This document shows, piece by piece, positions 1 to 49,177 of a DNA stretch of 49,177 bases. Under the pieces are notes generated by a model. That model saw only the letters and a list, made by a program, of their open reading frames with translations. It had not been told where the DNA came from and searched no databases. The translations under genes and the position numbers were made by a program. Position 1 is the stretch's first letter, and every line of letters begins with the position of its first letter. This DNA comes from Nitrospira sp. (lineage in GTDB: Bacteria; Nitrospirota; Nitrospiria; Nitrospirales; Nitrospiraceae): positions 1 through 49,177 of the forward strand of contig JAOUHJ010000020.1 of the NCBI GenBank assembly GCA_029865225.1. Reading direction: 5' to 3'.

Positions 1-1
1 T

Positions 2-118
2 CAGGCCATCGAAGCGTTTGTGGCCGCCTATGGACCAACAGCCAAACCTTTTGTGTGGCGCAAGAGAGAAGTCAAAGGCTCTCAACTCAGAAACACTATC
101 GTGAACTTACGCAATTAA
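2..118 (+). pseudogene. IS630-family transposase, C-terminal remnant
   Basis: An open frame enters from the left edge and ends at TAA 116-118, giving 38 residues. It contains PFVWRKREVKG, which resembles the C-terminal tail of IS630-type DDE transposases (a PFxW motif shortly before the end). The rest of the gene lies outside the window, so it could be intact or a fragment. It ends 58 bp before the 3' end of a convergent orphan antitoxin gene, which suggests that insertion removed whatever was downstream of that antitoxin. Confidence 0.6.
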
Positions 119-176
119 GCACTAGCGTTAAGCCAGTCGATGGAGAGGTTGGGTGTCTAGAATGAGGCGCCGCATT

Positions 177-377
177 TCAGCGAAAGACTTTTCGCAGTTG
201 CATGCGTCCCTTCGCCCGCTTCAACGGTTGGTCGAGCGTGTGCTCTTTCACCACGAGCGCGAGGGCGCGTTCGATGGCTTCGGTCTCCGTTTTGGCACCG
301 AGCACGGTCTTCTTGCGCATGAGCTTCGCCTGATCGAGTTGGAGATGTGTGTGTCGTCTCACGGCGCGGTGTCTCAT
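177..377 (-). CDS. VapB-like type II antitoxin, orphan
   Basis: A 66-residue basic protein. The motif LDQAKLMRKKTVLGAKTETE, followed by AIERAL, is typical of VapB-family antitoxins, in which a short ribbon-helix-helix DNA-binding part is followed by a toxin-wrapping tail. The start at 377 was chosen over the longer frame to 452 because a GAGGGGAGAGAG Shine-Dalgarno sequence lies just upstream of this ATG. A VapC PIN toxin would be expected immediately downstream (below 177), but only 58 bp separate this gene from the IS630 tail, so the partner is missing. It may be a decaying relic or an antitoxin acting in trans. Confidence 0.65.
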   Translation of the reverse strand: MRHRAVRRHTHLQLDQAKLMRKKTVLGAKTETEAIERALALVVKEHTLDQPLKRAKGRMQLRKVFR

Positions 378-432
378 AGTCTCTCTCCCCTCGACTGTGA
401 TGTCTCTCTGCACTCTGGCTGCTGAGGACGCA

Positions 433-756
433 CTACCGCCGCGTGCCGGCAACCTTCGGTCGTGTTGAAACGAGATGACAGGCGTCCGCGGTCAGTTCCA
501 ATTTGCCACCGAGCACGCCTAGAAGCTTTTGCAGGGTTGGAAACGCAGGGAAATGGGCCCCGCTTTCCAAGCGAGCAATCTGCGGCTGTTTCATCCCGGT
601 GAGTTTCGCGAGCTCGGTCTGACTGAACCCGCGTCGTTCCCGCAGCTTCGCCAGCTCCACGGCAAGCCCCACTTCCTGCTCCGCCTTCGCAAGCACCTCG
701 GCGAATTTTGGCTCCTTCTTGATCTGTTCCTTCATGTACTGTCTATGCGTTTTCAT
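433..756 (-). CDS. higA: HigA-type XRE antitoxin
   Basis: A 107-residue protein with a helix-turn-helix of the XRE/Cro type at about residues 36-80 (RRGFSQTELAKLTGMKQPQI, then ARLESG). It begins with MKTHRQYMKEQ, like antitoxins paired with HigB/Gp49-type toxins. The start at 756 lies inside the 3' end of the upstream toxin gene (14-bp overlap), the usual toxin-first order of higBA. Expected role: neutralise the toxin and repress the shared promoter. The longer reading frame upstream of 756 is an artefact of reading through the toxin gene. Confidence 0.85.
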   Translation of the reverse strand: MKTHRQYMKEQIKKEPKFAEVLAKAEQEVGLAVELAKLRERRGFSQTELAKLTGMKQPQIARLESGAHFPAFPTLQKLLGVLGGKLELTADACHLVSTRPKVAGTRR

Positions 757-1102
757 TGTGACTCCTTCGCTTGATCTCCTCATATCGTTGCTCTGTGAGG
801 GCGATGTCTCGTTCTCGCAGTTTCTGCCGCTTCTTCTGGATCGCATGGAGGATGACGAACCGCTGCCCCACGAGTGCGGCATAAAAGAACCGGTACTCAG
901 TCCCCGACCATTCCGGACGCAGCTCCCAGATCTTCCCTCGAACATGTGCCGCAATCGATGCGGGAAGACCCGTGCCATCACTTTCGAGTCGACTGATATA
1001 AGCCAGGCATTTGGCTCGCACCCCCTGGGACAAGGCGTCGAGAAACGCCTCAATCGGCTTATCTCCCTGCGCTGTCTCATTGTAGACGACTGTCCAGGCC
1101 AT
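743..1102 (-). CDS. higB: HigB/Gp49-type RelE-fold toxin
   Basis: A 119-residue protein of the phage-derived Gp49-like/HigB family. The visible marks are an N-terminal strand (MAWTVVYNETAQG), KIWELRPEWSGTEYRFFYA in the middle, where the conserved Arg residues of this RNase fold lie, and ILHAIQKKRQK near the end. Family members are ribosome-dependent mRNA endonucleases. It overlaps the antitoxin gene by 14 bp and starts 10 bp downstream of a TATAAC/GTTATA palindrome that probably serves as operator. No clear Shine-Dalgarno is seen. Confidence 0.85.
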   Translation of the reverse strand: MAWTVVYNETAQGDKPIEAFLDALSQGVRAKCLAYISRLESDGTGLPASIAAHVRGKIWELRPEWSGTEYRFFYAALVGQRFVILHAIQKKRQKLRERDIALTEQRYEEIKRRSHNENA

Positions 1103-1112
1103 GCGTGCTAAC

Positions 1113-1130
1113 TATAACACTTATGTTATA
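1113..1130. promoter_or_regulatory. Palindromic operator/-10 region of higBA
   Basis: A perfect inverted repeat, TATAAC-N6-GTTATA, lies 10 bp upstream of the higB start codon. Each arm resembles a -10 hexamer. HigA-type antitoxins commonly bind palindromes overlapping their own promoter, so this is the most likely autoregulatory site. The role is inferred; the palindrome is seen directly. Confidence 0.55.
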
Positions 1131-1441
1131 ACTCGTCAAGGAAGGGATCGTGAGGGCGAAGGTCTCCACTTCCTCGATACTATTCGACGACACTGATCAA
1201 TTACCCGTGCATCCCTTCCTTGCTCTTCCAGTGAAGAGCCGAACCGATCCTGAGCGGACTCAGACACCGGATTCGCACACCGACCTCTTCTCAACACATT
1301 GTTGCGCCCCTCACCGACACTGAGGGCGCAACACATCTTCTGAATCTGTGGCCACGCACGACTGCACCCGTGACAACGTCCGCGATGGCACGGTTGCCAC
1401 GGGCGTGCCACACCCCCTGATGGGCGACGGATGTTCGCTTG

Positions 1442-1476
1442 GCACGGTCGAGTCGCGTTGCGCGAGACGACGGTGC
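1442..1476. repeat. 35-bp imperfect palindrome, copy 1
   Basis: Left arm GCACGGTCGAGTCGC (1442-1456), loop GTTGC, right arm GCGAGACGACGGTGC (1462-1476); 12 of 15 arm positions pair. A nearly identical copy with the same left arm lies at 2166-2200, so the two copies bracket the BrnT/BrnA pair. Confidence 0.7.
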
Positions 1477-1520
1477 GATAGGGATGGCCCGTGCGGGGGA
1501 TCCCTGGTACCTTTCATAGA

Positions 1521-1548
1521 ATAGTGTTAGTATAGTGTCTCGATAGTG
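1521..1548. promoter_or_regulatory. Three ATAGTG direct repeats, 11-bp period
   Basis: ATAGTG occurs at 1521-1526, 1532-1537 and 1543-1548, exactly 11 bp apart, so all three face the same side of the helix. They sit directly before the first possible start of the brnT-like gene. BrnA-like antitoxins repress their own promoter, so this is a plausible operator array. Its closeness to ATG 1553 suggests that translation may begin at a later in-frame codon. Confidence 0.5.
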
Positions 1549-1552
1549 GCGT

Positions 1553-1909
1553 ATGGCGACATGGCTGTTTGTTGAGTGGTTGTTGATCTGGATTTTGGAC
1601 ACGACGACTTTCGCGTTCGAATGGGACCAGGGCAACCGCACCAAGAGCGCGACCAAGCACGACGTGACCACTGACGAGGTGGAGAGCGTGTTTCGGCTGA
1701 AACGAGCCATCCCACTCGGTGTCCAGACCAGCCCCGTCGTCAACGAACTGCGCCTGGGACTGGTGGGTCAGTCGGACCGTGGACGCGTGCTACAGGTCGC
1801 CTTTACCTTCCGAGGAAGCAAGATCCGCGTGATCAGCGCCCGCCCGGCGCATCGAAAGGAGCGAAATCAATATGACACGATGGCGCGTGAAATCTTCCAC
1901 GACCTATAA
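1553..1909 (+). CDS. brnT: BrnT-like toxin
   Basis: An open frame of 118 codons. From about residue 20 it carries FAFEWDQGNRTKSATKHDV and then FRLKRAI, close to the BrnT pattern FEWD..K...N..KH.V....E...VF of RelE-fold RNases. The C-terminal half contains RGRVLQVAFTFRGSKIRVIS, then ARPAHRKER, which fits the family's R/H-rich end. Family members are 90-100 residues, and the first 15-20 residues here look atypical, so the true start may be a TTG near 1580 rather than ATG 1553. The 3' end overlaps the antitoxin gene by 38 bp. Confidence 0.75.
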   Translation: MATWLFVEWLLIWILDTTTFAFEWDQGNRTKSATKHDVTTDEVESVFRLKRAIPLGVQTSPVVNELRLGLVGQSDRGRVLQVAFTFRGSKIRVISARPAHRKERNQYDTMAREIFHDL

Positions 1910-2114
1910 AGGCCCGTTTGACCTCGCACCCGAACATGTGCTCGCAGCCTTGCGACGCTACAAGAAGGCGCGGAAGAAACCGACGAGTGTGGCCCTCGAC
2001 GAGCGCACCCTCCGAGAACTGAAGGCGCTGGCGGCCCACCAAGGCATTCCCTATCAGGTCCTCATGCGCGTCTTTATTCTCCGCGGGATCGAGAGCATGA
2101 AACAGGCCTCGTAA
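1872..2114 (+). CDS. brnA: BrnA/CopG-like ribbon-helix-helix antitoxin
   Basis: An 80-residue protein. The segment PTSVALDERTLRELKALAAH (about residues 37-56) followed by QGIPYQVLMRVFILRGI looks like a ribbon-helix-helix DNA-binding unit, as in CopG/BrnA antitoxins. The gene starts inside the 3' end of the BrnT-like gene, which implies coupled translation. Expected role: sequester the toxin and repress the operon through the repeats upstream. The partner and gene order match BrnTA modules well. Confidence 0.75.
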   Translation: MTRWRVKSSTTYKGPFDLAPEHVLAALRRYKKARKKPTSVALDERTLRELKALAAHQGIPYQVLMRVFILRGIESMKQAS

Positions 2115-2514
2115 CCACACGCCCTCAACTCAAGAACAATCTCCGCCGCATCGCAATACCCATCCGCACGGTCGAGTCGCATTGCGCGACGCGACGGTGC
2201 CTAACTCCAGATGGCACGGCGTCTCCGGACGCGGTGCATCAGAAGCGTGGCTGCCGAAGCCCCTCGCCCAGCGCAGGCCAGCGACGCTTCAGCCGAAACT
2301 CTTCCGACTCTCCGACTTTCTGCGGACCCAAGTGAGTGACTCTTTGACACGCGGGTTTACCCGCTACCGCGGTTCCTTCCCCCATGCGGTCCCCCTACCT
2401 TTTCGGTATGGTTATAAATTCTGGACCCTCTCATAAGTTTCACCATACCACGTGCTTTCTGCGTCTCTTGTCTGAGGCATTACCAGGCGAGTGAGTTAAA
2501 GGGAGAGCGAGATC
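2115..2514. other. Non-coding stretch before excisionase-like gene
   Basis: It holds palindrome copy 2 (2166-2200). The only long frame (2182-2436) shows no recognisable family and starts inside the palindrome, so I do not call it a gene. An AT-rich segment near 2410-2450 (TTATAAATT) probably carries the promoter of the next gene. Confidence 0.5.
2166..2200. repeat. 35-bp imperfect palindrome, copy 2
   Basis: Left arm GCACGGTCGAGTCGC (2166-2180), loop ATTGC, right arm GCGACGCGACGGTGC (2186-2200); 13 of 15 positions pair. The left arm is identical to copy 1 at 1442. Confidence 0.7.
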
Positions 2515-2835
2515 ATGACACCACCAAGCCTTGATCAGTTGATCCAGGACCCCGCAAAGGCGGCTATTCTGTCACCAGAAATCGCGCAGGCGCTGTTGAT
2601 CGGGCTCGCCTCGATTCAGCCGTTGCTGGTTCAGCGGGCGCTGATGGGGCCACTAGAGAAAACGGGTGAAGAGGATCTGCTCACGATCGACCAAGTCGCG
2701 GCAAGGCTGAAGCTCAGTCAATATCGCACCTATGAATTGTGCCGCCAAGGGGATCTGAAAGCCATTCGACTGGGAAAATCGGTGCGAGTGAAGCCCTCCG
2801 ATTTGCAAGCCTATGTATCGGAACATGGCGGTTGA
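2515..2835 (+). CDS. Excisionase-family helix-turn-helix protein
   Basis: A 106-residue protein. The C-terminal half holds a MerR/excisionase-type winged helix: LLTIDQVAARLKLSQYRTYE, then LCRQGDLKAIRLGKSVRVKP and a final SDLQAYV. The N-terminal half is an unrecognised helical segment. Such proteins direct excision or regulate integrase genes; this one lies about 200 bp upstream of a tyrosine recombinase on the same strand, consistent with a recombination directionality factor. The start is supported by GGGAGAGCGAG upstream. Confidence 0.75.
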   Translation: MTPPSLDQLIQDPAKAAILSPEIAQALLIGLASIQPLLVQRALMGPLEKTGEEDLLTIDQVAARLKLSQYRTYELCRQGDLKAIRLGKSVRVKPSDLQAYVSEHGG

Positions 2836-2868
2836 AACTAGCAGTATACGAATCGTATCCTCTCCCCA

Positions 2869-3027
2869 ATGAAGGGAACGATCTTGGGATCCATCTGTAA
2901 ACGCTTGAGCCTCGTACAAGACTCGATAACTCAGGGAATCGATGTCGTCGATGGCACCCTAGCCCGGTGGCAACACAATGCACGGGCGATCCGAGAACCG
3001 GTGGCACATTTGATTCAACAACTGTAG
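2869..3027 (+). CDS. Small hypothetical ORF, 52 aa
   Basis: An ATG frame encoding 52 residues, beginning MKGTILGSICKRLSLVQDSI and ending VAHLIQQL, fills most of the gap between the excisionase-like gene and the integrase. It is predicted to be helical and amphipathic. No clear Shine-Dalgarno precedes it, and I recognise no family. It could be a real small island protein or chance coding. Confidence 0.3.
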   Translation: MKGTILGSICKRLSLVQDSITQGIDVVDGTLARWQHNARAIREPVAHLIQQL

Positions 3028-3048
3028 TCCCGCAATAACTGGTGACCT

Positions 3049-4329
3049 ATGGCCTGTGTGCGAAAGCGGCGCGGCAAATATGTGGTGGACTGGCGCGATG
3101 GGGCCGGAGTCCGACATTGGAAATCGTTCGACAAGAAAGGCGATGCCGACGCCTTCCGCGATCAAGTTGGACTAGAAGCCCGTCAACGAGTATCGCCGAC
3201 AATTCCGGCATCCAGTACCGTGACGGAGTACGCGGAGCACTGGAAGCGGCTCATCGAGCAGACGGTGAAACCACGCACGCTGGCCCGCTATAGCGAGATG
3301 ATGAGACTGCATGTTCTTCCGCAATTCGGGAAACTGCGGGTTCGGGAGTTGAACCGAGGACAGCTCAAACTCTTCTTAACGGAGAAGTTGTCCATCGGTC
3401 TTCAGAAGCGGACCGTGCGCAACATTCAGGCCGTGATACGCGTGATGCTCAACGCAGCGGTTGAGGATGGGCTGATTGCGACAAACCCTGCTGCGAAGCT
3501 GGGACGGGCGTTGAAGCTCACGGTCTCAAAGACAACGCGCCAAGAAGAGATCAAGGCGATGACCAAGACCCAGCGACAACACTTCCTGGCTACGGTCTTA
3601 GAACACGCACCGCGGTACTATCCCCTCTTCTTCGTATTAGCCGGAACCGGAGAGCGATTGGGGGAAGCCTTGGCGCTTCAAGATGGTGATCTCGACCTGA
3701 ACGCCCAGACGATCCGTATTGCCCGTGCCTTCTCGGAAGATGGAACCCTCGAGACTCCAAAGAGCGGCCATGGTCGAACTGTGGATCTTTCACAGGCCCT
3801 CACGGCGGTGCTCGCTCGCCATCTCAAGACTATGAAGCAAGATCGGTTGAAACATGGTTGGACAGATCAAACGCCCTGGCTGTTTGTAACGAAAAACGGG
3901 ACTCCGTTAGATCCTGCCAATGTGCGTCGTGCGATGGCCAGCGTGCTGAAGGAAGCCAAGCTTCCGCTCCACTTTACCCCCCATTGTCTCCGGCACACCT
4001 ACGCCTCGATCCTGCTTTCCGAGGGTGTCCCAGCCCCTTACGTTCAAGAGCAATTGGGACACGCGACAATTGAATTAACGGTGAGTACATATGGGAGATG
4101 GCTGAAGAAGAAAGCACCCGGTGCATTGGATCGCCTCGACGCACTACCGTCTCAATCAGAGAGGGCGGTAGCTCGTGGTAGCAAAGTGGTAGCAGAAGTG
4201 GCTTTTACACAGAATCCACAGACCGGATCGAGTCCGCAACTATCTGAAATCTCTTGGAAGATTATGGAGCCGGCGACCCGGATTGAACGGGCGACCTGCG
4301 GTTTACGAAACCGCTGCTCTACCAACTGA
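3049..4329 (+). CDS. Tyrosine recombinase (phage-type integrase)
   Basis: A 426-residue integrase. It has an N-terminal arm-binding domain (about 1-50), a SAM-like core-binding domain (about 60-170) and a catalytic domain with Arg in GTGERLGEAL, the HxxR box in HCLRHTYAS and the nucleophilic Tyr in VSTYGRW after LGHATIELT. The last 20 or so residues (EPATRIERATCGLRN) are translated from the antisense strand of tRNA-Thr and are probably dispensable. This places the attachment site at the tRNA 3' end and shows that the enzyme mobilised the toxin-antitoxin island to its left. Confidence 0.9.
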   Translation: MACVRKRRGKYVVDWRDGAGVRHWKSFDKKGDADAFRDQVGLEARQRVSPTIPASSTVTEYAEHWKRLIEQTVKPRTLARYSEMMRLHVLPQFGKLRVRELNRGQLKLFLTEKLSIGLQKRTVRNIQAVIRVMLNAAVEDGLIATNPAAKLGRALKLTVSKTTRQEEIKAMTKTQRQHFLATVLEHAPRYYPLFFVLAGTGERLGEALALQDGDLDLNAQTIRIARAFSEDGTLETPKSGHGRTVDLSQALTAVLARHLKTMKQDRLKHGWTDQTPWLFVTKNGTPLDPANVRRAMASVLKEAKLPLHFTPHCLRHTYASILLSEGVPAPYVQEQLGHATIELTVSTYGRWLKKKAPGALDRLDALPSQSERAVARGSKVVAEVAFTQNPQTGSSPQLSEISWKIMEPATRIERATCGLRNRCSTN

Positions 4330-4340
4330 GCTACGCCGGC
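4265..4340 (-). tRNA. tRNA-Thr(CGT) with encoded CCA
   Basis: A clear cloverleaf on the minus strand. The acceptor stem is GCCGGCG/CGCCGGC, the D arm GCTC/GAGC, the anticodon stem GCGGT/ACCGC with loop TTCGTAA (anticodon CGT), and the T arm GCCCG/CGGGT with loop TTCAATC. CCA is encoded. The 3' half is overlapped by the end of the convergent integrase gene and likely contains the attB/attL core used for island integration. Confidence 0.93.
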
Positions 4341-4440
4341 ATCTTGGTGAGACTGACGAACGAAAAGACCTACAATTATCCGGCATGATAACGGCCACCG
4401 ACCGGCCTGTCAATGAATGGAATCGGCATGAATGACTCGG

Positions 4441-6471
4441 CTATGGGCCAACAAGCATCGGGTTTGGAACCGTATGAGTTGAGTCAGTGGGCGGTCCGTA
4501 GGATTGTTGAGCAGTCGATGGTGGCTTCGGATTATTCCCCTTGGCAATCGGATGGATACGAGCCATTGCACCACGCCCGACCTGGGGCAGGCACAGCGGG
4601 TCTTGCTTGTTGCCGGATTGTTGACGAGTCACGCGCGCCACTTCACCTCGAGCGTATAGACATAATTCACCGGCGACAACCAATCCATCCCTATCGAGAT
4701 CGGCAAGACCCTGCAGGCCTCTCAGGAGTTGATACGTAAACAAGCCGTGTTTCCCTCGCTCAGATACATGGGCTTCTTGCAAATTGTGATTTCCAACCAT
4801 CCACATCTCCACATCTTTCCGTTGTTCATCGAGCCCCGAAGTCCAATCGGGTGAAGGCATGGTGGTCAGATCGGCCCCAGGTGAGGGATCCAGCGACACG
4901 TCGAACATGAGGATCGCCCGTCGAACCGGAAGCCGGGAGACCGCTTCCTTCAATCGTGTTAAAGGATAAAGGTGCCCCGGTTGAAACGGTGTTCCGTCGT
5001 AAGGGACGAGCAAGACCTCGCCGCTCTGACTGTCCACAACCGCTCGGCCTGAAAAAAACACATACAGCACGGTCTCGCCATCCACACGTTTGCGAAGCCA
5101 TTGGTCAAACGTCTCTTCCAACTCCCGCTTCACGCCTTGACGATCGAGCAGAATACGCATCCGCTCACGAGGAACACCGCCGATTGCGTGTAGATACTCT
5201 GCCATCACTGCGGCGTCGTGGCTGGCATACTTCATCACCGGCATCTGCTCTTCGTGAAACGTTCCGATTCCAATTGCGATGATGACGACCTTCGGCTGTT
5301 GATCCGACGCAAGCGACGGTGGCATCTCATCAACATCCGGTAGCGCCGTGACATCATCACGCGTGGATTGGATCACCAGACTGAATACCTTGGGTGGTGG
5401 CATGGAAGCCATCGGGGTGGCCGCACGTAAATTTAAGGTCAGCTCACCAGGGAGGTCGGTTTTCGGCACCGTGACCTGCTTTGTCACCGAAAGACGTTTG
5501 ATTTCTCCGGGTTGAATGGAGCCTACAAGCACTTCAGAGGGAAACACCTGCTCCAATCCTGCCTTCCCATTGACGAGCACCACCACATCGTCGGCTTCCA
5601 CTCGCCCTTCGTTTTTCACCTCAAGGTGGAGCGTGAGAGACTCATCCGGCTCAAGCACCCGATTGCGGCTTTCATCTCGTATAATGGCACGATAACTGAG
5701 GTGTGCTGGTTCGACCATCCTGGCTGTGGCGGTGGGCTGTTCTTCTGTCGCCGCCTGATTCGCAGAAGAATCCGTCTCGAGTGCCCTGTCGGATGGCACC
5801 ACGGGATGAGAGACCAGCGGAACCCAGGTATCCCGCCGATCCGCATATTCGCGGATCTGAAGCGATTGCGCCATCTGTTGAGCCAAGCCCTCGGCCACCG
5901 ACCCAATGGCTTCCTCAACAATGGCTTCCAATCCTGTCACCTCGCACGATTGATCAGGCACCACGACAGTACCGTGGCCTGTACCTTCAAGCCTTTTACT
6001 GAAGAGCATCGCGCCATCTCGAGCTAAAAACACCATTTCAAGCCCTATCGTGGCACTGGCTGGATACTCTCCGGGCAGCTGCTTTGGAATGACGACTTCA
6101 ACTCTCCTTACACTCAGCCCGATTTCGACCACACCGTCCGACCCCAGAAAGTCTTCAGATTCGTGCTTTGCGATCACACCGGTGAACACTCGGGTGAGCT
6201 TGTTCGGAACAGACGCACGAAGGAGGTCGGCCATAGGCATGGCCACAGTCTCCTGGCAGGCATTCTGGTAGGAGACATCCGCCGTCATACCGCTTGGTGA
6301 AAACCAAATGGCCGGCGTCAACGGAATGGGTGTCACGTCGATGGGCCGCTTCTCTTGCGCCAGCATGGAACAGCCGGTCGTCGACAGGACCACCAGCATG
6401 ATCGCACAACCCCTCTGAAGAGAAAGCCGCTGCAACCAACCCTCACGTTGTCCTGTGTGATGTCGACTCAC
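4441..6471 (-). CDS. Lipoprotein with catalytically dead caspase-like domain
   Basis: A 676-residue protein. A lipobox (STTGC, Cys34) predicts a lipoprotein. Residues 40-220 are unrecognised, and 255-370 resemble a beta-sandwich domain (LHLEVKNEGRVEADDVVVLV). Residues 393-640 match a C14 caspase-like fold: a strand KVVIIAIGIG, a second strand VLYVFFSGRA, and the typical end GLFTYQLLRGLQG followed by DRDG. The catalytic His expected in FSGHG is Arg476 (FSGRA), and the catalytic Cys expected in DxC is Ser526 (FDVSLD). It is therefore probably a pseudo-protease with a binding or scaffold role. It is divergent from the ubiA-like gene. Confidence 0.75.
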   Translation of the reverse strand: MSRHHTGQREGWLQRLSLQRGCAIMLVVLSTTGCSMLAQEKRPIDVTPIPLTPAIWFSPSGMTADVSYQNACQETVAMPMADLLRASVPNKLTRVFTGVIAKHESEDFLGSDGVVEIGLSVRRVEVVIPKQLPGEYPASATIGLEMVFLARDGAMLFSKRLEGTGHGTVVVPDQSCEVTGLEAIVEEAIGSVAEGLAQQMAQSLQIREYADRRDTWVPLVSHPVVPSDRALETDSSANQAATEEQPTATARMVEPAHLSYRAIIRDESRNRVLEPDESLTLHLEVKNEGRVEADDVVVLVNGKAGLEQVFPSEVLVGSIQPGEIKRLSVTKQVTVPKTDLPGELTLNLRAATPMASMPPPKVFSLVIQSTRDDVTALPDVDEMPPSLASDQQPKVVIIAIGIGTFHEEQMPVMKYASHDAAVMAEYLHAIGGVPRERMRILLDRQGVKRELEETFDQWLRKRVDGETVLYVFFSGRAVVDSQSGEVLLVPYDGTPFQPGHLYPLTRLKEAVSRLPVRRAILMFDVSLDPSPGADLTTMPSPDWTSGLDEQRKDVEMWMVGNHNLQEAHVSERGKHGLFTYQLLRGLQGLADLDRDGLVVAGELCLYARGEVARVTRQQSGNKQDPLCLPQVGRGAMARIHPIAKGNNPKPPSTAQQSYGPPTDSTHTVPNPMLVGP

Positions 6472-6556
6472 GTTGTGGTTATACCCAATTCCTCAAAGCG
6501 TCACAACCGGTGAAGGCGCATTGACAGCCCCTTTTCCCCTCCGATATGGTCGAGCC

Positions 6557-7450
6557 ATGTCAGCCCCGGCCAATTCCTCATTTCCTGCCGCACCTGGTAT
6601 TCCCTGGTCTGCCCTTGCGCGATTGATTCGTTTACAGAATCAGACCGGCACCTATTTATTACTCCTACCTACCTTTTGGGCCCTTATTCTGGCAGCACGT
6701 GGATTCCCGCCACTCCATCTGCTCGCCATTTTTCTTGCAGGGTCGTTTTTGATGAGGAGCGCAGGCGTAATCTTGAACGATCTTGCAGATCAAGGCTTCG
6801 ATTGGCAAGTCACTCGCACTCGAGCGCGGCCGTTAGCGTCAGGTGAACTGACCCGTCGTCATGCCATCATCCTATTGACCATATTGTTGATGTTGGCGGC
6901 AGGTCTGTTGCTGCTGCTTTCACCTCTCGTTGCATGGCTTTCCCCGGTCGCAGTGTTTCTTGCAGCTCTCTATCCATACTGCAAGCGCTGGATCCATATC
7001 CCACAGGCCATGCTGGGCATCGCCTTCGGCTGGGGAACCGTCATGGCTTGGGCAGCGGTGCAAGGACAGCTCGATGCACCAGTATGGTGTCTCTTCGGAG
7101 CGACCGCCGCCTGGGCCGTCGCGTACGATACGATCTATGCCATTCAGGATCAGGAGGATGACCGACGCATCGGAGTGAAATCAGCCGCACTCTACTTCGG
7201 GGCGTCAATTCACCTCGGAGTAGGCCTGGCATTTGGCGTTATGATGGCGTTCTTGACCGCAGCAGGATGGCTGGCTGATCTCGGATGGCCGTATTATGCC
7301 GCACTCCTTGGAGTAATGATATTCTTCTACTTTCAAATTCGTCGGCTACAGCAGCCTCTGACGCCAGCGCATGCCTTTGAGATGTTTCGGGCGCACATTT
7401 GGGTCGGCGTCACGCTGCTTATTGGACTCCTTGGCGGCGTGCTGCGTTAA
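6557..7450 (+). CDS. ubiA: UbiA-family polyprenyltransferase
   Basis: An integral membrane prenyltransferase of about 297 residues with eight or nine hydrophobic helices. Both Asp-rich motifs are present: NDLADQGFDWQVTRTRARPL, then ASGELT, and YDTIYAIQDQEDDRRIGVKS. These bind Mg2+ and polyprenyl diphosphate. The best family match is 4-hydroxybenzoate polyprenyltransferase. In organisms that make menaquinone by the futalosine route, a UbiA homologue (MqnP) performs the prenylation, so the aromatic substrate is uncertain. ATG 6557 (MSAPANSS) was chosen over 6473, which would nearly abut the divergent gene. The 3' end overlaps the convergent cytochrome gene by 4 bp. Confidence 0.88.
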   Translation: MSAPANSSFPAAPGIPWSALARLIRLQNQTGTYLLLLPTFWALILAARGFPPLHLLAIFLAGSFLMRSAGVILNDLADQGFDWQVTRTRARPLASGELTRRHAIILLTILLMLAAGLLLLLSPLVAWLSPVAVFLAALYPYCKRWIHIPQAMLGIAFGWGTVMAWAAVQGQLDAPVWCLFGATAAWAVAYDTIYAIQDQEDDRRIGVKSAALYFGASIHLGVGLAFGVMMAFLTAAGWLADLGWPYYAALLGVMIFFYFQIRRLQQPLTPAHAFEMFRAHIWVGVTLLIGLLGGVLR

Positions 7451-8469
7451 GGAGTCTCTACCGGCTTTTCTTCCTCTGGCTCGGATTTCTCGGCGCGCAA
7501 CGTGGCAACATACATCGTCACGGCTTTTGCGTCTGCATCATTCAATCCTAGCGCCGGCATGCGTGTCGCTGAATCCATGGCCTGTGGATTTTTGAGCCAG
7601 CGATAGACCCAGGTCGCGTTCAACCGAAACCCAGCACGATCTAGAGCCGGGCCGATCTTCCCGCCCTCACCCTCGAGATTATGGCAACCATTGCATCCAT
7701 ATTTATCTTCGTACAATCGTTTCCCGCGAGCAATCAATGCAGCAGCTTCTGCTGGTTTGACCGTTAAGTCCGGTCTTGGGACACTGACGCCCCTGCCCGG
7801 CCTGGTCGAAAAGTTATTCAGGGCAACCTGAGCTGTATCGAGTTCCTTCTTGGCTACGCCCATGGCCTCCTGCTCGGCAGCGTAGGCGGATTCATCCACA
7901 TCAACATCTTTGTTCAGCTCTTCGCTCTTCCTCTCTGCTTCGTCACTGGCTTTCTTCTCTGCCTCCTCGTAGGCCTGTTTGGCTTGATCAAACTTCGTTT
8001 GTGCAGCCTTCAGTCCTTCATCGAGCGATGCCTTACGGGCTTCAACATTGAACTCCATCTTCATGCCATGCAGCGTGCGCACGTGGCCGACGATCGCCCA
8101 GATTTCATCCTCGGACAGGGTATACTTGAACGTCGGCATGGTCGGAACAGCGAAATCATCGTCCCCGATCTCATCGCCCTCTTCTTCGTTGGTGTTCAAC
8201 ATATCGCGTGAAATCGTGTCGAAAATTTCTTGGTCGGTGAACGTCCCCATTTCCGACTTATTGGACAAGTCCTTTGGCTTGGGATCAGGCATGAAGGACC
8301 AATTAAATCCCTCATTTTGCTTCCCGCTTGGGCCATGACAATCACTGCAGTAGTGGGTATATAGTTCGTGGCCTCGCTTTTCTTGCTCACTCGCGCATCC
8401 GCCGGCAATCAAAGCTCCTCCCAACACGCCAACCGCCAACCCAATAACACCCAGCCTTGCCGCCTTCAT
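7447..8469 (-). CDS. Diheme cytochrome c lipoprotein
   Basis: A 340-residue protein with a lipobox (AGGCA) and two c-type heme sites, CSDCH near the N-terminus and CNGCH near the C-terminus. Each is followed by a typical fold with a distal Met (MPTF; MPAL). The domains are joined by a charged Ala/Glu/Lys-rich coiled coil of about 100 residues (about 130-235). It is the last gene of the respiratory operon, 2 bp after the ethylbenzene-dehydrogenase-type subunit, and probably passes electrons between periplasmic partners. The start at 8469 (MKAARLG) gives a clean signal peptide; the longer frame to 8592 does not. Confidence 0.85.
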   Translation of the reverse strand: MKAARLGVIGLAVGVLGGALIAGGCASEQEKRGHELYTHYCSDCHGPSGKQNEGFNWSFMPDPKPKDLSNKSEMGTFTDQEIFDTISRDMLNTNEEEGDEIGDDDFAVPTMPTFKYTLSEDEIWAIVGHVRTLHGMKMEFNVEARKASLDEGLKAAQTKFDQAKQAYEEAEKKASDEAERKSEELNKDVDVDESAYAAEQEAMGVAKKELDTAQVALNNFSTRPGRGVSVPRPDLTVKPAEAAALIARGKRLYEDKYGCNGCHNLEGEGGKIGPALDRAGFRLNATWVYRWLKNPQAMDSATRMPALGLNDADAKAVTMYVATLRAEKSEPEEEKPVETP

Positions 8470-8471
8470 AC

Positions 8472-9299
8472 TCACTGCCCTTTCTTGAGTTTTCGGATCA
8501 GGACAAATTGAAATCCCAAAGCCAACGCTGCGGCAATCGCCGCATACATATAGCTCGAATAATCCGGCGGTGCATCGGCTCGGAAATACCACCAGGAAGA
8601 AACTGCTTTCTGCGAACCTTTTTCGACCAACTCACCTGCCCCATCCTTGCGACCATCCCACACCGCAAAAGCAATGCTGATGAATTCTCCTGGCGTGATC
8701 TGCACATCTTCGTCGGGATGATCGGTCGACAAGGGGCGGGAGAAAACAATTTTCCATGTGCCATTTGCGTAAGCAGCCTTTGCCTTCACATCCTGATGGG
8801 CTTGCGGCTTCAAAGTCCCAAAGCCCTTCGCACTCATATCAACGGCCTTGTCGTCCTTATGTTTCCAAAACCAGATATTGACCGGTCCGCCCTCAACCTG
8901 AAGCATCGGTTGCCCATGAGCGAAGTGGGCTTTCTTGTCTCCGACCATGAATTCCAATGCCGCCCCATCGTCAGGATCCTGAGTTGGATCGCTATACTCT
9001 AAAAGAAACGCCACCTGCTGATCATCGTGCAACGCGCGCACGATCACATCCTTAACAGTCACTTCTTGTATGCGGTCCGGCCAATGGACTTGCGGCGACA
9101 TCGGAAACGTCGCCGGGATCGCGCTCGTCCAAACGGCGGCATTTGGATCGTCTACGGGCAGCCCACCCGTGACAATCGCTGCCCTCACCGAAACGCTCTC
9201 CTGCGCAAAGCTGAGTGAGCCTCCCCCCATAACCAGAGCCGCGATCGTCGCCAACCCAGCCCACAGAACACGTTTCACCGCGTGATTCGCCGGTTTCAT
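8472..9299 (-). CDS. Ethylbenzene-dehydrogenase-type heme b subunit, membrane anchored
   Basis: A 275-residue protein with a signal peptide (cleavage near SLSFAQES), a periplasmic domain resembling the gamma subunit of DMSO-reductase-family enzymes (EB_dh type, binding one heme b), and a C-terminal transmembrane helix (about 248-268) with a basic tail. Marks include AAVWTSAIPATFPMSPQVHW and VAFLLEYSD, then the later segment ISIAFAVWDGRKDGAGELVE. Nitrite oxidoreductase gamma candidates in Nitrospira belong to this family, but no alpha or beta subunit gene is nearby, so here it more likely serves as an electron carrier in the operon's complex. Confidence 0.75.
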   Translation of the reverse strand: MKPANHAVKRVLWAGLATIAALVMGGGSLSFAQESVSVRAAIVTGGLPVDDPNAAVWTSAIPATFPMSPQVHWPDRIQEVTVKDVIVRALHDDQQVAFLLEYSDPTQDPDDGAALEFMVGDKKAHFAHGQPMLQVEGGPVNIWFWKHKDDKAVDMSAKGFGTLKPQAHQDVKAKAAYANGTWKIVFSRPLSTDHPDEDVQITPGEFISIAFAVWDGRKDGAGELVEKGSQKAVSSWWYFRADAPPDYSSYMYAAIAAALALGFQFVLIRKLKKGQ

Positions 9300-9354
9300 A
9301 CTGTCCTCATTCTCCGTATGCAACTTGACCCGTACACCTTGGCGACAGTGCCCA

Positions 9355-10071
9355 CTACTCCCACGTCCGTGGGGATTGATGCGCCCCATCATATTCACCC
9401 ATGATGATTTTCCAAATCCATTCATCAGGCAATTCCAACTCCCACCGCGGCATAGCGGATTTCCATGGCGCACCCTCGATCGGCAGGCCGACCCCGCCTT
9501 TTTTGATACGCCAGAACAAATAGCTCTCTTGCAGCATCGCGATCGTCGTCGGATCGGCAAAATTCGCAGGTGCCGGAATAAACCCCCGCGCGGCCGGTCC
9601 CTTTCCATCAAAGTTTCCACCGTGACAAGGCGAGCAAAAGGCCGCATAGAACCCCTTGCCTTGCATGATGTTCTCAGGTGTTTTTGGAACGGGATTTACA
9701 AGGCCTGTGTATTCACCCGGTGGTGCTGGATGAATCGTCCGGCTCTCCGTCGGAGGGAGATCGCTGGTTGCCGTGCTCCCATAGGTCTGCCACCCCACCA
9801 GCAGCGGAAACAGGATGAGAACCCCATATCGGAGGGCCTGCAGCCCGCCGATATTTTCACCGGTCAAGAACCGCTGGATCGGTCCCCAGAATGCGTCCTT
9901 CGATTCACCACTTAGCGTCTCATAGATCACGATGCCCGAGGCCGTCAGGATGAGATAGAGAAAAATTAAACTGGAGGGAAGAGGTGCCGATCCCGGGATA
10001 TAGGGCAGCACAAACTTCAGGAACACATACATCGCTACCATGAGTATGATCGGCTTCCCTAACGCTCCCAT
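9355..10071 (-). CDS. Membrane-bound monoheme cytochrome c
   Basis: A 238-residue protein. It has three hydrophobic helices in the first 100 residues and then a periplasmic cytochrome c domain with one CSPCH heme site (about residue 150) and FWRIKKGGVGLP downstream, as in cbb3-type or alternative complex III cytochromes. It lies 12 bp after the preceding cytochrome gene. A third cytochrome of the operon (18367-18852) has a related domain with YSDSVWFWRISEGVP, suggesting internal duplication. Confidence 0.85.
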   Translation of the reverse strand: MGALGKPIILMVAMYVFLKFVLPYIPGSAPLPSSLIFLYLILTASGIVIYETLSGESKDAFWGPIQRFLTGENIGGLQALRYGVLILFPLLVGWQTYGSTATSDLPPTESRTIHPAPPGEYTGLVNPVPKTPENIMQGKGFYAAFCSPCHGGNFDGKGPAARGFIPAPANFADPTTIAMLQESYLFWRIKKGGVGLPIEGAPWKSAMPRWELELPDEWIWKIIMGEYDGAHQSPRTWE

Positions 10072-10082
10072 AATTTTCCTCC

Positions 10083-10706
10083 CTAAGGCGTGTGAGCGTC
10101 TGCGACGAGGGCGGATCCAGCGGCTTTAACTGGCGCCGGCTGAGTCTGGCTCGGTATTTCGAGATCCGACACCTTGACGGAGATCGGTTCTCCGCTCATC
10201 TGTTGCAGAAACGCAATAACGGCTAATATTTCGTTCTTGGAAAGCCCGATCGGATCTTTGTCGATCGCCGGCATGGTCGCCGGGTATTCCTTTGGCACAC
10301 CCCCATGTCGGTAATCCTGATAGACGAAGGCTTGTGGATCCGTGAGGCTCTCATAGAGAAAGTCCTGGCTTAGCTTCGCACCGATACCCTTCAAATCCGG
10401 GCAGCGCGCGGACTCGCTTGGGCCGATGGAGTGGCAGAGAGCACATTGCCCTTTGCTGAAGAAGACGCTCTGCCCGATGGCCGCAATGTCGGTCGGTGTT
10501 TTGATGCTGGTGATGTCGACCTTCTCCTCTGCTGGCGGTAGAGACGCCATTTGAGGCACTGCGAGTGACATGAGTGAAAATAGCCCAAGAACGATAGCGA
10601 CGAACCCTGTGACGCGGAGAAACGTCGCTTTGATAAAGAGGAGGATCAGAACTCCGAACCCCACGATCCCCAGTGAGATCAATTGTAGTTGTGCAACTTC
10701 ACTCAT
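10083..10706 (-). CDS. Membrane-anchored monoheme cytochrome c
   Basis: A 207-residue protein. Two N-terminal transmembrane helices (about 7-25 and 30-52) are followed by a cytochrome c domain with the heme site CALCH and a candidate axial Met in PATMPAIDK. The C-terminus is Pro/Ala-rich. It sits between the second bd-like gene and the next cytochrome gene in the same orientation. Its role is inferred as electron relay on the periplasmic face. Confidence 0.85.
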   Translation of the reverse strand: MSEVAQLQLISLGIVGFGVLILLFIKATFLRVTGFVAIVLGLFSLMSLAVPQMASLPPAEEKVDITSIKTPTDIAAIGQSVFFSKGQCALCHSIGPSESARCPDLKGIGAKLSQDFLYESLTDPQAFVYQDYRHGGVPKEYPATMPAIDKDPIGLSKNEILAVIAFLQQMSGEPISVKVSDLEIPSQTQPAPVKAAGSALVADAHTP

Positions 10707-10789
10707 AGTCCCTCAAATATTAAATGCTGAGCATTGACCCTTCATTTGGTTCATTCGCTAAACTCAACACTCGCGATTCAAAACTGTAC

Positions 10790-12649
10790 TTATCCCTTCT
10801 GGTTTTCATCCGGAGCTCCTCCAGCCATCGCTGGGATGCCGTGCGGAAGCTCGCCCTTTCCCGTTCCACCTGCTGCCTTATACTTATCGCCCATGGTCGC
10901 CACCCAGAAAATAAATGCGACAAGGATGCAGAAGAAGAACGTACAGAACGCCATGATCAACGAGGCACTTCCAAGAGCCGGAGAGTATGCATAGGGCGAC
11001 GTATCCCTCATCACCCCATAGACATGCCAGTGAACTCGAGAGGACGACCTCGCATACCCCATCAACGTCATCAGGAGAATCACCATGACTGCGTTGAGGA
11101 CGAGAGAATAGCCGGCGCGAGGAGGCATACTGCCCCAAACCATTTCGGTCGTCGTCTTTGCGCTCTTCAGCAGCAGCGCCGTGAGTGGCGTGATCGTCAG
11201 AATGACAAAGATGACGATCAGGACCTGAGACGTGGAAAAGTAATTGATACGGACGATCGCCGGAACGAAGTAGCCCCACACACCAAGGACAATAACGGCA
11301 ATGCTGGCCAATACCAAGATCGCCCCCATCACGGCCTTCCCGAGCTTTGCCCATCCGGCTGTGTCTTGTTTCCCAGCCCGCCAATACATGACGAAACTCA
11401 TGAAGGTAATCAGAATCATGAGATTCGACACGGTCATTTTGGCCGACATGACGCCCAAGACACCGAGCAACGGGTGATGGGCTCCACCCATTTTTTGCGC
11501 CTCTTCAATGCTGGCCACAAGCGAGTGCGGTGTCATCCAGACGGCAAGACAGAACAGTAGACTGATCAGCATCCACAACATGGCCTTCCGATACTTCGCC
11601 TCTGATCCGGGAATCCGATAGGTAATGCCGAGCCAGAAATAGTAGTTCGACCCGAGGAACAGCACCCCGATCAACATGGCCTGGATAATAAACAGCCAGG
11701 AGAGAAAGCCTCCCATCAGCGTAATGCCCATCTGCTGATTGTACTGATAGATTTCCCGCATCAGCCAATAGCCTGCAAAGGGGAGGGCCAACAGACCGAA
11801 TACACCGATGAAATTCCCGACATAGCCCATCCAATCGTAGTGCTCCCGATCTTCTTGGCTCTTGACTGAGAGGTACCGGACCCCGGCATAGGCTCCGCAG
11901 ATATATCCCCCAAGCACCACGTTGGCGATCAGTCGGTGGATGTTGATCGGCCACCAGGTGGGATTCCATGTGGCAGCCCAGGCTCGCTCAAAAGCCGTCC
12001 CCTCCGAAATCACGACGGGACTTGACTGAAATGTGGCCCAGGCATTGGGCACGATCATGATGAATAAGGCAAAGAAATTCAGCAGAAACCCCAAAAAGAC
12101 ATGCAGCGTCTTTTTCCTTCCATGCTGCATGGCATCCCACCCATACCAATACAGATAGAGAGTGGCGGTTTCGAGGAGAAACAACAAGCAGTAGAGTAAA
12201 AATGAGGGGAAGAAGACATCGGTCAAATAATTCATGAGCTTGGGGTAGAACGCCACCAAGAGGAACAACAAGATTCCGCCGAACAGGGCGGTCGTGGCAT
12301 ACGCTGACGTGAGGAGCTTGGTAAACTCCTTGGCAAGCTTGTCGTAGCGTTTTTCCCCGCCCCTCCAGGCAATGACTTCGCAAAGCCATGCAAAGATCGG
12401 CACACCTAACACGAAGCCGGCGAGCAGAAGATGAAGTTGCGCGACGATCCAGACAAGGTTCCGACTACCGATATATGGAATATCACGATATTCCGTCGGA
12501 CCAGCACCCGTACCCTCGGCCGCAACACCGATGGAGGGAAGTGCGAGCCAGGCAGCCGCCAACAAGAGACTCGCAAGCCATCCTCCATGGCTTCTATCGG
12601 CTCGGAGAGATGGTTGAATCGTTTCCCTCTCTTGTTGTATGGCACTCAC
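10790..12649 (-). CDS. Cytochrome bd-like oxidase subunit I homologue (copy 2)
   Basis: A protein of about 619 residues with a signal peptide and 14 or so transmembrane helices. Early helices match CydA-type proteins: WIVAQLHLLLAGFVLGVPIF, with a His in the place of the heme ligand of CydA helix 1, and WWPINIHRLIANVVLGGYIC, with a second candidate heme His. The quinol-loop signature GRQPW of true CydA is missing (GYWLMREIYQYN there), and the protein is longer than CydA. Such bd-like proteins have been proposed as terminal oxidases in Nitrospira. The start is GTG 12649, preceded by GAGGTGAT; the longer frame overlaps the upstream gene. Confidence 0.8.
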   Translation of the reverse strand: MSAIQQERETIQPSLRADRSHGGWLASLLLAAAWLALPSIGVAAEGTGAGPTEYRDIPYIGSRNLVWIVAQLHLLLAGFVLGVPIFAWLCEVIAWRGGEKRYDKLAKEFTKLLTSAYATTALFGGILLFLLVAFYPKLMNYLTDVFFPSFLLYCLLFLLETATLYLYWYGWDAMQHGRKKTLHVFLGFLLNFFALFIMIVPNAWATFQSSPVVISEGTAFERAWAATWNPTWWPINIHRLIANVVLGGYICGAYAGVRYLSVKSQEDREHYDWMGYVGNFIGVFGLLALPFAGYWLMREIYQYNQQMGITLMGGFLSWLFIIQAMLIGVLFLGSNYYFWLGITYRIPGSEAKYRKAMLWMLISLLFCLAVWMTPHSLVASIEEAQKMGGAHHPLLGVLGVMSAKMTVSNLMILITFMSFVMYWRAGKQDTAGWAKLGKAVMGAILVLASIAVIVLGVWGYFVPAIVRINYFSTSQVLIVIFVILTITPLTALLLKSAKTTTEMVWGSMPPRAGYSLVLNAVMVILLMTLMGYARSSSRVHWHVYGVMRDTSPYAYSPALGSASLIMAFCTFFFCILVAFIFWVATMGDKYKAAGGTGKGELPHGIPAMAGGAPDENQKG

Positions 12650-12665
12650 CACATCACCTCGTAAG

Positions 12666-13667
12666 TTACGGTTTCGCCTTGGCAGGTGAATCCTCGGTTG
12701 TTTTTCCGCCGGCCTTCCCCTTGCTCTTTGCTTTTTGGTTTTTCTTGTCAGATTGTTGCTGCTCCAACGCATCGATTTGCGCCGTGAGGGACGCAACACG
12801 TTGCGCCGTGCTATTCAATGATTGACTAGGCTTGAATACCGGTTCGACCTCTACATCCGGCTTCTTACAGCACTCGTGCGGATGAGGAGTCGTCACCGGG
12901 AGGATGGTCCAAAACATCAGCGAACACACGACCCCCACGCCCGCTAAAGACGTCAAGAGCAGCCCTTGGTCTGCTGGCACCCGCATCAAGTCCCAGCGGG
13001 TAATGAGTCCTTGGTAGTTTTCGGAAGCTGGCCGGGACCCTTCCGCCATCCGTCGAATGATTTGGCCTAGGATCGATACTCCGATCAAGGAGAGAACGGC
13101 CAAGACAGCTGAAGAGATTGATCCCCAGATCGTTAATTCAAGACCGATGCGTTCCGCCACCGGCAGCCCGGTGTCGGTCAGATGCCGGAAAGCTTCCATC
13201 TCAGCCATTGAGTGAGATGCCGTGATGGCATTGTCCGTCACGAAACTCACGATCCACCAGAGGAGAGGGACAAAGAAGGCTCCAATAAGAGCGGATCTCC
13301 ACCAAATAGCCAGCCCAAGCCCATCAGGAGGTTCTTTTCGGAGTCGTTCAAGAAAGAACGTACGGGCAACCACCCCGAGCGCCCAAATATCCACGGGGAT
13401 AGAGAGCCAGAACAGGAACTCAAGGCCAATCCCTTCACCAAAGTGGGTTCCAAACAACGCCATGATGATGGGAATCGAAAAGACACTGACCGGGCTGATA
13501 AACAGCATGATGACGGCAAGCCCAAACCTGCCCTCAAACTGCACCAATCCCATCGTCAAGAGAAGCACGGCAAAAACCGCCTTCACAACCATGGCAGTCC
13601 AGCAGGCAGGCCATAAGATGCCGAACCCTATCCTTGTAGGTGACATCGATTCACGTTCTTCAGCCAT
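12666..13667 (-). CDS. Unknown polytopic membrane protein of the respiratory operon
   Basis: A 333-residue protein with six or seven hydrophobic helices and a Lys/Ala-rich charged tail (about 280-333). I do not recognise a family. After the last helix it has HPHECCKKP, a His/Cys cluster that could bind a metal or heme. It lies 18 bp downstream of cytochrome b and about 16 bp upstream of the second bd-like gene, so it is probably a structural or accessory subunit of that complex. Confidence 0.7.
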   Translation of the reverse strand: MAEERESMSPTRIGFGILWPACWTAMVVKAVFAVLLLTMGLVQFEGRFGLAVIMLFISPVSVFSIPIIMALFGTHFGEGIGLEFLFWLSIPVDIWALGVVARTFFLERLRKEPPDGLGLAIWWRSALIGAFFVPLLWWIVSFVTDNAITASHSMAEMEAFRHLTDTGLPVAERIGLELTIWGSISSAVLAVLSLIGVSILGQIIRRMAEGSRPASENYQGLITRWDLMRVPADQGLLLTSLAGVGVVCSLMFWTILPVTTPHPHECCKKPDVEVEPVFKPSQSLNSTAQRVASLTAQIDALEQQQSDKKNQKAKSKGKAGGKTTEDSPAKAKP

Positions 13668-13685
13668 AGCTAAGAGATACCAGAA

Positions 13686-14813
13686 TTAGTCTAAGAACTC
13701 TCGGTTAATCACCGAGGCCACCGTGAACAACACAATGACCACCATAATCGCGATCCAACTGATTAAAGCGATGGGCCGTTTAAAAATATTGCGTTCCGGA
13801 TCCTTGTCGAAAAATGGGAGTGCCACCAGCAAGATCATAAAGAGGACCGGTAGCGCAACGGCTCCCAAGAACTGCCCAAACTCCCCTGAAAAAATTTTCA
13901 ACCTCAGGAGTTGGAAGTAGAATAGGAAATACCATTCCGGTTCGGGATGATAGTCACCTGGATCAGGGGCAGCTTGGTCTAAGAGGACGACTGGTTCCCA
14001 CAGTGCCAGAACGCAGGTCCCGACGAAGACAAAGGCCATCCCGACCATATCCTTCCAAATTTGACGAGGGAAAAAGTAGTCTGTCTTGGCCTTAATCTCC
14101 TCCTTCGTACCACTGTACGGACCGGCTGGAGCTGCCACTCGAAACAAGAACAGATGCAGACCGGCTAAAGCCATGAGGGCTGCAGGAAGAATCATCACAT
14201 GAAGTACAAAGAAGCGGCTTAGCGTCATTTGCCCAGGAGTCGGTCCGCCTTTTAGAAATCGGGCGATGAAATCGCCAATGACTGGCGTCTTATCCAAAAT
14301 CTCGACACCCACAGTCGTGGCCCAGAACGCGCGTTGATCCCAGGGCAGCAGATACCCTGTAAAACCAAAGGTGATTACGATGCCAAATAATGCCAAACCC
14401 ACGAGCCAGAGCAATTCTCTTGGTTTCTTGTAGGCCCCCCACAAAAACACCTGCGACATGTGAGCCACCACACACACGACCATCGCACTGGACCCCCAAA
14501 AGTGATAGCTCAGCAAGAACCAGCCGTAGTCGACGTCATGAATGATGTATTGCGTGCTGTCATAGGCGTGGTCGGCGGTCGGGACATAATAGAACATCAG
14601 AAGGACACCGGTCAGCGCCTGCATCGCAAAGATGAACAAAAGAATCGAGCCGAAGACGTAGGCCCAACGAGAACCGCCAGGTATCGGCTCATTGAGCATC
14701 TTGGCCTGCATTTCCTTGAGGCCGACCCGTTCATCCAGAAAGGCGACGAGCTTTTCGATCGCGCTGGGCTGATGATCAGGAATCACGGCAGGAGAGGAAT
14801 GTTTGATGTCCAT
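13686..14813 (-). CDS. Cytochrome b (bc1/b6f type)
   Basis: A 375-residue membrane protein containing both the N-terminal heme-binding part and the C-terminal part of cytochrome b. Pairs of His ligands occur in two helices: SYHFWGSSAMVVCVVAHMSQ and FFVLHVMILP, then GLHLFLF. The Qo-site motif PEWY is present (YHPEPEWYFLFYF). It oxidises quinol together with the Rieske protein encoded 11 bp upstream. A single fused gene, rather than split b6 and subunit IV genes, is used here. Confidence 0.92.
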   Translation of the reverse strand: MDIKHSSPAVIPDHQPSAIEKLVAFLDERVGLKEMQAKMLNEPIPGGSRWAYVFGSILLFIFAMQALTGVLLMFYYVPTADHAYDSTQYIIHDVDYGWFLLSYHFWGSSAMVVCVVAHMSQVFLWGAYKKPRELLWLVGLALFGIVITFGFTGYLLPWDQRAFWATTVGVEILDKTPVIGDFIARFLKGGPTPGQMTLSRFFVLHVMILPAALMALAGLHLFLFRVAAPAGPYSGTKEEIKAKTDYFFPRQIWKDMVGMAFVFVGTCVLALWEPVVLLDQAAPDPGDYHPEPEWYFLFYFQLLRLKIFSGEFGQFLGAVALPVLFMILLVALPFFDKDPERNIFKRPIALISWIAIMVVIVLFTVASVINREFLD

Positions 14814-14824
14814 ATTTCTAGGTT

Positions 14825-15760
14825 TCAGACGATTCGTATTTGTGATTTCGTACCAGCCTTGAACTCCATGTCGATAATTTCCACCTCACCACTCGCCGAG
14901 ACGCGCACAGGCAAGGGATCAAGAGCACGCGGAGCAGGACCATCCAACACTTTTCCGGCCGCATTATAGATACTCAAGTGACAAGGACAGAGGAACACCG
15001 GTCCCAGCGCCTTATGGTTTCGCCATTTGAACGCACATCCAAGATGTGGGCACTTCCCTGAAAACGCGATAAAAGGGATCTCCTTCTTATTGGTCCAGAT
15101 GACATATCCCTTGGCGTCACGGAATTCCTCATCTTTCCCTTGATACACTTTTTCGAGGAGATCAGGAGTCGCACGCACAAGCCAGACGTTCTTCTCAACC
15201 TCATATTCAGGCATGTACGCTTCCTTCACCTTTTTCTTGTATTCGAACTGCACCCCAACGTCCTCATTCTTGATTTTGCTCACATTTCCAACAGCCAGCC
15301 ATTGGTTGTCAAATTCCGCATACATGGGCTTCATGAGAAAGCGAAGAATGGGATACGCGATGGGAAGTCCGATCAAGAATCCGATCACGTGGGTGAAATT
15401 CATGAAGAAGGTGCGCCGCTTGACACTCTTTTCCAAATCAGGGAGCGGCACCAACACTTCGCCCGGTGTGACATGAATATTGTCTTCGAGATGGGAGATT
15501 TCTACTTCGTGCGTAGTGACATAGTCGTCCCGCTTGAACGGCGGGAGTGCCAGAATCTCGCGCGAAGGCGACTTCAGATGTACAAGATCATCCGTGACAT
15601 CCTGCACCTGCGTCATGTCGATCTGGCGTTCGCCACTACCATTCATCGAGACCACAATATGGCTGATCTCATGAGAGAGTGGATCGAGCACGACCTTCGA
15701 GACTTCACCGATGTCGAGGTCGGTACATCGGACCTTGGATTTCAGCTTTGGTTGCAGCAT
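14825..15760 (-). CDS. PRC-barrel/Rieske iron-sulfur fusion protein
   Basis: A 311-residue protein. Residues 1-80 form a PRC-barrel-like domain (KVRCTDLDIGEVSKVVLDPL; HEISHIVVSMNG). One transmembrane helix lies at about 121-142, and a Rieske domain follows with CPHLGC (ligands Cys237, His239) and CPCH (Cys258, His261); Cys242 and Cys260 can form the usual disulfide. It is the electron acceptor of the bc-type complex. An N-terminal PRC barrel is not part of ordinary Rieske proteins, which start close to the anchor helix, so this is an unusual fusion. It is encoded 2 bp after the upstream cytochrome gene and 11 bp before cytochrome b. Confidence 0.88.
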   Translation of the reverse strand: MLQPKLKSKVRCTDLDIGEVSKVVLDPLSHEISHIVVSMNGSGERQIDMTQVQDVTDDLVHLKSPSREILALPPFKRDDYVTTHEVEISHLEDNIHVTPGEVLVPLPDLEKSVKRRTFFMNFTHVIGFLIGLPIAYPILRFLMKPMYAEFDNQWLAVGNVSKIKNEDVGVQFEYKKKVKEAYMPEYEVEKNVWLVRATPDLLEKVYQGKDEEFRDAKGYVIWTNKKEIPFIAFSGKCPHLGCAFKWRNHKALGPVFLCPCHLSIYNAAGKVLDGPAPRALDPLPVRVSASGEVEIIDMEFKAGTKSQIRIV

Positions 15761-15762
15761 GA

Positions 15763-16560
15763 CTATTGTTTGATAGGCTTCGGAGTGTTCACCGAGGTAT
15801 TCTTGAAGCTACCCAACCAGGTGGCGAGTGCCAACATTTCTTTGGGGTCCATGAGATCCTTGAACTTGTCGGGCATGACACCCTTCTTCCATTCCTTCTC
15901 AAATCCCTCCGCCATAAAACTCTTGGGGTTCGCAATCTTCTCCTGAATCTCCTCAACGGTCAGCAACGTACCGATGTTATCCAGTTCGGGACCTCGCTTC
16001 TTTCCACCTTCACCTCTGAGCTTGTGACAGTTGTAGCATTCCTGCAGCTGCCACTGCTCTTCTCCCACCTTCATCACATCCCCCGCACCACCGGATGCTG
16101 CTGATGGTTTTGCGTCTGCTGGCGGTGGCGCCGCCGAGGCCACGACGGCCTGACCTGTCCCCAACGTTTTTAGCCTCTCCTCAAGGGCCTTGACCTGTTC
16201 ATCCAGAGCTTTGGCACGGGCTATCAGTTCCTCTGCCTTCCCTTGCTGTGAGGCAGCTCTTTGCTTCTCCAAAAGCTTGTTGATTTTCTCCCGCTCGTCT
16301 TCCGGATCGAACTGAGGTAAGAGGGACGCGCCAGCGATGCAAACCGTGATCACGACGATCCAAAATGTCAGGACGGCAAAAAAAGACTTTCCGCCACTCA
16401 TTGTCTTGAGTGGCGGTGCATCCAACAGCATGAAGACCACAGCTCCAATAATCGCAAAGAGGCCCCAGAGTATCTGAAAATCTGATGGCACCTCTTGAGA
16501 ATGGGCAACCGCCATGACCGCCCCACCAACCACGAGCGCAATTATAAGTTTTTTAAACAC
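15763..16560 (-). CDS. Membrane-anchored cytochrome c with coiled coil
   Basis: A 265-residue protein starting at GTG 16560, preceded by GAGGGATC. It has three hydrophobic helices in the first 85 residues and then a Glu/Lys/Ala-rich coiled coil (about 86-135: INKLLEKQRAASQQGKAEEL). An Ala/Pro linker leads to a single cytochrome c domain with CYNCH (about 175) and a candidate axial Met in KKGVMPDKF. Its coiled coil recalls the one in the diheme lipoprotein at the end of the operon, so the two may dock. It lies just before the Rieske gene, in the place of the cytochrome c1-like partner. Confidence 0.85.
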   Translation of the reverse strand: MFKKLIIALVVGGAVMAVAHSQEVPSDFQILWGLFAIIGAVVFMLLDAPPLKTMSGGKSFFAVLTFWIVVITVCIAGASLLPQFDPEDEREKINKLLEKQRAASQQGKAEELIARAKALDEQVKALEERLKTLGTGQAVVASAAPPPADAKPSAASGGAGDVMKVGEEQWQLQECYNCHKLRGEGGKKRGPELDNIGTLLTVEEIQEKIANPKSFMAEGFEKEWKKGVMPDKFKDLMDPKEMLALATWLGSFKNTSVNTPKPIKQ

Positions 16561-16610
16561 GATCCCTCTTTCGGATTTTCGTGATCGTCAAATATTGATT
16601 ACGTACCAGC

Positions 16611-18323
16611 TCACTTTGCCTCTACAGGCACAGCACTCCCTCCAACCTCCCGCACCTTCGACACCAAGGGGCGGAGAGCCACCATGGCGGCCAGCGTCAC
16701 AATGATGAGGAAGCTGACGGTAATCCCGGTTATCCACCAAGCAGAATAGGAGAGGGTCGGTGTAAACGACTCGACGGTAAAGTCCGATACGAGACTGTAG
16801 GCATGGAAATACTTCTTTAGCAACGATCGAACCGCACCCATCAAACTCATGATCCACGTCGAAATAAATGCTAAGAAAATCAGGACAAATTGCGCCGCAA
16901 AATCGATTTTGCCCCAGTGAATGGTCCCCTGCTTGATGGTTCTGCTGTAGAGAACGTAATTGACGACGGTGACAAACACCAGCACGATGATGGCCGACAA
17001 CTTGGCCGGCATGGAGGCCAAATAGTCCAAGCCTTCCGGCAGGCTCAGCTCATCTGGCATATCCGTACCGGTGGCGACAAATCCCGCCGGGGTGAGCCAC
17101 ACGGCATCACTCACGAGCATCACGATAAACCCAATCTTAATGACGGTCCTCGCGGAGACGGTCAGGGGAACAAGCTTTGCCAACAGGAATGGAGACAAGA
17201 CTAAGGGCAGTAAGATGGCCAAGGACATCGGATCCGGGATCCAATAGACGTTCATAACCCACATCGTAACGGGAAGGATGGCAACCAAGACTATGGGAGC
17301 CAAGATCGTCATCCTGACGGTTTCGGCACCTTCGATTCGCTTTACGCTGAGCCAGCTATAATAATTAATCGCCAAGAAAAGTAGCCCGATCATCATCCCC
17401 TGCACCTCGAAAAACATGGAGAGCTGATCGGCCATCATGTAGGGACAAAACGAGAAATCGTAATCACACATTTCATAGGCCAGCAACAACCCTGTGAAGG
17501 GCTGTAGGAGTGACCCTCCCACCGCAATCCATATGGCGACGAAGCCCATCCAATCGTAGTAGGCTCGCTCCTCCTGGGTCTTGGAGCCCATATACATGTA
17601 GCTGGCGATCATACCGGCAATAAACCCGCCGAACGCTACGTTGCCGTCGATCCTATGCAGACTCAGAGGGAACCAACTTTGATTTGCAATTTTGTCCCAT
17701 AAGGTCGCAGCTGCGAGGAAATCCTGCGGTGAAACTCCCTCGGCCTTTGGAGGAGTGTTCATGAAAGATGTCGGACCATTGATCACAAAGAGAATCAGCA
17801 GGCACACCAGATTCAAGACGATGCCCAGCGCGATATGCCGCCCCTTCTTTTCACCCTTCCAAACATCCCAGGTGTAGAGATACGCGTACATCAGGATCGT
17901 CTCGATGATGAACAGTGCCGGATAGAGGACCGCGAACACGATATAAAATTGATTGATGAACCAGGTTGTGAATTCCGGATAGGCCGCAAGGAGGACAAAA
18001 ATGAAGAACCCTCCGGTCACAGCCGTCAAACTGAACAGGATGACCGTGACTTTGGTGATTTCCTTGGCCATACGATCGTAACGCGGGTCTTGTTTCCGAT
18101 ACCCGAGCCATTCAGCGATGACCACAAAAATCGGGGCGCCTAAGATGAACGCCGCGAACAAGATGTGAAGTTGCGCAACCACCCAGACAGCTGTCCGATT
18201 ACCCATGTAGGGGAGATTCACCGAGGAGGCCCCAAGCTCCTGGGCGTAGGCAGCGGGCGCAACGCACACGCAGAGCGCAAAAAGCGCAACAAGAGTCGGC
18301 AGATTGTGCCACAGTTTTTTCAC
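16611..18323 (-). CDS. Cytochrome bd-like oxidase subunit I homologue (copy 1)
   Basis: A 570-residue protein with a signal peptide (CVAPAAYAQE) and about 14 transmembrane helices. It is homologous to the protein at 10790-12649: both have (N/R)xxWxVAQLHxLxAxFxLGxPIF near the N-terminus, YYDWMG/HYDWMG in a central loop, and SLHRIDGNVAFGGF or NIHRLIANVVLGG with a His. The GRQPW quinol loop of classical CydA is absent, and no CydB partner is encoded nearby. The role is inferred as an electron-accepting or proton-pumping module of the operon's complex. Confidence 0.8.
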   Translation of the reverse strand: MKKLWHNLPTLVALFALCVCVAPAAYAQELGASSVNLPYMGNRTAVWVVAQLHILFAAFILGAPIFVVIAEWLGYRKQDPRYDRMAKEITKVTVILFSLTAVTGGFFIFVLLAAYPEFTTWFINQFYIVFAVLYPALFIIETILMYAYLYTWDVWKGEKKGRHIALGIVLNLVCLLILFVINGPTSFMNTPPKAEGVSPQDFLAAATLWDKIANQSWFPLSLHRIDGNVAFGGFIAGMIASYMYMGSKTQEERAYYDWMGFVAIWIAVGGSLLQPFTGLLLAYEMCDYDFSFCPYMMADQLSMFFEVQGMMIGLLFLAINYYSWLSVKRIEGAETVRMTILAPIVLVAILPVTMWVMNVYWIPDPMSLAILLPLVLSPFLLAKLVPLTVSARTVIKIGFIVMLVSDAVWLTPAGFVATGTDMPDELSLPEGLDYLASMPAKLSAIIVLVFVTVVNYVLYSRTIKQGTIHWGKIDFAAQFVLIFLAFISTWIMSLMGAVRSLLKKYFHAYSLVSDFTVESFTPTLSYSAWWITGITVSFLIIVTLAAMVALRPLVSKVREVGGSAVPVEAK

Positions 18324-18366
18324 GATACCTCGATGCCCCCTTACTTTCTGAAACTAGCCAAGAACG

Positions 18367-18852
18367 TCACTTAGCGCTTTGATCCACCCACTGCTTCTGT
18401 TCATCGCTCCACATCTTTCCAGGAAGCCCAAAATTCCTCTCGTACAGCACGAGTTTCCAGCGATCCTCCTCAGAGAGTTTACTCTTCCACCCCTTCATCT
18501 TCGTATTTGGTACCCCCTCGGAGATTCGCCAAAACCACACGGAGTCTGAATAAAGCTTCATCCGTTCCGGATTTCTGAAATCCGTCGCCCCAGCCTTCAC
18601 AGGCTTCCCGTCGTTCCCATGACAACTGCCACATTTCACGTCTGGATTCGCCTCACCCAGGTAGAGCTTTCGCCCCTCTTCCAATTTCTGGGCATCGCCC
18701 CACCACTCTGATGGCATATGCTTGTCGGCGTATTCTGCCGGAGCTGGGGGTGGTGGAACAATCGGTCCCTCCCCTTCGCCACCAGTGCAACCCACTAGCA
18801 ATCCACCAGTCATCACTAAAGCCATTCGAACTAGTTCCATTCTCGTAGCCAT
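18367..18852 (-). CDS. Monoheme cytochrome c lipoprotein
   Basis: A 161-residue protein with a lipobox (LLVGC, Cys22), a Pro-rich linker and one CGSCH heme site. The segment SVWFWRISEGVPNTKMKGWK supplies the probable axial Met and resembles the cytochrome at 9355-10071. It is the first gene of the respiratory operon. The start at 18852 has AGGAGGGA upstream, so it is likely well translated. A strong terminator separates it from the gene further upstream (19081-19647). Confidence 0.87.
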   Translation of the reverse strand: MATRMELVRMALVMTGGLLVGCTGGEGEGPIVPPPPAPAEYADKHMPSEWWGDAQKLEEGRKLYLGEANPDVKCGSCHGNDGKPVKAGATDFRNPERMKLYSDSVWFWRISEGVPNTKMKGWKSKLSEEDRWKLVLYERNFGLPGKMWSDEQKQWVDQSAK

Positions 18853-18930
18853 TGGTGCTCGTCCCTCCTATAACTTCACTCCTGAGCGACGCCCCAACAC
18901 ACACGGTCAGCCATGCGTGATGAAGTCCCC

Positions 18931-18977
18931 AAAAAAAAACGCTTCTGCTGAGGGAACCACGCCCCTAACAAAAGCGT
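18931..18977 (-). terminator. Rho-independent terminator upstream of respiratory operon
   Basis: Read on the minus strand, ACGCTTTTGTT (18977-18967), a 17-base loop and AGCAGAAGCGT (18949-18939) form a stem with two G-U-type mismatches, followed directly by nine T residues (18939-18931). It probably ends transcription of the gene at 19081-19647. Alternatively it could act as an attenuator in the leader of the operon starting at 18852. Confidence 0.75.
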
Positions 18978-19080
18978 CCCGGTTATCTCCACCTTGATAA
19001 CTCTGCACACCGACCCTCGCCCACCTCTCAACCGATTCGGCGAGGTACTCCGCTACCCTCCTTCGAACCGTCATCGGCGA

Positions 19081-19647
19081 TTATGATTTTTGCTTTTTCT
19101 GTGATTTCCCCTTGCCGCGCTCCTGCCTCCGCTGAGAACGGGCAAGCCTCATTCCTATCACACCACCAACTGCGGCGACTAGCGCCCCGCCTCCCCACCA
19201 GACCCACAACGGAGACCCACCATCACCACAACCGGCTCCAAAATTAACCTGGACTTTCCGCTCACTTTCCAGGTCCTTTGGATCAAAATCAACCTTCAAA
19301 TTCTGTTGCTCACCCCTTACTTCAACAAGAAGGGGATCACCAAGATTGTCGTTATGGAGATGGAATGTCGCTTTGTAATAGCCATCCCCATCAGTCCTTA
19401 CAACCTGGCCATACGAAATCTTCGTGTCCTTAACGAGGACGTCTACGTTCGAGACCGCTTTCCCGTCAGGCCCGCAGACATACCCTTCAACCATGAAGCG
19501 ATGGTCAGCTTCATGGGTAGGTCGCGCCACCGGTGGAAACGCAGCACTTAGGAGCACACCACAAACCAGGACGAACAGCCCTACCGCATTCCGCCGGTTA
19601 TGGGTTAGATTTGTTTGCTGGCTCGTCGTTGGCTCCTTCAAAAACAC
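19081..19647 (-). CDS. Membrane protein with carboxypeptidase-regulatory-like domain
   Basis: A 188-residue protein. It has an N-terminal hydrophobic segment (about 22-42) and then a beta-sandwich of the transthyretin/carboxypeptidase-regulatory type (VEGYVCGPDGKAVSNVDVLV; TDGDGYYKATFHLH). A short Gly-rich stretch and a C-terminal transmembrane helix (about 148-168) with a basic tail follow. The domain would face the periplasm. No enzymatic residues are visible. It is monocistronic, ending at the terminator at 18931-18977. Its position next to the respiratory operon hints at a link but does not show one. Confidence 0.7.
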   Translation of the reverse strand: MFLKEPTTSQQTNLTHNRRNAVGLFVLVCGVLLSAAFPPVARPTHEADHRFMVEGYVCGPDGKAVSNVDVLVKDTKISYGQVVRTDGDGYYKATFHLHNDNLGDPLLVEVRGEQQNLKVDFDPKDLESERKVQVNFGAGCGDGGSPLWVWWGGGALVAAVGGVIGMRLARSQRRQERGKGKSQKKQKS

Positions 19648-19791
19648 ACACGCTCCATCACAACGAGCGTACTAATTACGGGCAGGGGTTTCTAGCACAG
19701 CGCTAAATCTTTGTCAACGAAACGGCGGACCTTTTTGAGATGCAGCGGAGGGGATTCTTTGGCTGGAAATTCAATAGTGGAGATAAGCAGG

Positions 19792-20184
19792 CTAGAGATA
19801 GCCTTTGGTGCGCGCGATCGTCTCAATCTTTTCGGCTTCTGCTCGACGTTCGGACTCTTTTTTTGATACCCACGCTTCCCACGATTTTCCATTGGCCGTG
19901 TCTTCACCTGTAAACGCTATCGCGACAATATCTCGGTATAAAATGCGCCGAGGATCCTCGCGGTCCCTTGGGAATAGCTCAAGATAGGGATCAGTATCAG
20001 CACTTTGGCGATTGAAAATGTAGCCGGCCACAGATTCACCGCACCGCAGCTTCAAGGTGACGTCACCGCGGTAATCGAAGGCCAGCTCGATTGCCTCCAC
20101 TATCTCTGCAGCTGATCCTGGTGTGAACACCTGGCCTTCAAGAGAACTCGCCTCACCAGCGTTGTGGTTTTTGGTATCGGTCAT
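19792..20184 (-). CDS. Hypothetical protein, 130 aa
   Basis: A soluble acidic protein I do not recognise. It has EIVEAIELAFDYRGDVTLKL and then CGESVAGYIFNRQ and ELFPRD, suggestive of a small beta-barrel. The end is a charged helix (SKKESERRAEAEKIETIART). It is encoded 80 bp downstream of hpnH on the same strand and could be co-transcribed with it, so a hopanoid-related role is possible but unproven. Confidence 0.65.
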   Translation of the reverse strand: MTDTKNHNAGEASSLEGQVFTPGSAAEIVEAIELAFDYRGDVTLKLRCGESVAGYIFNRQSADTDPYLELFPRDREDPRRILYRDIVAIAFTGEDTANGKSWEAWVSKKESERRAEAEKIETIARTKGYL

Positions 20185-20264
20185 TTTTTAAGCCTCTGGC
20201 AAGCAAGCCCGATTCGTTAGGAGGAATAACGCACCTACTAATGATAACACTGAACGATTGATGT

Positions 20265-21281
20265 CTAACGAGACGTGGGCAACAAGGTCAATTTAGCAGT
20301 TCGCGCAAATCCGGAGACGGTGCTGAATGTATCCTCAACAGCTGATGCCTCATAGCCACAATGGACCATACAATCGGCGCATTTTTCATTTCGACCGGTC
20401 CCGTAGTGATCCCACTCCGTCGACTCCATCAACTCACGGAATGTTTTGACATAGCCTTCTTGAAGTAAATAGCAGGGCTTCTGCCAGCCAAAGACATTGT
20501 AGGTTGGATTACCCCAAGGCGTGCACTGATATTGCCGCTGGCCCATGAGAAAATCCAGAAACAACGGAGATTGGTTAAATTGCCAGCCCGACTTGGGCTG
20601 AGCCAGAATCTTGGAAAAGAGCTCCTGAGTTCGAGTCCGTTTTAAGAAATGCTGTTGATCCGGGGCCTTTTGATAGCTATAGCCTGGCGAGATGGTCATG
20701 CCCTCCACGCCGAGGGCCATCATCTCATCGAAAAACTTCCTCACCCGTTCAGGATTCGCATCGTCAAACAATGTCGTATTCGTCGTGACGCGATGTCCGC
20801 GCTTGACCGCCGCTTTAATGGCTTTCACGGCGACGTCATACACGCCGTCTCGACAAACGGCCAAATCATGCTCATCTTTCAGTCCGTCCATATGGACGCT
20901 GAACGTGAGATATTTCGACGGCTTGTACTCATCCAGTTTACGTTCCAAGAGAATCGCATTGGTACACAGATAAATATATTTCTTCCGATCCACCAAGCCC
21001 TGCACGATTGTTGCGATTTCAGGATGGATGAGCGGCTCACCACCCGGAATACTGACCATCGGCGCCCCGCATTCCTCCGCCGCCGCCCAGCATTGCTCAG
21101 GCGTCAACCGCTTATCGAGGATGTGATCGGGATACTGAATCTTTCCGCAACCTGCGCAGGCCAAATTGCAACGAAAAAGCGGCTCTAGCATGAGCACTAA
21201 GGGATATCGCTTCACTCCCTTGAACTTCTGGGAGAGGACGTACGTCGCCACGGTATACATCTGGGAAATCGGAACAGCCAT
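20265..21281 (-). CDS. hpnH: HpnH adenosylhopane synthase (radical SAM)
   Basis: A 338-residue radical SAM enzyme. The cluster motif is CxxxCxxC (FRCNLACAGCGK, Cys38, 42, 45), followed by SIPGGEPLIHPE, the SAM-binding GGE. The C-terminal extra Cys residues (CADCMVHCGYE) match HpnH. It adds the 5'-deoxyadenosyl group to hopene to start the extended side chain of hopanoids; HpnG, encoded at 30448-31281, acts next. The start at 21281 has AAGGAGAACGGA upstream. A separate promoter from the shc operon is implied by the distance. Confidence 0.93.
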   Translation of the reverse strand: MAVPISQMYTVATYVLSQKFKGVKRYPLVLMLEPLFRCNLACAGCGKIQYPDHILDKRLTPEQCWAAAEECGAPMVSIPGGEPLIHPEIATIVQGLVDRKKYIYLCTNAILLERKLDEYKPSKYLTFSVHMDGLKDEHDLAVCRDGVYDVAVKAIKAAVKRGHRVTTNTTLFDDANPERVRKFFDEMMALGVEGMTISPGYSYQKAPDQQHFLKRTRTQELFSKILAQPKSGWQFNQSPLFLDFLMGQRQYQCTPWGNPTYNVFGWQKPCYLLQEGYVKTFRELMESTEWDHYGTGRNEKCADCMVHCGYEASAVEDTFSTVSGFARTAKLTLLPTSR

Positions 21282-21457
21282 TCCGTTCTCCTTATCTATC
21301 CTGCTTTATTGTCTAGCCCTTGTATATGATTAGCTGCTCAGCGCAGCTATACCTGGAGGCACAATAATGTGCGGGATTCTAACATCAAGCACGGGACTCG
21401 TCAATTTGATCAACTGTCAGTACATCGCGTAGACATCGGCCCACGCGAAGTGCAGTT

Positions 21458-21532
21458 TGGAGGCGCCGAGCGGGTTCGAACCGCTGCATCGCAGTTTTGC
21501 AGACTGCTCCCTTACCACTTGGGTACGGCGCC
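21458..21532 (-). tRNA. tRNA-Cys(GCA) with encoded CCA
   Basis: A cloverleaf on the minus strand with acceptor GGCGCCG/CGGCGCC, D stem CCC/GGG, anticodon stem GCAGT/ACTGC with loop CTGCAAA (anticodon GCA), and T loop TTCGAAC with stem AGCGG/CCGCT. CCA is encoded. It stands alone between hpnH and the glycosyltransferase gene, with no sign of an integrated element. Confidence 0.93.
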
Positions 21533-21656
21533 TCGGAGGGCGACATTATAGTCGCTTCTTTTTCTGGAACTCAATACAAGACCGCACGAACAACCAGTTG
21601 AACGACACTTCTTTGCGAAGAGCCTTTGAGGGTGCAAAAATTCCGTGTTATCGGTC

Positions 21657-23045
21657 CTATGCTTCACCAACCACGCGAGATGCCCCACGGAGCATCTTAC
21701 TCGAATAGAGATCTGGAACACGTCTGTCACGCTTCGTACTGAGGAGCAGTGCGTACAGAATCAATATGGCGATCCCAAGATGATGATAACTTTTCAGCGC
21801 TTCCCATGTTGCGGAACCCACGACTTCATAGTTCAACACCATGGCCAACACAATATAGACGGCTAACATCACATACCCGACACGGCTCAATCCGCCGCTC
21901 ATCCGCGTAGCAGCCGTGATCACAACACATGCCGCCGGGACCATCCAAACTAAATGCTGATCCCAGGTAATAGGAGAAAAGAGTAGCATCAAAATGAAAG
22001 TTGCGGCGCAATCTTGTGCCCACTCCGAATCTCCAGGCCCTTGAAATGGTCTCCGACTGAACCAGGCGAACACACCCAACAGGGACACCGCAGCAACACC
22101 GACGATCGCATTCGCAACCGGCGACGGAAGATCGAGGACAGGCTGGTAGCCAGGATCGACTTGCCTCAGTCGATGAGTCGGTGGGTAGGTGACGAGATAT
22201 CTGAGCATGGTATGGCGGAGTGAGAGATTGGCCTTTTGCAGTTCGTTCTCCTGTCGTCCTTCTACTTGTCGATCGAGCACGGAGAGCACCGCGTTTCTTG
22301 TCCATTCTGTGTGATGGTCCCACCATCCAGTGGGGCCCATGTACAGAACAGGGAGCGCGATCCAGAGCAGTGTGGCAGCGACGGTATACAGAGCAACCCG
22401 CCATTGCCGCTTCCACAAGAACAGCAGTACAAAAAGAGCCGGGGTAATTTTAAGGACGATGCCGAGTCCAAGCAGCGCTGCACCCCGCCATTCTCTACCT
22501 ACCCATATCGCGTAGAGACCTCCCGTGAGAATGCCGAGCAGCATGAGATGCGGCCCCCCATCGTCGAGATCATTCAACATGAATTGCAAGGTCAATGCTC
22601 CGGCGCCTATACCAATCCACAGCCGCCCCCACCCAGTTGAACCCGACAAGCCTACGATCATACGATGGAACAGGATGATCGTAACCACCAAACAGACCAC
22701 GGCCACCGCATAGCGTAAAGCCAGACTGGGATTTCGATCGAGCGCCAGCAAGGGGGCGAAATAGATGCCTGTGGTCGGCAAATACATGTAGCAGTAATCG
22801 TTGGCATACAAATATTCGCCCGAGAGAAAACGCCTTCCGATCTCACGGTGGATATCGATGTCCCGAAAGTGAAAGGATCGACCAAAGGAAATAATGTAGC
22901 CGTGCACGACCGCGGCCACGACAAGTCCAACCTGGACCACTCGTACGCCTAACGTCGACCGCACGAAGGAATTGAGCTGATGCATGAAGGAGTTCGAATC
23001 CATCGCGAGGCTGCACACATACATGACGCGCCAAGAGTGCGTCAA
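21657..23045 (-). CDS. GT87-like membrane glycosyltransferase (DUF2029)
   Basis: A polytopic protein of about 450 residues with 10-12 helices. The first periplasmic loop has FHFRDIDIHREIGRRFLSGE, with the acidic pair (RDID) typical of GT-C enzymes of the mannosyltransferase type that use polyprenyl-phosphate sugars. Further marks are YMYLPT and FSPITWDQHLVWM near the C-terminus. The acceptor is unknown. The start is uncertain: TTG 23045, or ATG 23003, which begins MDSNSFMHQLN. It may add sugars to lipids, and hopanoid head groups are one possibility given the neighbours, but nothing in the sequence shows this. Confidence 0.75.
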   Translation of the reverse strand: MTHSWRVMYVCSLAMDSNSFMHQLNSFVRSTLGVRVVQVGLVVAAVVHGYIISFGRSFHFRDIDIHREIGRRFLSGEYLYANDYCYMYLPTTGIYFAPLLALDRNPSLALRYAVAVVCLVVTIILFHRMIVGLSGSTGWGRLWIGIGAGALTLQFMLNDLDDGGPHLMLLGILTGGLYAIWVGREWRGAALLGLGIVLKITPALFVLLFLWKRQWRVALYTVAATLLWIALPVLYMGPTGWWDHHTEWTRNAVLSVLDRQVEGRQENELQKANLSLRHTMLRYLVTYPPTHRLRQVDPGYQPVLDLPSPVANAIVGVAAVSLLGVFAWFSRRPFQGPGDSEWAQDCAATFILMLLFSPITWDQHLVWMVPAACVVITAATRMSGGLSRVGYVMLAVYIVLAMVLNYEVVGSATWEALKSYHHLGIAILILYALLLSTKRDRRVPDLYSSKMLRGASRVVGEA

Positions 23046-23109
23046 TCACTTCTTTGGCGAGAACGACTTAGTGGGCGGAGTCAGTAGAACGGCGTTACTC
23101 CAGGCACGC

Positions 23110-24294
23110 TTATCGGTGAGGCAATACGGGAATCTCTTTCCCGAGTGTTGAAGGATGCTCCGACTGAGGCACCAACGATTCCCATCCGTTTGACGAGACA
23201 GGGGCAACAGCATCACCGCTCCCTTCGGCTTCCTTTTCCTTGGCGAGGAGTTCGACTTCTTCGATCAACGTGTCCATCAATTCTTCCATCGGAACCTTCC
23301 GAACCAGCTTGCCTTTCTTGAACAAGATACCTTTCCCCTCGCCGCCGGCGATCCCAATGTCCGCCTCTTTCCCTTCCCCGATTCCATTCACGACACATCC
23401 AAGCACCGACACATTCAAAGGAGTCTTGATATGGCCGAGCTTTTTCTCCAACTCATTCGCCATACGGACGACGTCGATTTCGACGCGCCCACAAGTCGGA
23501 CAGGCGATGACATTGATCCCGCGATGACGTAACTCCAGCGATTTTAGAATCTCAAACCCGACCTTGACTTCATCGACCGGATCAGCCGCCAGCGACACCC
23601 GCAATGTATCTCCGATCCCTTGTCCGAGCAGATATCCTAGGCCGATCGAAGACTTCACGGCCCCTGTCATAGTCGTTCCGGCTTCCGTGATCCCAATGTG
23701 AAGCGGATAATCCGACTGGTGGGCAAAGAGCCAGTAGGCGTCTATCGCATGGTGCACATCCGACGCTTTGAGCGACACTTTCAGATTAGTAAACCCTACA
23801 TCCTCCAGGGCACGCACAGCATTGAGCGCTGACTCTGCCAGGGCCTCAGGGGAAGGCCATCCGTACTTCTCCAGCAGAGGGCGTTCGAGCGATCCACCGT
23901 TGACACCGACGCGAAGAGGAATACCGCGTTCGTTCACGGCCTTGATCACTTCTTCCACCTTCCACCAGGCCCCAATATTGCCGGGATTGATACGGACGCA
24001 ATCGACGACTTGTGCGGCCTTTAACGCGAGGCGATGGTCGAAGTGGATATCGGCGATCAGCGGCACTGTCATGGCCGCCTTGATTTGGGGCAGAGCTCGT
24101 GCAGCCTCATCGTCCGGAACCGCGACGCGAATCAGTTCGCAACCGGCAGCTTCAAGCTCACGAATCTGTGTGGTGGTCGCAACTACGTCCCGCGTGTCTG
24201 TGGAACACATAGACTGCACGGAGACGGGAGCATCGCCGCCGATTTTTACGTTACCAACTTGAATCTGTCGAGTCTTGCGTCTCGTGATATGCAT
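23110..24294 (-). CDS. ispG: 4-hydroxy-3-methylbut-2-enyl diphosphate synthase
   Basis: A 394-residue protein with an N-terminal TIM-barrel domain (VSVQSMCSTDTRDVVATTTQ; HFDHRLALKAAQ; CVRINPGN) and a C-terminal [4Fe-4S] domain with IACPTCGRVEID and VLGCVVNGIGEG, supplying the three Cys ligands. It catalyses the penultimate step of the MEP pathway. The last 35 residues form a low-complexity tail not needed by the family. The dxs gene lies 62 bp upstream on the same strand. Confidence 0.95.
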   Translation of the reverse strand: MHITRRKTRQIQVGNVKIGGDAPVSVQSMCSTDTRDVVATTTQIRELEAAGCELIRVAVPDDEAARALPQIKAAMTVPLIADIHFDHRLALKAAQVVDCVRINPGNIGAWWKVEEVIKAVNERGIPLRVGVNGGSLERPLLEKYGWPSPEALAESALNAVRALEDVGFTNLKVSLKASDVHHAIDAYWLFAHQSDYPLHIGITEAGTTMTGAVKSSIGLGYLLGQGIGDTLRVSLAADPVDEVKVGFEILKSLELRHRGINVIACPTCGRVEIDVVRMANELEKKLGHIKTPLNVSVLGCVVNGIGEGKEADIGIAGGEGKGILFKKGKLVRKVPMEELMDTLIEEVELLAKEKEAEGSGDAVAPVSSNGWESLVPQSEHPSTLGKEIPVLPHR

Positions 24295-24356
24295 CGCCTG
24301 GAACCGTTGAACCTCCCTACTCCTTACTGTTTACTCTTCACGCCTCACGTTTTGAA

Positions 24357-26303
24357 TCAGCTGCCCTGTTCGTCGCCATGAGGGAGATGGCTGCCGAGTG
24401 TGGCGCCTGTGAATTGTGATTTTTCCACCGGCGCTTTTCCGATCAGTTCTTTCACGCTTTGGTAAATTCCCTCGGCGGTTAACCCGTATCGCTCACGCAA
24501 GAGATCTTGAGGCCCCTGTTCGATGTACCAATCGGGTAACCCCAAGACCTTGGTCTTCACGTCCGTCACACCAGCATCTGAAAGCGTTTCCAGGACCGCT
24601 GACCCAAATCCACCGATCCGACAGCCTTCCTCAACAGTCACGACATATCGAACCTGCTGTGCAACTTCCAGGATCAACTCCTGATCAAGAGGCTTCGCAA
24701 ATCGGCCGTTCACCACAGCTGTGGAGACCCCTTCCTTATCCAGCCGTTTAGCAGCCTCAACCGCCTGCCATACGGAGACACCGATCGCGACAATCGCGAC
24801 ATCCGTTCCTGGTTTCAGGAGCTCGCCTTTTCCAATCGGGAGCGCCTGGGGAACCGGATCCATCTTCACGCCAAGGCTCACTCCACGCGGATATCGCACA
24901 GAAATCGGCCCGTTAAATTCCAGACAAGTTTTCATCATATGCTGGAGTTCGTTTTCATCTTTGGGGGCCATCACGACCATATTGGGAACGTGACGCAGAT
25001 AGGCATAGTCGAATGCGCCATGATGGGTCGTTCCGTCCTCGGCAACAAGCCCTCCGCGGTCAATGCAGAATGCAACAGGAAGATTCTGCGTGGCGACATC
25101 GTGCACGACCTGGTCATACGCACGCTGGAGGAACGTCGCGTACATCGCAACCACTGGCTTCATCCCCTGTGCCGCGAGCCCTGCGGCAAACGTCACGGCG
25201 TGCTGTTCAGCAATACCAACGTCGTACAACCGGTCCGGGAATTCCTTTTCAAAAGCAGTCAAACCGGTGCCTTCGCACATCGCCGCAGTAATAGCCACGA
25301 CGCGTTTGTCCTCGCGTGCCAATTTGACCAGCGCGTCCATGGCAATTGCCGTGTAGGACGGGCGTGCCGCCTTCTTCGCCGGAGCACCCGTCTCCAACAC
25401 AAATGGCGGGCAGGCATGGAACCACACCGGATTCTTCATGGCCGGTTCGTAGCCAAGCCCTTTTTTGGTGATGACATGGAGCAAGACCGGCCCCCTCATT
25501 TTCAGCACGTTTTCGAGTGTCGGGAGCAGGTGCTCGAAGTTATGGCCGTCGATCGGACCACTGTATTGGAAACCCAATTCTTCAAAGAGCAAGCCAGGGA
25601 GAATCACACCTTTGGCGAGTTCCTCAGCTCGACGAGCGAGTTTTTGCATGTCAGACCCAATGTGAGGAATCTTGCCTAACAGCTGTCCGGTCTCTTCCCG
25701 CATCTTTCCGTAGAACTCTCCCGTGATCGTTCGACTGAGATACGCAGAAATCGCACCGACGTTTTTCGAGATCGACATCTGATTATCGTTCAAGATCACG
25801 AGAAAGTCTTTTCCGAGTCCTCCCGCATGATGCAGTCCTTCGAGCGTCATCCCCGCCGTCATGGCACCGTCACCCACGACGCAGACGACCTTGTTCTTCT
25901 GCTTCAACTGCTCACGAGCCTCCACCATGCCGAAGGCGGCCGATACACCGGTACCGGCATGCCCGGCATTGAACGTATCGTACTCACTCTCTTCCCGCTT
26001 ACAAAACCCACTCAGTCCACCGTACTGCCGCAAGGTATGAAATTGCTCACGCCGACCGGTGAGAAGTTTATGCGTGTAGGACTGGTTACTTGTATCCCAA
26101 ACGATCTTGTCGGTTGGTGTGTCCAGGAGATACTGTAAGGCGACGGTGAGTTCCACTACACCCAAATTCGAGGCCAGGTGTCCTCCGACGTTCGAAACCG
26201 CTCCGACAATCTGTTCACGAATCTCCTTGCACAGAGCCGGAAACTGTTCAGGAGATAACCGCTTTAGATCAGCCGGACTATGGATCGTCTTGAGAATGGA
26301 CAT
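24357..26303 (-). CDS. dxs: 1-deoxy-D-xylulose-5-phosphate synthase
   Basis: A 648-residue thiamine-diphosphate enzyme, the first step of the MEP pathway. It has GHLASNLGVVELTVAL (His42), the ThDP/Mg motif GDGAMTAG...NDNQMSISKN, the transketolase pyrimidine-binding part (DVGIAEQHAVTFAAG) and the C-terminal domain. The usual DVGHQ.Y.HK block reads DTSNQSYTHK (71-79), so a normally conserved active-site His is Asn73. The rest appears complete, so it may be active with altered kinetics. It lies upstream of ispG on the same strand. Confidence 0.93.
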   Translation of the reverse strand: MSILKTIHSPADLKRLSPEQFPALCKEIREQIVGAVSNVGGHLASNLGVVELTVALQYLLDTPTDKIVWDTSNQSYTHKLLTGRREQFHTLRQYGGLSGFCKREESEYDTFNAGHAGTGVSAAFGMVEAREQLKQKNKVVCVVGDGAMTAGMTLEGLHHAGGLGKDFLVILNDNQMSISKNVGAISAYLSRTITGEFYGKMREETGQLLGKIPHIGSDMQKLARRAEELAKGVILPGLLFEELGFQYSGPIDGHNFEHLLPTLENVLKMRGPVLLHVITKKGLGYEPAMKNPVWFHACPPFVLETGAPAKKAARPSYTAIAMDALVKLAREDKRVVAITAAMCEGTGLTAFEKEFPDRLYDVGIAEQHAVTFAAGLAAQGMKPVVAMYATFLQRAYDQVVHDVATQNLPVAFCIDRGGLVAEDGTTHHGAFDYAYLRHVPNMVVMAPKDENELQHMMKTCLEFNGPISVRYPRGVSLGVKMDPVPQALPIGKGELLKPGTDVAIVAIGVSVWQAVEAAKRLDKEGVSTAVVNGRFAKPLDQELILEVAQQVRYVVTVEEGCRIGGFGSAVLETLSDAGVTDVKTKVLGLPDWYIEQGPQDLLRERYGLTAEGIYQSVKELIGKAPVEKSQFTGATLGSHLPHGDEQGS

Positions 26304-26536
26304 AGATTGGTCTCCTTCTTTCTTCTTCCGCCAGCCGTGCGTCGGAGCTGCACGCTAACAGAGATCTCCTGCCGAGGTACCTAATTTGGGTGGAGTCTCA
26401 CACAGGAACCATATGAAGTCAAGCACTTACCCAAGATCCTCGCGGTGCAAATCGGCTGACTATAGAGGTACCGCTTGGAAACACAAAGTCAATCGATCAT
26501 AACGCTGACTTGACGAGCACACGCTTGATGGTTGAG

Positions 26537-27733
26537 CTAGTAAGGAAAATCAAGCCCCGCAAAGATGGCCCCACCTTCCTTGCTGAACCCGTAGTCGATT
26601 CGTCCCACAACGTTAGGTCTGATGATTCCCCGAAATCCGATACCCGGTGTAATACGGTAGTCTTTGAAGCTCACATTCTTAAAAGAGTTGAACACTTGAC
26701 CGGTATCGATAAAGGGCGCGATCTCGAAGTCCGCGATGACCCCGGCAAGACGCGTCCGTAAGATGTGAATTCGTTCCTCGACACTGAAGGCAATCAATTG
26801 CTTATCGATATACCGGTCCACACCGAAACCACGTAGATTATTTTGTCCCCCCAATGAGCTTTGTTCATAGAATGGAACGTCCGATCCTAGGGTGGCCTGC
26901 AGTTCTCCACGCACTACCAGGATCGCTCGCTTCGACTCGCTGGCGAACATCCGCTTCACCTCAAGTCCATATCTCGAATACCACGGATCCGCGGCATTCT
27001 TGAAGTTGTAGTTCAGCTCGGCGTAGGCGGTGATCGCCGTCCCGTCGGTCGGCGTAACCAAATTGTTCCGAGTATCATAATGAAAACTCACCCGTTGACC
27101 GAGCACCGTCGCCCCGTCCGAACCAGGAGCCGAAGGGAATACCTCTCCCGTGAACGGAAGTTCCGTGCCTCCCTCCTGGATCGATTGCATGTGACGCAAT
27201 CGCTGACTGACTGCAATTTGCGTAACCTCATTCGCATAGACGCCGAACTTCCAGTTCAACCTCGTCTCGGAGGCCGTATAGTTGGTCTCCTGCTCTTTGA
27301 CGGTTGTCGGACCAAGGCCAAAAAACCGCACGGTCGCATTCTTAAAATGCATGGCACTGAATCCGATGCTGTAGCGCCCGTTACTGAAACCAGGGTCGAC
27401 ATAACTGACGAGAAATTTCCGCTCTATGCGTTGCGTCCAGGATGCGATGCCTCGGAGCTCTTTGCCTCCCGGTTCGTAACGGAATAGGTTGACGGTCCCA
27501 CGAGTGCCGACGATCGAGTTATACACCACCATCGGCGCAACCAAATACTTAAGGTCCCCATCCGGACCGGTGATGAGCGCTGGAACGATCATGCCGATAT
27601 CGTTACCATCGTTCTTACTGGTGCTCACGGCAGGGATAGGAAAAAATCGGACATCGGCACGGGCTGGGCCGGGAGAATAGAGGCACCAGCTCCCAAGCAA
27701 GAGGAGCATCAGACTGACGGCAAGGCTACGCAT
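26537..27733 (-). CDS. Outer-membrane beta-barrel, surface-antigen (Omp85-like) type
   Basis: A protein of about 398 residues with a signal peptide (cleavage near PARADVRF), an alternating-strand barrel and a terminal aromatic residue (FAGLDFPY). SSLGGQNNLRGFGVDRY matches the conserved barrel segment of Omp85-like surface antigens, with (V/I)RG-like LRGF. POTRA domains are absent; the N-terminus goes straight into the barrel. It is the last gene of the shc-hpnG-mla operon, directly after the MlaC-like gene, so it may be the outer-membrane exit or acceptor for the transported lipid. The start MRSLAVS at 27733 gives the better signal peptide. Confidence 0.75.
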   Translation of the reverse strand: MRSLAVSLMLLLLGSWCLYSPGPARADVRFFPIPAVSTSKNDGNDIGMIVPALITGPDGDLKYLVAPMVVYNSIVGTRGTVNLFRYEPGGKELRGIASWTQRIERKFLVSYVDPGFSNGRYSIGFSAMHFKNATVRFFGLGPTTVKEQETNYTASETRLNWKFGVYANEVTQIAVSQRLRHMQSIQEGGTELPFTGEVFPSAPGSDGATVLGQRVSFHYDTRNNLVTPTDGTAITAYAELNYNFKNAADPWYSRYGLEVKRMFASESKRAILVVRGELQATLGSDVPFYEQSSLGGQNNLRGFGVDRYIDKQLIAFSVEERIHILRTRLAGVIADFEIAPFIDTGQVFNSFKNVSFKDYRITPGIGFRGIIRPNVVGRIDYGFSKEGGAIFAGLDFPY

Positions 27734-27762
27734 ACACGTTTTCGTGGTCCCACAAACCAACG

Positions 27763-28401
27763 TTATGGCGCCTTGAGCTTGTCCGATTTCTTGCGGAGTT
27801 GATCGACAAGATCTGAATACGACGAGGCTCGAAGGATTTTTGTAAATTGCCCGCGATAGTTGTTCACCAAACTGATGTTATCCACCACGACATCATACAC
27901 CCGCCAGTCTTCAGCTTTGTTAATCAACCGATAATCGAGTGGAATCTCAGTTTTCCCCGAGAGGACTTTGGTCCGCACTTCCGCATACTCCTTCTCTGTA
28001 CGTTCGTTCAGATATTGAACCCCTTCACCGGAGTAGGTTTCAATCTTGTCCGCATACGAATTCGTCAGTAGCGTTCGAAACAAATCAACGAATTCTTGCT
28101 TCTGTTGATCGGTCAGCTGATTCCACGGAGCCCCGAGGGCTCGCCGAGACATTTCCGCATAATCAAATCGAGCCTCCACCACTTTTTCAAGCAGGTGCCG
28201 ACGCTCATCCACTTTATCTTTGTGCTTGAGGTCTTGATCGCGAACAATCCGAAGCACTTCGTCAATGGTCGTTTTCATGGCTTCCGTGGGAGGGCCCGCG
28301 TAGCCTGGGACAATCGACAACCCAACCATGATCATTGTCAGGAGCGCGATTGTACTCCAGCGGATAGTGGTCCGTAGGTCCTCAAGAATGCGCATGATCA
28401 T
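27763..28401 (-). CDS. MlaC/Ttg2D-family periplasmic lipid carrier (HpnM-like)
   Basis: A protein of about 212 residues with a signal peptide (GLSIVPGYAGPP) and the MlaC pattern VEARFDYAEMSRRALGAPWN, QQKQEFVDLFRTLLTNSYAD and, near the end, VVVDNISLVNNYRGQFTKIL. The family carries phospholipids between the membranes. HpnM of hopanoid clusters belongs to the same family, and because this operon starts with shc and hpnG, a hopanoid cargo is a fair inference. The start ATG 28401 has AGGGGATGG upstream. It follows mlaD. Confidence 0.88.
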   Translation of the reverse strand: MIMRILEDLRTTIRWSTIALLTMIMVGLSIVPGYAGPPTEAMKTTIDEVLRIVRDQDLKHKDKVDERRHLLEKVVEARFDYAEMSRRALGAPWNQLTDQQKQEFVDLFRTLLTNSYADKIETYSGEGVQYLNERTEKEYAEVRTKVLSGKTEIPLDYRLINKAEDWRVYDVVVDNISLVNNYRGQFTKILRASSYSDLVDQLRKKSDKLKAP

Positions 28402-28460
28402 TATTGCACCATCCCCTCTACTGAATTTCCACCTACCCGGATGACAGGCCACGGGCCGAG

Positions 28461-28904
28461 TTAATTGACTTTCCCGTGGACGTATTGACTCACCAACTCC
28501 TCGAGATCAAGCCCTGATTCCGTATCACGGATGGTATCTCCCGGTTTCAGGGGATCTCCACCACCACCAGGTGAAAGCGCAAGAAATTTTTCTCCGATGA
28601 TTCCTCGAGTTTTAATCGACGCGATGGTATCGGTATACAACGCGGTTCCATTTTGAACCGCCAGCCTCACGACCGCCCGATCGTCTTTGAGACTGATGCC
28701 CTTCACACGACCGACCTCCACACCGGCTATTTCAATCGTCGCTCCGGACTTCAAGCCTGACGCTGAATTGAACAGCGCATCCACTTCGTAGAGATCTCCG
28801 CCGATGATTTCCAATTTACCGAGCTTGATGGAAAGATACCCGAGGGAAATAATGCCGACCAGCACAAACACGCCGACCACTAATTCCAGTTTGCTCTTCC
28901 CCAT
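28461..28904 (-). CDS. mlaD: MlaD-like MCE-domain protein
   Basis: A 147-residue protein. An N-terminal transmembrane helix (about 7-26) is followed by one MCE domain with LFNSASGLKSGATIEIAGVE and VGRVKGISL, and FLALSPGGG. MCE proteins form hexameric rings in the periplasm through which lipids pass. It is shorter than proteobacterial MlaD (about 180), lacking most of the C-terminal helix. It lies 12 bp after mlaF. Confidence 0.9.
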   Translation of the reverse strand: MGKSKLELVVGVFVLVGIISLGYLSIKLGKLEIIGGDLYEVDALFNSASGLKSGATIEIAGVEVGRVKGISLKDDRAVVRLAVQNGTALYTDTIASIKTRGIIGEKFLALSPGGGGDPLKPGDTIRDTESGLDLEELVSQYVHGKVN

Positions 28905-28916
28905 CCTGAGACTCCT

Positions 28917-29675
28917 CTAGTTTGTGGAGATTGTACTGGCCAACGACACTGTCCCGCCGACCGAGATGAATTCCCGAATTTCAGGATCTGTGGTTCGTTG
29001 AAACTCAGCGGATTCCGCCATCACAGCAATTTTCCCGTGCTTCAGCATGGCCACATAATCCGAAATTCCAAAAATCTCTGGAATCTGATGACTCACCATC
29101 ACAGCAGTAAATCCGAACTTCCGCTGCATACCCGTGATGAGGTCATGGATCGACTTAGCCATAAGCGGATCAAGGCCGGTTGTCGGTTCGTCAAAGAGGA
29201 TGATCTCCGGTTGCATCACGAGCGCGCGAGCCAGACCCGCACGTTTACGCATACCACCACTCAACTCAGCCGGAAATTTGTGTCCCATATCTGCTAAGCC
29301 GACCTGTTCGAGCTTTTCCTCAACCCGCTGAGTCACCTCGACACCTTTCATGCGAAGTTTCTCTCTGAGCGGAAACGCAACATTTTCAAAGACAGTCAGT
29401 GAATCGAATAACGCCGCCCCCTGGAAGAGCATCGCAAACCGCTTGCGAACCTCGTTGAGGGCCTGTCCGCGGAGTCGTGAGATCTCCACCCCATCCACCC
29501 AGACTTCTCCGGAGTCCGGCTGAAACAAGCCAATCATGTGTTTCAGCAAGACACTCTTCCCTTCTCCACTTCGGCCGATGATCGTCGTGAGCTTCCCTTC
29601 GGGAACGGTCAGATCGACCCCTCGCAAGACAGGTTGCCCCCCTAGCGTTTTAGTCACGCCGACAAGCTTCAACAT
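28917..29675 (-). CDS. mlaF: MlaF-like ABC transporter ATPase
   Basis: An ATPase of about 252 residues with Walker A GRSGEGKSVLLKH, Q-loop MLFQGAALFDSLTVFENVAF (typical of the Mla subfamily), signature LSGGMRKRAGLARAL, Walker B IILFDEPTTGLDP and H-loop MVSHQ. It powers lipid movement through MlaE and MlaD. The start at 29675 (MLKLVG) lies 2 bp after the mlaE stop codon. Confidence 0.93.
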   Translation of the reverse strand: MLKLVGVTKTLGGQPVLRGVDLTVPEGKLTTIIGRSGEGKSVLLKHMIGLFQPDSGEVWVDGVEISRLRGQALNEVRKRFAMLFQGAALFDSLTVFENVAFPLREKLRMKGVEVTQRVEEKLEQVGLADMGHKFPAELSGGMRKRAGLARALVMQPEIILFDEPTTGLDPLMAKSIHDLITGMQRKFGFTAVMVSHQIPEIFGISDYVAMLKHGKIAVMAESAEFQRTTDPEIREFISVGGTVSLASTISTN

Positions 29676-29677
29676 GG

Positions 29678-30451
29678 CTACAAGAGAACCGACGTTAAAA
29701 AGTAGTCCCACACGAGAATCAAGACCGACGACAACACGACAGCCTCAGTCGTGGCGGTTCCGAGGCCTTCGGCACTCATCTTCGTGTAGAACCCTTTATA
29801 GCAACAAACCCAGCTTATAATCAGCCCGAAACTGATGGATTTGAGGATGCCTCCATAGACATCTTTCCACTCCACCGCGGACTCGATGGAATTCCAGTAC
29901 GATCCGGCATTCACACCGAGCAAATCCACACCGACAAGATGGCCGCCATAGATCCCCACCACATCAAAGATGGCAACCAGCAGTGGCACACCGATCAACC
30001 CGGCAAGCAGTTTCGGAGCAATGAGATATTGGAGGGGGTTGATGGCCATGGTGTCGAGCGCATCGATCTGTTCCGTGATCCGCATGATCCCGATCTCTGC
30101 CGTCATGGCCGAACCGGCCCGAGCCGTGACCATGAGTGCCGCCAGCACCGGGCCCAATTCGCGAATCATACTGAGCGCGACCGCGGACCCTAACAACCCT
30201 TCGGAGCCGAACTTCCTCAATGTGTAGTACCCTTGCAACGCTAACACCATTCCCGTGAAGGCCGCAGTCAATACGACGACAAACGTCGACTTGTAACCGA
30301 TAAAGTGGAGTTGTTTGACGATCTGACTGATTCGTAACGGCGGACGGGCCAACCACGCAAAGGAGGATGTGACAAAGATCAGCATCCGACCCATTTCGCT
30401 GATGTAGGTGAGGGCCCAACGGCCGAGGTATTCAAGCAGCGCCATAGTCAC
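29678..30451 (-). CDS. mlaE: MlaE-like ABC transporter permease
   Basis: A 257-residue inner-membrane permease with five or six helices. Family marks are FTGMVLALQGYYTLRKFGSE, SMIRELGPVLAALMVTARAG and the EQIDAL coupling motif, then DTMAINPLQYLI. The first possible start, GTG 30451, overlaps the hpnG stop in the sequence GTGA, while ATG 30445 is also possible. Overlap with hpnG implies coupled expression of hopanoid synthesis and lipid transport. Confidence 0.93.
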   Translation of the reverse strand: MTMALLEYLGRWALTYISEMGRMLIFVTSSFAWLARPPLRISQIVKQLHFIGYKSTFVVVLTAAFTGMVLALQGYYTLRKFGSEGLLGSAVALSMIRELGPVLAALMVTARAGSAMTAEIGIMRITEQIDALDTMAINPLQYLIAPKLLAGLIGVPLLVAIFDVVGIYGGHLVGVDLLGVNAGSYWNSIESAVEWKDVYGGILKSISFGLIISWVCCYKGFYTKMSAEGLGTATTEAVVLSSVLILVWDYFLTSVLL

Positions 30452-31281
30452 ATCAATGAAAGTTCTCGCGGTTGTGTTTCGATTGTCATACTTGCAACGT
30501 ACTGCCGAACAAAATCCGTCAACGCCTGTGCCGCAACGGTACTCTGGCGACGAAGTCGGCCTAGCCCCAAGAGGCTTGACGGAGTCGTTAACATAGCGGC
30601 AACGCCCTTGACCCAGCCAGTGGGATTAAGAAATAGGTTGAAGTCAAGCGGGAGGTCTTCGTCGAGAAGATCCGACACAGATCGAATAACGACGAACGGG
30701 ACTTGCGCCCGACTGGCCTCAGCAGCCAACGCCGCACTCTCCATATCGAGACCGATCGCTTCAGTACTCTTTGCAAACTCACGTTTTTCCTTAGCGCTGC
30801 CGACCACACGATCCGTGGAGACAAACCGACCGATGCGCTCCGGTGGCACCATGGTCTTAAGAACGGTCAATGCAAGGTTCCGTTCATTTCTTGGTACTAC
30901 CAAAGACGGTGTTTGTACAGACTTTGAACTTTGCTCGGTTCTCTGCACGACTTCGAGTCCCACTAACAGTGCCCCAATGTCTACCTCGATGAGTGCACAA
31001 GCAAATCCTGCTGATACCACAAGGTCAATGGGTTGCTCCACGAGCAATTGGCTGGCACTTCGTCTCGCCTTCTCCAAACCCATCCCTGTTTGGACCACCC
31101 AGTATTCCTCACCTCCGACCGAGTGCACATGCACAGGGATACCGCCAAGACATTGCTCAACCCCAGGGGGAAACGCAGCCTGAACGGCCTTCCTTTCCCA
31201 GGAGGTGGCGGTAAAAATGACCGTACGTTTAGGTAGCACAGCTCCCGAAGAGAGCAAGGCAAGAGCACCGGGAGAGGTCAA
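30448..31281 (-). CDS. hpnG: HpnG-like hopanoid-associated nucleoside phosphorylase
   Basis: A 277-residue protein of the purine/MTA-SAH nucleosidase superfamily, with VVQTGMGLEKARRSASQLL, LVVSAGFACAL, GLDMESAALAAEA and VIRSVSDLLDEDLP. HpnG cleaves adenine from adenosylhopane to give ribosylhopane or its phosphate. The frame starts at TTG 31281, whose bases overlap the shc stop; a GTG at 31239 (VLPKRTV) is an alternative. The short overlaps on both sides fix it in one operon with shc and mlaE. Confidence 0.85.
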   Translation of the reverse strand: MTSPGALALLSSGAVLPKRTVIFTATSWERKAVQAAFPPGVEQCLGGIPVHVHSVGGEEYWVVQTGMGLEKARRSASQLLVEQPIDLVVSAGFACALIEVDIGALLVGLEVVQRTEQSSKSVQTPSLVVPRNERNLALTVLKTMVPPERIGRFVSTDRVVGSAKEKREFAKSTEAIGLDMESAALAAEASRAQVPFVVIRSVSDLLDEDLPLDFNLFLNPTGWVKGVAAMLTTPSSLLGLGRLRRQSTVAAQALTDFVRQYVASMTIETQPRELSLM

Positions 31282-33458
31282 TGTTCGGACCGATATGAGT
31301 CGGTCCCTGGAATGTGATGACGCAGTTCATCGGCCCGCATTTTCCCTCGAGAACGAAGATTTCGACACATCGCCAGAGCCCACAATGGGAAATACTGGCA
31401 ATACCAGTGGTACCGAAGATAAAACACCCGAGGAAATCCCGTACCGGTGTGCATAATCTCTTCCCACGATCCGTCTTTCTTCTGGTGACGAAGCAAGAAT
31501 TGCACCCCGCGCGCCACGCTCAACGAATCGATTGCGCCGGCCGACATGAGGGCCATCAATGCCCATGCGGTTTGCGAGGGCGTGCTTTCTCCTCGCCCTT
31601 GATGCTCCGCATCCTTGTATGAAAGACAGGACTCACCCCAGCCACCATCCGCATTCTGTCGTGACTCCAGCCAGGACACGGCCCGACGAATATAGGGTGC
31701 CGACAGATCTTCCCCGATTGCCCTTAGCCCCGCCAGAACGGACCACGTACCATAAATGTAGTTAACGCCCCACCGCCCATACCAACTGCCATCTTCCTCT
31801 TGCTCCTTTTTCAGGAAGGCCAATGCCGGCCCGGCAGATGGATGCGTCTTGTCGTACCCGAGCGCACCAAGCATCTCCAAACAGCGCCCAGCTAAGTCCG
31901 AGGTGCTAGGATCCAACAACGCCTTATGATCGGCGAACGGGATATAGTTGAAGACCACACGGTTGTTGTCTTTATCGTATGCGCCCCAGCCGCCATCGGA
32001 ACCCTGCATGGCCAGCACCCATCGCATCCCGCGACCAATAGAGTCGTTGACCTCTTGCTCTTGACCAAGGATCTTGAGTTTGGACAGGGCCATAATGACG
32101 ACCGCAGAGTCATCCACATCGGGATAGAGCTCGTTCTCGAACTGGAAGTACCAGCCACCCGGTTCCGCATCCGGCGAAGAGATGATCCAGTCACCCACCG
32201 TCTTTGTTTGCCGAGACATCAAATAGCGACCAGCTTCTTGGAGGGCAGGATGATCTTGCGCAACTCCTGCCTCGACCAGCGCATTCGTCAACAAAGCCGT
32301 ATCCCAGATAGGAGAAAAACACGGCTGTAGATGAAGCGTGGGAAGCATCTCCCCGTCGATCATCACGGAATCATAGACTTCCAACTCTTCGATTTCACGC
32401 AACGCCTTGACGACCAGGGGATCGTCCGCATCGTACCCAAGACACTCGAGCGCCATGATGGAGTTCGCCATCGCCGGATAGATTGCACCAAGCCCGCCTG
32501 ATCCCTTGATGTGATCCACCATCCATGTCGCAGCCTTATGGAGTGCCTTTTCCCGCAAGACCCGCATAGGCATCCGGTCATACAACTTCAACATGGCATC
32601 CAGCGCCACAAAGAAGTTGTGAGGCGTGAGCCAGGCCTGATCCTTGTTGAAAGGAGGATACTTCCAATACCGAACTTCCCCACGAGGGATGGGGTATAAC
32701 TCATCGATGCCTTGCTCGCGCGGGATCTGGCAAACCGGTCTGTGGGCAAAGACGATCAGCAAGGGAATCAAGACCGCCCGAGACCAATACGAGATCGCAT
32801 AGATACTGAAGTAGAACTTCTTCGGGAGCAGCATGATTTCAACGGGCATGTGCGGAACGCCTTCCCAATCATACTGATCGAACAACGCCAGCGTGATTTT
32901 TGTAAACACGTTGGCTTGCAACACCCCACCCATCGCCAAGATTCGCTCTTTGGCTTGGACCATGAACGGTTCATCCGCTGAGACGCCGCTCAACTTGAGT
33001 GCAAAATAGGCCTTGACCGAGGCACTGATTTCGGCCGGCCCGCCGTAATGGATCGGCCAGCCCCCATCGGGTAATTGCGTCGACTTGAGGTATCGGACGG
33101 CTTTCTGCTCCCGTTCAGGATCCACACGATCGAGGAAGCGGCGCAGCATCAAATACTCGGAGGTCAGCGTCGTATCCGCCTCCAGTTCGGCAACCCAGTA
33201 TCCCTCCGGATGTTGCCTATTGAAGAACCAGGACTGACTCCGCTTAATGGCATCATCCACCGCATCCGGTTGGCTGACGGTATGCCCACTGGGCCTGCGA
33301 GACGTCGAAGAATCCAATACCGGTAGAACCACTGGTTTTTCCGAGACTAACCGAAGCGACGCCATCGAGCTGTATTCTCTCGCAGGGTCAAATCCCCCAC
33401 GCGCGTTCGCAAGTAGACTATCGGAGAGGCGGCTGAAGATCGCCTTAATGATGTTCAT
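31278..33458 (-). CDS. shc: Squalene-hopene cyclase
   Basis: A 726-residue protein with the catalytic DxDD motif (YPDVDDSAVV, residues 447-450) and multiple QW repeats, such as QLPDGGWP, QGSDGGWGAYD, QEEDGSWYGRWG, QNADGGWGES and QKKDGSWEE. It cyclises squalene to hopene on the inner membrane. It opens an operon with hpnG and mla genes. Squalene synthase genes are not in this window. The N-terminal 60 residues are longer than in many family members and look unstructured. Confidence 0.96.
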   Translation of the reverse strand: MNIIKAIFSRLSDSLLANARGGFDPAREYSSMASLRLVSEKPVVLPVLDSSTSRRPSGHTVSQPDAVDDAIKRSQSWFFNRQHPEGYWVAELEADTTLTSEYLMLRRFLDRVDPEREQKAVRYLKSTQLPDGGWPIHYGGPAEISASVKAYFALKLSGVSADEPFMVQAKERILAMGGVLQANVFTKITLALFDQYDWEGVPHMPVEIMLLPKKFYFSIYAISYWSRAVLIPLLIVFAHRPVCQIPREQGIDELYPIPRGEVRYWKYPPFNKDQAWLTPHNFFVALDAMLKLYDRMPMRVLREKALHKAATWMVDHIKGSGGLGAIYPAMANSIMALECLGYDADDPLVVKALREIEELEVYDSVMIDGEMLPTLHLQPCFSPIWDTALLTNALVEAGVAQDHPALQEAGRYLMSRQTKTVGDWIISSPDAEPGGWYFQFENELYPDVDDSAVVIMALSKLKILGQEQEVNDSIGRGMRWVLAMQGSDGGWGAYDKDNNRVVFNYIPFADHKALLDPSTSDLAGRCLEMLGALGYDKTHPSAGPALAFLKKEQEEDGSWYGRWGVNYIYGTWSVLAGLRAIGEDLSAPYIRRAVSWLESRQNADGGWGESCLSYKDAEHQGRGESTPSQTAWALMALMSAGAIDSLSVARGVQFLLRHQKKDGSWEEIMHTGTGFPRVFYLRYHWYCQYFPLWALAMCRNLRSRGKMRADELRHHIPGTDSYRSEH

Positions 33459-34085
33459 GAATAGTTAGGACTCAAGAGAAATAACTGCGGCAGGCGAAAG
33501 ACCGACATCTATAGAAGGTCTCCCTTAATATGGTTCCTCACAACATGCACATACGCAGCACAGCTCTATATAACAGACACCTAAAACCGAGTCAAGCAAG
33601 GGAGACGGGAAGTGCCTGATGTACATATGTATTTTCGGGTATCTGAGAGTGTAGACGCCCTCTAGGTCCGGAGCATAGACGTATTGTCGTGATACATCAC
33701 GACAGAACCATCCCTTTCAAACCATGCGCTAGAGCTTCAATTGGATTTAGACATGGTCTGGCTTGGTTTGGCGTGGCCGCCACACCGGGTAGCTCTTCCA
33801 AACAAGATACTGGTATAAGACAAGCCAACGGTGTTAGACAGAAGGTTATGCGACCGATGGGACCTGCTTTGAAATCGTCCCTGTATAGCTAGGAGAACCA
33901 GTTGTGAGCGAGCCACAGCGATCACCTCCCCATCAGAAAGTAATAGGCTACTCGATCCACTTCTAGTATCGCGTTCGTATCTTCAGATGAATTTCGGAGA
34001 TGGGTTATCCCGTGACACATGCTCATTTCAGCAATCGCTGCATGTGTCCGGGTGATAAATTGCTACTTGAGGAGGTTGCATTAAC
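33459..34085. other. 627-bp intergenic region between divergent operons
   Basis: It separates shc (minus) from the CopD-fusion gene (plus), so it should hold both promoters. A perfect 9-bp inverted repeat lies at 33685-33704. A good ribosome-binding site, GAGGAGG, lies 11 bp before ATG 34086. The open frame at 33689-33892 begins inside the palindrome and resembles no family; I do not call it a gene. A regulatory RNA cannot be excluded. Confidence 0.5.
33685..33704. promoter_or_regulatory. Perfect palindrome, candidate operator
   Basis: TGTCGTGAT-AC-ATCACGACA, a perfect inverted repeat with 9-bp arms. There is no T tract, so a terminator is unlikely. The size and symmetry fit a dimeric repressor site. 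It lies about 230 bp upstream of shc and about 380 bp upstream of the CopD-fusion gene; the regulator is unknown. Confidence 0.5.
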
Positions 34086-35711
34086 ATGACAATGGCATCT
34101 TCACCACCTAGTGCGGTCCATCCCACCCTTGCGATCCTCTTGGTCGTGGGAATATTCACGTTTCTAGCGGCAGTCTTCGCCGTAACCGGCAAACGTCCGG
34201 CCAAGCAGACAACATGGCTTGGGATCGGAACCCTCAAATGGCTCTCTGCACTAGGACTCGTGGTTTTAGCCGCCGTGTTGGTCACAGGATTGAACGCGGC
34301 ACATCCTTTGATGGATAAGAATTATGCGGCCGTATTCGTCACAACCTCCGGCTGGTTGCTCGTTGCAAAGCTGACGATTACCTGTCTCATTCTGGCCATT
34401 GCGTTGCGAATCCATATTGTCTCGTTGCCGACCATTGCCAACGATCCGGAGTCGGCGACAACTGCGAAGCGCAGCCTCCGACGATGGGTTGTCGTCGAAG
34501 GTATTCTTACGCTTCCGCTCCTATGGGCAGGACACATGGTGGCAAACGAGCACCCGCCAAATCATGCGGTCATCTACACCTGGCCATATCCCTTCCGCTT
34601 CTCCATCATGAACACATGGGGTATGGCCATGCTGGACGCCGTAATCGGCGTATGGGTGGCGATTACTCTGCTTATCATAGCAGGAGCCATCACATTACGC
34701 GCTTTAATGAAGGGCGGGCGATCAAGCTGGCGGTTTGGCCTACCTACCGTGCTGGTAGTGTTGGCGCTCGCCGTTGGCGCATACGCCCTGTCTATTAAGG
34801 CCTATCCAGAAACCTACCGTGATACCCCGGTCCCGTTTAAGTCAGAATCCGTCGCTCACGCCATGACCATCTTCGCCGAAAACTGTGTCCCCTGCCACGG
34901 ACATCAAGCCAAGGGTGACGGCATTTTGTCCAAAACCTTACCGAAAAAACCGATCGATTTACTCACGGAACCTCACGCGACCATGCATACTCCAGGAGAT
35001 TTTTTCCATTGGCTCACCAATGGCGTTCCCGGAACGGGCATGCCTGCATGGGGGGAAAAATTTTCTGACAAGGAGCGCTGGGACCTCGTCAATCTCATTC
35101 ATGCCATTAATCGCGGCTATCAAGCGCGCATTATGAATACTCGGATCCTCCCCAACCAACCATTTCTTGCACCTCCAGGCTTCTCCTATACCACCCATGA
35201 CGGAACCACCGGCAGGTTGAAAGACTTCCGTGGGGAAAAAGCCGTCCTGCTGGTCCTGTTTTCGTGGCCGGACTCGCGCGATCGACTCGATCAACTCCGG
35301 CTCGCCTACCCGTCGTTACGAGACCACAAGGCCGAGGTTTTGGCCGTACCACTGACGGAGCTCACCTCGCAGCAGATCGCCGATATTGGGAAGGACATCC
35401 CTTTCCCCTTGGTTGAAAAGGAGGCAGCCGAGATCGCCCGCACATATTCGCTGTTCCGCAGAACGATCTCTCATCCCGACCTGATGGGGCCGGCAACCGT
35501 CCCAAAGCATATGGAGTTCCTGTTCGACCGCTTCGGATACTTGCGGGCACGGTGGATCCCTGAAACCGATGCAGCCGACTGGAAAGACATCGAGTTCGTG
35601 ACTCAACAGGTGGATCAATTGAATCAGGAACAGGAAATCATGCCTCCACCTCCCGACTACGTGCAGGAGTCAGGACATGATATGCACATGATGGGCGGGA
35701 TGAAGATGTAA
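34086..35711 (+). CDS. CopD-like membrane/cytochrome c/thioredoxin-fold fusion
   Basis: A 541-residue protein in three parts. Residues 10-235 contain about six helices with His-bearing segments (LLWAGHMVANEHPPNH) like CopD-type copper or DUF2231-type membrane domains. Residues 255-345 form a cytochrome c domain with heme site CVPCH (267-271) and MPAW as probable axial Met. Residues 360-500 resemble a thioredoxin/redoxin fold (GRLKDFRGEKAVLLVLFSWP), but the CxxC Cys residues are absent (WPDSRD). The tail HDMHMMGGMKM could bind copper. GAGGAGG precedes the start. Inferred role: copper handling or redox sensing at the membrane. Confidence 0.7.
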   Translation: MTMASSPPSAVHPTLAILLVVGIFTFLAAVFAVTGKRPAKQTTWLGIGTLKWLSALGLVVLAAVLVTGLNAAHPLMDKNYAAVFVTTSGWLLVAKLTITCLILAIALRIHIVSLPTIANDPESATTAKRSLRRWVVVEGILTLPLLWAGHMVANEHPPNHAVIYTWPYPFRFSIMNTWGMAMLDAVIGVWVAITLLIIAGAITLRALMKGGRSSWRFGLPTVLVVLALAVGAYALSIKAYPETYRDTPVPFKSESVAHAMTIFAENCVPCHGHQAKGDGILSKTLPKKPIDLLTEPHATMHTPGDFFHWLTNGVPGTGMPAWGEKFSDKERWDLVNLIHAINRGYQARIMNTRILPNQPFLAPPGFSYTTHDGTTGRLKDFRGEKAVLLVLFSWPDSRDRLDQLRLAYPSLRDHKAEVLAVPLTELTSQQIADIGKDIPFPLVEKEAAEIARTYSLFRRTISHPDLMGPATVPKHMEFLFDRFGYLRARWIPETDAADWKDIEFVTQQVDQLNQEQEIMPPPPDYVQESGHDMHMMGGMKM

Positions 35712-35735
35712 TCAGCGGACTACGGTGCCCAAGGA

Positions 35736-36524
35736 ATGAAGTCCGTGCATCCGCGTACATCATTCTCGGAGAGTCCTTATGGGAAGGGGCGAACGAATCT
35801 GTTCATCCTTTCCCTTCTCCTCCTCCCTACTTTTCTGGCCCTTGCCTCCTGTTCAGTAATCGAAACCACCGTTTCCGCGATCAAGACAACCTTCTCCGCA
35901 ATGAAGACGACCTATCGGGTCGCGAAGAAGACAGTCAAAGTCACGATATGGGTGGTCAAAGGAGCCTATCAATTTACGAAGGGGACGACCAAACTCGCGT
36001 ATCAGATCGGCAAGTTCACCTTTGAGGTCGTTCGTGCTCCTTTGGAGTACCCCTTGATGAACGACGATATCCAGAATATCGATGGGCTCCCGGTCAAGGA
36101 GGCGATCCGTCTCGGGCGAGTCAAAGCTGCACCGTATACGGTCAACGGCCATCATTATGTGCCGATGACGCTCGCGAGCGCACAAACCTACAAGGAGACG
36201 GGCTTGGCATCATGGTATGGGGAAGAAACCAGGCGGCAGAAAGATGGGCATATGACGGCCAACGGCGAGCTGTTCAACCCCAGAGCGTTAACGGCGGCTC
36301 ATAAGTACCTGCCGCTTCCGATTCACGTCCAGGTGACGAATCTAGAAAACGGACGGTCGATCATCGTACGAGTGAATGATCGTGGCCCCTTCCCCAGCCG
36401 GCACAACCCAGACTCCGGGAAGAGGATCATCGACTTGAGTCGAGGTGCGGCCGAGCAACTGGGATTTGTCGACCGTGGCGTCGCCAGGGTGCAGGTTGAG
36501 ACGATTCAGCTAGAAGAGGCATAA
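35736..36524 (+). CDS. RlpA-like lipoprotein (DPBB domain)
   Basis: A 262-residue protein with a lipobox (LALASC, Cys39) and then a stretch of Thr/Lys/Ala-rich repeats (TTVSAIKTTFSAMKTTYRVA). The C-terminal double-psi beta-barrel has GLASWYGEE, GELFNPRALTAAHKYLPLP and VRVNDRGPF. RlpA proteins are septal lytic transglycosylases acting on denuded peptidoglycan; a SPOR domain is not present here. It lies 24 bp after the CopD-fusion gene and may share its transcript. Confidence 0.85.
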   Translation: MKSVHPRTSFSESPYGKGRTNLFILSLLLLPTFLALASCSVIETTVSAIKTTFSAMKTTYRVAKKTVKVTIWVVKGAYQFTKGTTKLAYQIGKFTFEVVRAPLEYPLMNDDIQNIDGLPVKEAIRLGRVKAAPYTVNGHHYVPMTLASAQTYKETGLASWYGEETRRQKDGHMTANGELFNPRALTAAHKYLPLPIHVQVTNLENGRSIIVRVNDRGPFPSRHNPDSGKRIIDLSRGAAEQLGFVDRGVARVQVETIQLEEA

Positions 36525-36615
36525 CCGGAAGCCGGATCTCCACCTACTAGCGGACCGAGTAAGCGGGCCTTTTTGTTCTCGTCGGGCGAAAAGAACGTGC
36601 CCGAGACCGATCCCC

Positions 36616-39600
36616 TTAGGCCGGTTGCAGATCCCCGAGTCTCACAGACACAAGCTTGGAAACACCCGGTTCTTCCATCGTGACGCCGAACAGGGAATCC
36701 GCAATGCTCATCGTTCGCTTGTTATGAGTGATGACGAGGAACTGGGCATTCTGGGCCAGATCCTTCAGCACCGCAGTAAACCGCCCGATGTTTTCCTCGT
36801 CGAGCGGTGCATCGATTTCATCCAATAGACAGAACGGTGTCGGTCTAATGAGAAAGCTGGCAAAGAGCAGCGCCATCGCCGTGAGTGTCTTTTCGCCGCC
36901 CGATAGCATGGTAATGCTTTTCAGTCGTTTTCCAGGTGGTTGCGCGACGATTTCAATGCCCGGCTCGTCACTGCCGGAGGGCTCACCGTTTTCCGACGGA
37001 AGTTCTTCGACCAACTGCAACTCTGCGCGCCCACCAGGGAAAAACTGACCGAACACTTCGGTAAACTTCTGCTGCAGTTCGTCATAGGTCGCCGCAAACA
37101 TTTCCTTGGTCGTCCGATGAATCCGCTGAATGATCTCCTTGAGCGAGGCGATTGAATTAGACAAATCTTGCTCTTGAGCAGAGAGGAACGTGTGGCGCTC
37201 CTCCAGTTCCTGGTGCTCACTGATCGCGGCCAAATTAATCGGCCCCATACGATCAAGCCGATCACGGAGTTTCTGCAACTGCTCCTTCAACTCAGCATCG
37301 GATCGTTCAACCGTCTCTTGATCAAAGGCAGTCTCGGACTCCGGGGCCGGCTCGCTCGCCGCCGAAGACACCTCGATCAGCGTCGACGGATCCAGTTGAT
37401 AGGTGCCTGCCAAGGTGCTTTCGACCGTACCCAATTGCGTACGAATCTCCGCACGCCGGACCTCGACCGTCATGCGCGCATCACGAATCGCGGACATTCC
37501 TCGCCGTGCTTCTTCGAGATGGCCTTCCATTGCCTGGCTGTTCGCCATCTGTTGCGCTTGTCGCTCTTGGGCGGCGACCAATTCGCCCTTGACTTGCCCT
37601 GCCGCCTCACCTAGTTCTCGACACAGCGCTTCCTGGCGAGTTTGCTCATTGAGGCTCTGCTCGATTAAGCCTTTCAGGCTGTCGAGATGTTCCCCCAAGA
37701 CCCGTCGCCGATCTTCCGTTTCTTGAATCTGCTGCGTCACCCGCGCCCGATTCAGTTGCTCATGCTCTCGCTTTGCGCGCAACCCCTCGGCAGCTAACCT
37801 CGCTTCCGTGACGCGGTCCTGATGCGCTCGCAGATTCTCATCGAGCAGCCCAAGCCTTTCCCGTACCCGCGATAACAGCGTGTCTTGGCCGGTTTTTTCT
37901 GCGATCCACTGACTCAATTGGGCCTGGACCGATTGAGATTCTTGTTCCAAATGCTCACGCTCAGCCCGACCTTCCTGAATCTCGGCCTCCACCGCGTTGA
38001 GTCTGTGATCAAGATCGTCCAGTACGTGCTGGAGTTTTTCTTGGTCTTTGCGCAACGACAGGTTTTGCATTTCCGCCTCGCGCAACGAATCACCAAGCTG
38101 GCGGTCTCGCTCGGTCAGCTCTTGAATCTGGGCCTGCACGACATCTCGCTGTTGCTTATTCTGATCAAGCTCTACGACGAGGGTTTGTCGTTTGGTTTCA
38201 AGGTCGAGCACCTCTCGTCGCCGCTCAAGCAAACCGGGCGTGCCTTCCACATGCCCACCCGTCACGATACCGGACGCGTCCACCACTTCGCCGTCCAGAG
38301 TCGCCAGAATCGGACCGTTCGGAGCACTCCAAGCATGGCGTTCCCACAGCTCGATGGCTTGGTCCAACGAGCGGACGATCACGACTCGATCGAACAACGA
38401 GTCGCGAGCCACCGTTCTGGCAGCATCAGTCTGCACGAGGTCTACCGCTCTCCCCACAACTCCCGGCTCTGACACAATTGCCGCCCACCACTCATACGCC
38501 TGATTCCCTTCCCAACGTGGCTGCTGCGGGATAAAACTGCCTCGCCCCAACGTCTCCTCTTGGAGAAACCGGACCAATCGCCGACCCACGGACGGTTCAT
38601 CGACAAACCACCCCCGAACACGTTCCCCGAGGACCGCTTCGACCGCTCGCTCCATCCCAGGAGGAATCGTCAACCATTCGGCGACGGCGTCCCGCACCCC
38701 TTCACACGACTTCAGAGCCGGTCCTTGATTGGCTCCTTGCCGACCGTACCCCATCTCCTCCTGGACGACGCTTTGCAACGCCTCGAGGCGCGACTCCAAC
38801 CCGGCAAGTTCTTCAGAACGCCGTAAAATCACCTGATCCAACGACTGTACGAGCCCGATCGCTTGCGCCACTTCTTCTTTCACCGCGCGTTGGTCCGCTT
38901 GCAGCGTCGCAACAAGGCGGTCCGCCTGCCCGTATTCTTCGCGCAACGTTTCGTGACGTGCGACCGAGGACTCTCGTTGACCCCGCAGGTCGTCACGCTC
39001 CGCAGTCAACCGGGTTGCGCGATTGGTGAAATCCTCTATCCGTTTCGCTAACTGCGAGATACTCTGCTCAGTGTTGGCGACCAGCACGGCCAGTTGCAAC
39101 ACATCTTTTCGCCCTCGCTCCTCTTCCGCGACTGCCGCGGCTCGCTGATCGCGCAATCGCGTCATCTCACGGTCCAGCTCCTCGAGTGCCTGGGTTCGAA
39201 CCGTGACTTCCTCCTCAAGCCCAACCAATGACGACTCAATGGCCTGGAGTGTGCCGGCCACTTGTTCCTGCGAGCGGACGAGTTCTTCCAGCTCAGCCGA
39301 CTCCTGAACTTGTTGTTGGCTGAACAACTGACCCCGATTGCGCTCAACCTCCGCCGCCGTCAGCGCGTGCGCCTGCTGCTGCTCCACTCCCGCCAGCTGC
39401 TCCCGAATCTTTCCAATGGAGTCGGCCGTGGCGATCGATTCGAGACGCGCTTGTTCAAGGTCTGTGGCAAGCCGGGCCTGTTCGGCCGCTTTCTCAGACT
39501 CTTGCTGATCCAGACCCAAGAGCTCACTTTCGACCTCCTGCAATGTTTGTCGCAGTGCCCTGAACTCTCTCGTTAACAACGTCACTTCGATCTCACGCGC

Positions 39601-40296
39601 TTCACCTTGCAAAGTCTGATAGGTGCGAGCCTGGCGGGCCTGACGTTCCAGAGAATTAAGCTGCTTCTTGACCTCGGCCACGATGTCTCGAACACGTAGG
39701 AGATTTTGCTGCGTCGTTTCGAGTTTACGCAACGCCTCCGCCTTCTGCTTCTTGTAACGAACAATCCCGGCCGTTTCTTCAATAAGCTCACGCCGATCTT
39801 GTGGAGAGGCGTTCAAAATCTGATCAATCTGCCCCTGGGCAATCACCGTGTGCCCTTTACTTCCAGCACGGGTATCGAGCAACAGACTACGGATATCTTT
39901 CAGGCGACAGTGAACCTTGTTGATGAGATACTCGCTCTCTCCGTTGCGATACAGGCGGCGGGTAATCATCAACTCCTGCACTTCGGTCAGTTCATTCGGA
40001 AGCCCCGAGTTGCCATCCAGCTTCATCGCCGCCTGATCCACCCCACCGATCACCAGCGAGACCTCCGCCATTCCCAACGGCTTACGGACCTCCGTGCCGT
40101 TAAAAATGACATCCTCCATCTTTTCACTTCTGAGTGTCTTGGTGCTTTGCTCCCCCAAGACCCATAGGATGGCATCCACGACATTGCTCTTCCCGCTTCC
40201 ATTGGGTCCCACGACCGCGGTGACCCCTTCAGGGAATTCAATCTTGGCCTCCGCGAACGACTTAAATCCCAACATATTCAGCAATTTCAAGTGCAT
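36616..40296 (-). CDS. smc: Chromosome segregation protein SMC
   Basis: A 1226-residue protein with Walker [15 protein letters not shown], long coiled-coil arms (about 170-500 and 660-1010), a hinge near 510-650 ([34 protein letters not shown]), the ABC signature [13 protein letters not shown] and Walker [14 protein letters not shown]. It forms a condensin-like ring with ScpA and ScpB, which are not encoded here. It is somewhat longer than the usual 1150-1190 residues. Confidence 0.96.
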
Positions 40297-40473
40297 CCAT
40301 TCACCTATTCTTGGGCAGGTAGAACATTCTCATGAGGAAATAAAAAATTTCCGGCCCTTGTACCACAGGGGTTTTGAGAAATCAAAACAAAACACAGCCC
40401 ATAGGGTAGATCCAATAGTACCCCTACAATTCATAGGGTGCTTTGGGGAAGAACCTGGACCTGATGAGGACAA

Positions 40474-40502
40474 GGGCCCACATTCACTACGGCCATGGGC
40501 CC
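40474..40502 (-). terminator. Possible terminator hairpin downstream of ispH
   Basis: GGGCCCA/TGGGCCC arms (7 bp, perfect) with a 15-base loop lie about 30 bp after the ispH stop. No proper T run follows (TTGTCC), so termination here is uncertain. Confidence 0.3.
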
Positions 40503-40533
40503 GAACTCGAGAGAGTATGACCCGCGCACCGGA

Positions 40534-41496
40534 TCAGCGAGCCATCGTGGGAACGGAGTTCTTGGAAGATTCTATCTGAACTAGTTCCTTCGGTAGAAGA
40601 AACTCGACATCCTCCTCAATAACCGTGAGCTCTTCGACCTCAGACGATTCCGACATTTTTAAGAATGCCACCACTTCGGTCACAAGAATTTCCGGCGCCG
40701 ACGCCCCAGCGGCAATCCCGACCGCTTTGGCTCCTTGCAGCCACGCGGGATCGATGTCTGCAGCTGAGTCGATAAGATAGGACGGGATGCCGCACTGCTC
40801 CCCCAGCTCCCGCAACCGATTGGAATTGGAGCTGTTCGGCGAGCCGATGACGAGAATGACATCCACGCGGCGAGACAGTTCTTTAACCGCGTTCTGTCGG
40901 TTCTGCGTCGCGTAACAAATATCTTCCTGGTGCGGCCCCTTGATGTTCGGAAACCGTTCATGCAGCGCACCGACGATATCTCGGCATTCATCGACACTCA
41001 GCGTCGTTTGCGTCACATACGACAAATTGACCGTGCTTTCGACTTGGAGCTTTTCTACATCGCTGACCGACGACACCAGGTGAAACTTGTCGGGAACCTG
41101 GCCCAGTGTCCCGATCACTTCCGGATGACCGGCATGACCGATGAGGATCAGCTCATACCCCTGCGTATAATCGCGGTTCACCTCGTTATGAACTTTGATC
41201 ACGAGCGGACAGGTCGCATCGATCACGTGCAGCCGACGACGACGTGCTTCTTCCCATACAGACTTCGCCACCCCATGCGCGCTGAAGATGACGACCGACC
41301 CTTCCGGGACTTCGTTCAGCTCTTCCACAAAGACCGCGCCTTTTTGCCTGAGCGACTTCACGACATGCCGGCTATGGACGATTTCATGGCGCACATAGAT
41401 CGGAGCGCCATATTTCTTGAGCGACAGCTCCACGATTTCGATCGCCCGATCGACACCGGCACAAAACCCTCGGGGATTGGCGAGATAGATCTTCAT
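40534..41496 (-). CDS. ispH: 4-hydroxy-3-methylbut-2-enyl diphosphate reductase
   Basis: A protein of about 320 residues with the three conserved Cys of the [4Fe-4S] cluster: [10 protein letters not shown] (Cys12), DATCPLV and [21 protein letters not shown] and AGASAP are further family marks. It catalyses the last step of the MEP pathway, yielding IPP and DMAPP. The start at 41496 (MKIYLAN) has GAAGGAGC upstream. The C-terminal 35 residues are an acidic extension. It marks the right border of the conserved block before the accessory region. Confidence 0.95.
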
Positions 41497-41879
41497 GGTG
41501 GTCGTAGCTCCTTCGTTCAGGCTCGACAAGACGGTCTCTGCATAGTCAATATTGATCGTTCACGATACGTCAGATTCATAGGGCCCGTCAACAGAATTGG
41601 CTCTAACGAGCCACGATGCGTCGTCAAAATTCAAGCTAAAGATCTGCAGCCTTCGAGCTGAGCGACGTCCCGCATGCCACTGTCCTTCGTATAGATACCA
41701 CTCGAGCAAGCCAGGTAAGTCCTTGACGGAGTCGATATATCGGTGGAGAATTTACTCAATGAGCCGATGTTGACGGGAATGGAACAACCAACGAGAGTCG
41801 CTTGCCAGCAAGCTGGCTCAGCAAACTATGTCGGACAGTATGCTCAATAGCTTGATACGACGAGACGCCATGGACGGGG
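41497..41879. other. Intergenic region at border of accessory island
   Basis: No gene is seen. It carries the ispH promoter region, reading left, and the upstream region of the ATPase gene. I found no tRNA or clear direct repeat that would define an attachment site. Confidence 0.4.
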
Positions 41880-43500
41880 ATGGCAATGAGTAGCGTTCTT
41901 GACTCAGACAAAATGGCAAGCTTGCTAACTCTCGTGGAGGAGGCTGCTCGATCTACTGAAGAAGGCGTCAAGCATTTCGTCGAACCTGCACCTGGAACGC
42001 TGCAACGTACAACCAACAAACGGCATCATATCGTCTTCGGTAGACGCGGATCGGGGAAGTCGAGTTTATTGCGCAAGGCTGCGGCTGATCTCACAGTGGA
42101 CCGCCGTCCCATCGCATACGTGAACTTAGAGGCATTCAAAGGGCATAAGTTTCCCGATGTCCTGATCAGCGTCCTCATATCGACGTTCACGGAATTCAGA
42201 AAGTGGATGGACACCGCCGCAGTCAATCCAGCAACAAAAACGTCATTTTGGCAGAGGTTGTTCGGAACCGCTCCAAAGCGGCCGTCCTTTAACCGGGCGA
42301 GGTCGGTTCAACTCTCCGCTCAGTTCAAGTCGCACATCGATGCACTCGAAAAGGAGCTGCATCGGACTGACGATGCGGAATTGCGTGTCATGGATGGGGC
42401 CGAAACATCGCAGTCTGACTCGGCTGGCATGAAGATTGAGGCAACGTCGTACATTGCAAAAGTGGACGGCGAAGCAAGTACTGCTAGTTCACGAACCCAG
42501 AAGCAAGAAGTGGAGCAGAAATTCAGGCGGTCCAAGATCGATTTTCTGCATCGGCATATCCTTGACTACCAGCGCTTGTTTACCGCATTGGGGGAGATCT
42601 CCGATGGGGATGCCTATCTATTTCTCGACGACCTCTACCATAATTAAACGAGCTGACCAGGCTAACGTTCTGGACTATTTTCACCGTCTCGGCAAGGACC
42701 ATAAGCTTTGGTTGAAGGTTGGGACAATTAGGCACCGGACGAACTGGTATGTCCATGGGGATCCGCCGATCGGCATGAAAATCGCAGATGCCGATGATAT
42801 AGATTTGGATCTCACATTGGAAAAGTATTCGTTGGCCAAGGACTTCCTGACCAGAATCCTAACAAACTTCGCCGCGAGTGCCGGTATTGGCCGCCTCGAT
42901 TGTTTCCTCACTGATGGCGCGTTAGACCGGTTGGTTCTTGCCAGCGGCGGCGTTGCCCGTGACTTCCTTTCTATATTCCGACGATCAGTTGATGTAGCGC
43001 GAGAGCGAGGAGGCGGCCCCCGTGGAGACAAGGTCGGCGTCGAGGACGTCAACGTAGCTGCAGGCGAATACGACGCAACGAAGCGAGAGGACTTCAAACG
43101 CGACACATTAGATGACAGTTCGCCGCTGGATACTGAGTTTCGGCGGATTCGTCAGTTCTGCTTAGAGGAGAATAACAGCAACTGCTTCCTTCTGGACAAA
43201 GAACAGCAACACACGGAGGTTAACCTCATACACGAGTTGGTTGATCTGAAACTGGTTCACCTTGTCAGATCGCGTGTTACGGTGAGTGGCAAGCGTGGAC
43301 GAATATACGAAGCATACATGCTTGACTTGAGTCAGTATGCCGGCGCTCGAAAGCGCCGTGAATTAAAGATCGTGGAATTTTGGAAGTCGGACTCGACGGA
43401 GGCTTTGAGAAAGATGTCATTGATCTACACGCCAGGAAAGAATATCGAACACCCAGCTGCAGGCAACGACTTAGTCGTGCAAACTGAGCCGGGGTTGTAG
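41880..43500 (+). pseudogene. P-loop ATPase with winged-helix tail, frameshifted
   Basis: Two overlapping frames together encode one protein of about 539 residues. The first (from ATG 41880 or 41886) has Walker A FGRRGSGKSSLLRKA and ends in Walker B YLFLDDLYH at a TAA (42645-42647). The reading continues in the +1 frame from about 42643 with IKRADQANVLDYFHRL and runs to 43500. One extra A near 42642 explains the break. The C-terminal part has a winged-helix-like segment (TEFRRIRQFCLEENNSN, then later EVNLIHELVDLKLVHLVRSR). It resembles ORC1/STAND-type AAA ATPases found in mobile and defence loci. Confidence 0.7.
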
Positions 43501-43903
43501 CTTTGTTCCAAGAGTCACACGAAATACAAGACAAAGATATGTGACCCCTTTGCTTTCGCTCGTGTCATGATGTTGCTACAGGATCAAAGCATTGGTCACA
43601 TCTTGCAATCCAGTACTGCTGGGAGGAAAGCAGAAAAAGAGGCCTTTTGCTTCCTCCCCGAGTTGTCCCTTTCTACCTCACTGTTCTTCGGAAACCTGAC
43701 CACTTCCGCCCCACTCACACGACGTCGCCTATCCATCCTAAAATATTTGCCGCGGCTACGAGTCGGAACCTGCCCGCGCTGATTCATCCCCCCGGTCTCT
43801 TACAACACACTGATTGAGTTGGCGTTCTGCCTGCAAATCGCCAATGTACAGGTGAGGCATCGGTCAATTCCTATTCTGTGGGTACGAAGGGACCGGCGTT
43901 TAC
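43501..43903. other. Non-coding stretch with palindromic repeat
   Basis: It contains an imperfect inverted repeat (43532-43605). Short frames on both strands show no family resemblance. It looks like decayed mobile DNA. Confidence 0.45.
43532..43605. repeat. REP-like imperfect palindrome
   Basis: AAGATATGTGACC near the left end pairs with GGTCACATCTT near the right end, with a 2-base bulge; the spacer is about 47 bp. The shape recalls the hairpin repeats often associated with REP-associated (RAYT) transposases. No such transposase gene is in the window. Confidence 0.45.
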
Positions 43904-44161
43904 GTGCCGTTGACTGAGTGGTATCAGTTAACGGGTGCGGGCATGACAATTGATGTACTGGCCATGGTGGGAGCCGAAGTCAGATTCAGCCGAAGGTACG
44001 ACATCGTCGTAACGTATTCCAATCGGATGAGGTTGGAGGAAGGGAAGCTGGTGTGTGCGGCGAACACCAACTTCAGGACAATCTCAGGAAACGAGATAGT
44101 TATGGAGCGCGGCGACAAGTGTTTGGACACGCGTAAGAATCACGTGCCGGTGTTCATCTAG
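43904..44161 (+). CDS. Hypothetical short protein, 85 aa, possibly truncated
   Basis: Starts at GTG 43904. It has VPLTEWYQLTGAGMTIDVLA and an end rich in charged residues. The same frame is open for about 16 codons upstream, reading CGYEGTGVYVP, with no good start, so it may be the tail of a decayed gene. No family is recognised. It lies just before the IS5 remnant. Confidence 0.35.
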   Translation: MPLTEWYQLTGAGMTIDVLAMVGAEVRFSRRYDIVVTYSNRMRLEEGKLVCAANTNFRTISGNEIVMERGDKCLDTRKNHVPVFI

Positions 44162-44260
44162 GTATGCGTGCTGTGCCGGTCAGCGTACTCTTCAGCGTCC
44201 ACTATAGTTGGGCGGCCCGATTTTGCCGACCCCCTACGTTTTGCCTAGCCGCGCCAGAAC

Positions 44261-44275
44261 TAGGGTGTGTCATCA
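44261..44275. mobile_element. Probable IS5-type terminal inverted repeat
   Basis: TAGGGTGTGTCATCA overlaps the stop codon of the IS5-family transposase remnant. IS5/IS427-group elements commonly begin with GGGTGTGTCA-like ends. The opposite end is not found in the expected place, so the element is incomplete. Confidence 0.45.
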
Positions 44276-44617
44276 ATTAAGCCATATGGTAGAGGCGGCG
44301 AGATAGATAGCACCGAGGAAGTGGGCGGCACGTTTGTCGTAGCGAGTGGCGCGGAATTGCTTGAGTCTGGCGAAAAAGTTCTCGATCAGGTGCCGTGCTC
44401 TGTATAGGTCTTTATCGTATGCGCGTGTAGTTGTTCTGTTGGATTTGGGTGGAATGACTATGGCCTTGCCTGCTTGTTGCAGCGGCTGGATCACCCGTTC
44501 ATCGGCATCAAAGGCCTTATCGGCAATGATCGTGTCCGCATCAATGCCGGGCAGCAGGGCATCGGCTCCGTCAAGGTCATGCGCCTGTCCCGGGGTGAGA
44601 TGAACGCCCGTAAGGAT
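44273..44617 (-). pseudogene. IS5-family transposase, C-terminal remnant
   Basis: An open frame of 114 residues ends at 44273 and reads VHLTPGQAHDLDGADALLPG, ADTIIADKAFDADERVI, VIPPKSNRTTTRAYDKDLY and RHLIENFFARLKQFRATRYD, the C-terminal half of IS5/IS427-type DDE transposases, including the catalytic Glu in the HLIENFF segment. An in-frame TAA at 44618-44620 and unrelated sequence beyond show that the N-terminal half is gone. Confidence 0.85.
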
Positions 44618-44846
44618 TTATTTCTATGCATTGACTATTGTTGCGTTCTTAGCCTTTGGCCTAACATGGCCCTTGCAATCGGACCGCTCGCTCCGCTCGC
44701 AGCCGCTGAAGGGCCTCATTCGGCGGTCCGGGGACTGGCCATGAGTTTCGTTCAGGATCCAGCGGGGAATCGCCACAGTCAGTCGAGAACAACGTTCGTC
44801 ATCGCGCGCAGATAAGGCAGATAAGAAGGGAGGTCGCGACAGTTCA

Positions 44847-45473
44847 ATGATCAGGGTCTTTGTTAGCTGGTCAGGAGAGAGGAGCCATGACGTTGCAACC
44901 GCTTTATGCAAATGGCTGAAGGATCTTTTTGGAGAATCTCTGGAACCATTTATATCCTCGGAGGCAATAGCAAAAGGCTCCCAATGGGCCCAGGAACTTC
45001 AAGAACATCTGCGCACAGCAGGTATCGGCATCATCTGTCTTACAAGGCCGAACATCGCCGACCCATGGATCCTCTTTGAGGCCGGGGCTCTCCTAAATGC
45101 AATTGGAATCAAGCTCGTCTGTCCGTACTTGCTTGACCTGGAAGCCAATGAACTTCTATCATCACCGCTATCTTTATTCCAAGCCACCCGCGCAACCAAG
45201 GACGATTCCTTCCAACTGGTTCGGTCCATTAATAACGCTCTTTCCAAAACGGATAGAATCCAACCGCACCTTCTCAAGGAGATTTTCGACCTTAAGTGGC
45301 CAGATCTGGACAAATGCATTCAATCCATACTGGCACGTGCACCCCGGCCACCAACTCCTATAGAACTTCAGGCGAGTAAGATCACCTCGCTCGAGAATGT
45401 AGTTAAGGAGGTCGCCAGTCAAATGAAACGGCTGTCGAAGGCAGTCGAGAACATCTCGATCCGGCGAGTTTAA
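44847..45473 (+). CDS. TIR-domain protein, putative NAD-cleaving defence effector
   Basis: A 208-residue protein. The TIR fold occupies about residues 1-130: FVSWSGERSHDVATALCKWL, FISSEAIAKGSQWAQELQEH, GIGIICLTRPNIADPWILFE, then AGALL. The Glu in WILFEAGAL sits where the catalytic Glu of NAD-hydrolysing TIRs lies. The C-terminal 50 residues (ITSLENVVKEVASQMKRLSK) form an amphipathic coiled coil. GGGAGGTCG precedes the start. It is followed at 73 bp by a 57-residue coiled-coil gene and then the 341-residue gene. Bacterial TIRs serve in abortive defence, which is the inferred role. Confidence 0.8.
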   Translation: MIRVFVSWSGERSHDVATALCKWLKDLFGESLEPFISSEAIAKGSQWAQELQEHLRTAGIGIICLTRPNIADPWILFEAGALLNAIGIKLVCPYLLDLEANELLSSPLSLFQATRATKDDSFQLVRSINNALSKTDRIQPHLLKEIFDLKWPDLDKCIQSILARAPRPPTPIELQASKITSLENVVKEVASQMKRLSKAVENISIRRV

Positions 45474-45545
45474 GAGATCACGCAGAGCTCCAATGGGGCT
45501 ACGCCGACTGGTCGTCGCCACCCTAGATGAACGCAGGAGAACACG

Positions 45546-45719
45546 ATGGACGATAATGTGAACGAAATCATCAACAAAATCGTGGCTGACCTTGATCGAT
45601 TAGTCAGGGCGGACACTCAACAAGCTGTGAAGCTCCTTGAGACCCAGATTGAAGACGATATTAAGAGAGCCGCCGATAAGTTGAAGGCGGAACTCTCCGC
45701 CATTAAGAGAGACAGATGA
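45546..45719 (+). CDS. Small coiled-coil protein, 57 aa
   Basis: Encodes MDDNVNEIINKIVADLDRLV and continues as one amphipathic helix to ELSAIKRDR. GCAGGAGAAC lies 5-10 bp before ATG. The stop overlaps the next start in ATGA (45716-45719), a sign of coupled translation, so this is very likely a real gene although short. The helix could pair with the C-terminal coil of the TIR protein. No family is recognised. Confidence 0.75.
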   Translation: MDDNVNEIINKIVADLDRLVRADTQQAVKLLETQIEDDIKRAADKLKAELSAIKRDR

Positions 45720-46741
45720 GGAGCATCCCCATGCAACAACTGCCATTATCCCTTACAGACAGTTTCCTCGGGTTATACGTCAGCCAGCTCGCGACCGCGA
45801 TAAGTCGGGAGCGAAAGCTTTGTCTACTAGGAGACCCTACATTTCTTGACCGTGTTTTTCCGAGTACAGACGAGCAGATGAGATACGATTGGTATAAGGC
45901 CTGTGACACTCTAACGCTTCAAGTCGCCGAGGGAGAAATACCCCTAACGCTGATTTCTCCTGATGCCTATTACCTCTTGGAGGGGTGTTGGTGGAAGAGA
46001 GTTAAACAGACCAGTGCCTATTTGCGTTGGAAGAAGGATAGCAAGACGACTGCGGAGCAGAACTATCACGATGCATCCAAGGCGCTTCGGGATCGCCTTT
46101 TCGAAGGCAAGAGGGCAGGTCTGCAGGAATTTGAAAAAGTGCAAGCCTACATCACTCAAAAGTACCTCTCCGACAATCAGAGACTCGCGGACGTGGACAA
46201 GACTAAGAATGACGCGCATACTCTGGTTGCAAATAAGGCCTGGAGGATTTGGCAAACTACAGGTGAGATGCGAAGCGAGATAAATTGGTTTCGGGCGCGC
46301 ATGTACACAATACTGTTCTACGAAAACATTATTGGAGCGGTGATTCACAATGACGCACAAAAGATCGCGACAATACTTCGAGCGTTTGAGTTCAGTAAGT
46401 CGCCGAAAAATCGATATTTAATCATCAATGGCTTCGAGGCGCTAGTTGCGATCTACTTTCTTGACAAGGAAACCATCAGATCAGTGCTAAAGGACCCCTC
46501 AAACTTTGACTTTAGCTGTGTACCGGTCGAGGGATGGCCTGAGCATCTGGCAACGTTGGGCATCTGTAAGGATAGGTTTCAATATGATACGGGTCAGAGG
46601 CAGATTACATACCTGGGTAAGATGACTGAGCAGGAAAGAGACGCACTCATCAAAGAAGTTCGCCAGGATGAACATAAGACCGCAGTCTCGCATCTGTACG
46701 ATCAGAGTCATCTCTTTCCGTACGAGGACATGGTGTTGTAG
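45716..46741 (+). CDS. Unrecognised 341-aa protein of the TIR operon
   Basis: A soluble, mostly alpha-helical protein of no family I know. Visible features: LPLSLTDSFLGLYVSQLATA at the start, a segment with two adjacent Trp (LLEGCWWKRVKQ), a Lys/Glu-rich helical middle (about 100-170), and YLIINGFEALVAIYFLDKET. It has no signal peptide or membrane helix. The start overlaps the preceding small gene by 4 bp; an in-frame ATG at 45731 (MQQLPLS) is an alternative. Position suggests a sensor or regulator for the TIR effector. Confidence 0.75.
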   Translation: MRSIPMQQLPLSLTDSFLGLYVSQLATAISRERKLCLLGDPTFLDRVFPSTDEQMRYDWYKACDTLTLQVAEGEIPLTLISPDAYYLLEGCWWKRVKQTSAYLRWKKDSKTTAEQNYHDASKALRDRLFEGKRAGLQEFEKVQAYITQKYLSDNQRLADVDKTKNDAHTLVANKAWRIWQTTGEMRSEINWFRARMYTILFYENIIGAVIHNDAQKIATILRAFEFSKSPKNRYLIINGFEALVAIYFLDKETIRSVLKDPSNFDFSCVPVEGWPEHLATLGICKDRFQYDTGQRQITYLGKMTEQERDALIKEVRQDEHKTAVSHLYDQSHLFPYEDMVL

Positions 46742-46991
46742 GCAAGACGGCCGTCGCCTGCGCAAACGCTGAGAAGGACAAGACAAAAGGGTCCGACCCT
46801 GAGGGCTCCTCACAAAAATGGTCATACATTGGTGGAGTTACACGAAAAATGCTCGGCACCCGAGCCGGAAATTGGTATGTACTCTGCCTCCTTAGACACC
46901 ACAACCTAAGGGGGGACTACGCGAGGCAGGCCGTTATGATGATCCAGCGCTACCTGAAGACCATGCGACGATTTAGCGTGAGAAGAGATCA

Positions 46992-47065
46992 GGGGTCGGA
47001 TCTTGTTCTGTGCATCACCAAAGTAGAAGGCAGTGGGTCCGATGCACACTACAAGACGTGAGCCC
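46992..47065. repeat. REP/MITE-like palindromic repeat, copy 1
   Basis: A left arm of about 26 bp (46992-47017) pairs imperfectly with 47040-47065; roughly 19 of 26 positions match. The first 31 bases are identical to 48200-48230, and similarity continues to the right arm. This size and structure fit a non-autonomous palindromic element. Confidence 0.65.
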
Positions 47066-47098
47066 AAATCATCGCTTACAAATAGTCGCAGTAAATGA

Positions 47099-47191
47099 CC
47101 CTGCCCTTCCGGGCAGGGTATTTGAGAACCAGGAGGTTTTCACCTCCGCTTTGCTCCGGGCTGCCATTCATCCCCGCTCTTCCGAGCGGGG
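47099..47191. repeat. Hairpin cluster resembling an IS200/IS605 end
   Basis: Three perfect hairpins: CCCTGCCC-TTCC-GGGCAGGG (47099-47118), GGAGGT-TTTC-ACCTCC (47132-47147) and CCCCGCTC-TTCC-GAGCGGGG (47172-47191). The last is flanked by TGCCATTCAT and CATTCCTGGCA, like the structured ends next to tnpB genes, which also give the guide (omega) RNA. No tnpA or tnpB is present, so this would be a solo end. The assignment is by resemblance only. Confidence 0.4.
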
Positions 47192-47248
47192 CATTCCTGG
47201 CAGGTTTCGTAAAGATACAAGTTAGCCAACGGAAAGGATGATAGCGAA

Positions 47249-47902
47249 ATGAAAACTATGAAGAGGATACGCATAAATTCAATTCTGATGCTGACCGTGT
47301 TTCTATTATCTCACATTTCGGCATCGTGCAGCTCAGAGTTGAAGGCTGCTAAAAATATAGATCCTGACACAGTCTCGGACGGCAGATTGACATTTCAGGT
47401 GCTAAATGTCCAGAAACTACCTGGAACACTTAATTCTCAGGGGAATTATGACGAAAAAGGTAGCTTCATGTCGGTAATTATTACTTCTGGGTTGACCAAC
47501 ACTAGCGGATCCAATTCCTATCTGTTTGGTGAAAACACATCTCTGAAGGTGCACATTACAGATCCCAAACATCTGGCAGGGCGAGAAGTTGAGCCAAGAG
47601 GACTTATCGTCGGCGGTGACCATCCTATGATCCAGTGCCGAGGCGATGCAAGAGGTATGATAAAAAAGGGAGTTGAAGCAGTATATACCAACAAAACCAC
47701 TAGGGAACCCGATCCAGATAGTTTGGCATTCCACATGCTCGTCCCCATTTCTGGCATGGAGATTAACATGTCGGTTGGATCACACTGTCAATTTGATACT
47801 GAATTTATTCTCCCAAGAGAAGCCAAATCCATCGACGTTATGATGGACAAGCTAGGCCGGGTCGGCAAAAGTATATCAGCAGATCCCAGAAATCCGAACT
47901 GA
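47249..47902 (+). CDS. Putative lipoprotein of unknown function
   Basis: A 217-residue protein. The N-terminal signal (MKTMKRIRINSILMLTVFLL) ends in SASC, an imperfect lipobox. The mature part is beta-rich (FQVLNVQKLPG; SFMSVIITSGLTN; EPRGLIVGGDHP), suggestive of a DUF4352-like immunoglobulin fold, but the match is weak. It stands alone between repeat elements. Confidence 0.6.
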   Translation: MKTMKRIRINSILMLTVFLLSHISASCSSELKAAKNIDPDTVSDGRLTFQVLNVQKLPGTLNSQGNYDEKGSFMSVIITSGLTNTSGSNSYLFGENTSLKVHITDPKHLAGREVEPRGLIVGGDHPMIQCRGDARGMIKKGVEAVYTNKTTREPDPDSLAFHMLVPISGMEINMSVGSHCQFDTEFILPREAKSIDVMMDKLGRVGKSISADPRNPN

Positions 47903-47945
47903 TGAGGTCTGGTGGATTAGGGAAAGAGCGCGCGATTGCTTGGCC

Positions 47946-48161
47946 TAACAGGCTGCGGACAAACTCAATTTGACCTCTGTAGCCGTCGCGGATATCGCAG
48001 ATATCAAGGTGTGAGCCGACGCTGAACAGCCATGCAGGATGCGCAAAAATGCTGTCCAGCAAGGACGCAGCGAGCGAAGAGACAAATCGCACCCTGTGCT
48101 GTACGTTGAGCCTCTGAGCGATACGAGAACGCCGCTGGTGGACTTTTTCCGGATCCTGCTA
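47946..48161. mobile_element. MITE-like segment with imperfect terminal inverted repeats
   Basis: The left end reads TAACAGGCTGCGGACAAAC and the right end, on the other strand, reads TAGCAGGATCCGGAAAAAG; about 14 of 19 positions match. The interior has no gene. It may be a non-autonomous transposon or a conserved intergenic repeat of this lineage. Confidence 0.4.
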
Positions 48162-48199
48162 ACGAGGCAAGTACACTTGCCGTGGTGTGTTACAGAGTG

Positions 48200-48273
48200 G
48201 GGGTCGGATCTTGTTCTGTGCATCACCAAAAGGATGAGGCTTCGGGTCCGATACTCACCACAAGATGTAACCC
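48200..48273. repeat. REP/MITE-like palindromic repeat, copy 2
   Basis: The left arm at 48200-48225 is identical over 31 bp (48200-48230) to the copy at 46992. The right arm 48249-48273 is more diverged (ACAAGATGTAACCC). The two copies flank the lipoprotein gene in direct orientation. Confidence 0.6.
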
Positions 48274-48446
48274 TAATTCACCAGTGTACGCTCTTCAGGA
48301 ATAAGATTGCTTTTCTCCCCCAGATTCCCTTGCTTGACTCTCTCGCTGCTCCGCCGTACGCTCACCGTCTGTTGAGACTTCGTATCAATCGGGAAACTAC
48401 TACCGATCCCTCTGCTTCTAATTGCTGAGAGAAGGAGGCGCCTCAT

Positions 48447-48854
48447 ATGGCTCAACGACCTTTTCAAACTGGAGCGATCATCAACTTGAGTAGCGGAGAG
48501 AGCAGCAAGGATGTCGTCATCTGCACCGTTCCCGCCAACAAGCGGTTCCACGTGAAGTTTCTCGGCATCAATGGTTTTGGGCAACCGAATCAACCTCTGT
48601 TTTACGCTGTCCACGTCACGACCGGGTCGAGACTCGGTATCTATCCAATTGCGCCCCCTGGCGTGGCTGAAATAGCTGAGGCTGAATTTCCCGCGAGGTA
48701 TTTCGGAAGCCAGGAAGTCATGCTCTATGCCGACCCCGGGTCAGACCTGCTCTTCACGGTCGCTCGTAAGGACACCACCGGTAACATACGGGTGTTCATC
48801 GATCTCTGCGGAATTCTCGCCGACGTAGGAGCGAGACGCCAAACAGATCACTGA
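48447..48854 (+). CDS. Hypothetical protein, 135 aa
   Basis: A protein with no recognised family. It appears all-beta (INLSSGESSKDVVICTVPAN; GSRLGIYPIAPPG; GNIRVFIDLCGILADVG), has no signal peptide and has one Cys near each end. GAGAAGGAGGC upstream of the start is a strong ribosome-binding site, so it is probably expressed. It lies 49 bp before the methyltransferase gene and may be co-transcribed. Confidence 0.6.
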   Translation: MAQRPFQTGAIINLSSGESSKDVVICTVPANKRFHVKFLGINGFGQPNQPLFYAVHVTTGSRLGIYPIAPPGVAEIAEAEFPARYFGSQEVMLYADPGSDLLFTVARKDTTGNIRVFIDLCGILADVGARRQTDH

Positions 48855-48903
48855 TCAGGCACAACGGGCAACTCGTCTTCATACACAAAGGAAATGCCGT
48901 CAC

Positions 48904-49177
48904 ATGAATGCGACTCCGGATCCTTCGTCTATCTTACAAACTGCCTTCAGCTTTTGGAGTTCCAAAGTCTTGCTCACGGCCGTCGAGCTTGGACTGTTCA
49001 CTACGCTCGGTAGCCGTCGCCTTACAGGGGCGGAGTTGGCCAAAGAGTTGCGATTGCATCCGCGCGCGAATCCTGATTTTTTTGATGCCCTCGTGGCAAT
49101 GAAGTTCCTCGACCGTGAGAACGACGGCCCACAGGCAAGATATTTCAACACGAGCGAGGGCGCACTGTTCCTCGATG
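48904..49177 (+). CDS. O-methyltransferase, N-terminal dimerisation domain (partial)
   Basis: The open frame begins at ATG 48904 and runs off the window after 91 residues. FSFWSSKVLLTAVELGLFTT, then RLTGAELAKELRLHP and FFDALVAMKFLDRE, is the winged-helix dimerisation domain found before the SAM-binding domain of acetylserotonin/O-methyltransferase-like enzymes. The catalytic part lies outside, so the substrate cannot be judged. Confidence 0.75.
   Translation, partial: MNATPDPSSILQTAFSFWSSKVLLTAVELGLFTTLGSRRLTGAELAKELRLHPRANPDFFDALVAMKFLDRENDGPQARYFNTSEGALFLD

Follow-up and report, generated by a model that had tools for sequence, protein, structure and literature searches.

Nitrospira are major nitrite oxidizers, the comammox organisms included, and in the literature we found no biochemical proof of their oxygen reduction. 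Their complex IV has been described as a bd-superfamily enzyme that lacks a quinol site and is likely fed by cytochromes c, in organisms that hold only methyl-plastoquinones (PMC12324825). In most Nitrospirales, according to PMC12342949, the CydAA′ terminal oxidase is likely formed by an OR-N1 CydA together with a NIDE0901-like OR-N2 subunit. The OR-N1/OR-N2 pair is favored both there and in PMC10839748, the latter stating that confirmation is lacking; the OR-N classification itself is that of Murali et al. 2021, as these two papers cite it. The closest described locus is a region of N. moscoviensis containing CIII_1, bd-like_1, bd-like_2, several cytochromes c, and alt_nxrC_1 (NITMOv2_0740), which is strongly transcribed during nitrite oxidation and for which a III-IV supercomplex was suggested (Mundinger et al. 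2019, PMC6606698). Since anammox bacteria, which are anaerobic, also have bd-like homologues (PMC3578206), oxygen reduction does not follow from membership of the family alone.

Here we analyze a 49,177-nucleotide stretch of Nitrospira DNA (the window), which is one contig (C75) of a 4.12 Mb genome that is 99.98% complete. A first-pass annotation of the window had noted an operon with two bd-like proteins and had stated, correctly, that such proteins are proposed terminal oxidases of Nitrospira whose function remains open (PMC12342949, PMC10839748, PMC12324825). For the question of whether an enzyme of the bd superfamily can act as a cytochrome c oxidase, this operon is a natural test case.

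Gene content of the operon

Eleven genes, all present as open reading frames, lie on the minus strand between 7447 and 18852 (Table 1), separated by gaps of 2 to 83 bases. Their 5′ to 3′ order is c161, bd1, cTM265, Rieske, cytochrome b, U333, bd2, c207, c238, EB_dh, c2x, where c161, cTM265, c207, c238, c2x, U333, bd1, and bd2 are names coined in the present analysis. Their products are a bc core, two proteins resembling CydA, five c-type cytochromes with six CxxCH motifs in all (six predicted c-type hemes), an EB_dh heme b protein, and the six-helix protein U333. The first-pass annotation had listed eleven genes on one strand with a bc core, two bd-like proteins, five c-type cytochromes, and an EB_dh protein; all are found in this interval, and the gene it left unnamed is U333. 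Families were assigned by Pfam matches over the cut-offs, the diheme c2x by its CxxCH motifs together with NCBIfam, with U333 as the exception. Three starts in the mechanical list of reading frames are over-long, and the most likely starts are GTG 12652 for bd2, ATG 9299 for EB_dh, and ATG 8469 for c2x. Chance reading frames or pseudogenes are ruled out by the conservation of gene order in 100 relatives. A 10-pair hairpin followed by AAAGTCTTTT (16391-16416, minus strand) falls within the coding sequence of cTM265, the gene between bd1 and Rieske.

Table 1. Genes of the operon, in order of transcription, with the evidence for each assignment
Feature	Position	Strand	Evidence
c161, monoheme c-type cytochrome	18367..18852	-	Pfam Cytochrome_CBB3 3e-7; one CxxCH
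bd1, first CydA-like protein	16611..18323	-	Pfam PF01654 (Cyt_bd_oxida_I) 1.2e-23; PDB 5doq 1e-12
cTM265, membrane-anchored monoheme c-type cytochrome	15763..16560	-	Pfam Cytochrom_C 4e-9; N-terminal hydrophobic segments
Rieske iron-sulfur protein	14825..15760	-	Pfam Rieske 2.5e-8
Cytochrome b	13686..14813	-	Pfam Cytochrome_B/b6 1.3e-49; best PDB match cytochrome b6 3e-47
U333, six-helix membrane protein, no family match	12666..13667	-	Conserved in 36-70 relatives
bd2, second CydA-like protein	10790..12652	-	Pfam PF01654 1.1e-12; CydA fold match Z about 20
c207, membrane-anchored monoheme c-type cytochrome	10083..10706	-	Pfam Cytochrom_C 1.9e-7; one CxxCH
c238, membrane-anchored monoheme c-type cytochrome	9355..10071	-	Pfam Cytochrome_CBB3 1.9e-7; one CxxCH
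EB_dh-type heme b protein (alt_NxrC_1)	8472..9299	-	Pfam EB_dh 1.2e-23; 7b04, 2ivf
c2x, diheme c-type cytochrome	7447..8469	-	Two CxxCH; cytochrome c models (NCBIfam) below cut-off

Conservation and published counterpart

The gene order is identical in 20 of 20 clusters from other Nitrospirales genomes, and 80 named loci, including N. moscoviensis NSP M-1 (L138) and isolates of N. defluvii (L148) and N. lenta (L132), show no deviation from it except truncation at contig ends; where c238 seems to be missing from some named loci, this is an artefact of an over-long EB_dh query that overlaps c238. The cluster is a standard respiratory operon of the Nitrospirales and is not new, and both the locus and the hypothesis attached to it are already in the literature. 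The N. moscoviensis region (PMC6606698) has the same genes in the same order as the window, a match that is based on gene content, order, and approximate map position. Its alt_nxrC_1 product, like the EB_dh protein of the window, has a signal peptide, one transmembrane helix, and a mass of 30.5 kDa, and the two regions differ only in sequence divergence, at about 54 to 83% identity per gene, with Ala in place of the WTPH His in bd1 of the window. What the present analysis adds is a two-module structure, an asymmetric conservation of His residues that points to bd2 as the likely site of catalysis, and an overlooked conserved subunit, U333.

The bc core and U333

Cytochrome b carries four invariant heme His residues (104/118 and 205/220) at the b6-like spacings of 14 and 15, and direct reading of its sequence reveals a PEWY motif, which is the only recognizable quinone-site motif in the cluster. 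The Rieske protein has a complete and invariant set of cluster ligands (C237, H239, C258, and H261). In these features the bc core resembles cytochromes b6f and bc1. It differs from them in that there is no cytochrome c1 or f, a Pfam search of the cluster returning no cytochrome f, and the c partner is the one-heme cTM265 with its N-terminal helices; unlike cytochrome b6f, it has Val in place of the heme ci Cys (Cys35) despite the b6-like His spacing. At its N-terminus the Rieske protein is extended by about 100 residues, which give a PRC-barrel match below threshold (E 0.011). Alternative complex III was considered and rejected, as ten cluster proteins gave no ActB-like or NrfD-like match in Pfam; the diheme c2x was scanned with NCBIfam only.

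U333 is the least understood part of the operon. It sits between cytochrome b and bd2, a position kept across the Nitrospirales, and has six hydrophobic segments, a conserved WDLxRVPxDQ motif, and a C-terminal HPHxCC motif whose second His and two Cys do not vary. Searches of Pfam, NCBIfam, PDB profiles, and folds returned no match, the fold search using a model of middling confidence (pLDDT 68).

Two CydA relatives that differ in their histidines

Both bd1 and bd2 are CydA relatives by sequence (Pfam Cyt_bd_oxida_I and PDB profile matches), and they fall into two deeply separated clades. We assign bd1 as probably bd-like_1, the OR-N1 or CydA′ protein, and bd2 as likely bd-like_2, the NIDE0901-like OR-N2 protein and the oxygen-reducing subunit; the OR-N1 and OR-N2 labels are drawn from synteny and the published papers, as our tree was built without the original OR-N reference set. 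bd1 has about 12-13 membrane segments after an N-terminus that resembles a signal peptide. The equivalents of the canonical helix-I and helix-V heme-ligand His residues are invariant in both proteins, and bd2 retains one helix-III Glu. Beyond this the two proteins diverge. Nine His are invariant among 63 Nitrospirales bd2 sequences, including those in WMTPH, GGxHH, and RVHWH, whereas only four are invariant among 79 bd1 sequences. In Nitrospirales bd2 this additional set (WMTPH, GGxHH, and RVHWH) never varies, and bd1 has lost part of it; at the WTPH position, 42 of 100 bd1 sequences have Ala, Gly, Ser, Asn, or Arg instead of His, with Ala in bd1 of the window. Numbered along the 669-residue bd2 reading frame, the histidines of the set are H425, H441, H442, H590, and H592. 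Because this set is kept in bd2 and eroded in bd1, we infer that bd2 would hold the oxygen site, in which these His would have a putative role, with bd1 as its partner.

In canonical CydA, the GRQPW motif lies near the high-spin hemes and the quinol ligands are on the Q-loop. GRQPW is a C-terminal motif, at about residues 379-383 of 448 in 5doq, and it is preceded by E378, the Glu ligand of a high-spin heme. Over the GWxxxExGRQPW region bd2 reads GYARSSSRVHWH and bd1 reads GAVRSLLKKYFH, so that the place of GRQPW is taken by the derived form RVHWH in bd2 and by KKYFH in bd1. The claim of a missing GRQPW quinol loop thus holds for the motif, which is altered in both proteins, but GRQPW is not the quinol-binding loop proper. 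In the sequence alignments, the bd-like proteins show no match to CydA across the Q-loop itself. The E378 position is Ser in bd2, which counts against oxygen reduction.

An AlphaFold2 model of bd2, built from an alignment of a limited set of loci, is of low confidence (pLDDT 55, pTM 0.59). Over residues 59-592 it aligns to solved CydA chains at a Z of about 20 over about 335 residues, compared with a Z of 13-16 for alternative complex III subunits. The model thus suggests a CydA fold over the whole length of bd2; it is good enough for a fold match and not for cofactor geometry. The pair resembles canonical CydAB in the CydA fold and in the helix-I and helix-V His of both proteins, and differs from it in the lack of CydB, the changed GWxxxExGRQPW region, the extra membrane helices, and the extra His set of bd2. 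A canonical bd oxidase (qOR) can be ruled out by the lack of CydB and of GWxxxExGRQPW. The closer resemblance is to the OR-N CydAA′ oxygen reductases, which likewise comprise a CydA-superfamily pair without CydB (PF01654 matches both proteins here and PF02322 none in the genome), are encoded next to c-type cytochromes, and as a family are published as missing the quinol ligands. In one other Nitrospira genome, an extra bd-like copy is split over adjacent frames of 327 and 298 residues (G050:C5:52504-54113), as a result of a recent frameshift or as a two-part gene.

Candidate electron carriers

Each of the operon cytochromes c contains invariant Met residues that are candidates for the distal heme ligand. 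c161 is a probable lipoprotein, as judged from an invariant C22 at a lipobox-like site, and M98 and M119 are also invariant in its 75 sequences; c2x is likewise a probable lipoprotein, with an invariant lipobox-like C66. The EB_dh protein, which has a signal peptide and a C-terminal transmembrane helix, matches NXR-C (7b04, 2e-15) and the γ subunit of EBDH (2ivf, 1e-13), and its M248, K343, and K347 are invariant.

Candidate oxygen reductases in the source genome and the order

The source genome encodes three CydA-like proteins and one cytochrome b. The assertion that CydB is absent extends from the operon to the whole genome, in which PF02322 has no match (control positive in 10 of 14); a heme-copper oxidase is absent as well, with no PF00115 (COX1) match (control positive in 8 of 14). 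Searches of the genome for AMO and AOX also returned no match, but their controls were silent too and absence is not established for these. The third CydA-like copy lies on contig C26 (L066:3279-5162) and groups with the bd-like_4 type of relatives; this contig breaks off short of the site that in relatives holds bd-like_3 and alt_NxrC_2, and the assembly yielded no such copy. A plasmid collection gave only distant CydA matches.

Across 146 Nitrospirales genomes, CydB passes the cut-off in 73 and a strong COX1 match (below 1e-30) is present in 16, about fifteen more passing the COX1 cut-off weakly; 70 genomes have neither CydB nor a strong COX1 match. About 144 of the 146 have a bd1 ortholog, and in a phylum survey both bd1 and bd2 occur in each of 25 Nitrospirales genomes. 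Of the families tested, the OR-N pair alone remains as a recognized oxygen reductase candidate in those 70 genomes, about half of the total, and in that of the window.

Proposed function and alternatives

We consider it fairly probable that the operon encodes a complex III together with a cytochrome c-fed OR-N oxygen reductase, formed by a bd1-bd2 pair in which bd2 is catalytic. Cytochrome b, the Rieske protein, and cTM265 would carry electrons between cytochrome c and a quinone of the plastoquinone type, with the bc core running forward with low-potential donors and in reverse when nitrite supplies the electrons. Instead of a CydA-CydB pair, bd1 and bd2 probably form a CydA-CydA′ pair, with bd2 most likely carrying the oxygen-reducing site and bd1 most likely acting as a structural or electron-transfer partner. 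Electrons would reach bd2 from c207, c238, the diheme c2x, and the NxrC-like EB_dh protein; this heme b protein could itself be supplied by nitrite oxidoreductase. Against an oxidase function stands the fact that neither a purified OR-N enzyme nor a heme analysis was found in the literature.

The first-pass annotation had offered a supercomplex or a quinone-linked enzyme distinct from both bc1 and bd oxidase. The first of these is plausible, as a III-IV supercomplex that was already proposed (PMC6606698); a separate quinone-linked enzyme made of the bd-like proteins is unsupported, since the one recognizable quinone-site motif, PEWY, belongs to cytochrome b, and the quinol ligands are missing according to published analyses of the family.

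The arrangement of homologous genes outside the order bears on how these parts belong together. There, in the stretches read (L056-L065), a bd2-c207-c238-EB_dh set occurs without recognizable bc genes, so that a bd2-type module without a bc core exists in other Nitrospirota. At one locus (L063:2018-11123) a bd2-type protein and two c cytochromes, one of which matches c238 by homology, are joined to the α, β, and δ components of a type II DMSO reductase and an EB_dh γ subunit. At another (L074:4020-11813) homologues of c161, bd1, and cTM265 adjoin a different molybdopterin oxidoreductase, an Fe-S protein, and a TorD-like chaperone, and this stretch has no bc genes. As the modules stand apart outside the order, the most fitting view of the operon is that two electron-transfer modules were joined in the lineage of the Nitrospirales.

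Both loci lend some weight to the alternative that the bd-like proteins are quinone-dependent and not a cytochrome c-fed terminal oxidase, since in each of them the bd-type protein and its cytochromes accompany a molybdopterin enzyme. In anammox bacteria, too, bd-like proteins are conserved with NXR, and reverse electron flow has been suggested (PMC3578206, PMC6606698). However, the bd copy of the first locus has lost the WMTPH and HH histidines (it reads WATPR and GGIHP) and may thus differ from bd2 in function; residues that bind quinol are reported missing in the bd-like family; and on this reading no recognized terminal oxidase would remain in the source genome or in about half of the order. 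We regard quinone dependence as doubtful.

The same modularity raises the question of whether bd1 belongs to the oxidase at all. bd2 could act alone, as a homodimer or as a monomer with c207 and c238, with bd1 an accessory subunit of the bc complex. bd1 is indeed encoded in the bc half, between c161 and cTM265, and bd2 forms a separate module with c207 and c238; the two proteins differ in how far they keep the His set; and bd2-type proteins occur as single copies without bd1 in complete genomes outside the order. In our tree, most of these single-copy proteins are nearer to bd-like_3/4 and do not clearly group with Nitrospirales bd2, and the single-copy relatives that we considered as a test of obligate pairing (G083, G062, G099, and G111), not being clear bd2 orthologs, decide nothing. 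Canonical bd oxidases are heterodimers, which speaks for a pair. So do the nearly universal presence of bd1 in the Nitrospirales surveyed, the joint occurrence of both copies in the phylum survey, and the preference for an OR-N1/OR-N2 pair in the two published analyses (PMC12342949, PMC10839748). An oxidase formed by bd2 alone thus appears improbable to us.

Returning to a bd1-bd2 oxidase fed by cytochrome c, a more far-reaching version of it, which we regard as a long shot, is an obligate bc-bd assembly in which bd1 would be an internal electron bridge without oxygen chemistry and U333, through its HPHxCC motif, a new metal-binding subunit docking the oxidase to cytochrome b. If this were true, the electrons of nitrite would be split within one complex, to oxygen via bd2 and to the quinone pool via cytochrome b, giving a coupled reverse electron transport of a kind that, to our knowledge, is known from no III-IV supercomplex.

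Surroundings of the operon

A UbiA-type 4-hydroxybenzoate polyprenyltransferase gene (6473-7450, plus strand; NCBIfam over the cut-off) converges on the end of the operon, so that an operon that uses quinone has a gene of quinone biosynthesis as its neighbor. Further along the plus strand, the product of 34086-35711 combines membrane helices at its N-terminus with a monoheme cytochrome c domain, and its CcoP-like matches are all below threshold. A phage-type integrase (3049-4329, plus strand) lies near the left end of the window, and a TIR-like protein (44847-45473, recognized by eye only) stands near an ATPase-like frame in the region 41880-46741 of the plus strand; the integrase and the TIR-like/ATPase-like region are possible defence or mobile islands.
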